Shown here one piece after another: positions 1 through 55,243 of a stretch of DNA of 55,243 nt. The notes beneath the pieces are model-generated. The model ran no database searches, was not told where the DNA came from, and saw only the letters and a program-made list of their open reading frames with translations. How positions within the stretch are numbered: position 1 is the stretch's first letter; the number at the start of each line of letters is the position of its first letter. Both the position numbers and the translations under genes were made by a program. Origin of the DNA: Candidatus Muiribacterium halophilum (GTDB lineage: Bacteria > Muiribacteriota > Muiribacteriia > Muiribacteriales > Muiribacteriaceae); contig PKTG01000087.1 in the NCBI GenBank assembly GCA_002869225.1, forward strand, positions 1 to 55,243, in the 5' to 3' direction.

Positions 1-174
1 AAGATAGCAGATAACCGATAAAAGTGCATATTTAAAGGGTTGCAGGAGACATGATAAAAATAGAGCCATTACCTGCAAAGTAAAAGGCACACCAAAAAAA
101 GGAATGCTTATAAGAGCACTAACAGCAATTATTGCAGTAAATAAAGCAGCACGAACTAGTTTTTTTATTTCCAT
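1..174 (-). CDS. bioY: Biotin transporter BioY, N-terminal part (cut by window edge)
   Basis: Substrate-binding S component of an ECF-type biotin importer, acting in the cytoplasmic membrane. The frame is open from an ATG at 174 to the window edge and gives 58 residues. The opening MEIKKLVRAALFTAIIAV followed by a hydrophobic stretch, then FFGVPFTLQVMALFL, matches the start of BioY proteins, in which the P-x-P-F-T-x-Q motif follows the first membrane segment. The rest of the protein lies outside the window. No clear Shine-Dalgarno sequence precedes the ATG; the upstream DNA is the start of an intergenic repeat tract. The assignment rests on the N-terminal motif only. Confidence 0.75.
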   Translation of the reverse strand, partial: MEIKKLVRAALFTAIIAVSALISIPFFGVPFTLQVMALFLSCLLQPFKYALLSVICYL

Positions 175-182
175 AATATAAA

Positions 183-286
183 TACAGGGATTAGGTTTTA
201 GAATTTAGGGGTTAGGGTCGGTTTGATTTTCCCAAAAACCAAAATCCAGGTTCATCCCAAATTCCAAAAAATTTAAATTCCTTATC
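183..286. repeat. Intergenic GGGTTAGGG-type repeat tract, copy 1
   Basis: Gap between bioY and ribH. It begins with a G-rich telomere-like stretch (GGGATTAGG, then AGGGGTTAGGGTCGG) and continues into a C-rich stretch, TTTTCCCAAAAACCAAAATC. The same G-rich plus C-rich unit recurs almost unchanged at about 4005-4085 and in diverged form at 7232, 14085 and 31290. No coding signal was seen in it. Confidence 0.75.
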
Positions 287-748
287 TTATAAATTTTTGT
301 ATAGATCTATTGTCTCAAGGCATGAAAGTGCTGCTTCAAAACCTTTGTTTCCTGATTTTATACCAGATCTATGAAGTGCCTGTTCTGTATTATCTGTAGT
401 AAGAACACCAAAAATAACAGGTGTCTTTGATTCAAAAGACACTGAAGCGACTCCTTTTGATACTTCAGCTGCTACATAATCAAAATGAGGAGTCTCTCCA
501 CGGATAACAGCGCCAAGAACAACAACTCCATCGTATTTCTTTGAAGCTGCAAGTCTATTTGCAAGCTGTGGAAGTTCAAACGCTCCAGGGACTTTAAAAA
601 GTGATATATCTGAATCTTTAACACCGTTTCTTAAAAGTCCATCCTCACAACCTTTAATAAGCTGCTCAACTATTGTTGAGTTGAATCTTGATGCTGCTAT
701 AGCGATCTTACAACCTTTACCATTAAAGTTTCCTTCAAATACTTTCAT
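287..748 (-). CDS. ribH: 6,7-dimethyl-8-ribityllumazine synthase
   Basis: Condenses 5-amino-6-ribitylaminouracil with dihydroxybutanone phosphate to make lumazine, the penultimate step of riboflavin synthesis. The 153-residue length is typical. Visible family motifs are AASRFNSTIVEQL near the N-terminus, VPGAFELP, and GAVIRGETPHFDYV with the conserved His. The ATG at 748 is chosen because GGAGG lies five bases upstream; the longer TTG reading (760) would put the start inside that ribosome site. It is the last gene of the rib run, separated from ribBA by about 280 bases of repeats, so it may be transcribed with the others or from its own promoter. Confidence 0.96.
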   Translation of the reverse strand: MKVFEGNFNGKGCKIAIAASRFNSTIVEQLIKGCEDGLLRNGVKDSDISLFKVPGAFELPQLANRLAASKKYDGVVVLGAVIRGETPHFDYVAAEVSKGVASVSFESKTPVIFGVLTTDNTEQALHRSGIKSGNKGFEAALSCLETIDLYKNL

Positions 749-767
749 ATAAGCCTCCAATAAAATC

Positions 768-1025
768 TTGGGATTAGGGGTTAGGATTTAGGGGTTAGGG
801 TCGGACTTTTTTTAAATAAAACCTTCCCTCACACCTCATCCCTTATCCCTGATTCCTGCTTTTTCCCGTTTCGCTTAACGCTTCACGCTTTACTTTGTCC
901 CATTCACTTCTCACTGTTCACTGTTTACTCAGTGCTTATGGGTCAGGCTGAACTCTGCCGGCTTACTTTTATGATCAGCCAGACCCGGCACTGTTCACCG
1001 TTTTAAAAATGATATCGAATCATTT
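768..1025. repeat. Intergenic repeat region between ribBA and ribH
   Basis: Gap of about 260 bases made of the repeats seen elsewhere: a GGGGTTAGG tract (773-808), a stretch around 808-830 shared with about 20027-20050 (AATAAAACCTTCCCTCA), a CTTAACGCTTCACGC tract (872-892) and CACTGTTCACTGTTTAC (914-930). An imperfect hairpin joins GGGTCAGGCTGA (940-951) with TCAGCCAGACCC (975-986), 11 of 12 pairing. No gene seen. Confidence 0.75.
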
Positions 1026-1032
1026 TTAAAAC
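1000..1032 (-). terminator. AT-rich hairpin over the ribBA stop codon
   Basis: A perfect 14-bp inverted repeat, GTTTTAAAAATGAT (1000-1013) and its complement (1019-1032) around a 5-base loop. It overlaps the ribBA stop codon (1026-1028). It could end or slow transcription or stabilise the mRNA end, but it is AT-rich and lacks a following T run, so terminator function is weakly supported. Confidence 0.35.
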
Positions 1033-2216
1033 ATATGTCCCATCTTTTCCTTCTTTGTATCTAAATACCTTTTATTCTCATCATTATGACCAACTATTAT
1101 AGGAACAGTCTCGATTACCTCAAGTCCGTATCCTTCAAGTCCAACTATCTTTCGTGGATTGTTTGTCATCAATCTTATCTTACCAACTCCCATTGCTTTA
1201 AGTATCTGTGCACCAATACCATAATCTCTAAGATCAGGTTTAAATCCAAGCTTTACATTTGCCTCTACTGTATCAAGACCATTATCCTGAAGATGATAGG
1301 CTTTTATCTTATTAAGAAGTCCTATTCCTCTACCTTCCTGTCTCATATATACTATTATTCCTTTTCCTTCCTCCTGAATCTTTTGCATAGCATAATCCAG
1401 CTGTTTACCACAATCACATCTTAAAGAGTGAAGTGCATCTCCTGTAAGACATTCAGAATGCACTCTTACAAGAACAGGTTCATCTTTTTCCCATGAACCA
1501 AGAGATATTGCGATATGATGTTCATCGTTATGAAGCACCTCAAAACCTGTTAGATTAAACTCTCCAAATTCGGTAGGAAGTCTTGTGCTATCAACTTTTT
1601 TAATAGTTGTCTCTCTTGCCATTCTATAAGATATTATTTTTTCAACAGTTATTATTGGAATATCAAAATCCTCTGAAATCTTTTCAAGCTCAGGCATTCT
1701 AGCCATGGTTCCATCCTCGTTCATTATCTCACATATTACTGCCGCTTCCTCAAGATCAGCAAGTCTGCAAAGATCTACAGAAGCTTCTGTCTGACCGGCT
1801 CTTTCAAGCACTCCGTTCTTCTTAGCTTTAAGAGGAAATATATGACCAGGCTTTACAATATCTTCAGGTTTAGAATCAGGATCTGCAAGAACCTTTATAG
1901 TCTTTGCTCTATCATGAGCGGATATACCTGTTGTAACACCATTAGCCGCTTCTACACTCACAGTAAAAGCGGTTGAAAAGGGTGAAGTGTTCTCATCAGT
2001 CATCATCTCAATATTCAATCTTTTTAATGCTTTTTCTGACATAGGAACACATATAAGACCTCTTCCGTGTTTTGCCATAAAATTAACAAGCTCAGGCGTA
2101 GCATACTCTGCCGCAAACATGAGATCACCTTCGTTTTCTCTATCCTCATCATCCACTATTATTATCATCTTTCCCTTTTTCAGGGTATCCAATATGTTTT
2201 CTACATCTTTAAACAT
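1026..2216 (-). CDS. ribBA: Bifunctional 3,4-dihydroxy-2-butanone-4-phosphate synthase / GTP cyclohydrolase II
   Basis: Supplies both branches of riboflavin synthesis: dihydroxybutanone phosphate from ribulose 5-phosphate, and the pyrimidine precursor from GTP. The N-terminal half (about 1-200) carries DDEDRENEGDL, the metal and substrate motif of DHBP synthase. The C-terminal half (about 205-396) carries HSECLTGDALHSLRCDCG, with the three zinc cysteines of cyclohydrolase II, and MRQEGRGIGL. At 396 residues it is a normal full-length fusion. GGAGG sits eight bases before the ATG. It lies 10 bases downstream of ribE in the same direction. Confidence 0.97.
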   Translation of the reverse strand: MFKDVENILDTLKKGKMIIIVDDEDRENEGDLMFAAEYATPELVNFMAKHGRGLICVPMSEKALKRLNIEMMTDENTSPFSTAFTVSVEAANGVTTGISAHDRAKTIKVLADPDSKPEDIVKPGHIFPLKAKKNGVLERAGQTEASVDLCRLADLEEAAVICEIMNEDGTMARMPELEKISEDFDIPIITVEKIISYRMARETTIKKVDSTRLPTEFGEFNLTGFEVLHNDEHHIAISLGSWEKDEPVLVRVHSECLTGDALHSLRCDCGKQLDYAMQKIQEEGKGIIVYMRQEGRGIGLLNKIKAYHLQDNGLDTVEANVKLGFKPDLRDYGIGAQILKAMGVGKIRLMTNNPRKIVGLEGYGLEVIETVPIIVGHNDENKRYLDTKKEKMGHMF

Positions 2217-2226
2217 GCTTTTCCTC

Positions 2227-2868
2227 CTAGAATCCCATTTTTTTGAGATCTTCTATCGAGATATCACTTTCATTTTCTTTAATGTTTTGAGTCGCTTTTA
2301 TCATAGTATCAAATTCAATATTTACAATACTATTAGCTTTTTTATTTAAAAAGGATGTCGATTTTAAAGTCTCTGGAATTAGGGAAACTGAAAATTCTTT
2401 TAAAACACCTGCTTTTCTAACTTTCTGAACAGTCAAAGAAACACCATCTAAGGCAACTGAACACTTTTTAAAGATCAAAGAAGAATATTTTGAAGGCAAT
2501 CTAAACCATACATCATAACCTTTCTCTGAAATGATGATTCTTTTTATTTTCAAAGTAGCATCTACATGACCTGAGACAATGTGACCATCAAGTCTGTCGG
2601 AAACTTTTAAAGCTCTTTCTATATTTACAATATCGTTTTGTCTTAAATGGATAAGATTTGTAGATTGTAGTGTCTGATACATCACATCAAAACGAAGTTC
2701 AGTTTGCGAAAAATCTGTCAGAGTAAGGCAAACACCATTTACAGCTATAATTTGTCCTATATTGAGGTCGTCAAATAAAGTTTCTGTTTTTATAAAAAGA
2801 GTGTTATAGACTCCGTTTTTTCCTTGTTTTATTACTTTTCCTTTTGACTCAATCAGTCCGGTAAACAA
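2227..2868 (-). CDS. ribE: Riboflavin synthase, alpha chain
   Basis: Dismutates two lumazines to riboflavin plus a pyrimidine that is recycled. The 213-residue protein shows the two barrel repeats of the family: MFTGLIESKG opens the first, and GHIVSGHVDAT with a second T-G-x-V/I-like repeat forms the second. The start is TTG at 2868, seven bases after GGAGG. The gene begins inside the last codons of ribD (16-base overlap), so translation is probably coupled. The symbol is ribE in most bacteria; some schemes call it ribC. Confidence 0.95.
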   Translation of the reverse strand: MFTGLIESKGKVIKQGKNGVYNTLFIKTETLFDDLNIGQIIAVNGVCLTLTDFSQTELRFDVMYQTLQSTNLIHLRQNDIVNIERALKVSDRLDGHIVSGHVDATLKIKRIIISEKGYDVWFRLPSKYSSLIFKKCSVALDGVSLTVQKVRKAGVLKEFSVSLIPETLKSTSFLNKKANSIVNIEFDTMIKATQNIKENESDISIEDLKKMGF

Positions 2869-3956
2869 ACAATATCCTCCGAAAAATATCTTAGGTGTAC
2901 TTCGTCACCATACCTCTTTAATTTCTGAAGTACAAGTTCAGAAAAGTTTTCTATCTTAACCGGATTACCTACCCTTACACATGAGAAATCATTATTATCA
3001 CCGGCAATCTTCGGAGCAAGGATCACATTATATTCATCCATTAGTTTGTGCCTGTGGAACGATCCAGTTATAAGACCACCACCTTCAACCATAAGGCAGC
3101 AAATAGAATATTCTTCATATAGTCTCTCAAGAAGTCCTTTCAGATCATGCGGATCGTGTTCAATTATCACAACACCCTTATCAACTAAAACCTTTCTTTT
3201 TTCCTCTAATAATGTTGAAGATACAAGGATGAACGGATACTCTTTTGCAGTTTCAACAAGTCTTGCATCTACAGGTATCCTTCCGTGAGAATCAAGTACT
3301 ATTCTTATAAGAGATTTATCTTTTTTTATATACCTAATATTGAGCATTGGATCTGAGTTTAAAACAGTCTCAATACCAACTAGTATAGCATCAGCACGAT
3401 ATCTCATCCTATGAACAAGTTTCTTTGTCTTATCTGAAGAGATATAAGACGATCTTGATCTGAAATCAGCTATTTTACCATCAATAGTCTGGGCCCATTT
3501 ACCGAAAACAAAAGTTCTTTTTTTTATATGATTTGTAAAAAACTCTCTATTATGAATAAGACACTCTTTTGCAAGTATATCTGAAAAGACCTCAATTCCA
3601 GCTTTTTTTAATATTTTATCGGATTCTTTGCAAGAAACAGGGTTTGTATCTTTTATTCCGTAAAACACTCTTTTAATTCCTGAACTTATTATAATGTCAG
3701 TACAAGGTGGAGTCTTTCCATGGTGAGAACATGGTTGCAGATTCACATAAAGATCTGCACCTTTTGCATCTTTGCCAGCTTTAAGAAGGGCTTCTCTTTC
3801 AGCATGTATTTCTCCAACAGCTTTATGAATCCCACGCGCGATCACAACATCATCTTTTACAATAACACATCCAACCATGGGATTAGGCAACGTGTTCCCA
3901 CGAGCCTTCTTTGATATCTTCAGACATTCATTTATATACTTTTGATGTAAATTCAC
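2853..3956 (-). CDS. ribD: Bifunctional diaminohydroxyphosphoribosylaminopyrimidine deaminase / reductase
   Basis: Second and third steps of the GTP branch of riboflavin synthesis. The N-terminal deaminase (about 1-145) has the zinc site HAE at 52-54 and PCSHHGKTPPCTD. The C-terminal reductase domain (about 147-360) has FGKWAQTIDGKIA. Length 367 is typical. The start is GTG at 3956, eight bases after GGAGG. It is the first gene of the rib set. A terminator-like hairpin ends fewer than 15 bases before the start codon, leaving no room for a separate promoter, so read-through or attenuation must decide its expression unless the hairpin is inactive. Confidence 0.95.
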   Translation of the reverse strand: MNLHQKYINECLKISKKARGNTLPNPMVGCVIVKDDVVIARGIHKAVGEIHAEREALLKAGKDAKGADLYVNLQPCSHHGKTPPCTDIIISSGIKRVFYGIKDTNPVSCKESDKILKKAGIEVFSDILAKECLIHNREFFTNHIKKRTFVFGKWAQTIDGKIADFRSRSSYISSDKTKKLVHRMRYRADAILVGIETVLNSDPMLNIRYIKKDKSLIRIVLDSHGRIPVDARLVETAKEYPFILVSSTLLEEKRKVLVDKGVVIIEHDPHDLKGLLERLYEEYSICCLMVEGGGLITGSFHRHKLMDEYNVILAPKIAGDNNDFSCVRVGNPVKIENFSELVLQKLKRYGDEVHLRYFSEDIVCLPD

Positions 3957-3970
3957 TTATGAAACCTCCA

Positions 3971-4003
3971 AAAAAAGAGAGACTTAAAACGCCTCTCTTT
4001 TTT
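3971..4003 (-). terminator. Terminator-like hairpin abutting the ribD ribosome site
   Basis: Stem of 11 bp (3971-3981 with 3993-4003), with GAGAG/CTCTC next to an 11-base loop and A/T runs at the outer ends. On the minus strand CTCTC is followed by at least six T, then directly by GGAGG of ribD. It may end the upstream GlmL-containing run or act as an attenuator for ribD. It is symmetrical, so it could work in both directions. Confidence 0.6.
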
Positions 4004-4186
4004 AAGGGGTTAGGATTTAGGATTTAGGGGTTAGGGTTGGTTTGATTTTCCCAAAAACCAAAATCCAGCTTCTTCCCAAAATCCAGCTTCCTAATATTCC
4101 CTGTTTTTATAATTATAGTTTTCTTTTCTAATCTTTGACCCATGACTCGCGACCATCGACTCTCGACCGCGAATCAAATAGATTCG
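4004..4186. repeat. Intergenic GGGTTAGGG-type repeat tract, copy 2
   Basis: Nearly the same G-rich then C-rich unit as at 187-270: AGGGGTTAGGGTTGG, then TTTTCCCAAAAACCAAAATC, then CCCAAAATCCAG. It is followed by ACTCGCGACCATCGACTCTC and a perfect 7-bp hairpin, GCGAATC (4169-4175) with GATTCGC (4181-4187), which touches the stop codon of the next gene. No coding signal. Confidence 0.7.
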
Positions 4187-5320
4187 CTATTTTTCAATAG
4201 TCTCAACATTAGCTCTTGGAAGAAGTAATTTCTCTCCACTACCAAGCTGCACTTCAACAACTCTAACCTTAGTCTCACTATCAACAACCGTGAGCTCTAC
4301 AGGTAGATCTGTAACTTCTACTATTTCTCCAAAATGATTTCCTCTAATAACTCTAAGAGAATCTCCTTTATTCATTCCACCAGCTTCTGATGATTCATTT
4401 ATCTTTACAGAATTAAGGTCATCAGGAACATTAAGCGTTATTATTATCTCTGGTCTCATAACACCAGCTCTTATCTGAGTAGCTCCGTTGATAGATGCTT
4501 TTTTTCCTTCATTTTCCTTTAGCAATTCAAAAGTCTTCTGTGCCATATTTATCTGACCGAATCCCTCTGTAACAACTACAGTCAATCCAATCTCTTCATG
4601 ACCTGTTATTGCAACACCAATATCATACCCAAGTACTTCTTTTAGATCCTGAGCATCTATCCCACCACAGATTATACCTTTGACACCACATTTAACCGCT
4701 TTGTCAATAGCTTCTTTTTTTACAAGTGAACCACCGACGATTATCTTCCCTTTTAAAGAATCGTCGATCTTATTTTCATCAAGTACAGCTGAAATATCAT
4801 CTGCTACAAATTTAAGTTCACCTTCAGTCTCTCCACCTATTCCAAATATACCCTGAATAAATGCAGCTTCACTTCCAAGTATTACACCTTCTTCAGGCAT
4901 TATCTCATCAATGACTCCATCTATATAAGCTTTCATCTCAACAGGAATTGGCGCTTGTCTTATTATTACCTGTCCTGTAACTTCAGATATACTTTCAATA
5001 GTTCCACTTACAGGTGCGTTAACAGCAGATTTAAAATATCCGAAAAAGCCTTTTGTCTGGGCCATCATCTCGCCTTTTTCTACCTTATCACCTTCTTTTT
5101 TGAACATTACTTCATCGAGTTCTTCAGGTGTTATAGAAAGTGTATTTACTATATTCATAGGTGTAACATTACCTGGTAGTTCAGTTCTTGCTACAACTGT
5201 ATCTGAAGTTACTTTGTCACCTTTTTTTACAGTTATATTACCCTTTAATGGTAATCGTCTTTCCTTTTTAACGAGTGTCCTAGGAGCTACTTTTAGTCCC
5301 GGTGTATATGCATGTGCCAT
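4187..5320 (-). CDS. Barrel-sandwich / KOW-like protein paired with GlmL-family ATPase
   Basis: Function unknown. The 377-residue protein looks soluble, with no signal peptide or membrane span. Its N-terminal part resembles the barrel-sandwich (lipoyl/RnfC-like) fold: LPLKGNITVKKGDKV, then KKEGDKVEKGEMMAQTKG and VNAPVSGTIESISEVTGQV. The middle holds a glycine-rich alpha/beta segment, GKIIVGGSLVKKEAIDKAV. The C-terminal part (about 310-375) looks like a KOW/SH3 barrel, SLRVIRGNHFGEIVEV. It starts 18 bases after the GlmL-like gene, with AGGAG before the ATG, so the two are probably made together. The stop is TAG. Domain calls are by eye and need a profile search. Confidence 0.6.
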   Translation of the reverse strand: MAHAYTPGLKVAPRTLVKKERRLPLKGNITVKKGDKVTSDTVVARTELPGNVTPMNIVNTLSITPEELDEVMFKKEGDKVEKGEMMAQTKGFFGYFKSAVNAPVSGTIESISEVTGQVIIRQAPIPVEMKAYIDGVIDEIMPEEGVILGSEAAFIQGIFGIGGETEGELKFVADDISAVLDENKIDDSLKGKIIVGGSLVKKEAIDKAVKCGVKGIICGGIDAQDLKEVLGYDIGVAITGHEEIGLTVVVTEGFGQINMAQKTFELLKENEGKKASINGATQIRAGVMRPEIIITLNVPDDLNSVKINESSEAGGMNKGDSLRVIRGNHFGEIVEVTDLPVELTVVDSETKVRVVEVQLGSGEKLLLPRANVETIEK

Positions 5321-5338
5321 AAAAAATTCTCCTTTTTC

Positions 5339-7180
5339 TTATTTTTCATATCCTGGATAAAGATTCATCTCTGTATACCATTTTTTAAGGAAGCTGATTC
5401 TTTCCTCTTCTGTTTCCGGTACTGAGAACGGTCGTCTTCCCCTTGCATCAAATATAAGTCCTACAGTTCCACCTGTGACTTCTTTTTCTACACTGTTACC
5501 TGCTCCATCTCCCATATCAAAGCCTTTAGCAGGATTCACTTTGACTTTTGCTTTCTCACCAACAGCTAGAGGGACAACTTTCATATCTCCAAAACGTACC
5601 TCTCCTTCGGCAGTCTTTCCATCAGAATAAGTCACAGTATAATCCATACATTTCTTTTCATATTTTGTTGTACCTACAGGAGCAATACAAGTTCCCAAAT
5701 ATATAAGACAATCTTTTTCAAAGACCTGTGTCGCAGCTTCAGGATGAACCTCCGCCAAAACACCAAGCTGTGGCATCATAAATATTGAGTCAACTGTCAA
5801 GGTGGTAAAACCTTCAGGAAGAAAAGCATCAATAAGCATCATAGCTGACTGATTTCTTCTTGGAGCATGTGAAAGAACTCCACCAGAACCTATTAACATA
5901 TCAAGATTAAGCATATTCACAAGACTTGTATGAAGATCTTCCTGTGAAAACACATCTGATACTGTCCTTTGTTTCTGTACACCTTTTAGTCCAACAGCTA
6001 GAGCTTTATGTTGCTCAAACGATCTTCTTAAAGCTTCTCTTGCAACAGCCTGTTCAAACATGAGTTCTTCTAGAAGATGAGGTATTGTAGTAGGTCTGAT
6101 CATCTTGTTCTTTACTTTATTTCTAAGTTCAGCTTCGTTCATACCAAACGGTATCCAACGTAGTACATTTTCAAGTCCTGCTTCTGATACTACATTAGAT
6201 ATTGAATAGGACATACCAAGATTTGCTGAGACTGTTCTATTAAATACAGTCTTTCCTTCTTCATCAGGATTATCAAATACTGAGAAGACGTCTGTTGTAG
6301 CTCCGCCAATATCAACACCAACCACTTCTATTTTATTAATATCTGCAATCGTTTCCATTATCTGTCCAACCGCACCAGGAGTTGGCATAATATCTACATC
6401 AGTCATAGCCATAAGCTTTTTATAACCTGGAGCCTGTGCCATAACATGCTCAAGAAACTGAGCCTGTATTTTAAGTCTTGATGGCATAAGATCTTCTTTT
6501 TCAAGTGTTGGTCTTAGGTTTTCAGTGATATCAAGAGCAACCTTCTTTTCAAGTATCTTTTTGATCTCTGGAATCGCATCCTGATTTCCTGCAAATATAA
6601 CTGGAAGATTGTATGAACTTCCTAGTCTTGGCCTCGGGTCTGCTGCACCAATTATTTCACCAAGTTCTACGACGTGTTTTATAGTACCGCCGTTGACTCC
6701 ACCAGAAAGAAGTATCATATCAGGTCTAAGATTTCTGATTCTCTGAATTTTCTGATAAGGTTTTCTCCCATCGTTGTTGGCTATAGTATCCATTACAATA
6801 GCTCCAGCTCCAAGAGCTGCTCTTGCAGCGGATTCTGCAGTCATAGATTTTACAACACCTGCGACCATCATCTGAAGACCACCACCAGCTGATGATGTTG
6901 AAATATAAAGATCTATTCCTTTTTCTTCTGAATAATCTTTAATAAACTCTTCATTATCTAGTATCTTTATTCCTCTAAGTTCTTCAAGTTCTGTAACTGC
7001 GTTGATAACACCTTTTGTAACATCTTCAACAGGAGCTTCAACTGTTGTTGGTGCTTCTCCTCGAGTTACGAGTCTGTATTCATCGTTCTGTTTTTCGATA
7101 AGAATTGCCTTTGTGGTAGTAGAACCACAGTCAGTAGCAACGATCCTTCGGATCTTTGACTTGTCAATATTGTTCCCCAT
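5339..7180 (-). CDS. GlmL (MutL)-family ASKHA ATPase
   Basis: Belongs to the glutamate mutase L family, relatives of hydantoinase/acetate kinase-fold ATPases sometimes found with coenzyme B12 mutases. Nucleotide-binding motifs are visible: ATDCGSTTTKAILIE near residue 15 (phosphate 1) and VVGVDIGGATTDVFSVF near 290 (phosphate 2), plus STSSAGGGLQMMVAG. Length is 613, longer than I would expect for mutase-operon GlmL; the extra C-terminal part is beta-rich (VGEKAKVKVNPAKGFDMGD). No glutamate mutase S or E subunit lies in the window. Neighbours are membrane proteins upstream and the barrel-sandwich protein downstream, so its partner is likely not a mutase here. Confidence 0.8.
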   Translation of the reverse strand: MGNNIDKSKIRRIVATDCGSTTTKAILIEKQNDEYRLVTRGEAPTTVEAPVEDVTKGVINAVTELEELRGIKILDNEEFIKDYSEEKGIDLYISTSSAGGGLQMMVAGVVKSMTAESAARAALGAGAIVMDTIANNDGRKPYQKIQRIRNLRPDMILLSGGVNGGTIKHVVELGEIIGAADPRPRLGSSYNLPVIFAGNQDAIPEIKKILEKKVALDITENLRPTLEKEDLMPSRLKIQAQFLEHVMAQAPGYKKLMAMTDVDIMPTPGAVGQIMETIADINKIEVVGVDIGGATTDVFSVFDNPDEEGKTVFNRTVSANLGMSYSISNVVSEAGLENVLRWIPFGMNEAELRNKVKNKMIRPTTIPHLLEELMFEQAVAREALRRSFEQHKALAVGLKGVQKQRTVSDVFSQEDLHTSLVNMLNLDMLIGSGGVLSHAPRRNQSAMMLIDAFLPEGFTTLTVDSIFMMPQLGVLAEVHPEAATQVFEKDCLIYLGTCIAPVGTTKYEKKCMDYTVTYSDGKTAEGEVRFGDMKVVPLAVGEKAKVKVNPAKGFDMGDGAGNSVEKEVTGGTVGLIFDARGRRPFSVPETEEERISFLKKWYTEMNLYPGYEK

Positions 7181-7440
7181 CGTTTACACTCCTTTTTTCT
7201 ATTTATTTATCATTAAAATCTATTAAAATCGTGGGATTTGGTGTTTGGGTTGGTTTTGATCTTCCCAAAATCCAAAACTCCACATTCCCAACTCCTCACT
7301 CCCAACTTAAAAAGCCGACTTCTCGACTATACGACACTTCGACTTTACGAAGAATCGACCCATCGTTCTTTTTCGTGCTTCTTCGTGATTTTTCCCTTTT
7401 CGCTTCACGCTTCACGCTTCACGCTTTACGCTTTACGTGT
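7181..7440. repeat. Intergenic repeat region inside the GlmL gene run
   Basis: Gap of 260 bases between the 107-residue protein and the GlmL-like gene. It contains a diverged G-rich tract (GGTGTTTGGGTTGG, 7240-7253) followed by TTTTGATCTTCCCAAAATCC. An inverted copy of this block is found near 14150-14200. Then come CGACTTCTCGACTATACGAC and tandem CTTCACG/CTTTACG heptamers (7397-7437). No gene or clear promoter seen. Confidence 0.7.
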
Positions 7441-7764
7441 TCACTGTTTTTCGTCTTTCGAAGCATCCTTTTTCTTCTTAGCTTTTCGGCTTCGTTCTCT
7501 TTCTCTTTTCTCTATTTCTCTAAGGATATACTCAACTCCTTCTCTTTTTTCCAGTATCTCCTGAATCACATCATAACTCTCAAAAGAATATATGAGGTTT
7601 ACAACAGGCTGGAAAGCAAGCATTATCTGACTTCCAACAAAAGACATGGGTTTATATGCTTCAAGAAAGAATATTGCAGCAGCTGACATATCATATTTGA
7701 TGATCTTGTCTACAAGACGACTGACTACTTCCTTTTCCTTTTCAGTCAGTACTGATGAGGTCAT
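7441..7764 (-). CDS. Uncharacterised 107-residue protein of the GlmL/DUF6754 run
   Basis: I do not recognise this protein. It has a mixed helical N-terminal part (TEKEKEVVSRLVDKIIKYD), a moderately hydrophobic centre and a strongly charged, lysine/arginine-rich tail ending in KAKKKKDASKDEKQ. The start is placed at ATG 7764 because GGGAG lies six bases upstream; a longer reading from 7806 has no ribosome site. It overlaps the upstream gene by 23 bases, implying coupled translation, and is the last gene before the repeat region that precedes the GlmL-like gene. Confidence 0.7.
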   Translation of the reverse strand: MTSSVLTEKEKEVVSRLVDKIIKYDMSAAAIFFLEAYKPMSFVGSQIMLAFQPVVNLIYSFESYDVIQEILEKREGVEYILREIEKRERERSRKAKKKKDASKDEKQ

Positions 7765-8155
7765 TAAGTACTCCCATGATGTTTTTTTTATTTTCGTTGA
7801 GGACAAATAGTTTTAATCCTCGAAAATCGTTTATTCTACTTTCATCATACATTGTACTTAAAAACAGACCGTTTTTCCACTCAGAGACCTTAAAAAATCT
7901 TGTAAGATCATGCGTCTTTTTAAAAAAAAGATTCTTTACCGTTATCTCACGCTTTTTAATATCTATAGAATAAAATACTGGAAAAAAAAACTCTCTTAAA
8001 TAAACGACAACAAAAAAAGAGATCAATAACAAAACCGGAATATTAACCCAATAATAAGAAAAAATAAAACAAAGTATCAGCACCGCAATAGCGAGTGCTG
8101 ATACTTTTTTATGTGTATCAATAAAACTATATTTCCAGCTAATAACTTCTTTCAT
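7742..8155 (-). CDS. Small membrane protein with a PH-like tail
   Basis: Unknown 137-residue protein. Two adjacent hydrophobic segments (about 20-36 and 39-58) follow a short N-terminal stretch. The rest looks like a beta-rich cytoplasmic domain: FYSIDIKKREITVKNLFF, then DLTRFFKVSEWKNGLF. This layout resembles bacterial PH-domain membrane proteins, an impression only. The ATG comes directly after the TAA of the upstream membrane gene. Belongs to the same run as the GlmL and DUF6754-like genes. Confidence 0.7.
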   Translation of the reverse strand: MKEVISWKYSFIDTHKKVSALAIAVLILCFIFSYYWVNIPVLLLISFFVVVYLREFFFPVFYSIDIKKREITVKNLFFKKTHDLTRFFKVSEWKNGLFLSTMYDESRINDFRGLKLFVLNENKKNIMGVLNDLISTD

Positions 8156-8803
8156 TTATAGCGATATTCCAAGGAAATCCTCTAAGAGGAACTGAACTCT
8201 TGAAATAAGAAGTGATATTCTAGCCATCACTGTAAATCCAAATGCTGCACCAAAACTTATCATCAGGAACCAAATTCCGATTCTTGCTGTCTTTCCAATA
8301 GCACCTTTATGTTCTGCTGAAAAGAAGAAATAAAGTAGCGATGTAAGTACGGCAACAACATAGAGAATGTTAAATAGAGAAGTCCATATATCTCCACTTA
8401 TCCACATTGGATTTTTGAAAATAATTGCATGAACCTGAGATATAACGTCAGATTTAATAACGTTTGTAATACCCATACCTGAACCTACACCAACCATGAA
8501 AGAAAGAGGGTATCTAGCAACCCAGTTGTTCTTCCTGGAAAGTTTGAAAAGAAGCATAATACCGCCAATAAGAGGTATTATAAGAATAAGATTCATAGGT
8601 TCACTTCCAGCATCTTTAAGCTTATCAAAAAGCATTGGTTTAAAAACGTTCTGATAGGTAACAACAAATCCATATCCAGCGGATGTTCCAACAAATATAT
8701 GTTCTGCCATCTTGTAGATAGGATTATCTTTATACAAAAATGAATATATAGCAAGCGTAAGTAAAGTTGCCAGCCAAATTCCTATATCGGTAGTAATATT
8801 AAT
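8156..8803 (-). CDS. Polytopic membrane protein with an apparent ATT start
   Basis: Unknown integral membrane protein of about 215 residues with roughly six hydrophobic segments. No ATG, GTG or TTG stands at the expected place. An in-frame TAG (8806-8804) is followed at once by ATT (8803-8801), six bases after GGGAGG. Starting there adds a membrane segment, IGIWLATLLTLAIYSFLY, which makes structural sense. The next usable codon is TTG at 8737, without a ribosome site, and would cut that segment off. ATT is a rare but real start codon (infC); a single G-to-T change from ATG would also explain it. It lies 13 bases after the preceding membrane gene. Confidence 0.75.
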   Translation of the reverse strand: MNITTDIGIWLATLLTLAIYSFLYKDNPIYKMAEHIFVGTSAGYGFVVTYQNVFKPMLFDKLKDAGSEPMNLILIIPLIGGIMLLFKLSRKNNWVARYPLSFMVGVGSGMGITNVIKSDVISQVHAIIFKNPMWISGDIWTSLFNILYVVAVLTSLLYFFFSAEHKGAIGKTARIGIWFLMISFGAAFGFTVMARISLLISRVQFLLEDFLGISL

Positions 8804-8816
8804 CTAAATCCTCCCT

Positions 8817-9848
8817 TTATGATTTTTTCTTCTCGAGTAGGAAAATTATATTACCTACAACGATGAATAAGATTATTACAAGGTGAGCAAATGACTGAGG
8901 AGACATACCTTCAGTCGCCTTACCCTGATCATAACCGGTAGCAGTCTCAAATTCAGCAGCACCAGCTAGTCCTGCAAGCATACCTGAAAGCTGCCCTGAG
9001 TTTAGATAAGGAAGAAATTCAGTTGCTGAAACAGCAGTTACGCCACAAGCAACAGGAACGTTCTTTTTACCGTTTGCATATACGACCCATTCTTTTGCAC
9101 CAGGAGTTCCTGATGAAAGTGAGAAAATAAGGTCTATATCGTTTATTGTCTTGAGCCCTTTGACTATTTCCATATCTTTGATCGGTTCACCACTGATGTC
9201 GGTCTCAAGAGCACCGACAACATCTTCAAGCATCTGTGTTATAACAACAACCTGTCCGGCTTTATAACCTGTATTAAGATAATCTATGCCAGGTTTCACT
9301 TCTCTGTCTATCGCATTTATAACACCTTTTACATAATAACTATCTTCAGGTGAAAAAGCTAAACATTCCTCTCCATCTTTTCCTTCTTCTCTTTCGTCTA
9401 CATAAACGAATTTTCCATCTCTTTCTTCAATAGTCATCTCACATGAAGCGGTATCTTTGGAGATAACAAAGACTTTTTTACCTTCAGCTATAAGAGCTTT
9501 AGCTCTATCTGGTGATATCTTCACTTTATCATTGTAAAGAGCGTTCTCTACAAGGTTTGCACCAAGAGGCCAAAGTCCAAGTACTATGACTTTAATATTA
9601 TTTTCAAAACAATATTTTAAAATAGCTAAAGTCATAGGCTGAATTTCTGCCTGAGAACCCGCATCATAATCAGCTGATATAATAACAGTTGAACCAGGTT
9701 CAAGATTGTTAAAAGCTTCATATACCTGATCTGTCATAGGTGAAGTAGGAACTGGAAACTCAACTCCCACAAGCATAGGTATAATAACAGAAAGTGCTAT
9801 ACAAAGATAAATCACACGTCTATCTATTTTTTTCAAAAATTCCAACAT
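8817..9848 (-). CDS. Membrane-anchored protein with large soluble domain, GlmL/DUF6754 run
   Basis: Unknown function. The 343-residue protein has one hydrophobic segment near the N-terminus (about 12-31) and one at the C-terminus (about 315-338, LVIILFIVVGNIIFLL), so a domain of about 280 residues sits on one side of the membrane. That domain starts with an alpha/beta pattern, GSTVIISADYDAGSQAEI and NIKVIVLGLWPLGANLV, and ends with NSGQLSGMLAGLAGAAEFE. The architecture, soluble domain between terminal anchors, resembles the DUF6754-like protein encoded two genes upstream. GGAGGTG precedes the ATG, and the upstream gene ends in TAATG, overlapping by one base. Confidence 0.75.
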   Translation of the reverse strand: MLEFLKKIDRRVIYLCIALSVIIPMLVGVEFPVPTSPMTDQVYEAFNNLEPGSTVIISADYDAGSQAEIQPMTLAILKYCFENNIKVIVLGLWPLGANLVENALYNDKVKISPDRAKALIAEGKKVFVISKDTASCEMTIEERDGKFVYVDEREEGKDGEECLAFSPEDSYYVKGVINAIDREVKPGIDYLNTGYKAGQVVVITQMLEDVVGALETDISGEPIKDMEIVKGLKTINDIDLIFSLSSGTPGAKEWVVYANGKKNVPVACGVTAVSATEFLPYLNSGQLSGMLAGLAGAAEFETATGYDQGKATEGMSPQSFAHLVIILFIVVGNIIFLLEKKKS

Positions 9849-10474
9849 TATTCTTCACCTCCAAGATATGTTCTTTCAATTCCAAGCATGATCTTGAGAG
9901 ATACGGATATTGCACCAAGTGCTGCTCCGATCATAATTGCGGACTGTGCTGCTGCTGCCGGATAAGCCATGATCCAGTTTGATATCACAGGTATCTTACC
10001 CCAGATCATTGTTCCGATTGGAACTCTACCAAGCATAACTATAAAAGCAGCTACAAGAAGGAAACTCGCTTCTTTTGTCTTTGCTCTGAAAGCTCTGAAC
10101 GCTGCTGATGCAACATAAAAAGCAAGCAAAGAAAACATAGTTGATGACAACGGTCTGTAAATATTATTAAACATGAACTGGAATGTTCCATCAGGATTTT
10201 CAGAATCAAAAAATATTCCTGATATAACAATAGCAAAAAAAGCTACTATAAGTGCAATACTATAAACTGCATTCATTCCATTTCTTCTTACCTTAATAAA
10301 ATGTGAGATAAGAAGATTAAAAAGTCCTAGAAACAGTGCAAATGCGCCAATTATTCTTATCCATTCAAAAACCCCATTCTCAAACTTCTGTACATGAGCA
10401 GGATTGATGAAATATATGATAATCATAACGAGTGCTGATAAAAACGTTATAATAAGCGGTATTGTTCTTTTCAT
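9848..10474 (-). CDS. Six-span membrane protein, GlmL/DUF6754 run
   Basis: Unknown integral membrane protein of 208 residues. About six hydrophobic segments are visible, starting with IPLIITFLSALVMIIIYF and ending with AIMIGAALGAISVSLKIML. The loop after the third segment is polar (FFDSENPDGTFQF). An AGAGGTG site precedes the ATG. It lies 19 bases after the DUF6754-like gene and overlaps the next gene by one base, so all are probably made from one transcript. I know of no transporter family it fits. Confidence 0.75.
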   Translation of the reverse strand: MKRTIPLIITFLSALVMIIIYFINPAHVQKFENGVFEWIRIIGAFALFLGLFNLLISHFIKVRRNGMNAVYSIALIVAFFAIVISGIFFDSENPDGTFQFMFNNIYRPLSSTMFSLLAFYVASAAFRAFRAKTKEASFLLVAAFIVMLGRVPIGTMIWGKIPVISNWIMAYPAAAAQSAIMIGAALGAISVSLKIMLGIERTYLGGEE

Positions 10475-10493
10475 TTATTCACCTCTTTATTTT

Positions 10494-11381
10494 TTATCCT
10501 TTCATCGCGAAAAATTTATCGAGCCAATTAAGCATATTGCTTAAGCTTTCCATACCGGTTGCATTTCTGACAACATTAAGAAGAGCAAAAACGATTATTA
10601 CTATCATGACTGCAAGTTTTCCCATATCCTGTCCTTTAAGCGAACCTTTTGATTTAGGGTCTGTCGAAAGATAAGCACCCGCTGCATAAAGTTCTTCACC
10701 AATAAGTGTGTAATCACATGATGCAATAAAGAACGGAAGCTGTGATGGATTTGCTGTACCAGCTATCTGAATAGAACCCACTGAGTTTCCAGTCTCAGCA
10801 AGAATAAGTGATTCAGCCCAGAAACTACCTAGATAGAAGTTAGCTGCTGGATTTTCTCTAACCATATAACCATCAACACCTGCAACATAACCAAACTGAT
10901 CACTTGTTAAAAATTCGACCATATTTTCTCTAAAAGCATCCGGTCTACCAGCTCCAAGATATGATTCTCTAACAACTTCTGTTGCAGTTGAGTAAACCAT
11001 TGGATCTCTTAGAGGAACATAAAGATCAGTCTCATAAGAAGCTGTCTTTTTTGCAATATGTCCAAGTATAGATATAGAAGCTAATGTCTGAAGCTCACTA
11101 ATTCCACCAATTCCAGGAACATAAAGAACCGGTTTACCCATTTCAGTAGCTCTTCCAAGAGCATCATCAATAGCGTTAAGTCCAGCAATCCTTCTAATAA
11201 AGATATGCTGTCCCGATTTTGCTTTCTGAATATAATAGATAATAACGAAAGCAAAAAGAATAAGTCCTATAAGTACTGGAAATCTAGATGTTTCCAGTAA
11301 TTTAGTACTTTTTTCAGCTTCTGCAAAAGCAGAAACACCGAGCAATAAGATCATTGCTACAATTGAAAAAATCTTTTTCAT
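10494..11381 (-). CDS. DUF6754-like membrane protein, first gene of the run
   Basis: The 295-residue protein has a Sec-type signal (MKKIFSIVAMILLLGVSAFA), a membrane segment (about 32-50, VLIGLILFAFVIIYYI), a soluble domain with GKPVLYVPGIGGISELQTLA and AGTANPSQLPFF, and a second membrane segment near the C-terminus (LAVMIVIIVFALLNVV). It resembles the DUF6754 family as I recall it, which has no known function. The start is the ATG at 11381, five bases after AAGGGG; the GTG two codons earlier would touch the ribosome site. It heads the membrane gene run. Confidence 0.7.
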   Translation of the reverse strand: MKKIFSIVAMILLLGVSAFAEAEKSTKLLETSRFPVLIGLILFAFVIIYYIQKAKSGQHIFIRRIAGLNAIDDALGRATEMGKPVLYVPGIGGISELQTLASISILGHIAKKTASYETDLYVPLRDPMVYSTATEVVRESYLGAGRPDAFRENMVEFLTSDQFGYVAGVDGYMVRENPAANFYLGSFWAESLILAETGNSVGSIQIAGTANPSQLPFFIASCDYTLIGEELYAAGAYLSTDPKSKGSLKGQDMGKLAVMIVIIVFALLNVVRNATGMESLSNMLNWLDKFFAMKG

Positions 11382-11498
11382 ACGCACCCCTTCTTTTATT
11401 TTTATATATGTTTCTTTGTTTCTTTAAAGCTTAAAAAAACATAACAGATTTATCGTATAAATACAAGAAACCCTTTAATAATATGATGTTCTGTGAAT

Positions 11499-12236
11499 TC
11501 AAGAAACAACTATATTCACCAGTTTACCTTTCACAAAAATAACTTTTCTTATTGTCTTCCCTTCTGAATATTTTTTTGTTTTATCCGATGAAAGCGCCAT
11601 TTCTTTGACTTTATCTTCAATTTCATCGGGCGCTATATTTATCCTATCTCTGATCTTTCCATTTATCATAATAGGTATCTCTATAGAATCTTCTACACAG
11701 TATTCTTTTTTATACTCAGGCCATTTAGCATCGAAAACACTTTTTCCCAGTCCAAGGTTTGAATAAAGTTCTTCTCCAATATGCGGACAGAACGGAGCAA
11801 GCATCTTGATAGTATCTCTAAGGGACTCACTGATGACAAATTCAGCTTCACCATCAGATCCGTTTTTCTCTATTTCTGTAAGGTATGGATTAAACATATT
11901 GAAAAACTCCATAAAAGAAGATACCGCTGTATTAAACTGATGTCTTTCTCCAACATCATCAGTTGCTTTTTTTATAGTCTGATGAAGTTTTCTATATACA
12001 TCTTTGGCATTTGAGGACATGTCTTCAAATGCAACAACAGATGCATCTTTTTTATAAAATTTTAATGCTCGCTCGAATATAAGGTATACTCTTCTTAAGA
12101 ATTTAAAACAACCAGCAACAGCATCATCTGACCATTCGATATCCTTTTCAGGAGGTGCTGCAAAAAGAATAAACAATCTTGTTGTATCTGCTCCATATTT
12201 TTCAATCATATCAAGAGGGTTTACAACATTTCCTTT
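11499..12236 (-). pseudogene. leuS: Leucyl-tRNA synthetase, C-terminal part after an in-frame stop
   Basis: Continues leuS in the same frame after the TAA at 12239-12237. It reads KGNVVNPLDMIEKYGADTTR, completing KMSKSKGN, then the anticodon-binding domain and the C-terminal tail (IPIMINGKIRDRINI). Joined to the N-terminal part it gives about 835 codons, a normal LeuRS length. An ATG at 12209 could restart translation but has no ribosome site and would not restore the KMSKS loop. LeuRS is essential, so this is either a sequence error or a dead copy with another gene elsewhere. The final stop is TGA. Confidence 0.9.
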
Positions 12237-14006
12237 TTATTTACTCATCTTTGCACCATTAAGATTTACCATTCCCTGAGCTATAAGCTGTTTGAAAGGT
12301 TCATCATCTTTAACGATGTTCAGGTCTTTAAGTACTTTTGCAAAGAATCTCGAATAAAGAAGGTGAAGAATCGCATGTTCTATACCACCGATATACTTAT
12401 CTACTGGATGCCAGTAAGCAACTTTTTCCTTATCTATTGCTTTTTCAGGATCCTGACCTGTAGGATATCTGAAATAATACCATGAGGAACAGATAAATGT
12501 ATCCATTGTATCGGTCTCTCTTTTAGCTTTTGCTCCACACTCAGGACAAGTAGTATTTACAAAATCATCACAAGTTCCAAGAGGAGATTTCCCTTTAGCT
12601 GAAAGATCGACTTTATCCACTGTAGGGAGCATCACAGGAAGATTCTCATCTTTTTCAGGTACCACCCCGCATTTTTCACAGTAAACAACTGGGATAGGAG
12701 CTCCCCAGTATCTTTGTCTTGATATAAGCCAGTCTCTTAATCTGAAATTCTCAGTCTCTCCACCAAAATCTTCTTTATGAGCTTTAGCTGCAATTTTTTT
12801 AATACCTTCATCAGAAGTCATATTTGTAAACTCTCCTGAGTTTACCATCACGCCTTTTTCAACAAAAGCCTGTTGCATATTCTCAGGTGTAGTTTCATCT
12901 GAATCTTTATCCTTTATAACAACCTTTATAGGAAGATCATATTTTTTTGCAAATTCAAAATCTCTCTGATCATGAGCCGGAACAGCCATTACAGCCCCCG
13001 TACCATATTCATATATCACATAGTTTCCAATAAGAATTGGCACTTCTTCGCCTGTAAGAGGATTTATGCAGGTAGCATTTAAAGGGATACCTTTTTTTTC
13101 CATCTCATCTGACATCCTCATAAACTCAGCTGTCTTCAAGGTATCGTTTACAAATTCTTTTATCTCACCTCTATTAGGAGCATCTTTTGACAATTTTTCT
13201 ACAAGAGGATGTTCAGGAGCAAGAACAAGATATGTTACACCAAAAGCTGTATCCGCTCTTGTTGTAAAAACTCTTATCTTCTCCCCGGAATCTTTTACTG
13301 TAAAATCAAGTTCAACACCAGTTGATTTACCAATCCAGTTTGCCTGCATTGTCTTTACTCTATCAGGCCACCCTGGAAGATTATCAAGGTCTTCAAGAAG
13401 TCTATCGGAATAATTTGTTATCCTAAAAAACCATTGTTCGAGATCTTTTTTCTCTACTTCGCTATCACAATATTCACATTGACCGTTTTTAACCTGTTCA
13501 TTAGCGAGAACAGTCTCACAAGTATTACACCAATTCACCTTTGAAGCCTTTTTATAAGCAAGATCATTTTTTAAAAACTGAATAAAAAGCCACTGTGTCC
13601 ATTTATAGTAATCCGGAAGACATGTAGTTACCTCTCTTTTCCAATCGTATACAAGTCCGAGTTTTGCAAACTGTTCTTTCATCTGATCTATATTTGCAAG
13701 AGTCCATTTGTCAGGAGCAACACCTCTTTTCTTAGAAGCATTTTCAGCAGGAAGACCAAAAGCATCCCAACCCATTGGAGACAATACATTTTTTCCCTGC
13801 ATCCAATAGTATCTTGCTAGCAGATCTCCGATAGAATAAACTCTTGTATGACCCATATGAAGTCCATCACCCGAAGGATACGGAAACTGTGTGAGTATAT
13901 ACATCTTTTCTTTATCTTTGTCCTCGGTGACCTTTAACAGATCGGATTCTTTCCATACATCCTGCCATTTCTTCTCAAGACTTTTAAACTCATACTCTTT
14001 ATTCAT
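12237..14006 (-). pseudogene. leuS: Leucyl-tRNA synthetase, N-terminal part, ends at a stop within KMSKS
   Basis: Class I synthetase that charges tRNA-Leu. The 589 residues contain [21 protein letters not shown] with the HMGH (HIGH) signature, zinc-type cysteine pairs ([23 protein letters not shown]), the editing domain (about 220-400, with [15 protein letters not shown]), and [16 protein letters not shown]. Translation ends at NLNGAKMSK followed by TAA where the KMSKS serine belongs. A TCA-to-TAA change (C to A) is the only single-base path from Ser to TAA. GAGGAG precedes the ATG. All other LeuRS features look intact. Confidence 0.93.
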
Positions 14007-14039
14007 TATTTAAATTCTCCTCAAAAATTGTTCTGTTAC

Positions 14040-14261
14040 AATATATATATATTATTTCTATAAGTTCTTCAATTAAAAAACAGGATTTAGGGGTTAGGAT
14101 TTAGGGTTGGAATTAATAACTGGGACTTGGGATGGAACAGGATTTTGGATTTTGTGAAGATCAAAACCAACCCAAACACCAAATTCCAAACCCCACGTTG
14201 TTTTATTTTTTCTATTCAATTCTCACTGTTTCTACCCGTTTCGCTTCACACTTCACGAAGC
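14040..14261. repeat. Intergenic repeat region upstream of leuS
   Basis: Starts with an AT-rich (AT)n stretch (14043-14056) that may carry the leuS promoter. Then come a GGATTTAGGGGTTAGG tract (14083-14115) and an inverted copy (14148-14200) of the block at 7232-7275, recognisable as GATCAAAACCAACCC followed by AAACACCAAATTCC. It ends in the CTTCACACTTCACG-type tract (14238-14258). No gene. Confidence 0.65.
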
Positions 14262-14819
14262 TTATTGCTGCAGTATCTGTTTCATCACAGAATCAGGTCC
14301 TGCTACTACATTATAGTTAATGTACTGATTTGCCTCATCATCGTTTATTATATTAACAGTTTTCTCAGCAACCTTTTCAGCCATTATCGTCGCCTTATCC
14401 AAAATCTCTTCTGGATCACCAAAATTTTCCTGCAACTGTGTCATAAACCCTTCATCCGATAATAAAAGCTCAACCGCAAATTGTTTTCTTTCATCTATCT
14501 TTTTTTGGTTTACCATCTCGAACTCCTTTTCTATATATAAATGATCCGCAAAACTGATCTGTTTTTCTTCGACAAAAAATGATTCTGAAAATATATCTCC
14601 ATTTTCTAAATATATAAACATTTGAAGTATCTCTTCTTTAAAATCACCACTTATAATTATCTTAAAATTATTAACCGGAAAAGACATAGGAAAAATATCA
14701 ACATCATAATCTTCAATATTAGATAAGGTTATCTTTTTTAGATGAGTATTTACTTTCAATGTAAGATATAACAATATAGTTTTATCTTCGATATCCGGTC
14801 GCAAATAGGTAATATACAA
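14262..14819 (-). CDS. Uncharacterised protein, about 185 residues
   Basis: I do not recognise this protein. It has no signal or membrane segment and appears to have a beta-rich N-terminal half (LLYLTLKVNTHLKKITLSN) and a helical acidic C-terminal half (QFAVELLLSDEGFMTQLQE). The start is uncertain: TTG at 14819 lies eight bases after AAAGGA, while TTG at 14840 lies before that site. It is transcribed away from the STAS gene, with which it shares an AT-rich intergenic region of about 200 bases. Confidence 0.6.
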   Translation of the reverse strand: MYITYLRPDIEDKTILLYLTLKVNTHLKKITLSNIEDYDVDIFPMSFPVNNFKIIISGDFKEEILQMFIYLENGDIFSESFFVEEKQISFADHLYIEKEFEMVNQKKIDERKQFAVELLLSDEGFMTQLQENFGDPEEILDKATIMAEKVAEKTVNIINDDEANQYINYNVVAGPDSVMKQILQQ

Positions 14820-14968
14820 TTGAAATATCCTTTTTTGCAAATTATGAGTTTTTCTATTTTTTAAACAATAAAATATTACAATTTATATGCTTATTAGTCA
14901 ATTTGATCATTTAAATAAAACGATTATTATGTCTTTTTTGTCTTTTTTACCAATTCACCTCAATAACA

Positions 14969-14997
14969 TTGACAACTTTTATAAAATATTATATATT
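14969..14997 (+). promoter_or_regulatory. Sigma-70-type promoter for the STAS gene
   Basis: TTGACA at 14969-14974 and TATATT at 14992-14997 with a 17-base spacer, about 30 bases before the TTG start of the STAS gene. The -35 box is a perfect match to consensus. Confidence 0.7.
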
Positions 14998-15027
14998 ATA
15001 ATTAACAATTAATAAGGTGGTGTTGTT

Positions 15028-15369
15028 TTGGAAATTAAATATAGCGAGAGCGAAAACAATTCCGTCATAATCTACCCAATAGGCAGTTATGAGATGGAAG
15101 ACACTAACTTTTTCGAACAAAAGATAACAGAAATATTAGAAACATCCGGGAAAAATAAAGTTGTTTTTAATATGTCAGAACTCAACTATCTCAACTCTAC
15201 GGCATTAAACCAATTTATTGGTGTATATAACAGACTACTTAAGGGTGGCTATAGAATAATCTTTTGCTCCCTTACAAGGCCTGTAGAAACACTGTTCAAT
15301 ATAACTTCACTTAAACTACTTGTTCCTATTTACAAAACAGAATGGGATGCACTTAATTCATTAAAATAA
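15028..15369 (+). CDS. STAS-domain anti-sigma factor antagonist
   Basis: Single-domain protein of 113 residues of the SpoIIAA/RsbV type, which binds an anti-sigma (GHKL kinase) partner and is switched by serine phosphorylation. The phosphorylation loop region reads FNMSELNYLNSTALNQFIG, where the NST position matches the usual D-S-[ST/A]-G site only partly. The start is TTG at 15028, seven bases after AAGGTGG, confirmed by a promoter with TTGACA upstream. No partner kinase is adjacent; a GHKL protein of the RsbW type occurs in the hydrogenase cluster at 50557, but a link is speculative. Confidence 0.85.
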   Translation: MEIKYSESENNSVIIYPIGSYEMEDTNFFEQKITEILETSGKNKVVFNMSELNYLNSTALNQFIGVYNRLLKGGYRIIFCSLTRPVETLFNITSLKLLVPIYKTEWDALNSLK

Positions 15370-15430
15370 AAACACGAAATTTTTTACTTTCTCGTATTAC
15401 CCATTACCCTTTTCTCTTAACGATTTAGTT

Positions 15431-15883
15431 CTATTCCTCTGCCAATTGATAAGCAAGTTTAACTGCTTCTTTCGGATTATCAGCCTTTATTGTCTTGAGC
15501 TGAGGAATATCCCAACTCTGAAGAGTTATCACATTTTTTTCCAGCTTTAAAGCTATCGATATTTCAGATAATGTACCGTATTCACCTCCTATTGCTATCA
15601 CAACATCAGCCGATGATACCACGAGAGCATTTCTTGCATGCCCTAGACCAGAAGGTATTATTATATCTAAAAATCTATTTCCTTTTTCCTTTTCATAGAC
15701 AGGAAGGATCCCAACGGTTTGACCACCTTCACTTTTAGCACCTTTTGCACAAGCCTCCATTACTCCGCCCATGCCACCGGTTATTAAAATTCCTCCTTTT
15801 CTTGCAATATGCTGACCTACTTCATAAGCTATAAGCTCTTTTAAATCACTTCTTTCAGCTTGTCCTATTACAGCTATTTGCAT
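15431..15883 (-). CDS. LOG-like / SLOG-family protein (TIGR00725 type)
   Basis: 150-residue Rossmann-type protein related to the lysine decarboxylase-like LOG family; related proteins bind nucleotides or act as cytokinin-activating phosphoribohydrolases. Motifs GGMGGVMEACAKGAKSEGG and GGEYGTLSEISIAL correspond to the family PGGxGTxxE region. GAGGT precedes the ATG. Its substrate cannot be told from sequence. It stands alone between convergent and divergent neighbours; the downstream gap (15370-15430) contains a short repeat-like stretch. Confidence 0.85.
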   Translation of the reverse strand: MQIAVIGQAERSDLKELIAYEVGQHIARKGGILITGGMGGVMEACAKGAKSEGGQTVGILPVYEKEKGNRFLDIIIPSGLGHARNALVVSSADVVIAIGGEYGTLSEISIALKLEKNVITLQSWDIPQLKTIKADNPKEAVKLAYQLAEE

Positions 15884-16021
15884 AACGACCTCGTTTAAAG
15901 TATTTTTTCTTACTTTATATTTCGGCAGAACCGGTTACCAAATTTATAAAGTATTTATATACAAGGTATTTAAAAGCGCACTTGTCGTTTTTGGCTTTTT
16001 TCATATTTAAAAATAATTAGT

Positions 16022-16050
16022 TTGACAAAACGATTTCCGGTATATATAAT
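16022..16050 (+). promoter_or_regulatory. Consensus sigma-70 promoter for the XRE-cupin gene
   Basis: TTGACA at 16022-16027 and TATAAT at 16045-16050, both perfect, with a 17-base spacer, 48 bases before the ATG. This is the strongest promoter match I found in the window. Confidence 0.85.
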
Positions 16051-16098
16051 TAAAACTGTAATTAATAACTAGCATACAACAACAGGGAGGAACGACAG

Positions 16099-16650
16099 AT
16101 GAATATAGGACAGGAACTAAGAAAAATAAGAACAACTAAAGGTTATACAATGAAATATTTAGCTGATAACGCTGGAATATCACAAGAGCTTGTATCACAG
16201 ATAGAAAGAAACGTAGTAGATCCATCATTAAAGACATTAAGAGCAATACTAAGGGTACTGGATACCGATCTTGCAGACTTTTTCCTTTACGATACTTCAA
16301 CTCCAGATGTTGTTTTCCCGAAAAAACAAAGAACAAAGATGTCACTTAGAAATACAAATGTTATAGCAGAAAATCTTATTGACAATACAATTACAAAGAA
16401 AATGCAGCCACTCAAAGTGACTGTTCCAGGAAATGAATCACTTTCTAAAGATGATTACAAACACACAGGCGAAGAATTTGGTTTTGTACTAAAAGGTGAA
16501 GGTATCATAAAATTAAAAAACAAATTAAACGATTATTCGATTTCAGATGGCGACTCATTCTATATACCAAGCCATCTTTTCGATAAGATACAGAATACAT
16601 CATCCAACACATTAGAAATAATTTGGGTTGCGACCCCTCCAACCGTATAA
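16099..16650 (+). CDS. XRE-family regulator with C-terminal cupin sensor domain
   Basis: Transcriptional regulator of 183 residues. The N-terminal helix-turn-helix (about 5-60) reads LRKIRTTKGYTMKYLADNAG followed by ISQELVSQIERN. The C-terminal cupin barrel (about 110-180) has HTGEEFGFVLKGEG and GDSFYIPSHLFDKI, and probably binds a small ligand. Members of this class control polyamine, amino acid or sulfur metabolism, but the target here is unknown as no metabolic gene is linked. GGGAGG lies eight bases before the ATG, and a consensus promoter precedes it. A strong terminator follows. Confidence 0.9.
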   Translation: MNIGQELRKIRTTKGYTMKYLADNAGISQELVSQIERNVVDPSLKTLRAILRVLDTDLADFFLYDTSTPDVVFPKKQRTKMSLRNTNVIAENLIDNTITKKMQPLKVTVPGNESLSKDDYKHTGEEFGFVLKGEGIIKLKNKLNDYSISDGDSFYIPSHLFDKIQNTSSNTLEIIWVATPPTV

Positions 16651-16668
16651 GGTTGTTATTATATCCTC

Positions 16669-16693
16669 GGGCTCCGTTTTTTTAACGGAGCCC
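16669..16693. terminator. Bidirectional intrinsic terminator
   Basis: Perfect 10-bp stem, GGGCTCCGTT (16669-16678) with AACGGAGCCC (16684-16693), a five-T loop, followed by TTTCTTT on the plus strand. It sits between the convergent XRE-cupin gene and the secreted protein at 16699. Confidence 0.9.
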
Positions 16694-16698
16694 TTTCT

Positions 16699-17421
16699 TT
16701 ATCTAAATTTTATCCCTAATATATTAATAGACTTTTCAACAGGTATATAAAATTCTTTACCCTTTTTCAGATGTACATTCTCGGGTTTGATACCGGCAAA
16801 AAAGATTGTAAAACCTTGAAATCCTGCAACTAAATAACCAGCAGCTCCTGCAACAAAATTTAAATTAGGTTTATCTTTAAAGGAATACTCTTTTTCAAAT
16901 ATCAACGGATGATTGTACCAAGTGTTTACAAACTTAACCCTGGCTTTTATTTTCCCATTTTTCATAAGCGGCATTCTCTTACTTATACTTACTACCTCAA
17001 GTTCTCCTTTTAATCCTTTTGGAAGAACAAGAGCGTTTTCATAAAAGACATCCTCAGAAATCTCTATCTCATAAGTTCCTTTTTTATCAAGCGCACTATG
17101 AATATCCTCATTAAGCCTAAACTTAAGATGCTCACCTTTTTCAACGAGACAGTTTATAACATCTATGTGGGAATGATCTACAAAATGTTTCTTAAGTATT
17201 CTATCCACCCTCTTCCCTCTGTTATAATAAGGAAATTCTTCCCCCCAAGTCTCTATTTCAATTGCAGAAAGTTTTTTACTGTAATCGACATATTCTACTT
17301 TTTTAAAAATTCTCCACTCAAGATAAACTATCTTAGCAAGCATAGACATCTCATCATAAGCTGATGCAAATACATTCACCGATAAGACAAAAACAATCAT
17401 TAATAAGAGCAGTTTTTTCAT
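16699..17421 (-). CDS. Uncharacterised secreted protein, 240 residues
   Basis: Not recognised. It has a Sec signal peptide (MKKLLLLMIVFVLSVNVFASA) and a mostly beta-rich mature part with short charged segments. The sequence LKGELEVVSISKRMPLMKNGKIKARVKF suggests a beta-barrel domain; this would be split as LKGELEVVSISKR and KNGKIKARVKFV in a search. It is last in a run with the YdcF-like protein (4-base ATGA overlap), a lipoprotein and two small proteins, suggesting a cell-envelope role. Confidence 0.7.
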   Translation of the reverse strand: MKKLLLLMIVFVLSVNVFASAYDEMSMLAKIVYLEWRIFKKVEYVDYSKKLSAIEIETWGEEFPYYNRGKRVDRILKKHFVDHSHIDVINCLVEKGEHLKFRLNEDIHSALDKKGTYEIEISEDVFYENALVLPKGLKGELEVVSISKRMPLMKNGKIKARVKFVNTWYNHPLIFEKEYSFKDKPNLNFVAGAAGYLVAGFQGFTIFFAGIKPENVHLKKGKEFYIPVEKSINILGIKFR

Positions 17422-18026
17422 ACGTATCCTTTATATAAATAATAAATATTCTTCAGAATCTCGTTAAAATAGAACAACAAACCTTTTTCAGTTTTCCACC
17501 AATTATATTTATTATATTCATAATTAGTTGAAGCTACTACACTGAAATTTATATCTTTTGATTCCTTTTTTGCTATTCTATATATTCTACCGGTATGAAA
17601 CAATGTAGATACAATAACACAGGATTTTAATCCTTTACTTCTCATTAATTCAAAAGATCTTATAATATCCTCTCTCGTGCTTGTTGAATGAATCAACAAA
17701 ATATTTTTTTCATCGATATTGTTCTTTAATAAATACTTTTTAGAAAGATCCGCCCATGTTCCATCATCTATTCCAGGCCAACCTTTTATATCTCCTGTAA
17801 GAATAAAAATTTTCCCAAATCCTTTCTTATATAATTCAAGACCTTTTTTCGCACGCTGAAAATTCCCACCACCAGGCACTATTATTACATCCGATATTCG
17901 TGGAGATTGGTCAGCAATAAGAGGATACGTCATATTAACAAGGATAAGTTCTTTGCAGGAAAATAATACAACCATAAATAAGATAAAAAGAAATATTATA
18001 ATTAAAAAAGATCTTTTAAAGAACAT
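17418..18026 (-). CDS. YdcF/SanA-like DUF218 membrane-anchored protein
   Basis: About 202 residues with one N-terminal membrane anchor (SFLIIIFLFILFMVVLF) and a DUF218 alpha/beta domain: DVIIVPGGGNFQRAKKGLEL, IFILTGDIKGW, then VSTLFHTGRIYRIAK. The family is tied to envelope integrity (SanA) and nucleotide binding (YdcF) but lacks a settled reaction. ATG at 18026 is chosen over TTG at 18035; neither has a clear ribosome site, and both overlap the end of the lipoprotein gene, so coupling is likely. Confidence 0.8.
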   Translation of the reverse strand: MFFKRSFLIIIFLFILFMVVLFSCKELILVNMTYPLIADQSPRISDVIIVPGGGNFQRAKKGLELYKKGFGKIFILTGDIKGWPGIDDGTWADLSKKYLLKNNIDEKNILLIHSTSTREDIIRSFELMRSKGLKSCVIVSTLFHTGRIYRIAKKESKDINFSVVASTNYEYNKYNWWKTEKGLLFYFNEILKNIYYLYKGYV

Positions 18027-18501
18027 ATATATCAATATTTATTGAACCAGAATCAATATCACTTTGCAGTACTGTATAGTCCCGTTCTCCTATAAGTCTT
18101 TCATCTTCATAAAAAAGGACTTTTAGCATATCACCTGTCCTTGCAACCGCTAAAACAGGAGAGTTTTTATCTTTTTCTGTTATATTATACCAGACTTGAT
18201 ATTTTTCCTTGTCAGTCCTAAGCACATCATAGGTCTCGTCTTTTTCAAGATCAATCTCCCAATCGCTCGGATAAGGAAACCTAACAGCAACCCTCTGAGT
18301 TATATCAGAGTCAAATACATTTGCTGGAAATCTAACTACCACTCCAAGTATCGAAGACTCTGTATTTAAAACCGTATTATCCCTTTCAACAAGGCTTTGT
18401 GTATCATACGGAGTGTAGACATTTGAAACAGAACTTCCACCGCTGCAACCGGTTAATAGAAAAATCATTATTAATAAAGAAGCTTTAATAATGTTTCTCA
18501 T
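18016..18501 (-). CDS. Putative lipoprotein
   Basis: 161-residue protein with a lipoprotein signal: MRNIIKASLLIMIFLLTGC, lipobox LTGC with Cys at 19. The mature part is beta-rich with no family I recognise (RVAVRFPYPSDWEIDLEKD, then VLFYEDERLIGERDYTVL). The start overlaps the stop of the preceding small gene by four bases (ATGA), and its end overlaps the YdcF-like gene. It is presumably anchored to a membrane and works with its neighbours. Confidence 0.75.
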   Translation of the reverse strand: MRNIIKASLLIMIFLLTGCSGGSSVSNVYTPYDTQSLVERDNTVLNTESSILGVVVRFPANVFDSDITQRVAVRFPYPSDWEIDLEKDETYDVLRTDKEKYQVWYNITEKDKNSPVLAVARTGDMLKVLFYEDERLIGERDYTVLQSDIDSGSINIDIYVL

Positions 18502-18752
18502 TTAAGCCTCACTCTAATACTTTCGTTAAAATCTCCTGTTCTACCGAGTTTTTCAAAAGTTATTATCCCTTGTTCAAAAAGAATACCAAGAGCCATATGA
18601 ATCAATATATCCGGATACTTCCTTTCTTCTTTGGCATACCACATGACTTGTTTTAATTTAAACCTTGCATCAGGGTTATCAGAATGTAGTTTTAGATTAT
18701 ATACAATATTATTTGCAAGTTCATCTATATTATAGCCTGAGACTTTACGCAT
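18498..18752 (-). CDS. Small uncharacterised protein, 84 residues
   Basis: Not recognised. A soluble, probably helical protein: GYNIDELANNIVYNLKLHSD and a second half with HMALGILFEQGIITFEK, reminiscent of a small winged-helix or adaptor fold, without firm motifs. It sits between the 58-residue gene upstream (22-base gap with GGGAG) and the lipoprotein gene, overlapping the latter by four bases. Confidence 0.65.
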   Translation of the reverse strand: MRKVSGYNIDELANNIVYNLKLHSDNPDARFKLKQVMWYAKEERKYPDILIHMALGILFEQGIITFEKLGRTGDFNESIRVRLK

Positions 18753-18774
18753 AAAATCAATCTCCCGAAAAAAC

Positions 18775-18951
18775 TTATTTAATCGAGGTATTTAGAAATA
18801 TTTCCCTTAATACCTCTTTAATATTTTCGGAATTTCTCTTGTAATTTCTTAAACTATTCATGTTTTCTCTGAATCTGATAGATCTTTTAGAATTATACCT
18901 ATTACCTCTTTCTTTATATTGAGCGTTTTTTGAATTTTCCATATTTTTCAT
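18775..18951 (-). CDS. Small basic protein, 58 residues
   Basis: Short gene with a good ribosome site: AAGGAGGG lies a few bases before the ATG at 18951. It encodes MKNMENSKNAQYKERGNRYN and continues with an arginine/asparagine-rich stretch (KRSIRFRENMNSLRNYKRN), ending IFLNTSIK before TAA. The basic composition would suit RNA or DNA binding, an inference only. It lies 26 bases after the HDOD gene and in front of the 84-residue gene, all in one direction. GAGGTATT/AATACCTC near its 3' end can form a hairpin. I know of no homologue. Confidence 0.6.
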   Translation of the reverse strand: MKNMENSKNAQYKERGNRYNSKRSIRFRENMNSLRNYKRNSENIKEVLREIFLNTSIK

Positions 18952-18977
18952 ACTGCCCTCCTTTTAAAAAAACTTCC

Positions 18978-19877
18978 TTACGTTTTAAGGGTCTCAAAAA
19001 CTTCCTCTATTTCTTTTTTAAAACCTTTTATTCTACCTAAAAGAGATTTTGTATCAAACTTACTCTTATCTAAATAATTCCATATCTGATTTTCTAGTTT
19101 AGAACAATAATCTCCTGAATTTCCTATTTTTGAAAGTTTCACTATAGAATCAGAAATATGGGTAACAGCTATGTAGTTTGTTATTTTCCCAAGCATAAAT
19201 TCGTTGATCGGAGGCTCATGATGATTAAGAGCAACCTCTTTTATCGTCTTTGGAATATTCCATTTTTCACAAAGCCATCGACCAATCTGCGTGTGATCTA
19301 TCTTTAACAGACTCTTTTCAGCCTGAAAGAAGGATATCTTCTTCTCTTTAACTTCATTAAGCAATCTTGTTAATACAGTTGGCATATAGGCTGCATAAAC
19401 CAGTTTTCCTATGTCATGGATTATTCCGCACACCCAAACATCCTCTGCTACATCAAGTTCAAGCATATCAGCGATTATCTTATTTAAAAAAGCGGTGGCC
19501 AGACAGTGTTTCCAAAAGTTATTTACATCAAAATCAAACTGTTTAAATTGAGCAAAAGATTTTATAACAGAGACCCCCACCACAATACTTCTGACCTGGG
19601 ATACACCCAAACGCATAACAGCTTGATCTATTGTCTTGACTTCAGAGTTTCCAGCATAAAATGCAGAATTTGCTACCCTTAGAAGTTTAGCCATGACAGC
19701 CTGATCCATACTTATTATATTTGATAGTTCCTTTACATCAAAATTTGGATCATTGACTGTTTTGAGCAGCTTGGCAGCAACCATTGGAAGAGTTGGGATA
19801 TCATCGATCTTATTTAATACCGACTTGATTTCTTCAGGAGAAAGGACAACTATATCATCAAAATGGAATACCTGCAT
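18978..19877 (-). CDS. HDOD-domain signalling protein
   Basis: 299-residue protein with a single HDOD domain (about 15-215), a non-catalytic relative of HD phosphohydrolases common in bacterial signalling. Visible motifs are IPTLPMVAAKLLKTVNDPNF, LLRVANSAFYAG, VCGIIHDIGKLVYAAYMP and LNHHEPPI. Some HD-like residues (HDIGK) remain, so weak metal binding is possible. ATG at 19877 is chosen; a GTG two codons earlier is closer to the GGTGG ribosome site. A promoter with TTGTCA/TATAAT lies upstream. Confidence 0.88.
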   Translation of the reverse strand: MQVFHFDDIVVLSPEEIKSVLNKIDDIPTLPMVAAKLLKTVNDPNFDVKELSNIISMDQAVMAKLLRVANSAFYAGNSEVKTIDQAVMRLGVSQVRSIVVGVSVIKSFAQFKQFDFDVNNFWKHCLATAFLNKIIADMLELDVAEDVWVCGIIHDIGKLVYAAYMPTVLTRLLNEVKEKKISFFQAEKSLLKIDHTQIGRWLCEKWNIPKTIKEVALNHHEPPINEFMLGKITNYIAVTHISDSIVKLSKIGNSGDYCSKLENQIWNYLDKSKFDTKSLLGRIKGFKKEIEEVFETLKT

Positions 19878-19922
19878 TCCCACCCACCGTATTTTTATTA
19901 TTTTAGTTTATTTCTATTATTA

Positions 19923-19952
19923 ATTATACCGTATTTACAATATATTTGACAA
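19923..19952 (-). promoter_or_regulatory. Promoter for the HDOD gene
   Basis: On the minus strand TTGTCA (19952-19947), an 18-base spacer and TATAAT (19928-19923), about 45 bases before the HDOD start. Confidence 0.65.
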
Positions 19953-20019
19953 ATAATTTAGAAGCCGTTATTTCTTACGAAGAATATAATCAAGTTATTG
20001 TTTACTTTGTAAATAAGAC

Positions 20020-20211
20020 TCGGACTCTTTTTGAATAAAACCTTCCCTCATCCATGATTCCAGTTTACTGTTTACCGTTCTAAATCAGTTTAGCAACTTC
20101 GCTGCTGATGTATCGCTTCGCTCAAGATGAGCCTTTTAGGCTGTGCTTTGCTTTGCAAAGGGCTATTGACCCTTGACTCAGTTATTACCCATTTCGCTTC
20201 ACGCTTTACCC
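20020..20211. repeat. Intergenic repeat and hairpin region after nadB
   Basis: Holds the CGGACT...AATAAAACCTTCCCTCA block also seen at 803-830, a short hairpin GCC-TTTTA-GGC (20131-20141), the hairpin CTTTGC-TTT-GCAAAG (20146-20160) that recurs at 27819-27833, and the TTTCGCTTCACGCTTTACCC tract (20189-20208). No gene seen. Confidence 0.7.
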
Positions 20212-21753
20212 TTAACGTTTTTTGATAAGTTTCTCAAAAGAAAGATCCTCTCCCTGCACGACAATATGCCCAAAAAAACTTTCATCCTCTTGCGGAAAGT
20301 CCTCTCTATAATGAACACCTCTGCTTTCTTCCCGATATAAAGCACAACTTGCTATTAGTCTGGAAAGGCAAAGCATATTCCTTAACTCAATATTATCTCT
20401 GTTTACCAAAGAAATTTCTTTTTCTTCTCTGTATCTCTCGCAAAACTCAAGTATTCTTTTTAGCCCTTTTTTGTTTCTGATAACTCCCATATTTTCCTGA
20501 TTTAAATGCCTCAAATCATCAATTATTTCTTTTGAATTTTTTGAACGATCACTTAGCTTCCGAATATTATCACAGTTAAACCTTACTTTTTCAGAACTAT
20601 CTATCTTATTCTTTCCAACAGCGATACCTTGGACTACACATTCAAGAAGAGAGTTTGAAGCCAACCTGTTTGAACCATGAAAACCTGCAGATGTACATTC
20701 CCCGCAAGCAAAAAGGTTTTTAATAGATGTTCTTCCATAAGAATCTACTTTTATTCCACCAATAGAATAATGAGCTGCAGGACGAACAGGAATAGGATCT
20801 TTTTCAAGCAAATAACCTTCTTCTTTACAATATTTATATATATTTGGAAATCTACTTAGCATAACTTTTTTATCAAGATGTGTCATATCAAGATACAGAG
20901 TTTCCTTATGGAACTTCTTCATATAAATCTCCATACTTCTTGAAACAATATCACGTGGTGCAAGGTCAAGGTCACTATGAAAACCTTCCATGACTCTATT
21001 ACCATTATCATCTACTATCCTACCGCCTTCACCTCTTAAAGCCTCTGATAACAAAAACCTCTTATTATCAGTACAGAAGACTGTTGGATGAAACTGAATA
21101 AATTCCATATCGGTTATCTTTGCATCTGATCTCCAGGCAGCTGCAATACCATCACCTGTCTGTCTCTGAAAGTTTGAGGATTTATAAAAGATGCCTCCTA
21201 TTCCACCAGTTGCAAGAACAACAGCGTCGGAATATAGATGATATATAGTATCATCCTGAAAATAGATAACACCTGATACACAATCAGATTTTTCTTTTAT
21301 AAGATCAATAAGTAAGCATTCAATAAACTCTATGTCAGGATGCTTTTCTTCCTGATATCTTTTTAAAGCACTTAACATCTCCTTGCCTGTTATATCACCA
21401 CATCTTTGAACCCTTCTCTGACTGTGAGCAGCTTCTAAAGCCGGCACCTCATCAAACACCACTCCCTTTTCTACAAGCCAACCGTAAGCTTTACTTCCAG
21501 CAAGTACGTTTTCCTTTACTATCTGCCTTTTATTTAAAAAATGTCCAGCCTTGAGTGTATCCTTAAAATGTTTTTCAGTAGAATCATCCTTACCAATAGA
21601 TACAGCTATACCACCTTGAGCCCTGTAAGAACTGTTTGTTTGAATATTATCCTTAAGCAAAACTTTTACAATATATCCCTTTTCAGCAAAAGAGATAGCT
21701 GCTGTCAATCCAGCAAGCCCTGCTCCAACTATGATTATTGTATTTTTTTTCAT
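20212..21753 (-). CDS. nadB: L-aspartate oxidase
   Basis: FAD enzyme that oxidises L-aspartate to iminoaspartate, the first step of de novo NAD synthesis; in anaerobes fumarate is the electron acceptor. The 513 residues show the N-terminal dinucleotide site VGAGLAGLTAAISFAEKG, RAQGGIAVSIG, HSQRRVQRCGDITG, GEGGRIVDDNGNRVMEGF and the C-terminal helical domain. NadA and NadC, its usual partners, are not in the window. The ATG overlaps the stop of the upstream secreted-protein gene (TAATG), so both are probably co-translated although functionally unlike. Confidence 0.95.
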   Translation of the reverse strand: MKKNTIIIVGAGLAGLTAAISFAEKGYIVKVLLKDNIQTNSSYRAQGGIAVSIGKDDSTEKHFKDTLKAGHFLNKRQIVKENVLAGSKAYGWLVEKGVVFDEVPALEAAHSQRRVQRCGDITGKEMLSALKRYQEEKHPDIEFIECLLIDLIKEKSDCVSGVIYFQDDTIYHLYSDAVVLATGGIGGIFYKSSNFQRQTGDGIAAAWRSDAKITDMEFIQFHPTVFCTDNKRFLLSEALRGEGGRIVDDNGNRVMEGFHSDLDLAPRDIVSRSMEIYMKKFHKETLYLDMTHLDKKVMLSRFPNIYKYCKEEGYLLEKDPIPVRPAAHYSIGGIKVDSYGRTSIKNLFACGECTSAGFHGSNRLASNSLLECVVQGIAVGKNKIDSSEKVRFNCDNIRKLSDRSKNSKEIIDDLRHLNQENMGVIRNKKGLKRILEFCERYREEKEISLVNRDNIELRNMLCLSRLIASCALYREESRGVHYREDFPQEDESFFGHIVVQGEDLSFEKLIKKR

Positions 21754-22373
21754 TAATATACTCGATTTATTATTGTATCACCATAAAAAGTATCAAACAT
21801 CATAACTCTTATTCTCGACCATCTTGAAAATACAAGATATAAGATTCTTGAACCTATCATCTCAAAATCTATTATTCTTTCATTAAACATCAAATCATCT
21901 GAATAGTAAATAAATTCAGTATTATAATCAGACCATGAAAAAAGAACCATGTATCCTGAGGACATTATAAAAAGAAGTTTATCCCTATTTTGTTTTACTT
22001 CTCTTATTCTTCCAAGTCTTCTGGATATATCAAGTTCACCGTGTCTATAGGAAAAGAGATTTGAATAGTCTTTTCCTTTAGGTTTATCCTTCACTTCATT
22101 GTTTTCATGTGCTGAATTTAATATATCAAAAAGAAATTCTATTCCTTTGTTCTTGCTTTTATTTTCCGTCTTGCTTTCTTTTCCAAATTGAAATCTGATC
22201 ACTTTATCGTTTTTCGGAGAATCTTTTGATTGAATTATTTTCTCCTCTGAGTTTGAATTATTAACCTTTTTCAGATCATATTTCTGGACTATTGAATCAA
22301 AAGAGACTGAATCAGCAAAACTTAAAATAGTCAGGAAAAATATTGATAGTAAAAGAATCCTTCTTATTTTCAT
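21753..22373 (-). CDS. Uncharacterised secreted protein, 206 residues
   Basis: Not recognised. It has a Sec signal (MKIRRILLLSIFFLTILSFADS), a lysine/asparagine-rich low-complexity middle (about 35-90) and a beta-rich C-terminal part (DISRRLGRIREVKQNRDKLL, then VFSRWSRIRVMMFD). The AGGAGG ribosome site directly follows the T run of an intrinsic terminator, so its expression, and that of nadB behind it, may depend on read-through from the clostripain-like gene. Confidence 0.7.
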   Translation of the reverse strand: MKIRRILLLSIFFLTILSFADSVSFDSIVQKYDLKKVNNSNSEEKIIQSKDSPKNDKVIRFQFGKESKTENKSKNKGIEFLFDILNSAHENNEVKDKPKGKDYSNLFSYRHGELDISRRLGRIREVKQNRDKLLFIMSSGYMVLFSWSDYNTEFIYYSDDLMFNERIIDFEMIGSRILYLVFSRWSRIRVMMFDTFYGDTIINRVY

Positions 22374-22394
22374 CTATTACCTCCTAAAAAAAAA

Positions 22395-22415
22395 GGCGAC
22401 AGATATTCTGCCGCC
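22395..22415 (-). terminator. Intrinsic terminator after the clostripain-like gene
   Basis: On the minus strand GGCGGCAGA and TCTGTCGCC form a 9-bp stem with one A-C mismatch and a three-base loop, followed by nine T and then immediately AGGAGG of the next gene. Confidence 0.75.
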
Positions 22416-22431
22416 CTTTTATTAAAGATTC

Positions 22432-24930
22432 TTATTTTTTCTTGTCTGGTTTTCCAAGCGGAATCAGATCATCAAGATCATCATCTTCATCTTCAGCAGT
22501 CATCTTATATTCAATGACTCTGTTCATTACGTCACCAAATACATGTCTGTCAAGACTATATTCATTAAGAAGCTGTGGATTATCTTTAACCATATCAAAC
22601 AGAGCTTCTTCTCCATTATTTCTCTTTGTTATAAGCCTTCTTAAAGCATTTTCATCTGTAGCATTTGCCATTCTTTCTTCAAATATGACCATATTCTGAA
22701 GTCTACCTCTTAGAGTTGGATAAACAAGATCCATTACAGCTTCCATAACTGATTTTCTAGCTTCTCTGCTATCTATAGCTTCAAATCCAAATGAGAAGTA
22801 TACTACTTTATAGTTATCTTCCTGAGCAAAAATACCAGCATGCCCTGCACCACTAATTGATTTGCTACCAAAACCTGTATCTTTGGATTCTTTGAAAAGC
22901 ATCTTGATACCACTATATTTAAAAATAACCTGAGCATTTCCTATAGCTTCGATCTCATCCGGCCATTTCTGATTGTTCGCACCATCTCCACCTTCTATAG
23001 CAAATTCCATATTAAATCCATTTTCTCCAACAACGTTATGTATTCCAACATTGTCCTGTATGTATTTTGCATGAAGATACTGAGAATAGAAATCATCATC
23101 TTTCAGTTTATAACAAATATCCTGACCACTTATAAACAGATTTCCACCTGCATCAAGATAACTCTGAAGATCTTCAAGTCCAACTACATTAAGGTCTGAG
23201 GTTCCAGGAGCAGGTACAATAACAACTCCGTTAACATATTTAGCGAGTAAAGAATAAGGTATCTGTCCTTCTTCGATCTTATTATCCCAAAGGTCGAATT
23301 TAATACCACAATCGTTAAGTGCTGTCATATACTCTTTATATTCATTCTTTTCACTATCAAGAGCAAGAAGAAGAACATTGTTTCTTACAGCAAAAGGTTT
23401 TCTTACAATAAGAGTCTCAGTCTTTGAAAGATTGATTCCTTCTCCTTCAACAGAAATAACAAAATCTATTGACTTATTTTCATCACATGAAGATGATATA
23501 GTAGCTGAAAGACCATCCACTGTAGTTTCAGATAAAGCATCTACACCAAATACTGAAGCATACGATGAATTAACCGAAGCATCCCAACCATCAACAGCAA
23601 GTTTAACCTGAAGACTTGATGAAGGTTTATTTCCTTCGTTCTTGATCTTGACTTCAAAATCAACTCTTTCACCTGGTGATACTTTACCATCACCATCTGA
23701 ATCTTTATAAGTAATAGTATCGAGTTTGATAACAGGATAGTTTGGATAGAAAAGTCCTGAAAGGAACTCATCCCATTTAGAATCCTGTGCCCATTTTATA
23801 GCAGCGTAATCATCTTTTTTACCATCAAACTGATATTTTGAAGGAATATATATTGAAACACCATGAGAGTTTTCTACTTTAGAACCAGTATTAACATATT
23901 CAATCACAAATTCAGGAAGACTATCAAGAACATCCTGAGCTGCTGACTTAACAGAATAATCGTTTACTTCTTTAATAAGATTTTCACAGAAATGTCCAAG
24001 GTCCTTACACTGTGAATAAGCGTATTTCTGAGTCTGGTTAATAGCAGTCTGATAAGCACCTGTATAAGAAGGAGCTTTTTCTATAAGAGTTTCTGCAAGT
24101 GTATCTACTTTATTTCTAAACCATTCTATTTTTCTGAGATCTATAGCTGACTGTGTTGTAGCTGAAGTTCCCTGAGAACCACCCATATAGGAATCTCCAT
24201 AAGCCTTAACCATTGTCTTAGATAATTCAACTGGATTCATAGTTGGATTTGCAACAAGTGGAGCAAGAAAATCATCATAAGGCCAGCCATCTCCCGGTTC
24301 AGTCTCTTCTGCACCAACCTGAATATCACAATACTGTCTAGTCTCATATCCAACTTCCATCATCTGCATAAGACAAGCATCGTATGATATTATATCAATC
24401 TTTCTTCCAGCGTGTTCATAAAGGGCTTTTGTAAGCATTGAAAGCTGAGGAGTTGTAATATGATTACCACTCTGATCATCGTAACAAATACCTTTTGTAA
24501 GTACGTTTTCGTTAGGATCTTTTTCCCAACCTGCACCATTGTTCCAGAAAGCTATAAGATATTTCTGTGCAGGATAATTATCAACACCCCATTTGAAGAA
24601 ATCAAGTGCATGCTGCCAATCACCTGTATCCTGTTCACCAAGGTCCTGAACAACAGGAGAGGTGATTGAACTACTATTATCATCTTTTTCTATATAATAT
24701 CTCCATGTACCGTTACTACCCGCTGAGTCAAATTCAACAATGATGTTCACATCATCCGTTGAACCTATTTTCTCCATCTCATTGATATCTTCTTTTCCAG
24801 CACTGGAAAGATTGTTATCACCGTTGATGAAAAGAAGTAAAGTCCATTCTTTTTCACTAGTGACATCCGCTTTAACACTAACAAAAGTGAAAGCGATCAT
24901 TAGTACGATTAACCAAGTCAGTTTTCTCAT
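22432..24930 (-). CDS. Secreted clostripain-like (C11) protein with a lost catalytic His
   Basis: 832 residues with a Sec signal (RKLTWLIVLMIAFTFVSVKA). The N-terminal half (about 25-360) is the peptidase C11 fold: WTLLLFINGDNNLSSAG, then ISYDACLMQMMEVGYE with the catalytic Cys, and GAEETEPGDGWPYDDFL. The motif that should read W-N-H-G is FWNNGAGW, so residue 131 is Asn (AAT) instead of the catalytic His (CAT). After it come a calcium-loop-like DSDGDGKVSPGERVDFEV (CARDB-like), then an alpha/beta domain with YLDAGGNLFISGQD. The ATG at 24930 is five bases after GGAGG. Either a pseudo-peptidase or a sequence error. Confidence 0.85.
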   Translation of the reverse strand: MRKLTWLIVLMIAFTFVSVKADVTSEKEWTLLLFINGDNNLSSAGKEDINEMEKIGSTDDVNIIVEFDSAGSNGTWRYYIEKDDNSSSITSPVVQDLGEQDTGDWQHALDFFKWGVDNYPAQKYLIAFWNNGAGWEKDPNENVLTKGICYDDQSGNHITTPQLSMLTKALYEHAGRKIDIISYDACLMQMMEVGYETRQYCDIQVGAEETEPGDGWPYDDFLAPLVANPTMNPVELSKTMVKAYGDSYMGGSQGTSATTQSAIDLRKIEWFRNKVDTLAETLIEKAPSYTGAYQTAINQTQKYAYSQCKDLGHFCENLIKEVNDYSVKSAAQDVLDSLPEFVIEYVNTGSKVENSHGVSIYIPSKYQFDGKKDDYAAIKWAQDSKWDEFLSGLFYPNYPVIKLDTITYKDSDGDGKVSPGERVDFEVKIKNEGNKPSSSLQVKLAVDGWDASVNSSYASVFGVDALSETTVDGLSATISSSCDENKSIDFVISVEGEGINLSKTETLIVRKPFAVRNNVLLLALDSEKNEYKEYMTALNDCGIKFDLWDNKIEEGQIPYSLLAKYVNGVVIVPAPGTSDLNVVGLEDLQSYLDAGGNLFISGQDICYKLKDDDFYSQYLHAKYIQDNVGIHNVVGENGFNMEFAIEGGDGANNQKWPDEIEAIGNAQVIFKYSGIKMLFKESKDTGFGSKSISGAGHAGIFAQEDNYKVVYFSFGFEAIDSREARKSVMEAVMDLVYPTLRGRLQNMVIFEERMANATDENALRRLITKRNNGEEALFDMVKDNPQLLNEYSLDRHVFGDVMNRVIEYKMTAEDEDDDLDDLIPLGKPDKKK

Positions 24931-24959
24931 AGTATCCTCCATAATTGTGTTAACACATC

Positions 24960-24965
24960 ATTATA
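24960..24965 (-). promoter_or_regulatory. Extended -10 element upstream of the clostripain-like gene
   Basis: Minus strand TGGTATAAT: a perfect TATAAT with TG one base upstream, 30 bases before the ATG. No good -35 is seen, as is usual for extended -10 promoters. Confidence 0.55.
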
Positions 24966-24989
24966 CCATACATGAGCATAAAAATATAC

Positions 24990-25396
24990 TATTTTTTGCT
25001 CAGTTTACTCGCTATGCTCGTGATGGGCAGAAAAGCACTGCCGATGATCCTTTTCAGGCTGTGCTCAGCAAAGCTGAGAGTTAGGGTTCGGAAAACAAAG
25101 TTTTCCAGTAAAGCATTGAAGGATTTAAAAACCCATAGAAATATGTTTCAATATTCCTTAGAATCTGTTTTATAATCCGCAGGTCCTGTCAGCTATGATG
25201 TGCAACTCAAAACATCCCTAGTGAAACAGAACCAGAGTTTTGATTTCCAATCTCCGCCGCCACCCGCTGAGGTTTATCCTACATCTATACTTTGAATATT
25301 TTTTCCGAAAGTGAGCGAGAGTGGCAGTTCGGCTCGCAACTCTGTTGCTTTTCGCAGGGTCCGTATCCCTGGCTGCCGAACTGCAAAATGTTATTT
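24990..25396. repeat. Intergenic repeat region with mini-hairpins and a shared 32-bp element
   Basis: Non-coding gap of about 400 bases. It holds three hairpins: GGCAG/CTGCC (25026-25042), CTCAGC-AAA-GCTGAG (25064-25078) and GGAAAAC-AAA-GTTTTCC (25090-25106). A 32-bp element at 25159-25190 is repeated at 54798-54829 with one difference. A branched inverted repeat closes it at 25324-25384. The middle (25190-25320) is unlike its surroundings in base use (CCGCCGCCACCCGCTGAGG), so a structured RNA is possible. Confidence 0.7.
25324..25384. repeat. Branched inverted repeat
   Basis: Outer perfect 10-bp stem (25324-25333 with 25375-25384, GCAGTTCGGC) enclosing two small stems: GCAAC-TCT-GTTGC (25336-25348) and CAGGG/CCCTG (25355-25371). 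No T run on either side, so not a plain terminator. It lies 12 bases beyond the helicase stop codon. Confidence 0.7.
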
Positions 25397-27691
25397 TTAA
25401 TCGAGTTGTTCGCTTACGTTTACTATGTCTCTGTTCACTTTATCCATAGCCTCATTTAGTTTAGAAACCACACTATCATGTCCTTGATAAACCCTTTTTA
25501 TTTGCTGCAGAAGATCAATAACCTGTCTAAAAAGCCTTATTATATCACCTTCCGAAAGATGGGTAAGAGACAATAATTGACTAAACTCTGCCCCTTTAGT
25601 CCATGCTTTTGCAGCTGGTATTATATCAAGATATATCTGTTTTCCAGGCTCGATTCCAAAACGTATCTCCTCTTTTCTAATAGAGGCTACGATCTTTTTC
25701 GCCTTTCTAATATTGTGATAGGTCTCATCTATTTCAACTCTTAAGAAACCATCTTTCTTAGGATTTAGTTCATAAACCATACATGCACATAGAATATTTA
25801 TATCATCAGCTGAGAACGTCTCAATAACACCATCAAAAGCAAGTTCCACCACCATAAGCTCATATCCATATATCCTTGAACCCATCTTTCCTCTTGCTGT
25901 AAGATCGTTTCCTTCAACATAACCAGCCTTTTCAAGAAATTTTTTCTTCTTTAAAAACATCTGAAAATAATCTACTCTATTCTCTTCAACTTTCTGTTTA
26001 ATCTCATTGATCCTTCGATTATATTTTCTTATTTTAGAACTTATATTCCTGCATTTTCTCTGATCAGGACAATTTGTACATTTTAATGCTTTGAGTTTCT
26101 TATTAATTCTGTTCAAACGCTGCCTTGATCTGGTCTGATCTCTTCTGAATTTTGTTATTCTTCTTTTCCCATATTTTCCGGATTGTATCGCTTCTGTTGC
26201 TTCCTTTAATTTTGCAGAATATTTAAATTTCTTTCTTGATAGTGAATGAAATTTCTTAAATTCTTCATAATCAAGACACTCCATCTCCTCAGTACTTTCG
26301 TCTATGATCTCCTGTTTACCATCTATTTTTTCCTTAAGCTCTTCTTTTTTTGATCTATCCAGATACTGTGCAAAAGACATATTAAGTATTTCTCTTATCT
26401 TTGCATTCTCATACTGATCTACGAGATTAAGAACAGTATTGTAGGAGAGTTTGAACTGACTTTCAAGAGGTTCCAGACGTTTTTCATCCATTATTCTTAC
26501 TACTTCATCTATTTTTAAAAAAGATGAATCCATCATTGATACTACATGACCTTTTTCATCGATACCTCTTCTGCCTGCTCTACCTGCCATCTGAAAATAC
26601 TCATTGTTCTTCATATATCTGAATTCTATACCGTCATATTTTTCAAGCGAAGCAAATACCGCAGTCTTAGCTGGCATATTGACTCCAACTGCAAAAGTCT
26701 CTGTAACAAAAATAACTCTAAGAATACCTTCACCAAAAAACACTTCAATCACTTCTTTCATAACCGGTAAAATACCCGCATTATGAACACCTATTCCTTT
26801 AAGAGCAAGTTTTTTTATCATCTGGAAAGATGGGCTGTTAGAAATACTATATTTTTCAGCAACTTCATCTAAGGTCTTCTGAACTCTTGCTTTTTCTTCT
26901 TTGCTAAGAAAATCAAACTGTTTTGCCGTCTCTTTTGCATATCTGAAACATCCTTCTCTTGAAAAGACAAAACATATAGCAGGCAATCTGTCTTTATTTT
27001 TTAATGCGGATACCAGAAGGTTTATATTCTTCATTGAATATTTCTTTGCCTGCAATGAAATTGTTTTTGTTGAATAAGTTTTTAAAAATTTTTCTATCGT
27101 TACAATACCCGCTCTTTTGCTAAAAACATTATGAAAAAGTGGGACTGGTCTTTCTTTCTTCTCTATAAGACTGACCTCATGTTTCTTTATATCTCTTATC
27201 CAACCCGCAAGTTCATGAGCATTTGGAATAGTAGCAGAAAGAGCTAAAAATCTCATTTGAGGAAGAGCGAATATTATACTTTCCTCCCAAATAACTCCTC
27301 TTTGTAAATCGTTAATATAATGGACTTCATCAAAAATAACATGACTTACATCAGAAAGTTCTTCTTTTTCGGCAAAAAGCATATTTCTAAATATCTCAGT
27401 AGTCATTATTAGAACCTGAGCACCTGGATTTATACTGATATCTCCGGTAAGTATACCTACTTTATCTCCGTATAACCTTGAGAAATCCCTATACTTCTGA
27501 TTTGATAAAGCTTTTATTGGAGCAGTATATACCGCTCTTTCGCCTTCCTGTAAAAAGTTTTCTATCAAATACTCTGCTATTAGAGTCTTTCCGCATCCTG
27601 TTGGTGCTGCTACAACAACACTTTTTCCCTTTCCAAGATCCTCTACAGCCTGGACCTGGAAATCATCCATTATCAAGCCTTTATATTGCAT
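25397..27691 (-). CDS. Ski2-like DEAD/DEAH-box helicase
   Basis: Superfamily 2 RNA helicase of the Ski2/HelY type, 764 residues. Motifs in order: FQVQAVEDLGKGKSVVVAAP with APTGCGKT (Walker A, about 25-32), TAPIKALSNQKYRDF, FDEVHYINDLQRG (DEVH), LALSATIPNAHELAGWI, then in the second RecA domain FVTETFAVGVNMPAKT and QMAGRAGRRGIDEKGHV. A lysine-rich insert holds CTNCPDQRKC. The C-terminal helical region resembles DSHCT. Role probably RNA turnover or ribosome-related. An AAGGATGG site precedes the ATG. The gene stands between two repeat-filled gaps. Confidence 0.9.
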   Translation of the reverse strand: MQYKGLIMDDFQVQAVEDLGKGKSVVVAAPTGCGKTLIAEYLIENFLQEGERAVYTAPIKALSNQKYRDFSRLYGDKVGILTGDISINPGAQVLIMTTEIFRNMLFAEKEELSDVSHVIFDEVHYINDLQRGVIWEESIIFALPQMRFLALSATIPNAHELAGWIRDIKKHEVSLIEKKERPVPLFHNVFSKRAGIVTIEKFLKTYSTKTISLQAKKYSMKNINLLVSALKNKDRLPAICFVFSREGCFRYAKETAKQFDFLSKEEKARVQKTLDEVAEKYSISNSPSFQMIKKLALKGIGVHNAGILPVMKEVIEVFFGEGILRVIFVTETFAVGVNMPAKTAVFASLEKYDGIEFRYMKNNEYFQMAGRAGRRGIDEKGHVVSMMDSSFLKIDEVVRIMDEKRLEPLESQFKLSYNTVLNLVDQYENAKIREILNMSFAQYLDRSKKEELKEKIDGKQEIIDESTEEMECLDYEEFKKFHSLSRKKFKYSAKLKEATEAIQSGKYGKRRITKFRRDQTRSRQRLNRINKKLKALKCTNCPDQRKCRNISSKIRKYNRRINEIKQKVEENRVDYFQMFLKKKKFLEKAGYVEGNDLTARGKMGSRIYGYELMVVELAFDGVIETFSADDINILCACMVYELNPKKDGFLRVEIDETYHNIRKAKKIVASIRKEEIRFGIEPGKQIYLDIIPAAKAWTKGAEFSQLLSLTHLSEGDIIRLFRQVIDLLQQIKRVYQGHDSVVSKLNEAMDKVNRDIVNVSEQLD

Positions 27692-27704
27692 TTAGATACC
27701 ATCC

Positions 27705-27901
27705 TTAGGGCAGCAAAGCTGCCGATTTGCATTTTTTAAATAATATTCAAAACTATATAGATCAGAATAAAAAATGCTGATGACAACCTTGGGTTGTGTA
27801 TTCACCTTTGGTGAAGTGCTTTGCTTTGCAAAGAGTTTAATCCTTTTTGCTTTAGCAAAAACATATTGGCGTTAAGCCAATCATCATCAGCTACCGCTGA
27901 T
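27705..27901. repeat. Array of seven short perfect hairpins
   Basis: Seven separate inverted repeats in under 200 bases, each with a different stem: GGCAGC-AAA-GCTGCC (27709-27723), ACAACC-TTG-GGTTGT (27783-27797), TTCACC-TTT-GGTGAA (27801-27815), CTTTGC-TTT-GCAAAG (27819-27833), TTTTTGCT-TT-AGCAAAAA (27844-27861), ATTGGC/GCCAAT (27865-27881) and ATCAGC-TACC-GCTGAT (27886-27901). The last one ends at the spoIID-like stop codon. No gene present. Confidence 0.8.
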
Positions 27902-29134
27902 CTAATATTCTTTTACAACCTCTACCCCTGTATAGTAAAACTTTATTATATCTTTAAATTTAAATCCCTGTTTGGACAAACCTATTGCTCCCCATTGACA
28001 CATACCAACACCATGTCCTGAGCCATGACCTTTTATCTTATAACCTTCATATTCAATATTATTTCTTTTTTCTTCATTCTCTATCACTATCTTTTTTATC
28101 ATATCTTTCTTTCTTCCAGGAAGCAGTTCACTAAGCTTTTCTATCTTTTCCTGTATTTTATCGCTTTGACCACCATAAGGAACAAGATCAAAATTCATAC
28201 TCCACATACTACCCGCACCAACTCTAAGTCTGAAAAAGTTCCCTTTGACTACCTTTTCTCCATTAGTTCCAGTCAAACGAATCGTCTTTACTCGTCCGTA
28301 TGCATCCGAACCTTCTTTTGATATACGTATTATTCTTCCGATATTCTGATCTTTCATAAGTCTTGAAAGTCTTGAAAGTTTAAGGTCGTACTCCCAATTA
28401 GCTCTTGGCGATTCCTTACAAAACTCACACCATCTTCCACGAAGATAAGGAACAGCATCTCCACCTTCCCAAACATCTTCGTTGTTTGCAGTAGCTCCAC
28501 CACATGCAGAGAAATGATAAGCTGAGATAAGTTCGTCATCATATTTAATAATAAGACCCTCTGTAGAATCTACAGCATCCCTTATCTGCTGCGTTTCAGC
28601 ATCATAACCATCATAGACCTGACAGTGTGTAGTGTTGCATAGATCAAACCCCTGAGAACCATGTTTATTACGATTTTTAAGTGCATATGTCCTACATACA
28701 ACCGAAAGAGTCTTCATAGATTCAAAAGGCGAAGATGTCAGTAATTCTTTTCCAATTACACCATATAGATAATATTTCATAGACAAGACGTTTATTACGT
28801 TGATCTTATTTGATCTTTTATAAAGAAGAAATCTACCTCTAAATGTTTTTTTATCATATCTTATCATTCCAGAAACAGGATATATATCAAGAGTATCTCC
28901 ACGCATATCTATATTTGAATTAATTAAAAAACCTGTCCTGGTAGTCTCGAATTCTATGCTTTTTTCTCTAACAACCTCTCTATCCGAAGCTGTCTTTATT
29001 ATAAGTCCTCTTTCTGATTCGAGAACAACTGACTTTTGATCTATATCAATACCTATTCTTATATCCGGAGTTTTTGAAAAACACTGAATTATTAAAAATA
29101 ATATAAAAATCACTGATATATATTTAGATCTCAT
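27902..29134 (-). CDS. SpoIID/LytB-type protein (peptidoglycan-related)
   Basis: 410-residue exported protein with an N-terminal signal (YISVIFILFLIIQCFS). The SpoIID domain carries VVCRTYALKNRNKHG, DLCNTTHCQVYDGYD, FSACGGATANNEDVW and the C-terminal GHGSGHGVGMCQWGA and YYTGVEV. In Bacillus SpoIID is a lytic transglycosylase in engulfment, but relatives occur widely in non-sporulating bacteria, and nothing else in the window indicates sporulation. It overlaps queH by four bases. The stop is TAG, next to the hairpin array. Confidence 0.92.
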   Translation of the reverse strand: MRSKYISVIFILFLIIQCFSKTPDIRIGIDIDQKSVVLESERGLIIKTASDREVVREKSIEFETTRTGFLINSNIDMRGDTLDIYPVSGMIRYDKKTFRGRFLLYKRSNKINVINVLSMKYYLYGVIGKELLTSSPFESMKTLSVVCRTYALKNRNKHGSQGFDLCNTTHCQVYDGYDAETQQIRDAVDSTEGLIIKYDDELISAYHFSACGGATANNEDVWEGGDAVPYLRGRWCEFCKESPRANWEYDLKLSRLSRLMKDQNIGRIIRISKEGSDAYGRVKTIRLTGTNGEKVVKGNFFRLRVGAGSMWSMNFDLVPYGGQSDKIQEKIEKLSELLPGRKKDMIKKIVIENEEKRNNIEYEGYKIKGHGSGHGVGMCQWGAIGLSKQGFKFKDIIKFYYTGVEVVKEY

Positions 29135-29649
29135 TTTTTTGCCTTTCCAAGAAACCTTTCTTCTTCACTGAAAATACAGCCACAATAGTTTTGTGTATAT
29201 AACCCCATATTTTTAGCTAGTTTTTCATCATAACTATCTCGAATATCATAATAAAAATAATCTACTTCAAATTCTTTAGCAGCCTCTTCAGCAGCTTTGA
29301 TTATACTATCGTGCATTTGCATAGGAGATGAAAAAAGTGTAGTCGTAAATATCTTAAAACCGTTTTCTTTGGCAAAGCGAGCTGTCTTTTTCAATCTTAG
29401 CCTGTAACATTCAAGGCAATTTTTTTTACAACCGGTATGCTCGAAAAAGGATTTTAATGAATAAAAGTTATCTTCAAAGAGCTTTATATTTTCTTTAAAA
29501 ACAAACTTTTTCAATACTTCTTTTCTTTTTCTAAACTCTTTGACTCCATGTATATTAGGATTAAACCAGAAAACAGAAGGTCTTATACCATCTTTAAAAA
29601 AAGAATAGAAATTAAGAAAACATGGTAGACAACATTTATGTACGAGCAT
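29131..29649 (-). CDS. queH: Epoxyqueuosine reductase QueH
   Basis: Non-cobalamin iron-sulfur enzyme that makes queuosine from epoxyqueuosine in tRNA (DUF208 family). The 172 residues have the conserved cysteines: HKCCLPCF at the start, TGCKKNCLECYRLRL near 85-100 and YCGCIFSEEERF near the end. The start is set at ATG 29649 because family members begin with a short M-x-x-L-L/V-H-x-C-C; a longer reading from 29706 runs into ruvB. It follows ruvB by 22 bases. Confidence 0.9.
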   Translation of the reverse strand: MLVHKCCLPCFLNFYSFFKDGIRPSVFWFNPNIHGVKEFRKRKEVLKKFVFKENIKLFEDNFYSLKSFFEHTGCKKNCLECYRLRLKKTARFAKENGFKIFTTTLFSSPMQMHDSIIKAAEEAAKEFEVDYFYYDIRDSYDEKLAKNMGLYTQNYCGCIFSEEERFLGKAKK

Positions 29650-29671
29650 CTCTATTCTTCCGGACACAGTT

Positions 29672-30667
29672 TCACCTGTTAATGTTGAGGTATCTGTATG
29701 CTGCATCAGTCGCTATTCTCCCTCTATTTGTCCTGCTTATAAATCCAAGCTGTAAAAGAAATGGTTCATATACTTCATATATACTTGCCGCTTCTTCTCC
29801 AATACTCATTGCTATTGTATCAAGACTTGCAGGTCCACCATCGTATTTTTTTATTAAAGTGTTAAGTATCTTCCTATCCATAAAATCCAGACCCATATCA
29901 TCTATTTCAAGTATTCTTAATGTTTCCTTTACCATTTCAAGATCCACTTTGGTCTTGTTATGTCTTACCGCAAAATCTCTTACTCTTCTGAGTATTCGTA
30001 TTGCTATTCTCGGAGTACCCCTTGAGCAACCTGCAAGTTTTAAAAGAGCATCATCATCAAGATCTATACCTATAAGCTCAGCATATCTTTTATCTATTAG
30101 AGCTAAATCCTTATCATCGTAATAATCTAATCTGATGTGCATACCAAACCTTGATCTAAGTGGTGATGATAATTTACCTGACATCGTAGTAGCGCCAACA
30201 AGAGTAAACTTCTTCAAGGGTAAGGTTATTGATTTTGATGTCTGACCTTTCCCGATCAGTATATCCAATCTATACTCCTCCATAGGAGAATAAAGGACTT
30301 CCTCAACTGTTCTTGATAATCTATGTATCTCATCGATAAAAAGAATATCATTATTATTAAGATCTGTGAGCATCTTTGCTATATCACCGGTCTTTGTTAA
30401 TGTCGGCGCGGAAGTAATCTTAATATTTGAATTCAGTTCTTTTGCAACAATAGTAGCAAGTGTGGTCTTCCCCAATCCTGGAGGTCCTGATAGAAGTATA
30501 TGATCCGAAGAATCTCCACGGGAAATAGCTGAATCTATAAGAAGTCTCATCTTATCTTTAGCTTTCTTCTGACCAATAAACTCTTTTAGATTAGTGGGTC
30601 TAAGACTACTGTCCAGATCGTTTCTTTCTTTCGGGTCTACAATTCTAGATACTTTCTCTTCAATCAT
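29672..30667 (-). CDS. ruvB: Holliday junction branch migration ATPase RuvB
   Basis: Hexameric AAA+ motor that drives branch migration with RuvA. 331 residues, normal length. SSLRPTNLKEFIGQKKAKDK opens the domain, Walker A is GPPGLGKTTLA, Walker B FIDEIHRLS, sensor motif GATTMSGKLSSPLRSRFG, and the C-terminal winged helix includes RTNRGRIATDAAYRYL. It follows ruvA by three bases in the order ruvC-ruvA-ruvB. Confidence 0.97.
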   Translation of the reverse strand: MIEEKVSRIVDPKERNDLDSSLRPTNLKEFIGQKKAKDKMRLLIDSAISRGDSSDHILLSGPPGLGKTTLATIVAKELNSNIKITSAPTLTKTGDIAKMLTDLNNNDILFIDEIHRLSRTVEEVLYSPMEEYRLDILIGKGQTSKSITLPLKKFTLVGATTMSGKLSSPLRSRFGMHIRLDYYDDKDLALIDKRYAELIGIDLDDDALLKLAGCSRGTPRIAIRILRRVRDFAVRHNKTKVDLEMVKETLRILEIDDMGLDFMDRKILNTLIKKYDGGPASLDTIAMSIGEEAASIYEVYEPFLLQLGFISRTNRGRIATDAAYRYLNINR

Positions 30668-30670
30668 CTA

Positions 30671-31261
30671 TTATACTTCCTCTATTTCTGTGATCGCATA
30701 TTTTAATAATTCTTCAACATTTGCATCCGTTTCAAACTCTTTTTGAGCTTTTTTCAACACTTTTCTAACAGCTTCTCTTGAATATCCAAGGTTTTCAAGA
30801 GCTTCTCTTGTCTCTGAAAAAGCTCCTGGTGATACACTATCATTATCGTCAGATAGGTTCTTAAAGTTTATCTTACCTTTAAGCTCCAGAATTATTCTGC
30901 CAGCGCCTTTTTTGCCTATTCCACTGACTTTTGAGAGTTCGTCTACATCCTCTTCATTGACGATCTTTATTATCTCACTTGAATTATATAAAGATATTAT
31001 ATTTAAAGCAGTTTTTGGTCCTATCTTAGATACCGATATAAGTTTTCTAAATATCTTTTCATCATCCTCTGTTAAAAATCCGAAAAGCTCCATATCATTT
31101 TCTCGAACAGCAAGATATGTATATACTAAGACCTCATTTCCAACCTTAAGATCATCATAGTACCTAATTGGCATATTTATAAGATATCCAACACCTGCAC
31201 ATTCAACTACAATATGATCTGTATTTTTATGCGTTAACAAACCTTTGAAATATTTATACAT
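30671..31261 (-). CDS. ruvA: Holliday junction DNA helicase subunit RuvA
   Basis: Junction-binding tetramer subunit, 196 residues. N-terminal OB fold (VECAGVGYLINMP), helix-hairpin-helix region with SVSKIGPKTALNIISLY and LSKVSGIGKKGAGRIILELK, and a C-terminal RuvB-contact domain (ALENLGYSREAVRKVLKKA). GGGAG lies upstream of the ATG. A repeat tract separates it from ruvC. Confidence 0.97.
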   Translation of the reverse strand: MYKYFKGLLTHKNTDHIVVECAGVGYLINMPIRYYDDLKVGNEVLVYTYLAVRENDMELFGFLTEDDEKIFRKLISVSKIGPKTALNIISLYNSSEIIKIVNEEDVDELSKVSGIGKKGAGRIILELKGKINFKNLSDDNDSVSPGAFSETREALENLGYSREAVRKVLKKAQKEFETDANVEELLKYAITEIEEV

Positions 31262-31441
31262 CTATTTTTTTCTCCCTCTTTTAAAAACAGGAATTAGGAT
31301 TTAGGGGTTAGGGATTAGGGATTAGGGTAGGTTTGATTTTCCTGCTTTCTATTCTCTTTTCCCTACTTTCTGCTTTACCCATCACGCTTTACGCTTCACG
31401 TGTTTCCTGTTCACTTTTCACTGTTCACATCTCACTGTGGT
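31262..31441. repeat. Intergenic repeat tract within the ruv cluster
   Basis: 180 bases between ruvC and ruvA containing GGATTTAGGGGTTAGGG plus two more TTAGGG-like units (31297-31328), then TTTGATTTTCCTGC, ACGCTTTACGCTTCACG and repeated TGTTCAC-like units (31386-31435). It sits inside an otherwise compact co-directional gene set. Confidence 0.75.
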
Positions 31442-31912
31442 TTATCCACATGCGTTAATATGACAAATCGCTATCGCTATTGCATCCGCAACATCATCAG
31501 GTTTTGGTGTCTCTTCAAGATTTAGAATATTAACTATCCAATGCTGAACATCTTTCTTACTTGCTCGTCCATATCCCGTAACCGATTGTTTCACTTGAAG
31601 TGGTGTATACTCTGCTACTTTAAGACCATTTTTCATAGCAGAGACAATAAGTACTCCTCTTGCTTCGGATACAGACATTGCTGTAGTTATATTTTTATTG
31701 AAAAAGAGTTTTTCAATAGCCATCTCATCAGGTTGATATTTTTCAATAAGGTAGCTTATGTTTTGAAATATCTCAAGTAATCTTTGATTTTTACTCTTTT
31801 TATTATCAGTAGTTATCTGTCCATATGTTATTACTTCGTAGCCCTGTCCCTTTTTCTCAAGGACAGAGAACCCGGTAATAGCAGTACCGGGATCTATCCC
31901 TAAGACTCTCAC
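31442..31912 (-). CDS. ruvC: Crossover junction endodeoxyribonuclease RuvC
   Basis: Resolves Holliday junctions. 156 residues with acidic catalytic residues visible: D7 in LGIDPGTAITGF, Glu in MAIEKLFFNKN and the C-terminal DDVADAIAIAICH. Its ATG overlaps the stop of the upstream YebC gene (ATGA), as in many bacteria. Confidence 0.97.
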   Translation of the reverse strand: MRVLGIDPGTAITGFSVLEKKGQGYEVITYGQITTDNKKSKNQRLLEIFQNISYLIEKYQPDEMAIEKLFFNKNITTAMSVSEARGVLIVSAMKNGLKVAEYTPLQVKQSVTGYGRASKKDVQHWIVNILNLEETPKPDDVADAIAIAICHINACG

Positions 31913-32661
31913 TCTGATAATCTTTCCATTATTTCATCATCTATATCAAAATTAGCAAAAACTTCCTGAACATCATCGTCGTCTTCAAGCATATCCATAA
32001 GTCTCATCAGTTTTTTCGCTCCATTTTCGTCAAGTTTTACATAGTTTTGAGGAATCATAGTTATATCAGAACTATCTATTTTTATCCCCGCTTTTTCAAG
32101 AGCATTATTAACTGTTTCATAATCATCAGCTTCAGATATTATCTCAAAAACACTTTCATCATCTGTCTTAATATCTTCTGCACCAGCTTCAAGAACTATT
32201 TCCATCAAGGAATCTTCATCTGTATCCTCTTTAGATACAGTAATATATCCTTTTCTATCAAACATCCAGCCTACACATCCAGCTTCACCAAGGTTTCCGC
32301 CGTATTTACTAAATATATGCCTAACACTAGCAGCAGTCCTGTTCTTATTATCAGTTAGACACTGAACAAGCATCGCAACACCTTCTGGACCATATCCTTC
32401 ATATATTATTTCAGTATATTCTTCACCATCAGTTCCGCCTTCGGCTCTTTTTAACGCTCTTTTGATATTATCATTTGGCATTGAGACTGATTTTGCTTTT
32501 TGAATGGCCATTCTCAGTTTTGCATTTTTATCCTCATCTGTTCCACCTTCTCTTGCAGCAAGATATATAATCTTAGCCATCTTAGAGAAGATCTTACCTT
32601 TTTTTGCGTCTTTTGCACCTTTTTTATGTTTGATGGTGCTCCACTTATTATGACCTGACAT
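31909..32661 (-). CDS. yebC: YebC/PmpR-family protein
   Basis: 250-residue member of the TACO1/YebC family, with SGHNKWSTIKHKKGAKDAKKG at the start (split: SGHNKWSTIKHKKG, then AKDAKKGKIFSKMA), GGNLGEAGCVGWMFDRKG and YVKLDENGAKKLMRLMD. YebC proteins act in translation of difficult stretches or as regulators. AAGGAG before the ATG. It heads the ruv cluster. Confidence 0.96.
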   Translation of the reverse strand: MSGHNKWSTIKHKKGAKDAKKGKIFSKMAKIIYLAAREGGTDEDKNAKLRMAIQKAKSVSMPNDNIKRALKRAEGGTDGEEYTEIIYEGYGPEGVAMLVQCLTDNKNRTAASVRHIFSKYGGNLGEAGCVGWMFDRKGYITVSKEDTDEDSLMEIVLEAGAEDIKTDDESVFEIISEADDYETVNNALEKAGIKIDSSDITMIPQNYVKLDENGAKKLMRLMDMLEDDDDVQEVFANFDIDDEIMERLSE

Positions 32662-32746
32662 GATTAGACTCCTTAAAGGTTTTTTTATATTTTAATCTAA
32701 TAATGGGAATAAATGCAAGTTATCACTTTTTACTACCTGAAACTAC

Positions 32747-32774
32747 TTGAACATCTTATTTCTTGTTATATAAT
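32747..32774 (+). promoter_or_regulatory. Sigma-70 promoter for the PAS-GGDEF gene
   Basis: TTGAAC (32747-32752), 16-base spacer, TATAAT (32769-32774). It lies 35 bases before the ATG at 32809 and rules out the longer upstream reading frame, which would start before the promoter. Confidence 0.75.
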
Positions 32775-32808
32775 GTATTTAGTTATAAAAAAATATATTG
32801 AGGATAAA

Positions 32809-33669
32809 ATGAAGAATCAATTAAAAAACGATATGTATAAAAAAATCCTGGATAACATTTCGGATGGTGTCTATTTTGTTGACAAGGAAAGAAAGATCGA
32901 ATACTGGAACAATGGTGCGGAAAAGATTACCGGCTATAAACAGAAGGAAGTTTTAGATAGTAATTGTTTCGATGACCTTCTCTGTCACTGTTCAGACAGT
33001 GGTGATCTTTTATGTAAGAATAATTGTCCTTTATCTTTTACTTTAAAAGATGGAAAAGAAAGAGAAGCAGAAGTATATTTACGCCATAAAGATGGAAGTC
33101 GTGTCCCGGTTAAGATCAAAGTATCTCCGGTATATGATGAGAACAATGAGATAACCGGTGCGGTAGAGATCTTTTCAGATAACTCTGAGACCCTCTCGGC
33201 ATACGACATGATCGAACAACTTAGAAAACTCGCTTTTTTCGATGATACCACCAATATACCAAACAGAAAGTTCTTAGATATAAAATTAAATCAACATCTT
33301 AATGATCTTAAAGAAAACAACCTTTTCTTCGGTATAATCCTAATAAGATTTGCAAATTACAATAACGTAAAATGTAGTGCTAGCAGAGAGACAGCAGATA
33401 CTATACTTAAAATAATAGCAAAGACTTTAGATGGAGTCTTAGCACCTTTTCATATCTTAGGAAGATATGATGAAGATACTTTTATGATAATACTTCCAAA
33501 AATGATCGAAAGTGATTTCAAAGATTTTGAACAAAGGATCAAAAACATTGTAAATAGATGTTCTTTTGGTCTTGATTTCTTTTCTGAAAAAAAAGAAGAT
33601 TCAATAAAGATCTGTTTTTCCGGAACAGTGGTTAAATCTCGCGAAGATATAGAAAATCTGGTGATTTAA
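32809..33669 (+). CDS. PAS sensor with degenerate GGDEF domain
   Basis: 286-residue cytoplasmic sensor. The PAS domain (about 8-130) reads ILDNISDGVYFVDKERKIEY, WNNGAEKITGY, and a C-terminal PAC-like VSPVYDENNEITGAVEIFSD. It contains a cysteine group (CFDDLLCHC, CKNNCPL) that could bind a metal or respond to redox, an inference. The C-terminal half is GGDEF-like: NIPNRKFLDIKLNQHL, but the signature reads RYDED in place of GGDEF, so cyclic-di-GMP synthesis is unlikely. Start at ATG 32809, five bases after GAGG. Followed by a strong terminator. Confidence 0.85.
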   Translation: MKNQLKNDMYKKILDNISDGVYFVDKERKIEYWNNGAEKITGYKQKEVLDSNCFDDLLCHCSDSGDLLCKNNCPLSFTLKDGKEREAEVYLRHKDGSRVPVKIKVSPVYDENNEITGAVEIFSDNSETLSAYDMIEQLRKLAFFDDTTNIPNRKFLDIKLNQHLNDLKENNLFFGIILIRFANYNNVKCSASRETADTILKIIAKTLDGVLAPFHILGRYDEDTFMIILPKMIESDFKDFEQRIKNIVNRCSFGLDFFSEKKEDSIKICFSGTVVKSREDIENLVI

Positions 33670-33693
33670 AAGTTTGGACGTTATAATAAAAAA

Positions 33694-33709
33694 GGCCGCA
33701 AAAGCGGCC
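33694..33709. terminator. Bidirectional intrinsic terminator
   Basis: GGCCGC-AAAA-GCGGCC flanked by A and T runs on both sides, between the convergent PAS-GGDEF gene and rubrerythrin. It marks the end of the oxygen-defence operon. Confidence 0.92.
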
Positions 33710-33732
33710 TTTTTTTGTTTTATAAATAAAAA

Positions 33733-34308
33733 TCAGAAATTGTCACATAACACTTCAAAATGAGCCTGCGGATGTAGACATGCAGGACATGTTTCTACAG
33801 CTTCTGCTCCTTCATGAACATAACCACAGTTTCTACATTTCCACTGTATTTTTTCATCTTTTTTGAATACTTTTCCATTTTTTACATTTTCAAGAAGTTT
33901 TCTATATCTTTCTTCATGATGCTTTTCAACTTCAGCTATCTTTCTAAAACAAACCGCGACTTTTGGGAAACCTTCCTCATCTGCTATCTTTGCAAATTCC
34001 GGATAAAGTTCAGTCCATTCTTCGTTCTCGCCATCAGCTGAAGCCTGAAGGTTTTCAATAGTAGTCCCTATCTTACCAGCTGGATAAGTAGCTGTTATTT
34101 CTGCAGGTCCACCTTCTAAAAATTTAAAGAATCTTTTTGCATGTTCTTTTTCATTATCCGCAGTTTCTGTAAAGATTCCTTCTATCTGTCTGTATCCTTC
34201 TTTTCTAGCTACTGAAGCAAAATAATTATATCTCATTCTTGCCTGAGATTCTCCAGCAAAAGCTTTAAGAAGATTTTTTTCTGTTTTTGTACCTTTAATA
34301 CTACTCAT
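33733..34308 (-). CDS. rbr: Rubrerythrin
   Basis: Peroxide-reducing non-haem diiron protein, 191 residues. The ferritin-like domain (about 1-140) holds the Glu/His ligands ([37 protein letters not shown]), and the C-terminal rubredoxin domain has [10 protein letters not shown] and [11 protein letters not shown]. Reduces hydrogen peroxide with electrons from rubredoxin, which is encoded just upstream. Last gene of the operon, in front of the terminator. Confidence 0.96.
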
Positions 34309-34329
34309 TAAATTCCTCCTATATTTTTA

Positions 34330-34488
34330 TTACATTGCTTCAAACATTGTTTTATCTACACCACAAATAGGACATACCCAAGTATCAGGGATATCTTCAA
34401 ATTTAGTTCCTGGAGCAACACCTGAATCCGGGTCGCCTTTTTCAGGATCATAAACATATCCACAAGCAGTACAAACGTATTTTTCCAT
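34330..34488 (-). CDS. Rubredoxin
   Basis: Small electron carrier of 52 residues with a single iron in two CxxC pairs: [15 protein letters not shown] and [14 protein letters not shown], the classic rubredoxin layout. It starts at ATG 34488 after GGAGG. It lies between the flavodiiron protein and rubrerythrin and is the likely electron donor of both. Confidence 0.95.
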
Positions 34489-34508
34489 TTCTCCTCCTGT
34501 TTCTTTAT

Positions 34509-35705
34509 TTATTTTATAGATTTAGCTATTTTTATTCCAAATTCCTGACATTGTTTCATACATTCCGGCCCCGGAACATATTTTTGTCTTAGTGGTTCTA
34601 CTGCTTTTTCATAACCCGCTTCTTCAAGATAACCTGTCATCTGTTTGCAGGCCTCACCACTCCATCCAAAAGATCCAAATACACCGTATTTGATGTTCTT
34701 AAACCTAAGACCTTTTAAATAGGTAAGACAATCAGCCACTTTTGGAAGCAGATGATTATTAAGAGTAGAAGAACCAAAGATCACCGCACCAGCATTTAAT
34801 ACTTCTGTTGCAACATCACTTCGATCGTTTGAGGAAAGAGGCATGACCTTGACACTGACACCCTCGGAGATGAATCCATCCTCAATTGCTTTGGCCATCT
34901 TTTCAGTTGAACCCCACATAGTATCGTATATTATTACAGCACGATTTTCCGGTTTCTGACTACTCCATTTCTTATATAGATCAATAACAAGTTCTTTTTT
35001 TGTTCTGAACGCAGGTCCGTGATCGTTAAGAAGTATATCTATATCAAGTCCAAGATCCGGAAGTCCTTCTATAAGTTTTGCCACCTGAACTGAAAACGGT
35101 GTAAGGATATTAGCATAATATTTTTCAGCTTCCTGAACAATAATAGCCTCATCAAGCTGATCATCAAATCTTTCAGATGTAGCAAGATGAAGACCAAAAC
35201 CATCCTGACAAAAAAGCGCTTTTTCCTTATCCGCATAGGTAAACATACTATCAGGCCAGTGAAGCATCCTTGTCTCAATAAACTTCAGTTCATTTTCACC
35301 AATATTGATTGAATCCCCTGTCTTTACAGGAGTTATCTCAATACCAATATCACCATAATGATCGCAAAGAGCTTTCTGTCCCATTGTAGATGCAAAAAAC
35401 TTCTCAGGTTTGCATTTTTCAACAAAAAACTCAAGGCTTCCTGAGTGATCCGGTTCAGCATGATTTGAAATTATATAATCCACCTCTGAAGGGTCTATAA
35501 GTTCAGAAAGACGGGCAAGCATCTCTTCTCTAAACGGTGCTTTAACTGAATCTATTATGACTTTCTTTTCATCAAGTATCAGATATGCATTATATGTTGT
35601 ACCTCTACTGGTACGATAACCATGAAAGTTTCTGATTCCCCAATCAATTGCTCCGATCCACCAGATCTTTTCTGTCATCTGCACCGGTTTAAGAAACTGC
35701 TTCAT
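34509..35705 (-). CDS. Flavodiiron protein (rubredoxin:oxygen oxidoreductase, FprA type)
   Basis: Reduces oxygen to water (or NO to nitrous oxide) without making radicals. 398 residues. The N-terminal beta-lactamase fold has the diiron ligands [28 protein letters not shown] and NDHGPAF. The C-terminal flavodoxin domain has [18 protein letters not shown] and [17 protein letters not shown] precedes the ATG. It receives electrons from the adjacent rubredoxin in the usual scheme. Confidence 0.95.
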
Positions 35706-35714
35706 CTTTCCTCC

Positions 35715-36194
35715 TTAATAATTCTTCCATGCATCGGAAAGTACGGCTATATGTTTCATCTCTTCTGAGATTATATCTGCAACCTTATCTTTTCCAAGCT
35801 TTTCAGGTACTATTTCCTTTATTCCAAGATAAAAAAGTACACTTTCCTTTTCTTTTTCAATTGCGTATCTAAAAATATCATCAATAGTGTTTATTTCATT
35901 CAGATCTCTTTCAGCATTTTTCAGATTAAAAACAACTGTATCAGCCATTTCTTTAAGATAAGTAAACATCTGATTATCAGAATCGAAGTTCATATTTGTC
36001 CACTCTTCATCAGAAAAATAACTTTTAAAATCTTCAAATACCATCTTATGAACATCTTCCATATTTGCAAGATCTTCAAAAAGTGTTTTAGCTTTTGATT
36101 CTGTAGTCTTTTCAGCAGCCATTCTGTAAAAAGCTGATCCATTATCCTCTATCTTCTTTGCCATCTCAATTATTTCATAAGCATTGTATTTCAT
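35715..36194 (-). CDS. Ferritin-like (rubrerythrin-related) diiron protein
   Basis: 159-residue helical protein of the YhjR/rubrerythrin-like ferritin group. EIIEMAKKIEDNGSAFYRMA and FEDLANMEDVHKMVFEDF provide Glu-x-x-His-type ligands, and FRYAIEKEKESVLFYLG and ISEEMKHIAVLSDAW the second half. No rubredoxin domain. A role in peroxide or iron handling fits the neighbours. GAGGTGG before the ATG. Confidence 0.85.
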   Translation of the reverse strand: MKYNAYEIIEMAKKIEDNGSAFYRMAAEKTTESKAKTLFEDLANMEDVHKMVFEDFKSYFSDEEWTNMNFDSDNQMFTYLKEMADTVVFNLKNAERDLNEINTIDDIFRYAIEKEKESVLFYLGIKEIVPEKLGKDKVADIISEEMKHIAVLSDAWKNY

Positions 36195-36211
36195 TTTCCA
36201 CCTCTTGTGTT

Positions 36212-36724
36212 TTATTGTTTGTCAGCTGGAGGAGTAAAGATTCTTTTCCCCATTTCCTGATCTAACATAAATAATGCACTTTTATCATTTCCTATAAGTT
36301 TTAGTTTATCATTGATATCACCTACATTTGTCTCTTCCTCTACCTGCTCGGAAATAAACCATTGAAGAAAATTATCTGTAGCATGATCTTTTTCTTTCCT
36401 TGCTATATCGACTAGTCTATTTATCTTAGACGTAATAAGTCTTTCATGATCAAGCGCAGCTTTAAAAGCATCAAGCGGAGACTTCCATTTAAAAGCAGGT
36501 TTTTCAATAGCATCAAGTAATACTCTTCCGCCTCTTTCCGATACATGGTCAAATATTTTCATGCCATGCGCTATCTCTTCCTGAGTCTGAGCTTTCATCC
36601 ATGCTGAAAATCCAGGTAGTCCTATTGAGTCAAAATAAGTCACCATCGATAGATAAAGATAGGATGAATAAAACTCAGCGTTGATCTGTTTGTTGAGTTC
36701 TTTTTCCATCTTCTTTGTTAACAT
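36212..36724 (-). CDS. ftnA: Ferritin
   Basis: Iron-storage cage subunit of 170 residues. The ferroxidase ligands are visible in INAEFYSSYLYLSMVTYF, QTQEEIAHGMKIFDHV and FISEQVEEETNVGDI. GAGGAG lies six bases before the ATG. It takes ferrous iron out of circulation, limiting Fenton chemistry, in line with the operon. Confidence 0.93.
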   Translation of the reverse strand: MLTKKMEKELNKQINAEFYSSYLYLSMVTYFDSIGLPGFSAWMKAQTQEEIAHGMKIFDHVSERGGRVLLDAIEKPAFKWKSPLDAFKAALDHERLITSKINRLVDIARKEKDHATDNFLQWFISEQVEEETNVGDINDKLKLIGNDKSALFMLDQEMGKRIFTPPADKQ

Positions 36725-36727
36725 ATA

Positions 36728-37108
36728 TTACTCCTCTCTCTTCCAAAGACCATGCACATTACAAAATTCTCTTGCTACGACTTTGTTCACATCAGCCTTA
36801 AATTTAAAACCAGGTTTATCACCAGGATTCAAAAATTTCCTATATGATTTTCCGTCAGCGATTATCTGAACCCATTCTATAAAATGTTTTTCTTCCATTG
36901 GATGTTCTGTTGATCCAACAAAGACTTCAACCATTCCATCTTCTTTCTTTACGACAGGGACATGTTTTTCAGTTGTCTGATCTGCAGTCTTTTCTTCCAT
37001 ATTTGTCATTGGTTTTCCACAACAGACTAACTCACCCTGTCCACCATGTAGCACCTCGATAATGTTTCCACACATCTCACATTTGTAAACTTCAAATCTT
37101 TTTGCCAT
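36728..37108 (-). CDS. dfx: Desulfoferrodoxin (superoxide reductase)
   Basis: Reduces superoxide to peroxide. 126 residues: an N-terminal rubredoxin-like centre ([22 protein letters not shown]) and a C-terminal superoxide-reductase domain with [18 protein letters not shown] and CNVHGLW, giving the Fe(His)4Cys site. ATG at 37108 is chosen over 37189 because AAGGGGG precedes it and the protein starts there in the family. Confidence 0.94.
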
Positions 37109-37118
37109 GTTTCCCCCT

Positions 37119-37820
37119 TTATATTTTGTTAAATTTATCTTTTCCAACACCGCATACAGGACATACCCAATCTCCTGGAATATCTTCAAATGCAGTCCCA
37201 GGTGCTATTCCTGAATCAGGATCACCTTTTTCCGGATCGTATACATATCCACATACATCACAAATATACTTATCCATTTTACCATCATTTGCTAATTTTT
37301 CATCCTCTTTTTCTGACTCTTCAATAAAAGTAGCTGCTTTTTTCGGTGTTTTTCCACCTTTAACAGCATGATAATAGGCATAAGTCATTGGAGTTTCATT
37401 ATTAAAAGTCACAGCATCTACAAGTTCACCTATAAAAAGAGTATGAGTGTGAACATCAACCATATCTATTATCTTAGCCTCAAGATAACCACATGTATTT
37501 TCCGTAAGATATGGAATATTGTTTTCTGTTGTCTTATACTGAGCTGTTGCAAATTTATCAATATCATTTCCACATTTAAACCCAAAATTTCCTATAAAAG
37601 GCATAGGAGTATTTTCTGCCAGTATAGATATTGTAAAATATCCATCTTTTTTCATATATGAATGTGTATGGTTTTCTTTGTTTATGCTAACAGCTATTGT
37701 TGGTATTGCAGAAGAAATCTGAAAGACGGTATTAACAATACAACCATTCATCCTTTCACCTTTCTTTCCGCTAACTATATAAAGTCCATATGATAATTTA
37801 TGCAAAGTATTCAAGTTCAT
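37119..37820 (-). CDS. Flavin reductase-rubredoxin fusion (high-molecular-weight rubredoxin type)
   Basis: 233 residues. The N-terminal FMN-binding flavin reductase domain (about 1-165) has [20 protein letters not shown], and the C-terminal rubredoxin (about 182-233) has [16 protein letters not shown] and WVCPVCGVG. In Moorella-type systems the protein passes NAD(P)H electrons to flavodiiron protein. ATG at 37820 follows GAAAGGAG and overlaps the PerR-like stop codon (ATGA), so it is translationally coupled to the regulator. Confidence 0.92.
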
Positions 37821-38239
37821 ATTCGCTCCTTTCTGCACGCTGGACAGATTCCTCTAAAATATATATGCGTTTCCATCACAATCGAATCTTTAAGATCAAA
37901 TTTAAATTTATCCTTGACCGGAATATCTAGTACTTTTTGACAATCCAAACATTTAAAATGACCATGAGTAGAAACATCACCATCAAATCTCATCTCATTT
38001 GATTCTATAACAACAGATTGAATAATATTATGTTTTTCAAAAAGTCTTAAAGTATTATAGACAGTTGTTCTTGAAAGTGTAGGAATCTCAGGATGAAGCT
38101 TCTGATAAATATCATCAGCAGTAGGATGACTTTTTGTTTCCCAAAGATATTCGAGTATTCTCTTCCTTTGATACGAAGGTCTGATATCCTTTGCTCTTAA
38201 TTCTTTTTCAGCATTTCTTGTCATTCTTCCGTTCTTCAA
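37817..38239 (-). CDS. perR: PerR/Fur-family repressor
   Basis: 140-residue Fur-type regulator at the head of the oxygen-defence operon. Winged helix with [19 protein letters not shown] and [19 protein letters not shown]; metal sites [18 protein letters not shown] (His and Cys) and CPACRKER. The two C-x-x-C pairs suggest a structural zinc. The operon content makes a peroxide-sensing PerR more likely than an iron-sensing Fur. A start six codons later (ATG) is possible. A palindrome overlaps its own promoter, consistent with autorepression. Confidence 0.88.
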
Positions 38240-38264
38240 TTTTAACCCCTTTTTTTGTATTCAT

Positions 38265-38304
38265 TACAATTTTGTATTTTATATTCTTTCACTGATAATT
38301 TCAA
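38265..38304 (-). promoter_or_regulatory. Promoter and candidate PerR operator of the oxygen-defence operon
   Basis: Minus strand TTGAAA (38304-38299), 17-base spacer, TAAAAT (38281-38276), directly after the Ogg stop codon. TACAA-TT-TTGTA, a 12-base palindrome at 38265-38276, overlaps the -10 box and the start region. The promoter is well supported; calling the palindrome a PerR site is inference. Confidence 0.5.
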
Positions 38305-38305
38305 G

Positions 38306-38965
38306 TCACTTAAAAACATGACCAGCTTCCTTGTACCAAAGAAGCATATCAAGTTCCTGAGCTGGGATGTCAATAAATTTACAGAATTTTAAAAGTTCTT
38401 TTTCGATATTAAGATATCTCTTATCATTTAGATTTTTAGGTATTTCTTTTATGATCTTAAGACTTACGAGATTTTTCAGTATATGTCTATCCAAAATAGC
38501 AAGATCATGACCTAAACCAATATTTCTTAAAAAATGCGAAGCCTCTTTTAATCCATAACCCTTAATGTTCTCTCTAAGCCATAATCTCATAGCTCGATTA
38601 TCTTTAAAACTATTTAAAAATTCTTTGATCTTTACTTTTCCATCAACAATAAATCTATCTCTAGCCATTATTGCAAATTCTGATTTTCTGTTTTTAAACC
38701 TGACCTCGTTTATACATTCGAGATAATCCTCTCTTGAACCTTCAACTAGATGTCCCTTTTCTTTAATTACACAAACAGCATTCCAACATCTTACAGCTTT
38801 TGATTGAGGTGTAAAAATACAGAAGACAAGCTCAGAAAGTATATCTTCTTCTGAACCTATCTCCCATTTATTTCGAAACTCTTTTAATCTTTCTTTGATA
38901 GTATCTTTTATCTGAGTGTAGAGCTCCGTTATCTCTTTTGTTAAAACCTTATCGTATTCTTTCAT
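38306..38965 (-). CDS. ogg: N-glycosylase/DNA lyase, archaeal-type Ogg (8-oxoguanine repair)
   Basis: 219-residue helix-hairpin-helix glycosylase that removes 8-oxoguanine. IKGYGLKEASHFLRNIG supplies the catalytic Lys in the HhH motif, and AILDRHILKNL the Asp of the GPD motif. LVFCIFTPQSKAVRCWNAV is typical of the Ogg2/TM1821 group. The ATG overlaps the stop of the small ACT-like gene. Placed next to the oxygen-defence operon, it fits oxidative damage repair. Confidence 0.9.
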   Translation of the reverse strand: MKEYDKVLTKEITELYTQIKDTIKERLKEFRNKWEIGSEEDILSELVFCIFTPQSKAVRCWNAVCVIKEKGHLVEGSREDYLECINEVRFKNRKSEFAIMARDRFIVDGKVKIKEFLNSFKDNRAMRLWLRENIKGYGLKEASHFLRNIGLGHDLAILDRHILKNLVSLKIIKEIPKNLNDKRYLNIEKELLKFCKFIDIPAQELDMLLWYKEAGHVFK

Positions 38966-39216
38966 ACTTCTAGATTTACTAGTTTAGTACTTACTCCAGG
39001 TAATACAGAGATCTTTCTTGCCAGTTCTTCATGTTTATCAGAATCTCCTACCATCTCAAGAATAAGTAGGCCTGATTCGGAACAGTTTTCAAGGACTCCG
39101 TCGTGGATTCCAAGTCTTGTCTTGACAAGACAACCCCATTCTGTAAGTATCTTCTGCACGTTTACAGCTGATTTTTTTCTTCCGTCAACCAAGATAAGTA
39201 GTAAAGTCTTCTTCAT
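38962..39216 (-). CDS. Small ACT-like protein, possibly of the TM1266 hydrogenase-regulator type
   Basis: 84 residues: TLLLILVDGRKKSAVNVQKI, ILTEWGCLVKTRLGIHD, and a second beta strand GVSTKLVNLEV, the beta-alpha-beta pattern of ACT-type domains. It resembles the short iron-only hydrogenase system regulators (TM1266 type) in length and ending (ISVLPGVSTKLV), and its location just downstream of the hydrogenases supports that. Ligand unknown. GGGG before ATG. Confidence 0.6.
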   Translation of the reverse strand: MKKTLLLILVDGRKKSAVNVQKILTEWGCLVKTRLGIHDGVLENCSESGLLILEMVGDSDKHEELARKISVLPGVSTKLVNLEV

Positions 39217-39344
39217 TCTGTCCCCCCAATTTTTGATTGCATTTTATTACATTTTTTATAACCATATCAATTATAACATGTTAAAATTTAATTACAAATC
39301 ATAAAGCTTATAATAGATTTTAAATAAAAGTTAAAGATAAAAAA

Positions 39345-39366
39345 AAAGCACCCCGAAGGGTGCTTT
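39345..39366 (-). terminator. Intrinsic terminator after the hydrogenase operon
   Basis: Perfect 9-bp stem AAAGCACCC/GGGTGCTTT with a four-base loop. On the minus strand it is followed by a long T run, 17 bases after the hydA stop codon. It closes a gene set that runs from hydG. Confidence 0.92.
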
Positions 39367-39382
39367 GATTTTTTTATAAAAC

Positions 39383-41110
39383 TTATCTATTAGAATCTCT
39401 CTTTGTGTATTTTGTATGAAGAAGATGATGTGATTTTTCTCCAAGAGGTTCTTTAAGAAACTCTTTATAAATTACATCGATCGATGGATTCTTATGAGAT
39501 TTTCTGATCTCCATCTGTGCATCTTCACAGTATATTGATTCCATTCTCGCCTGTCTTTTTTCAGGTGAAGTTGGTCTTGGCTGTCCGCCACCACCAATAC
39601 ATCCACCAGGACAACACATGATCTCAATAAAATGATAATCAGCTTCGCCTGCTCTCACTTTATCAAGGATCTTTCTTGCATTTGAAAGTCCGTTAGCAAC
39701 AGCTACTTTAACAGGTATGTCTCCAACCTGAACAGTTGCTTCCTTAACGCCTTCAAGTCCTCTACACATAGTAAGGTTAACATCAGGAAGTTCTTCACCA
39801 GTTACAACTTCATAAACTGTTCTAAGAGCAGCTTCCATAACTCCACCTGTTGCTCCAAATATAGCAGCAGCTCCAGTAGTGATTCCAAATGGAGCATCAT
39901 ATTTTTCTTCGTCTATGACTGCAAAATCTACACCAGCTACTTTAAACATCTTAGCAAGTTCTCTTGTTGTAAGAACTACATCAACATCCTGATAACCGCT
40001 ATCTTTCATCTCCGGCCTGTTACATTCGTATTTCTTTGCAGTACAAGGCATTATTGAGATCGATTTGATAGTCTTCGGATCAACTCCTGATTTTTCAGGA
40101 TAATAAGTCTTAGCAAGAGCACCAAACATCTGCTGAGGTGACTTACATGAAGATACATGATCAAGACAATCAGGGAAGAAAGTCTCAACAAATTTGATCC
40201 AACCTGGTGAACAGGAAGTGATCATTGGAAGTGTGCCATTATTTTTAAGTCTGTGAAGAAGTTCATGACCTTCTTCAATAATTGTAAGGTCAGCAGTAAA
40301 ATCGGTATCGAAGACTTTATCAAAACCAAGTCTTCTAAGTCCAGCAACTAGTTTACCAGTTGAAAGGAAACCTGCATCAAGACCGATAGCTTCACCTATT
40401 GATACTCTAATAGCTGGTGCAGTCTGAACAACAACATGAGTATTAGGATCTTCTATCCATTCCCAAACTTTAGCAGTCTCATCATTTTCATGAAGAGCAC
40501 CTGTTGGACATACATTTATACACTGTCCACAATAAGTACAGGTAGTATCCTGAAGCTTTTTACCAGCAGTTGTATAAGCGATCTTCTCGTATCCTCTTTT
40601 GTGGAATTCAAGAGCATTTACTGTCTGAACTTCCTGACAAGCTCTTACACATCTACCACAGTTTATACATTTATCATGTTCTCTAACTATGATCCCGTTT
40701 TCGTCATCAATATCGTATCCAGGAAGCTGAAGTGCGAAATCGACTTCAGTGATTCCGAAATCAGCTGCAAGGTCCTGAAGTTCACACTGTGTATTTCTTT
40801 CACAGTTAAGACAATCCATTGGATGTCTTGAAAGAATAAGTTCAAGAGCCATCTTTCTTGCAGCTCTTACTTCTTTAGTGTTTGTCTTTACTTCCATTCC
40901 TTCATAAACATTATAAGCACATGATGGCTGGAAAGTTCTCTGTCCTTCTATCTCAACTACACAAAGTCTACAACTTCCTACCTGTCTGAGATCAGGATGA
41001 TAACAAAGCACAGGTATCTTAATTCCAGCTTCTTTACATGCATCAAGTACTGTATAATTTTCCGGTACATTATAACTCTTTCCATCTATTTTAATATTAA
41101 CATTTTTCAT
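39383..41110 (-). CDS. hydA: [FeFe] hydrogenase catalytic subunit, set 1
   Basis: Catalytic subunit of a trimeric NAD-linked hydrogenase, 575 residues. N-terminal [2Fe-2S] domain (CYHPDLRQVGSCRLCVVE), His-ligated [4Fe-4S] (RHPMDCLNCERNTQCELQD), two [4Fe-4S] clusters (CINCGRCVRACQEV, CTYCGQCINVCPTGAL) and the H-cluster domain with L1 TSCSPGW, L2 MPCTAKKYECNRPE, L3 FIEIMCCPGGCIGGGGQP. The L1 pair is Cys-Ser in both HydA copies, a form I recall from the NADH-linked group. Overlaps hydB by one base (TAATG). Confidence 0.95.
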   Translation of the reverse strand: MKNVNIKIDGKSYNVPENYTVLDACKEAGIKIPVLCYHPDLRQVGSCRLCVVEIEGQRTFQPSCAYNVYEGMEVKTNTKEVRAARKMALELILSRHPMDCLNCERNTQCELQDLAADFGITEVDFALQLPGYDIDDENGIIVREHDKCINCGRCVRACQEVQTVNALEFHKRGYEKIAYTTAGKKLQDTTCTYCGQCINVCPTGALHENDETAKVWEWIEDPNTHVVVQTAPAIRVSIGEAIGLDAGFLSTGKLVAGLRRLGFDKVFDTDFTADLTIIEEGHELLHRLKNNGTLPMITSCSPGWIKFVETFFPDCLDHVSSCKSPQQMFGALAKTYYPEKSGVDPKTIKSISIMPCTAKKYECNRPEMKDSGYQDVDVVLTTRELAKMFKVAGVDFAVIDEEKYDAPFGITTGAAAIFGATGGVMEAALRTVYEVVTGEELPDVNLTMCRGLEGVKEATVQVGDIPVKVAVANGLSNARKILDKVRAGEADYHFIEIMCCPGGCIGGGGQPRPTSPEKRQARMESIYCEDAQMEIRKSHKNPSIDVIYKEFLKEPLGEKSHHLLHTKYTKRDSNR

Positions 41111-42696
41111 TATCTTGCTTCCTCCTTAACACCCTGTCTTAGTTCATCTGCGAAGTGTTCTATACAGTCAAGGAAAGGATTAACAGCTGCCTGACCCAAA
41201 CCACAGAATGAAGATCTCTTCATTACTTCACAAAGTTCTTTCATCTTTGTGATATCTTTTTCACTGCCGTTTCCAGCAGCTAGTCTTTTTACCATCTCAT
41301 CAAGTCTGAAAGTTCCTTCTCTACATGGAGTACATTTACCACATGATTCATGTTTAAAAAACTGTGATATAGAAGTAAGATAATCAACTACATCTACATC
41401 TTCTGAACAGAAAAGAATAACACCTGAACCGTGAGTTAGGTTAGCGTTTGCAAGAGTAGCAAGATCAAGTTTGATATCAAAGTTCTTCTCAGGAACGATG
41501 TTTCCTGATGAACCACCGATATGAGCAAATTTTACTTTCTTTCCTGATTTTGTTACTTTTGCTATATTTTCGAATACTTCTCTAAGAGATATACCCATAG
41601 GTACTTCAATAAGACCTTTTTCGTTTATATCACCTATGATTGTAAATACTTTTGTTCCAGCTGAACCTTCAACACCAGTCTTTTTAAACCACTGAGCACC
41701 TTTAGTGATGATCTGCGGAATATTTGCGAAAGTCTCAACATTATTAACTATTGTTGGTTTGTTCCAGAGTCCGCTTACTGGAGGATATGGAGGTTTAAGT
41801 CTAGGCTCTCCTCTTTTTCCTTCAATAGATTCTATAAGAGCAGTCTCTTCACCACAAACATAAGCTCCACCACCAAAGCAGACTTCAAGATCGAATGAGA
41901 AATCACTGCCAAGGATGTTGTTTCCAAGAAGATTGAGTTTCTTAGCATCATCTATTGCTTTCTGAATTCTTTCTATTGAGAGTTTGTATTCTCCTCTGAT
42001 ATAGATAAATCCTTTGTTAGCACCAATAGCATATCCGCATATAGCCATTGATTCAACTACTGAATGAGGGTCACCTTCCATTATAAGTCTGTCTTTGAAA
42101 GTTCCCGGTTCACCTTCATCAGCATTACAGATAACATATTTTTGATCTGCTTCTGTTCCATAAGTGAATTCCCATTTTCTTCCAGTTGGGAAAGCAGCTC
42201 CGCCTCTTCCTCTTAGTTCTGAAGCTTTTACTTCATCTATGACCTGTTTTGGAGACATCTGCGCAAGAACTTTACCAAGAGCTTCATAACCATCATTTGC
42301 GATATATTCGTTTATATCATCAGGATTTATTCTTCCTGCATTTTTTAGGACTATTCTTACCTGACCATCAAGGAGTTTTTCTTCAGCGTTTGCCACAACA
42401 TCAGCAGCTCCTTTACCTTTTGCGATAAGTCTTGTAAGAGCTCTTCCTTTTACAAGATGTTCTTCAACAAGCTCAGCTACGTCGTTTATAGTTACGTTTT
42501 CATAAGCTGTTCCTTCAGTATATACGATCATTCCAACACCGCTGAAGCCAAGTGAACCTGTCTCTATTACTTTTATCTCATTCTCAAGACCTTTTTTTGA
42601 AAGTTCTGAGATAAGTGCTTCTTTTACACCTTTTGCACCCTGGAGTACGGATGGTGTATCCATACCTATTAAAATGTGCGATCTGAAAAATTTCAT
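41110..42696 (-). CDS. hydB: NuoF-like NADH-binding hydrogenase subunit, set 1, Fe-S-poor
   Basis: 528 residues. FMN/NADH domain: SELRGRGGAAFPTGRKWEF, CNADEGEPGTFKDR, GAYVCGEETALIESIEGKRG, and the N3-type cluster SCGKCTPCREGTFRLDEM. The N-terminal thioredoxin-like domain has lost all its cysteines (HILIGMDTPSVLQGAKG; IETGSLGFSGVG), unlike the paralogue at 44959. The C-terminal two-[4Fe-4S] domain is also absent (ends LRQGVKEEAR). It is thus a stripped version with fewer redox centres, which may mean no electron bifurcation. Confidence 0.94.
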   Translation of the reverse strand: MKFFRSHILIGMDTPSVLQGAKGVKEALISELSKKGLENEIKVIETGSLGFSGVGMIVYTEGTAYENVTINDVAELVEEHLVKGRALTRLIAKGKGAADVVANAEEKLLDGQVRIVLKNAGRINPDDINEYIANDGYEALGKVLAQMSPKQVIDEVKASELRGRGGAAFPTGRKWEFTYGTEADQKYVICNADEGEPGTFKDRLIMEGDPHSVVESMAICGYAIGANKGFIYIRGEYKLSIERIQKAIDDAKKLNLLGNNILGSDFSFDLEVCFGGGAYVCGEETALIESIEGKRGEPRLKPPYPPVSGLWNKPTIVNNVETFANIPQIITKGAQWFKKTGVEGSAGTKVFTIIGDINEKGLIEVPMGISLREVFENIAKVTKSGKKVKFAHIGGSSGNIVPEKNFDIKLDLATLANANLTHGSGVILFCSEDVDVVDYLTSISQFFKHESCGKCTPCREGTFRLDEMVKRLAAGNGSEKDITKMKELCEVMKRSSFCGLGQAAVNPFLDCIEHFADELRQGVKEEAR

Positions 42697-42710
42697 CTGT
42701 TTACTCCGCC

Positions 42711-43175
42711 TTATTTATATTTTTCGATTATTCCCTTGACCATTGAAGGATCAAGGTTTCCATGTACATCCTCGTTGATCATGACCGCAGGAGCGACTGC
42801 ACAAACACCAAGACAAGCTGTAGTCTCAAGAGTGAAAGTACCACAAGGGGTTGTCTCTCCTACTTCAATTCCAAGCTCACTTTTAAAAGCTTCAAGGACG
42901 TCTTTAGCACCTACTACATGACAAGGTCCTGATTCGCACATCCTTATAACATATTTTCCTCTTTTTTCAGTTGAAAACATACTGTAGAAAGATGTAACAC
43001 CATATAATTTATTTAGGGGTACACCTGTCTTTTCTGCGATCTTTTTCATACAATCTTCGCAGATAAAGTTCTCGCCACTTGCATCCTGAACCATATGCAG
43101 AATATGCATAAGGTTTCCTTTTTCAGGAGAGTATTTGTTTAAAATACTTTCCACATCAACATTACAACAAGCCAT
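42711..43175 (-). CDS. hydC: NuoE-like hydrogenase subunit, set 1
   Basis: [2Fe-2S] thioredoxin-like subunit, 154 residues. Cluster ligands are visible: CESGPCHVVGAKD and CLGVCAVAPAVMINED; helical N-terminus with GNLMHILHMVQDASG. Passes electrons between the NADH subunit and HydA. Between hydA-2 (upstream) and hydB-1, each gap under 20 bases. Confidence 0.94.
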   Translation of the reverse strand: MACCNVDVESILNKYSPEKGNLMHILHMVQDASGENFICEDCMKKIAEKTGVPLNKLYGVTSFYSMFSTEKRGKYVIRMCESGPCHVVGAKDVLEAFKSELGIEVGETTPCGTFTLETTACLGVCAVAPAVMINEDVHGNLDPSMVKGIIEKYK

Positions 43176-43193
43176 CTGACTTTCCTCCGTGTT

Positions 43194-44945
43194 TTATTTT
43201 TTTATATTATTATAGTACTTCTGCTCTTTAAAATGAGTATGAAGATATTTGTGAGACTTTTCCCCAAGAGGCTCACCAAGATATTCATCATACAACTTTT
43301 TGATAAATGGGTTTTCATGTGATTTTCTTAGTTCCATAGAACTATCACCTTTATATATACCCTCTATTCTTTTCTTTCTCACTTCTGTATTAGTTGGAAT
43401 AGGCTGTCCGCCACCACCAATACATCCACCAGGACATGCCATTATCTCAATAAAATGATAATCGACTTCACCAGCTCTTACTTTTTCCATAAGCTTTCTG
43501 GCATTTGCAAGTCCCGATGCAACTGCAACTTTTACTTCGACTTCTTTTCCATCTATTTTAGTTTTTACTGCTGCTTCTTTTACACCATCGAGTTTTAGAC
43601 CTCTTACCGCTTTATAATCGATATTCTCGATCGAATGTCCTTCAAGAACTTCAAGAGCGGTTCTGAGAGCAGCTTCCATAACTCCACCTGATGCTCCGAA
43701 AATAAGAGCAGCACCCGTTGACATTCCGAGAGGATTGTCCGGCTGCTCATCTGGAAGATTTACAAAATCAAGATTTCTCTGTCTGATCATCTTTGCAAAC
43801 TCTCTAGTAGTTACAACTATATCAACATCAGACCATCCATCAGCACCAAGCTGTGGTCTCTTTGATTCATCTTTTTTTGCTGTACATGGCATTACAGATA
43901 TCACTCTGATCTTTGAAGGGTCAATACCTTCCTTTTCAGCAAAAAAGGATTTAACCATAGCTCCAACCATAGCCTGAGGAGACTTAGCTGAAGAAAGGTT
44001 AGGTACAAGCTCAGGGAAGAAAGTCTCAAGGAAGTTTACCCATCCAGGAGAACATGATGTAAGCATAGGAAGTGTTCCACCTTCCTTTACCCTTTTAATA
44101 AACTCATATCCCTCTTCCATTATTGTAAGATCAGCTCCGAAATCAGTATCAAAGATATGATCGAATCCCATCTTTCTCATTGCAGCAAAGATCTTACCTG
44201 TTACAATAGTTCCAGGCTCAAGTCCAAATTCTTCACCTAAGGTTACTCTTACACTAGGTGCTACCTGGACTACCGTTATAATATCAGGATCCATTATTGC
44301 ATCCCATACTTTTGCTGTATCATCCTGATCCTTAAGTGCCGCTACAGGACAGTTAAGAACACACTGACCACATCCAACACAAACAGAATCCTGAAAACCT
44401 ACATTAAAAGGTGTACCGACTTCAGCGTTGAAACCTCTTTTCTTTGAATAGATCGCTCCAACTGTCTGAACAGTGTTGCACATAGTCTCACATCTTTTAC
44501 AATAGATACATTTTTCGCCATCGTATCTTAAAGAGTTTGCTGCAGAATCTTTTCCTCTATCACTCTTGTCACCTCTGTATGGTACTATCTCAATACCATG
44601 CTCGGCTGCAAGATCCTGAAGTTCACATCTTGTGTTCTTCTCACAGGTAAGACATGTAGTCGGGTGATCTGAAAGAATAAGCTCAAGAACAAACTTTCTG
44701 GCTTTTCTTACTTTTTCACTATGTGTTAAGACTTTAAGTCCCTGACATACAGGAGTTGTACATGAAGTTACAAGCCTTCCCGTATTTTCTATCTCAACAA
44801 GACACATCCTACATGCACCGATTTTCTGAAGATTTTCAAGAAAACATAGAGTAGGTATTCTAACGTCGGCTTCTTTTGCAGCCTGTAGAATTGTAAAATC
44901 CTCAGGAACGCTCACCTTCTTATTATCAATATACACATCTATCAT
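43194..44945 (-). CDS. hydA: [FeFe] hydrogenase catalytic subunit, set 2
   Basis: 583-residue paralogue of the subunit at 39383. The same cluster set is present: CFLENLQKIGACRMCLVE, DHPTTCLTCEKNTRCELQD, CIYCKRCETMCNTV, CVGCGQCVLNCPVAAL, then L1 TSCSPGWVNFLE, L2 MPCTAKKDESKRP, L3 FIEIMACPGGCIGGGGQP and the C-terminal small-subunit-like tail PLGEKSHKYLH. L3 differs from set 1 in an Ala for the first of two neighbouring cysteines. Probably NAD- or ferredoxin-linked with the Fe-S-rich NuoF copy upstream. Confidence 0.95.
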   Translation of the reverse strand: MIDVYIDNKKVSVPEDFTILQAAKEADVRIPTLCFLENLQKIGACRMCLVEIENTGRLVTSCTTPVCQGLKVLTHSEKVRKARKFVLELILSDHPTTCLTCEKNTRCELQDLAAEHGIEIVPYRGDKSDRGKDSAANSLRYDGEKCIYCKRCETMCNTVQTVGAIYSKKRGFNAEVGTPFNVGFQDSVCVGCGQCVLNCPVAALKDQDDTAKVWDAIMDPDIITVVQVAPSVRVTLGEEFGLEPGTIVTGKIFAAMRKMGFDHIFDTDFGADLTIMEEGYEFIKRVKEGGTLPMLTSCSPGWVNFLETFFPELVPNLSSAKSPQAMVGAMVKSFFAEKEGIDPSKIRVISVMPCTAKKDESKRPQLGADGWSDVDIVVTTREFAKMIRQRNLDFVNLPDEQPDNPLGMSTGAALIFGASGGVMEAALRTALEVLEGHSIENIDYKAVRGLKLDGVKEAAVKTKIDGKEVEVKVAVASGLANARKLMEKVRAGEVDYHFIEIMACPGGCIGGGGQPIPTNTEVRKKRIEGIYKGDSSMELRKSHENPFIKKLYDEYLGEPLGEKSHKYLHTHFKEQKYYNNIKK

Positions 44946-44958
44946 CCGGGCCTCCTGA

Positions 44959-46743
44959 TCACTCTTGGGTTATCGCATCAAACGGACACTTTTCGTAGCA
45001 GCTTCCGCATTTGATACAACCTGACTGGTCTATGACATGTTTTTCTTTTCTTTCACCTGTTATAACATCGACAGGACATGCCTTTTTACAGATTCCACAA
45101 CCGACACATTTATCTGTAATCTCATATTTTACAAGATCTTTGCAGACCTTAGCTTTACATTTGCCTTTTTCTATATGTTCTATATATTCGTCTTTAAAGA
45201 ATCTTAAAGTCGAAAGAACAGGATTAGGAGCTGATTGTCCAAGACCACAAAGAGATGTCTCTCTTATATTCTGAGCAAGTTCGGTCAGTTTATCAAGGTC
45301 TTCTATCTTTGCTACTCCTCTGGTTATCCTATCCAGGATCTCATACATCCTTTTAGTCCCGATTCTACAAGGAACACATTTTCCACATGATTCATCTACA
45401 CAAAACTGCATAAAGAACTTTGCAAGATCAACCATACAAGTCTTTTCACTCATAACGATAAGTCCACCTGAACCCATCATAGTACCAAGCTTCTTAAGCG
45501 AGTCGAAATCTACTGGTGTATCAAGATATTCCTCGGTTATACATCCACCTGAAGGTCCTCCTGTCTGTGCAGCCTTAAATTTAAGTCCGCCCGGAATACC
45601 TCCGCCAATATCAAATATTATCTCTCGAAGAGTAGTACCCATTGGCACCTCTACAAGACCAGCATTAGCGATGTCACCGGCAAGTGCAAACACTTTTGTA
45701 CCAGGACTTCCTTCTGTTCCTATCTTTCTAAACTCATTCGCTCCATTAAGTATTATCCATGAAACATTAGAATAAGTCTCGACATTGCTTATCATAGTTG
45801 GTCTATGGAAAAGACCTTCTGTTGTAGGATAAGGTGGTCTAGGACTAGGCTCACCTCTTTTTCCTTCAATAGAATGCATAAGAGCAGTCTCTTCACCACA
45901 TACAAAAGCTCCGGCACCGATCCTAAGTTCCAGATCAAAAGAAAAACCACTTCCAAGTATATCATCACCAAGAAGACCGTATTTTCTCGCCTGTGAGATC
46001 GCAAGATTGATTCTTTCTATTGCAAGCGGATACTCAGCTCTACAATAGATGAAACCTCTACTTGCTCCGGTAGCATAACCTGCTATTATCATACCTTCAA
46101 GCACAAGATGCGGATCGCCTTCAAGTACGGATCTATCCATAAAAGCACCAGGGTCACCTTCATCAGCGTTACACACTATATATTTAGGATCGTTCTCTGC
46201 TTTAGAGAGGAATTCCCATTTAAGTCCTGTCTGGAAACCACCGCCTCCTCTACCTCGAAGTCCTGAATCCTTCACTTCTCTTATAATATCTTCCGGTTTT
46301 TTCTCAAAAGCTTTTGCAATAGCTTCATAACCATCTCTTGCAAGATATTCCTCGATCCTTGTAGGATCAATAAATCCACAGTTTCTTAGTACTATCTTTT
46401 TCTGTCTTTTGAAAAAATCGATCTCATCTATCTTCTGAAGCACGCTTTCATCAGGATTTGTGTAAAGATATTTCTCTACAGTCCTTCCTTTAATAAAATG
46501 TTCCTGTACGATCTCTTCCATGTTCTCAGGTTTGAGTTTCTTATAGAAGATCCCTTCAGGATAGACAACGACTATCGGACCCATCTCACATGCTCCCATA
46601 CAGCCGGTCTCTATTATAAGTACTTCATCTTTAAGATTGTTTTTCTCAACTGATTCTCTTAAAGCTTTAGAAACAGCACCACAACCGGATGAAATACAGC
46701 CGGCTCCAGCACAAACAAGTACGTGTAATCTATAGCTTGCCAT
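44959..46743 (-). CDS. hydB: NuoF-like hydrogenase subunit, set 2, Fe-S-rich
   Basis: 594 residues with three parts: an N-terminal thioredoxin-like [2Fe-2S] domain (VCAGAGCISSGCGAVSKAL; ETGCMGACEMGP), the FMN/NADH domain (LRGRGGGGFQTGLKWEF, CNADEGDPGAFMDR, CGEETALMHSIEGKRG, SCGKCVPCRIGTKRM), and a C-terminal pair of [4Fe-4S] motifs (CVGCGICKKACPVDV, CIKCGSCYEKCPFDA). This is the full layout of the HydB subunit of electron-bifurcating (NADH plus ferredoxin) enzymes. Confidence 0.95.
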   Translation of the reverse strand: MASYRLHVLVCAGAGCISSGCGAVSKALRESVEKNNLKDEVLIIETGCMGACEMGPIVVVYPEGIFYKKLKPENMEEIVQEHFIKGRTVEKYLYTNPDESVLQKIDEIDFFKRQKKIVLRNCGFIDPTRIEEYLARDGYEAIAKAFEKKPEDIIREVKDSGLRGRGGGGFQTGLKWEFLSKAENDPKYIVCNADEGDPGAFMDRSVLEGDPHLVLEGMIIAGYATGASRGFIYCRAEYPLAIERINLAISQARKYGLLGDDILGSGFSFDLELRIGAGAFVCGEETALMHSIEGKRGEPSPRPPYPTTEGLFHRPTMISNVETYSNVSWIILNGANEFRKIGTEGSPGTKVFALAGDIANAGLVEVPMGTTLREIIFDIGGGIPGGLKFKAAQTGGPSGGCITEEYLDTPVDFDSLKKLGTMMGSGGLIVMSEKTCMVDLAKFFMQFCVDESCGKCVPCRIGTKRMYEILDRITRGVAKIEDLDKLTELAQNIRETSLCGLGQSAPNPVLSTLRFFKDEYIEHIEKGKCKAKVCKDLVKYEITDKCVGCGICKKACPVDVITGERKEKHVIDQSGCIKCGSCYEKCPFDAITQE

Positions 46744-46752
46744 ATTTCCCCC

Positions 46753-47238
46753 TTATTTGTATTTTGCGATAATATCGTCTATTTCTTTTGCAGAGACTCT
46801 TTTAAAAATATCTTCGTCGTTTACCGTAACAACAGGAGCAAGTGAACACGCTCCAACACATCTTACAGTCTCAAGAGAGAACAGACCATCATCGGTCGTT
46901 CCTCCCACTTCAATACCAAGCTTTTCAGAAAACTGTTCCACAAGCTTGTTAGCTCCCCTTACATAACACGCTGTACCTGTACAGATCTTAACAACATATT
47001 TACCTTTTGGCACCATTGTAAAAAAATGATAAAAAGTAATAGTTCCATATACCTCAGATAGAGGAATATTAAGACCTTCCGAGATCCTTTTCTGGATCTG
47101 CGGAGTAAGTGCACCGTAATGAGTTTGAGCTTTATGAAGGACGTTTATTAAAATACCTTCATTATCTCTATTCTCTTCGATTATGTTGTCAAGCAAACTA
47201 AAATCAGTTTCTTTTCCATTTTCGCAGCTACATACCAT
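46753..47238 (-). CDS. hydC: NuoE-like hydrogenase subunit, set 2
   Basis: 161 residues, [2Fe-2S] ligands CTGTACYVRGANKL and CVGACSLAPVVTVNDED. The helical N-terminus includes GILINVLHKAQTHYGALTP, as in NuoE. Nine bases upstream of the Fe-S-rich HydB. The set order is C-B-A, repeated in set 1. Confidence 0.94.
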   Translation of the reverse strand: MVCSCENGKETDFSLLDNIIEENRDNEGILINVLHKAQTHYGALTPQIQKRISEGLNIPLSEVYGTITFYHFFTMVPKGKYVVKICTGTACYVRGANKLVEQFSEKLGIEVGGTTDDGLFSLETVRCVGACSLAPVVTVNDEDIFKRVSAKEIDDIIAKYK

Positions 47239-47265
47239 AATTCACCTCTCAATCAAAGACACTTA

Positions 47266-47628
47266 CTATTTTTCTGAAGAAAAGACCATATCTCCAACTA
47301 TATTTCCGTTAACGACATGCTCAGCAACTATTCTCTTTGCACCTTCAGCATCGACTTTCTTGTAAATTACCTTCTGTCCGTCTTTTTCTACTTCAACTAG
47401 AGGTTCCTGCTCACAATAACCCATACAACCGCTCTGAGATACTATGACATCAGCAAGATTTCTTTTTTCGATTTCTTCCATTATAGAAGAAGTTACATCT
47501 CTTGCACCAGCTGCTATACCACAAGTTCCCATTCCAACTGTGATCTTTGCAGTCGCTTTTCCTTCTCTTGTCTTAAGTTCCTTAACAGCTTTTTCCTTAA
47601 GTTTCTTGAGTTCATTTAAAGTAGTCAT
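47266..47628 (-). CDS. Small [2Fe-2S] thioredoxin-like ferredoxin
   Basis: 120-residue single-domain protein with cluster ligands GMGTCGIAAGARD and QSGCMGYCEQEPLVEVE. It resembles the N-terminal domain of NuoF-like subunits (HydB-2), and free-standing copies are common in trimeric hydrogenase clusters. Likely electron carrier or a sensor partner for the GHKL protein encoded just upstream. Four-base gap to that gene. Confidence 0.9.
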   Translation of the reverse strand: MTTLNELKKLKEKAVKELKTREGKATAKITVGMGTCGIAAGARDVTSSIMEEIEKRNLADVIVSQSGCMGYCEQEPLVEVEKDGQKVIYKKVDAEGAKRIVAEHVVNGNIVGDMVFSSEK

Positions 47629-47631
47629 TTG

Positions 47632-48177
47632 CTACCTCCCCAAATTTTTTAATCCCTCATTTATATCTTTTTTTAGCAATTTTTGAACATCTAAAGAATT
47701 TATAGGCACTTCCCCAAGCACCTCTTTCCACTCTCTTGAATCAATTGAATAATCTGAATTATCTTTTTTATAGGTGAATTTAAAATCTATATCAGGATTA
47801 AGTACAATAAGTGAACGAATTGCACCGGCAATGTCGCCTATAGGTGGTCTATCAATATGTGAGTTTTTCATCACAGCTTCCAGTTTAGTCCCCTTTCCTT
47901 TTTCAGAAGCGATCTTAAACTCCCCCTCACACATCTCGGTGATCTGCCTTATAAAAGGGATCCCAAGACCAACACGTCTGGTCGTTCTTGTTGTTATAAA
48001 GGGACTTTTGATCGACTGTGCAAAGTCGTTATCCATCCCCTGACCATTGTCTGTTATTTTCAATGTCAGTATATCATTTATCGTGCTTTCGTCAAGTGTA
48101 ATCTCTATAAATGACGCTTTTGCCTTTATTGAGTTTTCTACAAGATCTAAAATGTTAAGTGCCAGCTCTATCATCAT
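47632..48177 (-). CDS. GHKL ATP-binding protein in hydrogenase cluster
   Basis: 181 residues, a histidine-kinase-like ATPase domain without a visible phospho-accepting His domain. N box LNILDLVENSIKAKAS, G1 LKITDNGQGMD, G2 RRVGLGIPFIRQ, G3 EKGKGTKLEAV. The C-terminal tail (about 120-181) has no motif I know. Genes of this type recur in [FeFe] hydrogenase operons of Thermotogae and Clostridia, where a signalling role is assumed. Confidence 0.85.
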   Translation of the reverse strand: MMIELALNILDLVENSIKAKASFIEITLDESTINDILTLKITDNGQGMDNDFAQSIKSPFITTRTTRRVGLGIPFIRQITEMCEGEFKIASEKGKGTKLEAVMKNSHIDRPPIGDIAGAIRSLIVLNPDIDFKFTYKKDNSDYSIDSREWKEVLGEVPINSLDVQKLLKKDINEGLKNLGR

Positions 48178-48182
48178 GGTAA

Positions 48183-48890
48183 TTAATCCTCTTTATAGTA
48201 AAAGTTGGAGGTCAACAGATTCTTAATAACCGATTCCTTATCCGGCTTTGATTCTATCAAAAAGCACCGGTGACCTATCCAGTCAATAAAATGTGCATCA
48301 GAATTTCTTATAGTCTTTTCCATTCCCTTTTTATCAAAACCGTAAATCTCAAAAGTCATATCCTGATATTTATCAGGTATAAAACCGAGGGTGGCAAGAA
48401 TGGAGTAATAATCTCTATCGATATGCGAAAAAAAGAAAAAACCATCATTTTCCTTTACAAGTTTAATTACATCATCACAAGGAAGTGTTGCCTGATTTAG
48501 AAATATCTTTTCATGTCTTATTATATTTTCATCTTCATCTACTACAAGTTGATAACCGTTACGATCCTCGTCGATCTCAATAGGAAGAAGCTTCTCGTGA
48601 AGTTTTTTCTCAACAGCTCTCGCCTGAGATATTTCTGAAAAAAGAGCTACTACATGAAATTCCTCGGCAACTGTTATTTCCATTCCACATAAGACTATTA
48701 TATTATTTTTTTCACCCAGTCTTTGAGCTACCTCACAGTTTCCGCATGAATTGTGATCGGTTATAGCAATTACATCTATATTAAGCTCTTTTGCTTTCTC
48801 AATGATATTTTTCGGAGACATATCAAGAGATGCACAGGCTGATAACACACTATGAATATGTAGATCCGCTTTCAAAATGCTTTTTTTCAT
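48183..48890 (-). CDS. PHP-domain metal-dependent phosphoesterase
   Basis: 235 residues of the TrpH/PHP group. Metal ligands: ADLHIHSVLSACASLDMSPK (HxH), AITDHNSCGN (DH), GMEITVAEEFHVVALF, FFSHIDRDYY and NSDAHFIDWIG. Probably hydrolyses a nucleotide or small phosphate. Its presence within the hydrogenase cluster and before the GHKL gene suggests a role in the same signalling path. Overlaps the DRTGG gene by four bases. Confidence 0.88.
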   Translation of the reverse strand: MKKSILKADLHIHSVLSACASLDMSPKNIIEKAKELNIDVIAITDHNSCGNCEVAQRLGEKNNIIVLCGMEITVAEEFHVVALFSEISQARAVEKKLHEKLLPIEIDEDRNGYQLVVDEDENIIRHEKIFLNQATLPCDDVIKLVKENDGFFFFSHIDRDYYSILATLGFIPDKYQDMTFEIYGFDKKGMEKTIRNSDAHFIDWIGHRCFLIESKPDKESVIKNLLTSNFYYKED

Positions 48891-49219
48891 CTTACATTAA
48901 GTTCTAAAAGACTCTGACTTATCTGAAAAGCATTTTTTTCTGCTGTAGCAATGACTATATCTTCGTCTAAAGCTTTTTTTAGCATCTCATCGTTTGGTTT
49001 TCTTGAGTTTGCGAGTATGATAAACTTAATATCCTTCAATATACATACAGCTATTACATTCTCATGAGAAAGTATAGTTACGAGAAGACTCTCATCAGGA
49101 CAGTTTGCCATGACATCCGAAAGCATCTCAGATACATAGCCTCTTTCTATCTCCATATCATCATTTATCGATGTATGAAGCTTCAACGATAATTTTTCTA
49201 TTATCTCACTTATTCTCAT
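48887..49219 (-). CDS. DRTGG-type small domain protein
   Basis: 110 residues. The pattern IERGYVSEMLSDVMANC, then LLVTILSHENVIAVCILKDI and a repeat-like ALDEDIVIATAEKNAFQISQ matches DRTGG domains, which are found in regulators with CBS or phosphotransacetylase partners. Its homologue encoded at 50966 is alike in size and motifs. Overlaps both neighbours, so tightly coupled. Confidence 0.8.
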   Translation of the reverse strand: MRISEIIEKLSLKLHTSINDDMEIERGYVSEMLSDVMANCPDESLLVTILSHENVIAVCILKDIKFIILANSRKPNDEMLKKALDEDIVIATAEKNAFQISQSLLELNVR

Positions 49220-50555
49220 CTTTTATCCTCTTTCCGGAAGAAATATCACCCAGCTCTTCCTTGATGTTTTTTATCTTTTCTTTAAGAACAAAAATACAAT
49301 CAAATTTGGAAGCTTTTCCCTGTACGACATCCTCTGCAAGTGTCTCACATGTCGGACAACCACATATACCACAATCTATTCCCGGGAATTCCTTCATAAG
49401 AACATCTATCTTCTCTGCTTTTTCCATAGCTTTTTCAATATCTGTATCCAGTCTGTTTATACTTCTTGGCTGAAGCTTTCTACCTTCATTAAAGAATTCC
49501 ATGATAAAGAACTTCATATCGTAATCTTCAAACACTTTTTCTCTTTTAACAGTTGATTCTTTCATTCTTCCGGCTAACCTTTTAAGCCTGGTCTTTGCCA
49601 TGAACTTATCAGTTGGAGCAAGCACTCCGCCAACACATCCAGGTATACAAGCCTGGACTTCTATGAATTCATAGGATGAGAACTCTTTATCATCAACATT
49701 CTCAAAAAAAGAGATTATATTATGAATACCCGCAACGGCTATCTTCTTTTCCACATGAACGTTTCTTATCTCACCTTCGTGAACGCCCCAGATAATACCG
49801 TATTTTCCGGCATGTTCGTAGTTTTTCGTCTCTTTTATCTCCTGTATCCTTGACATTACCGCATCAAAGACATCCGTCATAGAAAAGACACCATCAACAG
49901 GTGATTTCTTCTTTCCTTCAGGCTGATTTACAGCTGTAACTTTTGCAGGACATGGCGAGATAAAGAATACTCCCACCTCTTTCTCATTACAGCCAGTCTT
50001 TTTCATTACCATATCTTTACTGATCTTTGCGGCTATATCCATTGGAGGTTCAAGCGGAGCAATATATTCAGCATATTCAGGAAACCTTGTAAGTATGAGT
50101 CTTACAACAGCCGGACATGCCGAAGATATGACAGGTCTTTTTTTGTTTTCCTGCATAAACTTCTCAGTAGCTTTATTCACAAGTTCTGCAGCTGCAGCGA
50201 CCTCAAATATATATTCAAAACCCATTAGATTAAGTGCTGTATATACCTTATCAAGCGGAATATCATCAGGATCAAACTGAGCCATAAAAGAAGGAGCTGG
50301 CAAAGCCACTGTATATTTAAAATCGTTCAACATATCAAGAGAATCAGTATGCGCGTATTTAGCAAAGTTAGGACAGGTCCTTATACATTCACCACAATCA
50401 ATACACCTCTCCTCAATGATCGTCGCTTTTCCGTCATATACCCTGATAGCCTGAGTAGGACAGGTCCTTATACAATGAGTACAACCTTTACAGTCATCCT
50501 CTTTAAGTCTGACCGAATGATAATATCTTTTTTTATTTTTTTCGTTATCTTTCAT
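49206..50555 (-). CDS. [FeFe] hydrogenase-like iron-sulfur protein, sensory type (HydS-like)
   Basis: 449 residues. Two [4Fe-4S] motifs at the start (CKGCTHCIRTCPTQAI, CIDCGECIRTCPNF), a hydrogenase large-domain core with reduced motifs (L1 ISSACPAVVRL, L2 SPCPAKVTA, L3 FIEVQACIPGCVGG), and a C-terminal Fe-S motif CGICGCPTCETLAEDV. The L1 Cys-Cys pair is Ala-Cys, and the L2 acidic end is absent. Such proteins are thought to sense hydrogen or redox state, not to turn over quickly. Located between a GHKL gene and a DRTGG gene. Confidence 0.85.
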   Translation of the reverse strand: MKDNEKNKKRYYHSVRLKEDDCKGCTHCIRTCPTQAIRVYDGKATIIEERCIDCGECIRTCPNFAKYAHTDSLDMLNDFKYTVALPAPSFMAQFDPDDIPLDKVYTALNLMGFEYIFEVAAAAELVNKATEKFMQENKKRPVISSACPAVVRLILTRFPEYAEYIAPLEPPMDIAAKISKDMVMKKTGCNEKEVGVFFISPCPAKVTAVNQPEGKKKSPVDGVFSMTDVFDAVMSRIQEIKETKNYEHAGKYGIIWGVHEGEIRNVHVEKKIAVAGIHNIISFFENVDDKEFSSYEFIEVQACIPGCVGGVLAPTDKFMAKTRLKRLAGRMKESTVKREKVFEDYDMKFFIMEFFNEGRKLQPRSINRLDTDIEKAMEKAEKIDVLMKEFPGIDCGICGCPTCETLAEDVVQGKASKFDCIFVLKEKIKNIKEELGDISSGKRIKDENK

Positions 50556-50556
50556 A

Positions 50557-50973
50557 TTAATGCTGGAAATCTATCCTCATGGATAGCTCCGTCCCCTTTC
50601 CTACCTCCGTCTTTATATTAAGGTCATCAACATTCTTTTTTATGTTTGGAAGTCCCATTCCTGCACCAAATCCCATTTCCCTGACCTTTTCAGAAGCGGT
50701 AGAGAATCCTTCTGTCATAGCTTTGTCTACATCAGGTATACCAGGTCCTTTATCTGAGACCAGTATTTTGATGTGGTCCTTAGCTACAACAACATTTATA
50801 TCTCCGCTGTAGGCATGTGCGACGACATTAATCTCCGCCTCGTACATAGCCACTGCCACTTTCTTTATTATTTTTGATTGAAGTCCTAACCTTTTTAAAA
50901 GTTTCTTTATATCGCTCGAAGCACTGCCTGCTTCGGAAAAGTTCCCTCCTTCAAGATGATAGACTTTAAGCAT
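50557..50973 (-). CDS. RsbW-like anti-sigma GHKL protein
   Basis: About 138 residues, a serine kinase/anti-sigma type ATPase: N box AMYEAEINVVAHAYSGD, G1 LVSDKGPGIPDVDKAM, G2 GFGAGMGLPNIKKNVDD. ATG 50973 is chosen because it overlaps the preceding DRTGG stop by eight bases and the MLKVYHLEGG start fits; the longer 51000 reading lies inside that gene. In the cluster it may pass a signal from the sensory hydrogenase-like protein. Confidence 0.85.
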   Translation of the reverse strand: MLKVYHLEGGNFSEAGSASSDIKKLLKRLGLQSKIIKKVAVAMYEAEINVVAHAYSGDINVVVAKDHIKILVSDKGPGIPDVDKAMTEGFSTASEKVREMGFGAGMGLPNIKKNVDDLNIKTEVGKGTELSMRIDFQH

Positions 50974-51325
50974 TTTTGGCTTTTTCCTTTTGCAGATCAA
51001 GTGTCTCTTTGATCTTTCCTGCTACATCAAACATCGAAAGCTCAGTACTGAGAAGTGTTATTTCATTATCTGCAGCAATATCCACAAGCTTTTTCTCTAT
51101 TGCTTTTCCTCTAACTATGATAACCGTCTTGATATCCACCATCTCGGCAGTCCTTAAAGCCTGTGCGTTAGATAAAGCAGTTATAAGAGCTGTACATTCA
51201 CCTTCGTGAGTATATGCAAGTACATCACTCATAAGATCGGTACAACAAAATTCCTTTATCTCACATTCTTCTCCTCTGCATATAACTTTAGCATCTATAA
51301 GTTTAGCTAGATCATCAACATTCAT
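50966..51325 (-). CDS. DRTGG-domain protein
   Basis: 119 residues: LIDAKVICRGEECEIKEFCC, then TDLMSDVLAYTHEGECTALI and LSNAQALRTAEMVDIKTVII, typical of DRTGG domains. Start at the second ATG (51325), four bases after GGAGGA. Located between hydG and the RsbW-like gene; its paralogue follows the sensory hydrogenase-like gene. It may bind a nucleotide and act as a signal adaptor, an inference. Confidence 0.85.
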   Translation of the reverse strand: MNVDDLAKLIDAKVICRGEECEIKEFCCTDLMSDVLAYTHEGECTALITALSNAQALRTAEMVDIKTVIIVRGKAIEKKLVDIAADNEITLLSTELSMFDVAGKIKETLDLQKEKAKNA

Positions 51326-51353
51326 CATTCCTCCTATTGAACTTTCTGTTCAA

Positions 51354-52745
51354 TTAGCAAAAGATGTCTCTTTCTCCATTTTCGAGTTTTTTAAGCATCT
51401 CAAGCGTTTGCTCTTTCCCATTTTTATCTGCAAAATCATCAAGTTCTTTCTTTATAAGTTCTTCACCGGCTTTTCTTGTCCTGTCGGATGCATAATCCAT
51501 AAGATATTCTTTAAAAGTCACAAGAGCATTTGGCTGACAGTACTGTTGTATAAGACCCGGTTTTGTAATTGCCATAAAGTCTATTCCAGTTCTTCCAAGT
51601 CGATAACAACCCGTACAGAAAGATGGTATAAAACCATTTTTAGAAAGATCGTAAATCACTTGATCAAGAGTCCTGAAATCACCAAGTGCAAATTGCTGTT
51701 TAGTAGCTAAATCTTTTTCAGCTGCATCATATCCCCCTGGGTCGGTCTTCGAACCTGCGCTCACCTGTGATACTCCAAGATGGATAAGCTTCGCTCGAAG
51801 TTCGGTAGTCTCTCTTGTTGAAAGGATTATTCCTGTATAAGGAACAGCAAGTCTTATTATTGCAACCAGTTTCATAAACTCATCATCAGACATTGGATAA
51901 GGAACTGTGTTAGCAGCAGGTGCATTTAAGGCTGGTTCTATTCTTGGTATTGAAATTGTATGAGGACCGACTCCGATCTTCTTCTCAAGATAATGACAAT
52001 GAGATATCAAAGCAAGAGTCTCAAACTTATGATCAAAAAGTCCAAAAAGCACTCCAGCACCAAGATCATCAATACCAGCTTCAAAAGCTCTTTCAAAAGC
52101 TGTTATCCTATAATCATAATCAGATTTAGGTCCGCTTGGATGCATCTTTTTATAGGTCTCTCTGTGATATGTTTCCTGAAATTCCTGATAAGTCCCTATT
52201 CCGGTAGCTTTGATCTTTTTAAAATCCTCAACTTCAAGAGGTGCCAGATTAACATTTATCCTTCTTATCTCATTTTTTCCATCATTTGCACTATAAACTG
52301 TCTTTATAGCTTCAACAACAAAATCAGCATTTGCATATTTTGGATGTTCTCCGCATACAAGAAGCACTCTTTTATGACCCATTCTTGTTAGAAGTTGAGT
52401 CTCTCTTTTTAATTCATCTAAAGAAAGCGTCTTTCTTACAAGCTCGGTATTTGATCTTCTGAAACCACAATAAAGACAATCGTTAATACATTCATTAGTC
52501 ACATAAAGAGGAGCAAATATTACTATTCTTTTTCCGTAAATATCCTCTTTTATTTTTTTTGCTGCGGATTTAATCTCTACAACAAGTCCGGGGTCATCCA
52601 CATTCAGGAGCGTCGCTACGTCTTTTATCGAAAGTCCTTCTTTTCTTAAAGCTTTGTTTATAATATTGTGGACCTCTGATATCGTGTAATCTTTTGTTTC
52701 CTCGATAAGACTGAATATTTTTCCCTCATCGATAATCTTGTTCAT
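51354..52745 (-). CDS. hydG: [FeFe] hydrogenase maturase HydG (radical SAM tyrosine lyase)
   Basis: Cleaves tyrosine to the CO and CN ligands of the H-cluster diiron site. 463 residues: radical SAM motif ECINDCLYCGFRRSNTEL (C-x3-C-x2-C), the TIM barrel, and the C-terminal auxiliary cluster motif FIPSFCTGCYRLGRTG with two cysteines. GGAGG lies five bases before the ATG. First gene of the long hydrogenase run. HydE and HydF are not in the window. Confidence 0.95.
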   Translation of the reverse strand: MNKIIDEGKIFSLIEETKDYTISEVHNIINKALRKEGLSIKDVATLLNVDDPGLVVEIKSAAKKIKEDIYGKRIVIFAPLYVTNECINDCLYCGFRRSNTELVRKTLSLDELKRETQLLTRMGHKRVLLVCGEHPKYANADFVVEAIKTVYSANDGKNEIRRINVNLAPLEVEDFKKIKATGIGTYQEFQETYHRETYKKMHPSGPKSDYDYRITAFERAFEAGIDDLGAGVLFGLFDHKFETLALISHCHYLEKKIGVGPHTISIPRIEPALNAPAANTVPYPMSDDEFMKLVAIIRLAVPYTGIILSTRETTELRAKLIHLGVSQVSAGSKTDPGGYDAAEKDLATKQQFALGDFRTLDQVIYDLSKNGFIPSFCTGCYRLGRTGIDFMAITKPGLIQQYCQPNALVTFKEYLMDYASDRTRKAGEELIKKELDDFADKNGKEQTLEMLKKLENGERDIFC

Positions 52746-52791
52746 ATAATCCTCCTATTTTGTTGAACACTTTGTATCCGCCCCATTTTTA

Positions 52792-52820
52792 TTGACTATA
52801 AACATCAATTAAATTATTAT
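52792..52820 (+). promoter_or_regulatory. Promoter for the DUF2062 gene
   Basis: TTGACT (52792-52797), 17-base spacer, TATTAT (52815-52820). Transcription would start about 52827, right at the ATG at 52828, so the mRNA may be leaderless. Confidence 0.55.
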
Positions 52821-52827
52821 TTGCGAT

Positions 52828-53340
52828 ATGTATAAGAGAAAAGTTAGAAACTACTTTGATATTTCCCGAGTTTATAAATACATCAAGCTCAAACTTATGC
52901 GACATCCTGCGACTCCTAACGATATCGCACTAAGTGTAGCAATTGGTGTGTTCATCGGGATAATGCCAACATTTGGTGTAGCTTCCATTCTTTCAATAAC
53001 TGTTGCTATCGCATTAAACCTACCAAAACTTCCATGTTTCCTTGGAACACTGATATCCAATCCGTGGACTACTCCCTTATTCTATATGGTCAGTCTTAAA
53101 ATTGGAAATTTTTTTTTAAAGACAGAGTTTACATCAGTAAAAAGCATTATTTCTGATGTCCTAAACGCACCAAAGGAAAGTTGGCATGCTCTTAAAGTAT
53201 TTATCCCACTTAATCTTGGCGGACTTTTCATAGCGATTCCAATAGCGGTTTTAATTTACTATTTGGTGCTTGGTTTTCTAATAGAATTGAAGATAATAAA
53301 AGAAAAGAAACGAAAGAAGAAACAGCAGGATCTATTCTAA
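52828..53340 (+). CDS. DUF2062 membrane protein
   Basis: 170 residues with the DUF2062 pattern: MRHPATPNDIALSVAIGVF, FIGIMPTFGVASILSITVA, LPCFLGTLISNPWTTPLFYM, and a third span near the C-terminus (FIAIPIAVLIYYLVLGF). The family is small, of unknown function, in the inner membrane. The tail is lysine-rich. No ribosome site precedes the ATG at 52828; a start at M24 is possible and also lacks one. Divergent from hydG. Confidence 0.85.
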   Translation: MYKRKVRNYFDISRVYKYIKLKLMRHPATPNDIALSVAIGVFIGIMPTFGVASILSITVAIALNLPKLPCFLGTLISNPWTTPLFYMVSLKIGNFFLKTEFTSVKSIISDVLNAPKESWHALKVFIPLNLGGLFIAIPIAVLIYYLVLGFLIELKIIKEKKRKKKQQDLF

Positions 53341-53461
53341 TCTGATATCTTTAAAGCAGCATATTCAGACCGACAATCCCAATTCCCTGCTCCGCACTCC
53401 TGTCTGAAAAAGGTTTCCTGCTTTCTATTCACCATTCACCGCTTCTTATATAAGAAATCAA

Positions 53462-53490
53462 TTGACAATACTTAAATTTAGACTTAAAAT
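53462..53490 (+). promoter_or_regulatory. Sigma-70 promoter for the endonuclease gene
   Basis: TTGACA (53462-53467), 17-base spacer, TAAAAT (53485-53490), about 50 bases before the ATG at 53540. Upstream (53341-53460) is a C-rich repeat-like stretch with no gene. Confidence 0.75.
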
Positions 53491-53539
53491 TGTTACGTAT
53501 TTAAGTATAGATGTATATAGTAAAAAACAGGGAGATAGT

Positions 53540-53767
53540 ATGAAAAAAACATTGCTTTTAGTTATCGCAGTAGTCAGTATAGTTTCGGTTGGTGCTCTTC
53601 AGCTTTCCGATTTAAACGCAGCATTCGATGTAGTCAAAGTAACTTCCAACACCGGTGATTATACTGTAGAAAACACAGTTCAACTCGTTTCAAAACAAAC
53701 AAGAGACGCTTCTCAGTTTAGCTATTATTACAGCGTTAATGCGGAAAAAAATACCGCTTCAATATAA
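53540..53767 (+). pseudogene. endA: Endonuclease I, N-terminal part, ends at in-frame TAA
   Basis: 75 codons then TAA (53765-53767). It has a Sec signal (MKKTLLLVIAVVSIVSVGA) and a short exported N-terminal region, VVKVTSNTGDYTVENTVQL. GGGAG precedes the ATG at 53540. The same frame is open after the stop for 272 codons carrying the catalytic domain, so this is one gene broken by one codon. The parent codon cannot be told; TCA is one choice. Confidence 0.8.
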
Positions 53768-54586
53768 GAGATAGACTTCTATCTTTTAAACGGAAGATAT
53801 TATGCACGTATTCTTAGAGATAATTGTTACGATGTATACAGAGTAAATGAAAATTCCGAATTTTACGTATCTCTTGAGAATGTAAACGATGAATCAGATG
53901 TAATAAGACTTGTCTATAACAAGGTATACAATGATTTTTATTATCAGGAATATTATGAAAGTATATCAGATCTTTATGATGAGGATATGTATTATGAACT
54001 ATACGGTCTTTTAAACAACCATAAATCTGTAGGATATGACGGAGCTAAAGAAGAGATGTTTGGTAATATAGATAACGATGAAAACGGAGACATTCATTGC
54101 GTTTATACTACCCTTGTAGTACATTCGTCTTATCCTGCAAACGATGTTATGAACTGTGAACATACATGGCCACAGTCAAAATTTGGAAGCGACAACGTAT
54201 ATTTCAAGAAAAGTGATCTTAACCACCTTTTTCCAACAGATAGCAGAAGTAATTCAGCTAGAGGAAACTATCCATTTGGATGGGTAAAAGAAATAGATTG
54301 GCAGAAAGACGATAGTATTCGTGGAGCTTCTGTAGAGAGTGGCAGAAGAGTATTTGAACCTCAGGATAGCCATAAAGGAAATTGTGCAAGAGCGATGTTA
54401 TATATGTCTGTAAGATACAGAATGCCTCTTGATGCTGAACAGGAAGCAACACTTAGAGAATGGAATAAACTTGATCCTGTTGATGAAGCTGAGATCATGA
54501 GAAACAATAAAGTTGAAGAATTACAACACACTCGTAATCCTTTCATCGATAGACCAGACTTTGTAGATCATATATCAGATTTTTGA
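53768..54586 (+). pseudogene. endA: Endonuclease I (Bsn/EndA-type), catalytic part downstream of the stop
   Basis: Same frame as the signal-peptide part. It holds the secreted nuclease fold, residues counted in the joined reading about 77-348: YGLLNNHKSVGYDGAKEEMF, CEHTWPQSKFG (His and metal site), KSDLNHLFPTDSRSNSARGN and GNCARAMLYMSVRYRMP. First ATG after the stop is at 53987 without a ribosome site; a product from there would lack the signal. DNA scavenging outside the cell is the family role. Followed by a terminator. Confidence 0.88.
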
Positions 54587-54644
54587 TCTGATAGTGAGAA
54601 GTAAGTTGTGAGATGTGAATAGAAAAAGATTTAAATAAATAAAG

Positions 54645-54662
54645 AGCCCTGGAAACAGGGCT
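54645..54662 (+). terminator. Intrinsic terminator after the endonuclease gene
   Basis: AGCCCTG-GAAA-CAGGGCT, 7-bp stem with a four-base loop, followed by seven T. Confidence 0.9.
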
Positions 54663-54679
54663 TTTTTTATTTAAAGGCA

Positions 54680-55057
54680 TTTGCATTTAAAGCTTCGGCA
54701 AACAAGCTTCGATAGATTCGTGAAAATGGCGTGCATTTTCACAGTTATAATACTTTAAAAATCTTTTTAAACCCTCAGTAATATGTTTTGATTTTAATAG
54801 AATCTGTTTTATACTCCGCAGGTCCTGTCCCCCGCGACATAAATACAGTATGTCTAATCCTACAGCTTTGATTTCTTAAGCTAAAGTAAAATACAGTGTC
54901 GGTGCGTGACATTTTATATTTTAAAATCTTAATTCCACCTATAAAGCTACAACAATGAGGGTTTTCAAGTTTTTATATAAATTAATTATCCCAATTCACA
55001 AGGTCTGACCCCTATTTCCTGTTTTCTTATATTGAACCAAAGTAAATAAGTCCGACT
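54680..55057. repeat. Intergenic repeat region at the right end
   Basis: Gap of about 380 bases with no gene. It contains direct repeats AAGCTTCG (54690-54697, 54704-54711), a hairpin GTGAAAAT/ATTTTCAC (54720-54742), and a 32-base element (54798-54829) matching 25159-25190 with one difference, plus weaker similarity in the 35 bases before it. The remainder to 55057 is AT-rich, with AAGGTCTGACCCC near 55000. Confidence 0.7.
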
Positions 55058-55151
55058 GCAGTTAGTATGCGATCGGGATAAAATGGACCCGGAGCGATTC
55101 GAAGAATCAGGTAATTAATTAAATGACCTTAATTAATTACATACTAACTGC
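55058..55151. repeat. Multi-branched inverted repeat
   Basis: Outer perfect 12-bp arms GCAGTTAGTATG (55058-55069) and CATACTAACTGC (55140-55151). Inside: CGGG/CCCG (55074-55077, 55088-55091), GATTC-GAA-GAATC (55096-55108) and GTAATTAATTAA/TTAATTAATTAC (55111-55122, 55129-55140) around a six-base loop. The last inner arm shares one base with the outer arm. The layout resembles a structured RNA or element end. Confidence 0.7.
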
Positions 55152-55196
55152 CTCCACCTTTTCTCTCTGTTAAGACAAATCATATACAAGAACGAG

Positions 55197-55238
55197 CCTT
55201 TCAAAGAAGATGAGACATGGATTATTTTGTTTGAAAGG
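55197..55238. repeat. Inverted repeat at the window end
   Basis: CCTTTCAAA (55197-55205) and TTTGAAAGG (55230-55238), 9 bp perfect with a 24-base loop. No gene can be read in the last 90 bases before the edge. Confidence 0.5.
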
Positions 55239-55243
55239 TTAAT

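Follow-up and report, generated by a model that had tools for sequence, protein, structure and literature searches.

A conserved DUF6754 membrane core genetically tied to a putative sister family of the ATPase GlmL

Proteins of the MutL family work in mutase operons as mutase reactivases, and ASKHA proteins near GlmL are generally regarded as reactivases and not as pumps. In the PilM/GspL platforms of type IV pili and type II secretion, an actin-like ATPase-fold protein is found together with single-pass and multi-pass membrane proteins. Here we describe an eight-gene locus of Candidatus Muiribacterium halophilum that encodes a MutL-family ATPase next to a set of membrane proteins, and that lies in a window (the whole stretch of DNA analysed) of 55,243 nucleotides. 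A search of one literature library returned no paper naming DUF6754, PF20539, PF13941 or TIGR01319, and the eight-gene system appears not to have been described before.

The original prediction of eight co-directional genes was borne out, as all eight reading frames are present at the predicted places on the minus strand between 4187 and 11381. In the order of transcription, which runs from g8 to g1, the features are:

10494..11381, minus strand: g8, DUF6754 protein of 295 aa with a signal/span, a second span, an inward-facing Rossmann-like domain and a C-terminal span (basis: PF20539 match, model with pLDDT 90.6, spans and charges)
9848..10474, minus strand: g7, multi-span membrane protein with 5-6 spans (basis: position after g8, alignment of relatives)
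8817..9848, minus strand: g6, protein with an anchor at each end and an alpha/beta domain predicted to lie outside the cytoplasm (model pLDDT 90.6)
8156..8803, minus strand: g5, multi-span membrane protein of 215 aa with a probable ATT start at 8803
7742..8155, minus strand: g4, two-span protein with a C-terminal beta-rich domain that by eye resembles a bacterial PH domain
7441..7764, minus strand: g3, 107-aa protein with a conserved PAILFLExHKPLxFxxSQ motif, overlapping the end of g4
7181..7440, no strand: intergenic gap of 260 bases with short tandem repeats
5339..7180, minus strand: g2, system-type MutL, a predicted ASKHA ATPase of 613 aa (basis: PF13941 match, TDCGSTTTK and DIGGATTD motifs, tree)
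4187..5320, minus strand: g1, soluble protein of 377 aa with an RnfC_N-like barrel-sandwich hybrid and a KOW-like C-terminus (basis: PF13375 match)

Read as an ATG, GTG or TTG frame, g5 extends only over 8156-8737 and is without the first span present in its relatives. No stop codon interrupts the frame as far as an ATT codon at 8803, which closely follows a GGGAGG motif; translation from there yields 215 residues that include the first span and match the relatives. Translation of g5 probably starts at this ATT codon, which reduces the gap between g6 and g5 to 13 bases. The 260-base gap before g2 is a local feature that is not conserved, and g3 and g2 overlap in relatives such as that at locus L088. 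In a first survey g3 gave 38 matches, and g4 was found beside g3 in 18 loci. The description of g7 and g5 as six-span proteins was correct in that both are multi-span, but hydropathy gives five spans for g7 and three for the short form of g5; in most relatives g7 has 5-6 spans and g5 has 3-5, and the label is therefore approximate. The cluster is flanked by leuS upstream and a riboflavin operon downstream, neither of which recurs as a partner in the loci inspected.

The expected DUF6754-like protein was readily confirmed, with g8 matching PF20539 at an E-value of 2.8e-114 over profile positions 3-253 of 257, which meets full-length membership. Against Pfam, g2 matched MutL (PF13941, 3.2e-128) and g1 matched RnfC_N (PF13375, 7.4e-7, exceeding the curated cut-off), while g3-g6 had no curated match and g7 only sub-threshold ones; relatives of g7, g5 and g6 likewise belong to no Pfam family, and the searches linked none of g3-g8 to a relative of known function. 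For g1, the barrel-sandwich part of the proposed architecture thus stands, whereas the KOW-like part is weak, being detected in 2 of 8 relatives with a best value of 0.011. No ABC or other P-loop family was found by Pfam among the eight genes, so that the cluster does not qualify as an ABC or ECF transporter. Similarly, g2 scored 18.7 bits against BcrAD_BadFG, the family of 2-hydroxyacyl-CoA dehydratase and benzoyl-CoA reductase activators, below the cut-off of 31.5.

Although g2 meets membership of the broad MutL family (PF13941), the name "GlmL-type" given to it had to be abandoned. The protein reaches 229.8 bits against the NCBIfam GlmL model, for which the cut-off is 475, and 174.9 against TIGR01319, for which it is 204. 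In a tree of 54 MutL proteins, all short GlmL/Or-4 forms fall into a single clade (support 100/100) apart from every system form. By these scores and the tree, g2 is a member of a sister family of GlmL and not GlmL itself, and many existing GlmL annotations may be wrong. Almost every intact system MutL carries TDCGSTTTK and DIGGATTD, and D17 and D290 of these motifs are near-invariant among 28 aligned system MutL proteins. Only two cysteines, C18 and C491, are near-invariant in the same 28 proteins, which does not suggest an Fe-S cluster in g2. No mutase subunit is encoded within the window's cluster, as had been claimed. With regard to mutases elsewhere in the same genome, which would have spoken against the prediction, they are mostly absent: neither Lys-AminoMut_A nor Met_asp_mut_E exceeded its cut-off in 30 of 34 foreign genomes, and over 44 genomes they did so in 7 and 1, respectively. 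An ornithine aminomutase is present in the window's own genome, but it is accompanied by a separate short MutL (G000:C142, L118) that follows OraS/OraE and ornithine thiolase genes as read by eye, the aminomutase at the same place being confirmed by profile.

The gene set recurs across phyla, and the cluster is thus more than a chance association. A scan of named genomes with g8 alone gave 46 loci from Armatimonadota, Zixiibacteriota, Poribacteria, Latescibacterota, Planctomycetota, Edwardsiibacteriota, Macinerneyibacteriota, Bacillota (Fermentithermobacillia and Symbiobacteriaceae), Myxococcota and one bin labelled Ignavibacteriota; as the foreign genomes come from this single pattern-based scan, the breadth of at least ten phyla is a lower bound. 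Using profiles built from the window proteins, g7 was found after g8 in 74 of the 80 loci with room to see it, and the full ordered core g8-g7-g6-g5 in 61 of 70 such loci, again in at least ten phyla. Most of the remaining loci hold tandem g8-g8 pairs or cores without a detected g6 or g5, and a few have a solitary DUF6754 gene. DUF6754 is present in 27/37 genomes of the window's phylum and in 103/121 sampled Armatimonadota genomes, and was found in none of 14 well-known control genomes; well-studied model bacteria lack the system. In a quick tree of g8, the phylum labels require 10 changes, against a minimum of 9 and a mean of 20.3 for shuffled labels, so that inheritance looks mostly vertical. 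Searches for DUF6754 in plasmid and phage records gave no match at E 1e-5, and no PADLOC model matched any of the eight proteins; a role in anti-phage defence or as a mobile element was rejected on these grounds.

The link between this core and the g2-g1 pair is the central observation of the present study. In the window's phylum, genomes with both DUF6754 and a long MutL of about 600 aa almost always have the latter ~4 kb downstream of the former, and g1 adjoins this MutL. In our first survey of other phyla, most loci had the core but no MutL, a result that would have counted against the finding, but a whole-genome search reversed this: all 34 foreign genomes, chosen only for DUF6754, carry g1 and a MutL-family gene, the latter being long (~600 aa) with few exceptions, which are fragments at contig edges. 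The coordinates place g1 and MutL on one strand and no more than about 3 kb apart in 24 of these 34 genomes. In several cases the pair is embedded in the core locus itself, as in Zixibacteria L144 (g4-g3-x-g2-g1-g8-g7-g6-g5-g8-g7-g6-g5-g8-g7), the Edwardsbacteria-type locus L153 (g3-g2-g1-g8-g7-g6-g5) and the Planctomycetota bin L150 (g3-g2-g1-g8-g7), and g1 is directly upstream of g8 in at least 13/121 Armatimonadota genomes. Presence of DUF6754 and g1 agrees in 35 of the 37 genomes of the window's phylum (26 both, 1 DUF6754 only, 1 g1 only, 9 neither; Fisher p 8e-7), and in Armatimonadota the corresponding numbers are 102, 1, 7 and 11 (p 3e-10); these p-values ignore relatedness and incomplete bins and are indicative only. 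The contig of the DUF6754-only genome (G033) ends at g3, and the g1-only genome (G030) is 84% complete. The original prediction had named membrane genes rarely sitting beside GlmL in other genomes as a finding that would refute it; this was looked for and not found, as the genes sit or co-occur with this type of MutL across phyla.

Taken together, the sequences reveal a chromosomal system that appears to be inherited mostly vertically, with a predicted membrane core of four subunits (g8, g7, g6 and g5), an obligate pair of predicted cytosolic proteins, g2 and g1, and g3 and g4 as accessory proteins. Three or more tandem cores are present in Macinerneyibacteriota L044 and Zixibacteria L144, and about 19/121 Armatimonadota genomes have 2-3 DUF6754 genes and a single g1 (split matches being fragments).

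The predicted topology places domains on both faces of the membrane. In g8, a signal-like span is followed by a second span with positive charge behind it, a soluble domain and a final span, a pattern according to which the soluble domain should face the cytoplasm. This domain contains near-invariant R, E, Q, CDY, E, Y, D and K residues. Relatives of g8 carry extra sequence between the first two spans, up to a total length of ~640 aa, and with the domain facing inward this extension should lie outside. For g6, which has one span at each end, positive charge on both outer, cytoplasmic flanks of the spans suggests that the domain lies outside the cytoplasm; g1 has no membrane span. Although the models of g8 and g6 are confident, neither gave a significant match to solved structures. 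The fold search for g8 returned weak Rossmann-type matches only (MurQ, GmhA and a molybdenum-cofactor carrier; best E 0.002, TM about 0.3) and that for g6 nothing convincing, and we did not use these matches as evidence of function. No convincing sequence relative of known structure was found for the six subunits tested (g1, g2 and g5-g8). Homology of g6 with g8, considered for their similar order of secondary elements, was rejected by profile comparison, as was homology of g5 with g7.

The proposal that the ATPase and its soluble partner work with a membrane complex is supported by the conserved linkage, whereas the further suggestion of a transporter, assembly or energy-coupling device remains an inference. 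We infer that g2 and g1 act as one unit from their usual adjacency and from their fusion in one genome. This unit might dock on the inward domain of g8, where ATP binding and hydrolysis by g2 would switch it, and the change could be passed via g7 and g5 to the outward domain of g6. Such an arrangement would most likely be used to move a substrate across the membrane, with ATP either driving or gating the movement, and one ATPase pair may serve several core copies, much as an ECF energising module serves several membrane modules. We favour transport over sensing mainly by inference from this shared-energiser pattern. That the ATPase pair drives or gates the membrane complex through g8, with a transporter as its most likely identity, is the reading we prefer without being able to call it probable, as there are no interaction data and transport has not been shown. 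The wider claim, namely a new class of primary-active membrane machine in which an ASKHA MutL-family ATPase and an adaptor are shared by several four-subunit cores and are widespread outside model organisms, is put forward only tentatively and must at present be considered doubtful. Neither a known transporter fold nor a solved relative was found, an arrangement with domains on both sides of the membrane would suit a receptor just as well, and the reactivase role of GlmL-like proteins also speaks against a pump. Sensing and assembly or reset therefore remain serious rivals.

Of these, an ATP-driven chaperone or activase, with MutL-g1 maturing or resetting membrane complexes, the DUF6754 core as its main client and ABC permeases or the V-ATPase as further clients, seems unlikely but clearly deserves to be kept. 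It would agree with the role of the MutL family in mutase operons and with the extra, divergent MutL-g1 pairs that sit beside FtsX-type permeases and ABC ATPases in Fermentithermobacillia (L165 and L170; at L174, MutL stands alone at a contig edge in the same setting). Judging from these paralogues, the pair is a module that has also become attached to further membrane systems. In Edwardsbacteria-type genomes and in G007, DUF6754 cores also lie within V-ATPase operons or next to them. However, V-ATPase subunit C was detected in only 5 of 37 relatives and is no general partner, and the core matches the ATPase in conservation, which would not be expected of a mere list of clients. The V-ATPase, ornithine and ABC neighbours were named partly from N-termini read by eye, with profile matches where cited.

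An envelope sensor is likewise unlikely, and we place it after the chaperone. Here g6 and the variable outer part of g8 would sense the outside, g7 and g5 would transmit, and the inward domain of g8 would set the ATP state of MutL-g1, which would act elsewhere. The domains on both membrane faces and the variable length of the g8 extension are in line with this, and so is a weak 7TMR-DISM signal in g7 (E 0.0045), which was matched, however, by just 1 of 28 g7 relatives. An HTH-MutL-g1 fusion of 1036 residues in Macinerneyibacteriota L155, with an N-terminal helix-turn-helix DNA-binding domain, hints at regulation, but according to the tree it is a divergent paralogue and not a system member, and no kinase, cyclase or regulator recurs as a neighbour across the surveyed loci.

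An accessory part of a V/A-type ATPase is very unlikely. The core is strikingly inserted in V-ATPase operons at L038 and L040-L043 and borders such an operon in G007 (L108), but the two do not occur together consistently, subunit C being detected in 5/37 relatives against 27/37 for DUF6754, and we rejected the partnership. An ordinary GlmL serving a B12-dependent aminomutase, placed beside unrelated membrane genes by chance, can draw on the Pfam MutL match and the aminomutases of the window's own genome, but is contradicted by the GlmL score, the tree split, the separate short MutL accompanying OraS/OraE, the lack of both mutase families in most foreign genomes and the conserved linkage with the core, and is scarcely tenable. 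Electron transport, considered for the likeness to RnfC, was also rejected, the barrel-sandwich domain being the only match.

Given its conservation in at least ten phyla and in most Armatimonadota, the system probably performs a basic function of the cell that is missing from model organisms or met there by other means. If the ASKHA ATPase energises the core, this would represent a new way of coupling ATP to a membrane complex. No structural relative was found for the membrane subunits of the system.

Among known systems, the PilM/GspL platforms resemble the present one in that an actin-like fold protein works with single-pass and multi-pass membrane proteins, but there is no sequence relation in Pfam, and the eight genes include no pilin, secretin or assembly ATPase. 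RnfC and NqrA have the same N-terminal barrel-sandwich domain as g1, which in contrast has no other Pfam domain and no Rnf/Nqr genes in its cluster. The likeness to ECF-type transporters is architectural only, namely one ATPase pair for several membrane modules, as the cluster has no P-loop ATPase and the ATPase of the system is an ASKHA protein. Closest are GlmL/MutL of glutamate mutase and Or-4 of ornithine degradation (PF13941, NF040745, NF040744), which have the ASKHA fold family and nucleotide motifs in common with g2. The latter differs from them in its length (~600 aa) with an extra C-terminal domain, in its TDCGSTTTK motif and in forming a separate clade, and it is always accompanied by g1 and linked to a membrane core rather than to a mutase.

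The gene for g5, a multi-span membrane protein and the last member of the DUF6754 core (the ordered membrane genes g8-g7-g6-g5), probably starts with an ATT codon at 8801-8803 on the minus strand, which lies directly after GGGAGG; no ATG, GTG or TTG start yields the conserved first span. The gap that precedes the gene of the MutL-type ASKHA ATPase g2 carries short tandem repeats at 7276-7437, namely 5.3 copies of a 7-base unit and 2.3 copies of a 14-base unit.

Upstream of the eight-gene set, leuS is interrupted inside its KMSKS signature (KMSK*KGN) by an in-frame TAA at 12237-12239 on the minus strand, and is hence split into two frames on that strand, 12237-14006 and 11499-12209. The interrupted gene is the sole leuS copy of the genome, and a strain variant cannot be told from an assembly error here. 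Other genes of the window were assigned by eye as follows:

22432-24942, minus strand: large exported protein resembling a clostripain-family peptidase
33733-38239, minus strand: gene run of oxygen-defence type (rubrerythrin, flavodiiron protein, ferritin, desulfoferrodoxin, rubredoxin-flavoprotein and a Fur-like regulator)
39383-47628, minus strand: NuoE/F/G-like and [FeFe]-hydrogenase-like subunits, two sets in succession
49206-50555: additional hydrogenase-like frame

In a Macinerneyibacteriota locus (L155:8300-11410), MutL and its usual neighbour, the barrel-sandwich protein g1, form a natural fusion with a helix-turn-helix in a single protein of 1036 residues, near which genes resembling Trk potassium uptake are found. 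At L183:203-2788 lies a second MutL frame, long and divergent, that spans 861 residues. In Fermentithermobacillia, where a single genome can hold as many as six MutL matches, divergent MutL-g1 pairs adjoin FtsX-type permeases and ABC ATPases (L165, L170 and L174).

In four genomes of one family (L113-L116), a MoeA-like gene is directly followed by a solitary DUF6754 gene; a molybdenum-cofactor carrier is among the weak fold matches of the DUF6754 protein g8. In Edwardsbacteria-type genomes (L038, L040-L043), the DUF6754 core lies between the subunits of a V/A-type ATPase operon, and in the genome G007 (locus L108) it follows such an operon.

Follow-up and report, generated by a model that had tools for sequence, protein, structure and literature searches.

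The in-frame TAA that interrupts the leucyl-tRNA synthetase gene (leuS) of Candidatus Muiribacterium halophilum can be attributed with high confidence to an erroneous base in the assembly consensus. About two dozen stops of false appearance, this one included, were encountered in 0.8 Mb of the source draft genome, and the TAA is therefore almost certainly an error of this kind and not the sign of a new genetic code.

The stretch of DNA analysed, referred to as the window, comprises 55,243 nucleotides of the contig PKTG01000087.1 (assembly GCA_002869225.1). The draft genome from which it comes (G000) is made up of 2.93 Mb in 148 contigs and is 89% complete with 4.4% contamination. The relatives with which it has been compared belong, at the closest, to the same phylum. 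On the minus strand the window also carries an extensive gene cluster (39383-52745) for [FeFe]-hydrogenase, NuoF-like and Fe-S proteins, including a radical SAM/BATS protein at 51354-52745. On the basis of its gene content this cluster is predicted to be a locus of anaerobic hydrogen metabolism.

The leuS gene and its in-frame stop

The leuS frame extends on the minus strand from 14006 to 11499 and has 836 codons including the natural TGA, or 835 residues when the internal TAA is read through. Around 12231-12248 this strand reads AAG ATG AGT AAA TAA AAA GGA AAT GTT GTA AAC CCT, which is translated as K M S K stop K G N V V N P. The original prediction of a TAA placed exactly at the second serine of the KMSKS motif is thus seen in the sequence at codon 590. 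The parts of the gene, and a second interrupted gene of the window, are as follows.

12240..14006, minus strand: N-terminal part of leuS, 589 codons, with the catalytic core, the CP1 editing domain and KMSK
12237..12239, minus strand: in-frame TAA at LeuRS codon 590, the last serine of KMSKS
11499..12236, minus strand: C-terminal part of leuS, from KGNVVNP through the anticodon-binding and C-terminal domains to the natural TGA stop
53765..53767, plus strand: second TAA of the window, in a signal-peptide protein with an Endonuclease_1 domain (PF04231, E-value 1.4e-32) encoded by the gene at 53540-54586

The tRNA-synt_1 and editing domains are matched 5' of the TAA and the anticodon-binding domain 3' of it. 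The frame read through the stop scores 1052.8 bits against TIGR00396, the family of bacterial leucyl-tRNA synthetases (curated cut-off 548.4 bits), covering model positions 1-842 of 843 with one TAA inside, which agrees with the earlier description of a gene otherwise complete at about 835 codons. Apart from codon 590, leuS is full length and well conserved, and the assembled gene reads KMSK-stop in place of an intact KMSKS in one open frame. The column of the stop is occupied by serine in 84 of 87 LeuRS homologues and by a stop in none of them, and the full-length leuS genes of the relatives are all open. The claim that TCA to TAA is the sole one-change derivation of this stop from serine holds, and TCA is the commonest serine codon in the window.

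Two other residues of this LeuRS, A91S in the GLPAENAA motif and A200S, deviate at near-invariant columns, each requiring a G to T change, and a third near-invariant column carries L331I, which a C to A change can give. None of the LeuRS homologues compared carries more than one deviation that is explained by C to A only. A91S and A200S are possibly further base errors in leuS. Since RpoB of the same genome has no C to A excess, the missense pattern of leuS is suggestive only.

A search for another leuS, which had been proposed as one explanation of the break, revealed no second copy in the whole draft (89% complete). The remaining matches to the leuS query are other class I synthetases encoded in separate open frames.

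Interrupted genes elsewhere in the draft genome

A detector of stops flanked by good same-frame coding signal was run on 0.80 Mb of G000, of which about 0.74 Mb lies beyond the window. It reported 27 candidates (33.8 per Mb), some of which are ordinary gene junctions such as HPr/PtsI and the starts of tsaD and dxr. The same detector reported 2 candidates in 0.40 Mb (5.0 per Mb) and 1 candidate in 0.40 Mb (2.5 per Mb) of two AT-rich relatives, G010 and G022 respectively. In-frame stops are thus in excess in G000 over comparable genomes. Frameshift-like breaks number 2 in 0.8 Mb of G000 and none in the controls, a rise that is slight at most, and the excess is therefore one of substitutions. The contigs also contain 6 single-base Ns in 0.8 Mb.

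Genes with a clear interruption include those of PheS, V-ATPase A and V-ATPase B, where the stop is TGA, and those of MutL, HtpG, MurG, a penicillin-binding protein, a sigma-54 activator and a YhaM-like HD protein, where it is TAA. A scan of G000 for ABC-ATPases has identified two further broken genes, an ABC-F protein with a TAA and UvrA with a TAG. When nine of the interrupted genes other than leuS were searched as a chimeric query, each was found in one copy with one in-frame stop (3 TGA, 1 TAG and 5 TAA). The matches in the relatives are devoid of stops except for two PheS matches, which extend beyond the end of the PheS segment of the query.

The TGAs of V-ATPase A and B are located at 15030-15032 and 17067-17069 of locus L153 (contig C124 of G000), at positions where homologues have glycine. 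In contig coordinates the stop of V-ATPase B is C124:55067-55069, that of pheS is C14:97274-97276 and that of uvrA is C9:826-828. Taken alone, the V-ATPase pair could pass for a Gracilibacteria-like code in which UGA specifies glycine. V-ATPase B of this locus is 87% identical to that of the relative G007 (L168, contig C70), whereas the LeuRS pair of the two genomes is only 45% identical, and the V-ATPase operon is a candidate for horizontal transfer on the strength of this comparison.

Mutation class at the interrupting stops

The residues at the stops were compared against homologues in the PDB and in the relatives. Glycine is found at the stop column of V-ATPase B, and also of V-ATPase A and PheS where these could be aligned, and glutamate is found in UvrA, the penicillin-binding protein and activators of the NtrC/FleQ type (sigma-54). 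Some of the columns vary, UvrA having Lys, Asp or Ala as well, MutL having Ser, Gly or Ala and HtpG having Ala, Ser or Glu. A single change can turn a Ser, Gly or Glu codon into the stop observed only by way of TCA to TAA, GGA to TGA, GAA to TAA or GAG to TAG, each of which is a G:C to T:A change. When weighted by the codon usage of G000, this class accounts for 30% of the single-change routes that lead to a stop. At none of the checked stops is the consensus residue Lys, Tyr, Leu, Trp, Gln or Arg, from which most other routes start. The G:C to T:A type thus fits the stops that have comparable homologues, and because homologues vary at several of these positions it is there a fit and not a proof. 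No excess of C to A is seen at the conserved columns of RpoB in G000 (4 of 24, compared with 13 of 100 for the controls), which indicates that the errors are not uniformly dense.

Origin of the interrupting stops

The involvement of all three stops, the differing residues for which they stand, the single-copy and in several cases essential nature of the genes, the fit to one transversion class and the lack of a clear rise in frameshifts together agree with consensus errors of the oxidised-guanine type. The TAA of leuS would belong with single-base G:C to T:A substitutions that occur throughout the draft genome. The most likely source of these would be oxidised guanine (8-oxoguanine read as T) or similar damage to single molecules. 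In thinly covered DNA, or in DNA amplified from very little template, one damaged molecule could set the consensus. We infer both that the reads have TCA at this codon and that 8-oxoguanine is the cause. In the living organism codon 590 is very probably an intact TCA, and leuS would be translated with the standard bacterial code into a normal LeuRS of full length.

It is documented that the shearing of DNA can generate 8-oxoguanine, which gives rise to C:G to A:T errors (PMC5521083). The library artefacts described there, and by Costello et al. as cited there, resemble the stops of G000 in being single-base G:C to T:A substitutions spread over unrelated genes with no comparable rise in frameshifts. 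They differ in being low-frequency read errors, whereas the errors of G000 would have to be present in the consensus, which would require that coverage was very low or that the template molecules were few.

The main rival of a base error is a true mutation in the sampled cells, which might have been dying, might belong to a G:C to T:A mutator devoid of MutM and MutY, or might be represented by a single-cell genome with real nonsense mutations. It owes this place to the GO repair set, which looks absent in the draft (89% complete): no Fpg/MutM domain was found, and the one HhH-GPD protein, of 216 residues, is Nth-sized, with none of the size of MutY. The A91S, A200S and L331I changes of leuS are also in keeping with it. 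Many anaerobes, however, are without MutM, and the Thermotoga and Bacteroides control genomes also lack the PF01149 domain. RpoB argues against a mutator as well. The broken genes, leuS and pheS included, are single copies and several are essential, so that no living population could sustain all of the breaks, and a real mutator leaves those of leuS and pheS in living cells unexplained. We consider a true mutation improbable. The more specific proposal, that dying or heavily oxidised cells of a naturally GO-repair-deficient lineage were sampled and that the genome is a snapshot of their oxidative mutation load in place, is very improbable.

The missing 11% of the genome, together with the 4.4% contamination, leaves room for a second intact leuS, of which the present copy would be a pseudogene. 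This is highly improbable, as the present copy is well conserved over its full length save for codon 590, and since the other broken genes are likewise single-copy it would need many hidden duplicates.

Genetic code and translation of the interrupted genes

Recoding or programmed read-through, in which the stop would be read as serine or another residue through a suppressor tRNA or a reassignment, is in accord with the frames that remain open and conserved past their stops and with the lack of a second leuS. Reassignment would make one stop stand for one amino acid and cease to be a terminator, whereas in G000 all three stops are hit and stand for different residues. Among 58 ORF ends of the window 37 are TAA, 15 are TGA and 6 are TAG. 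Both genes of the RF-1 family (365 and 349 residues) have open frames, in keeping with RF1 and RF2, and no loss or change of a release factor is seen. None of the 39 tRNA genes found in G000, a set that is incomplete, has a UUA, CUA or UCA anticodon according to ARAGORN, and tRNA-Ser(UGA), the reader of TCA, is present. According to a screen of more than 250,000 genomes, the known bacterial stop-codon changes all involve UGA (PMC8629427). Because in-frame TAA, TAG and TGA occur as a mixture across the draft, both release factors are present and no suppressor tRNA was found among those 39 genes, recoding and read-through are very unlikely, and we accord this explanation almost no probability. 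Of the three options that had been offered for the break, namely a sequence error, a second leuS and some form of read-through, the first is thus the one retained.

Bacterial reassignments of UGA, to glycine in Gracilibacteria/Absconditabacteria and to tryptophan in Mycoplasma, share with G000 the occurrence of in-frame stops in conserved genes, and the three checked TGAs of G000 are at glycine positions as in the former. Unlike these systems G000 also has TAA and TAG, at Ser and Glu, together with RF2, no tRNA with a UCA anticodon and a TGA that still serves as a terminator.

In Aquifex aeolicus the LeuRS is divided between two frames, and the split point lies elsewhere than the KMSKS loop. 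A natural two-subunit enzyme in G000, its alpha chain ending at KMSK and its beta chain restarting at the first in-frame ATG past the TAA (12209, nine codons downstream), has hardly any probability, for it would be cut by a single stop inside the catalytic KMSKS loop of one frame, none of the 87 homologues is split there, and the same type of break affects many unrelated genes of G000.

Implications

If the stops are base errors, the draft of this organism would carry spurious stops on the order of tens per Mb. Claims of gene loss, pseudogenes or recoding that are drawn from it are not trustworthy unless the reads are consulted. The pattern also provides a cheap test for such genomes: recoding is indicated when a single stop codon is affected at a single residue, and damage when each of the three stops is affected through a single class of mutation.
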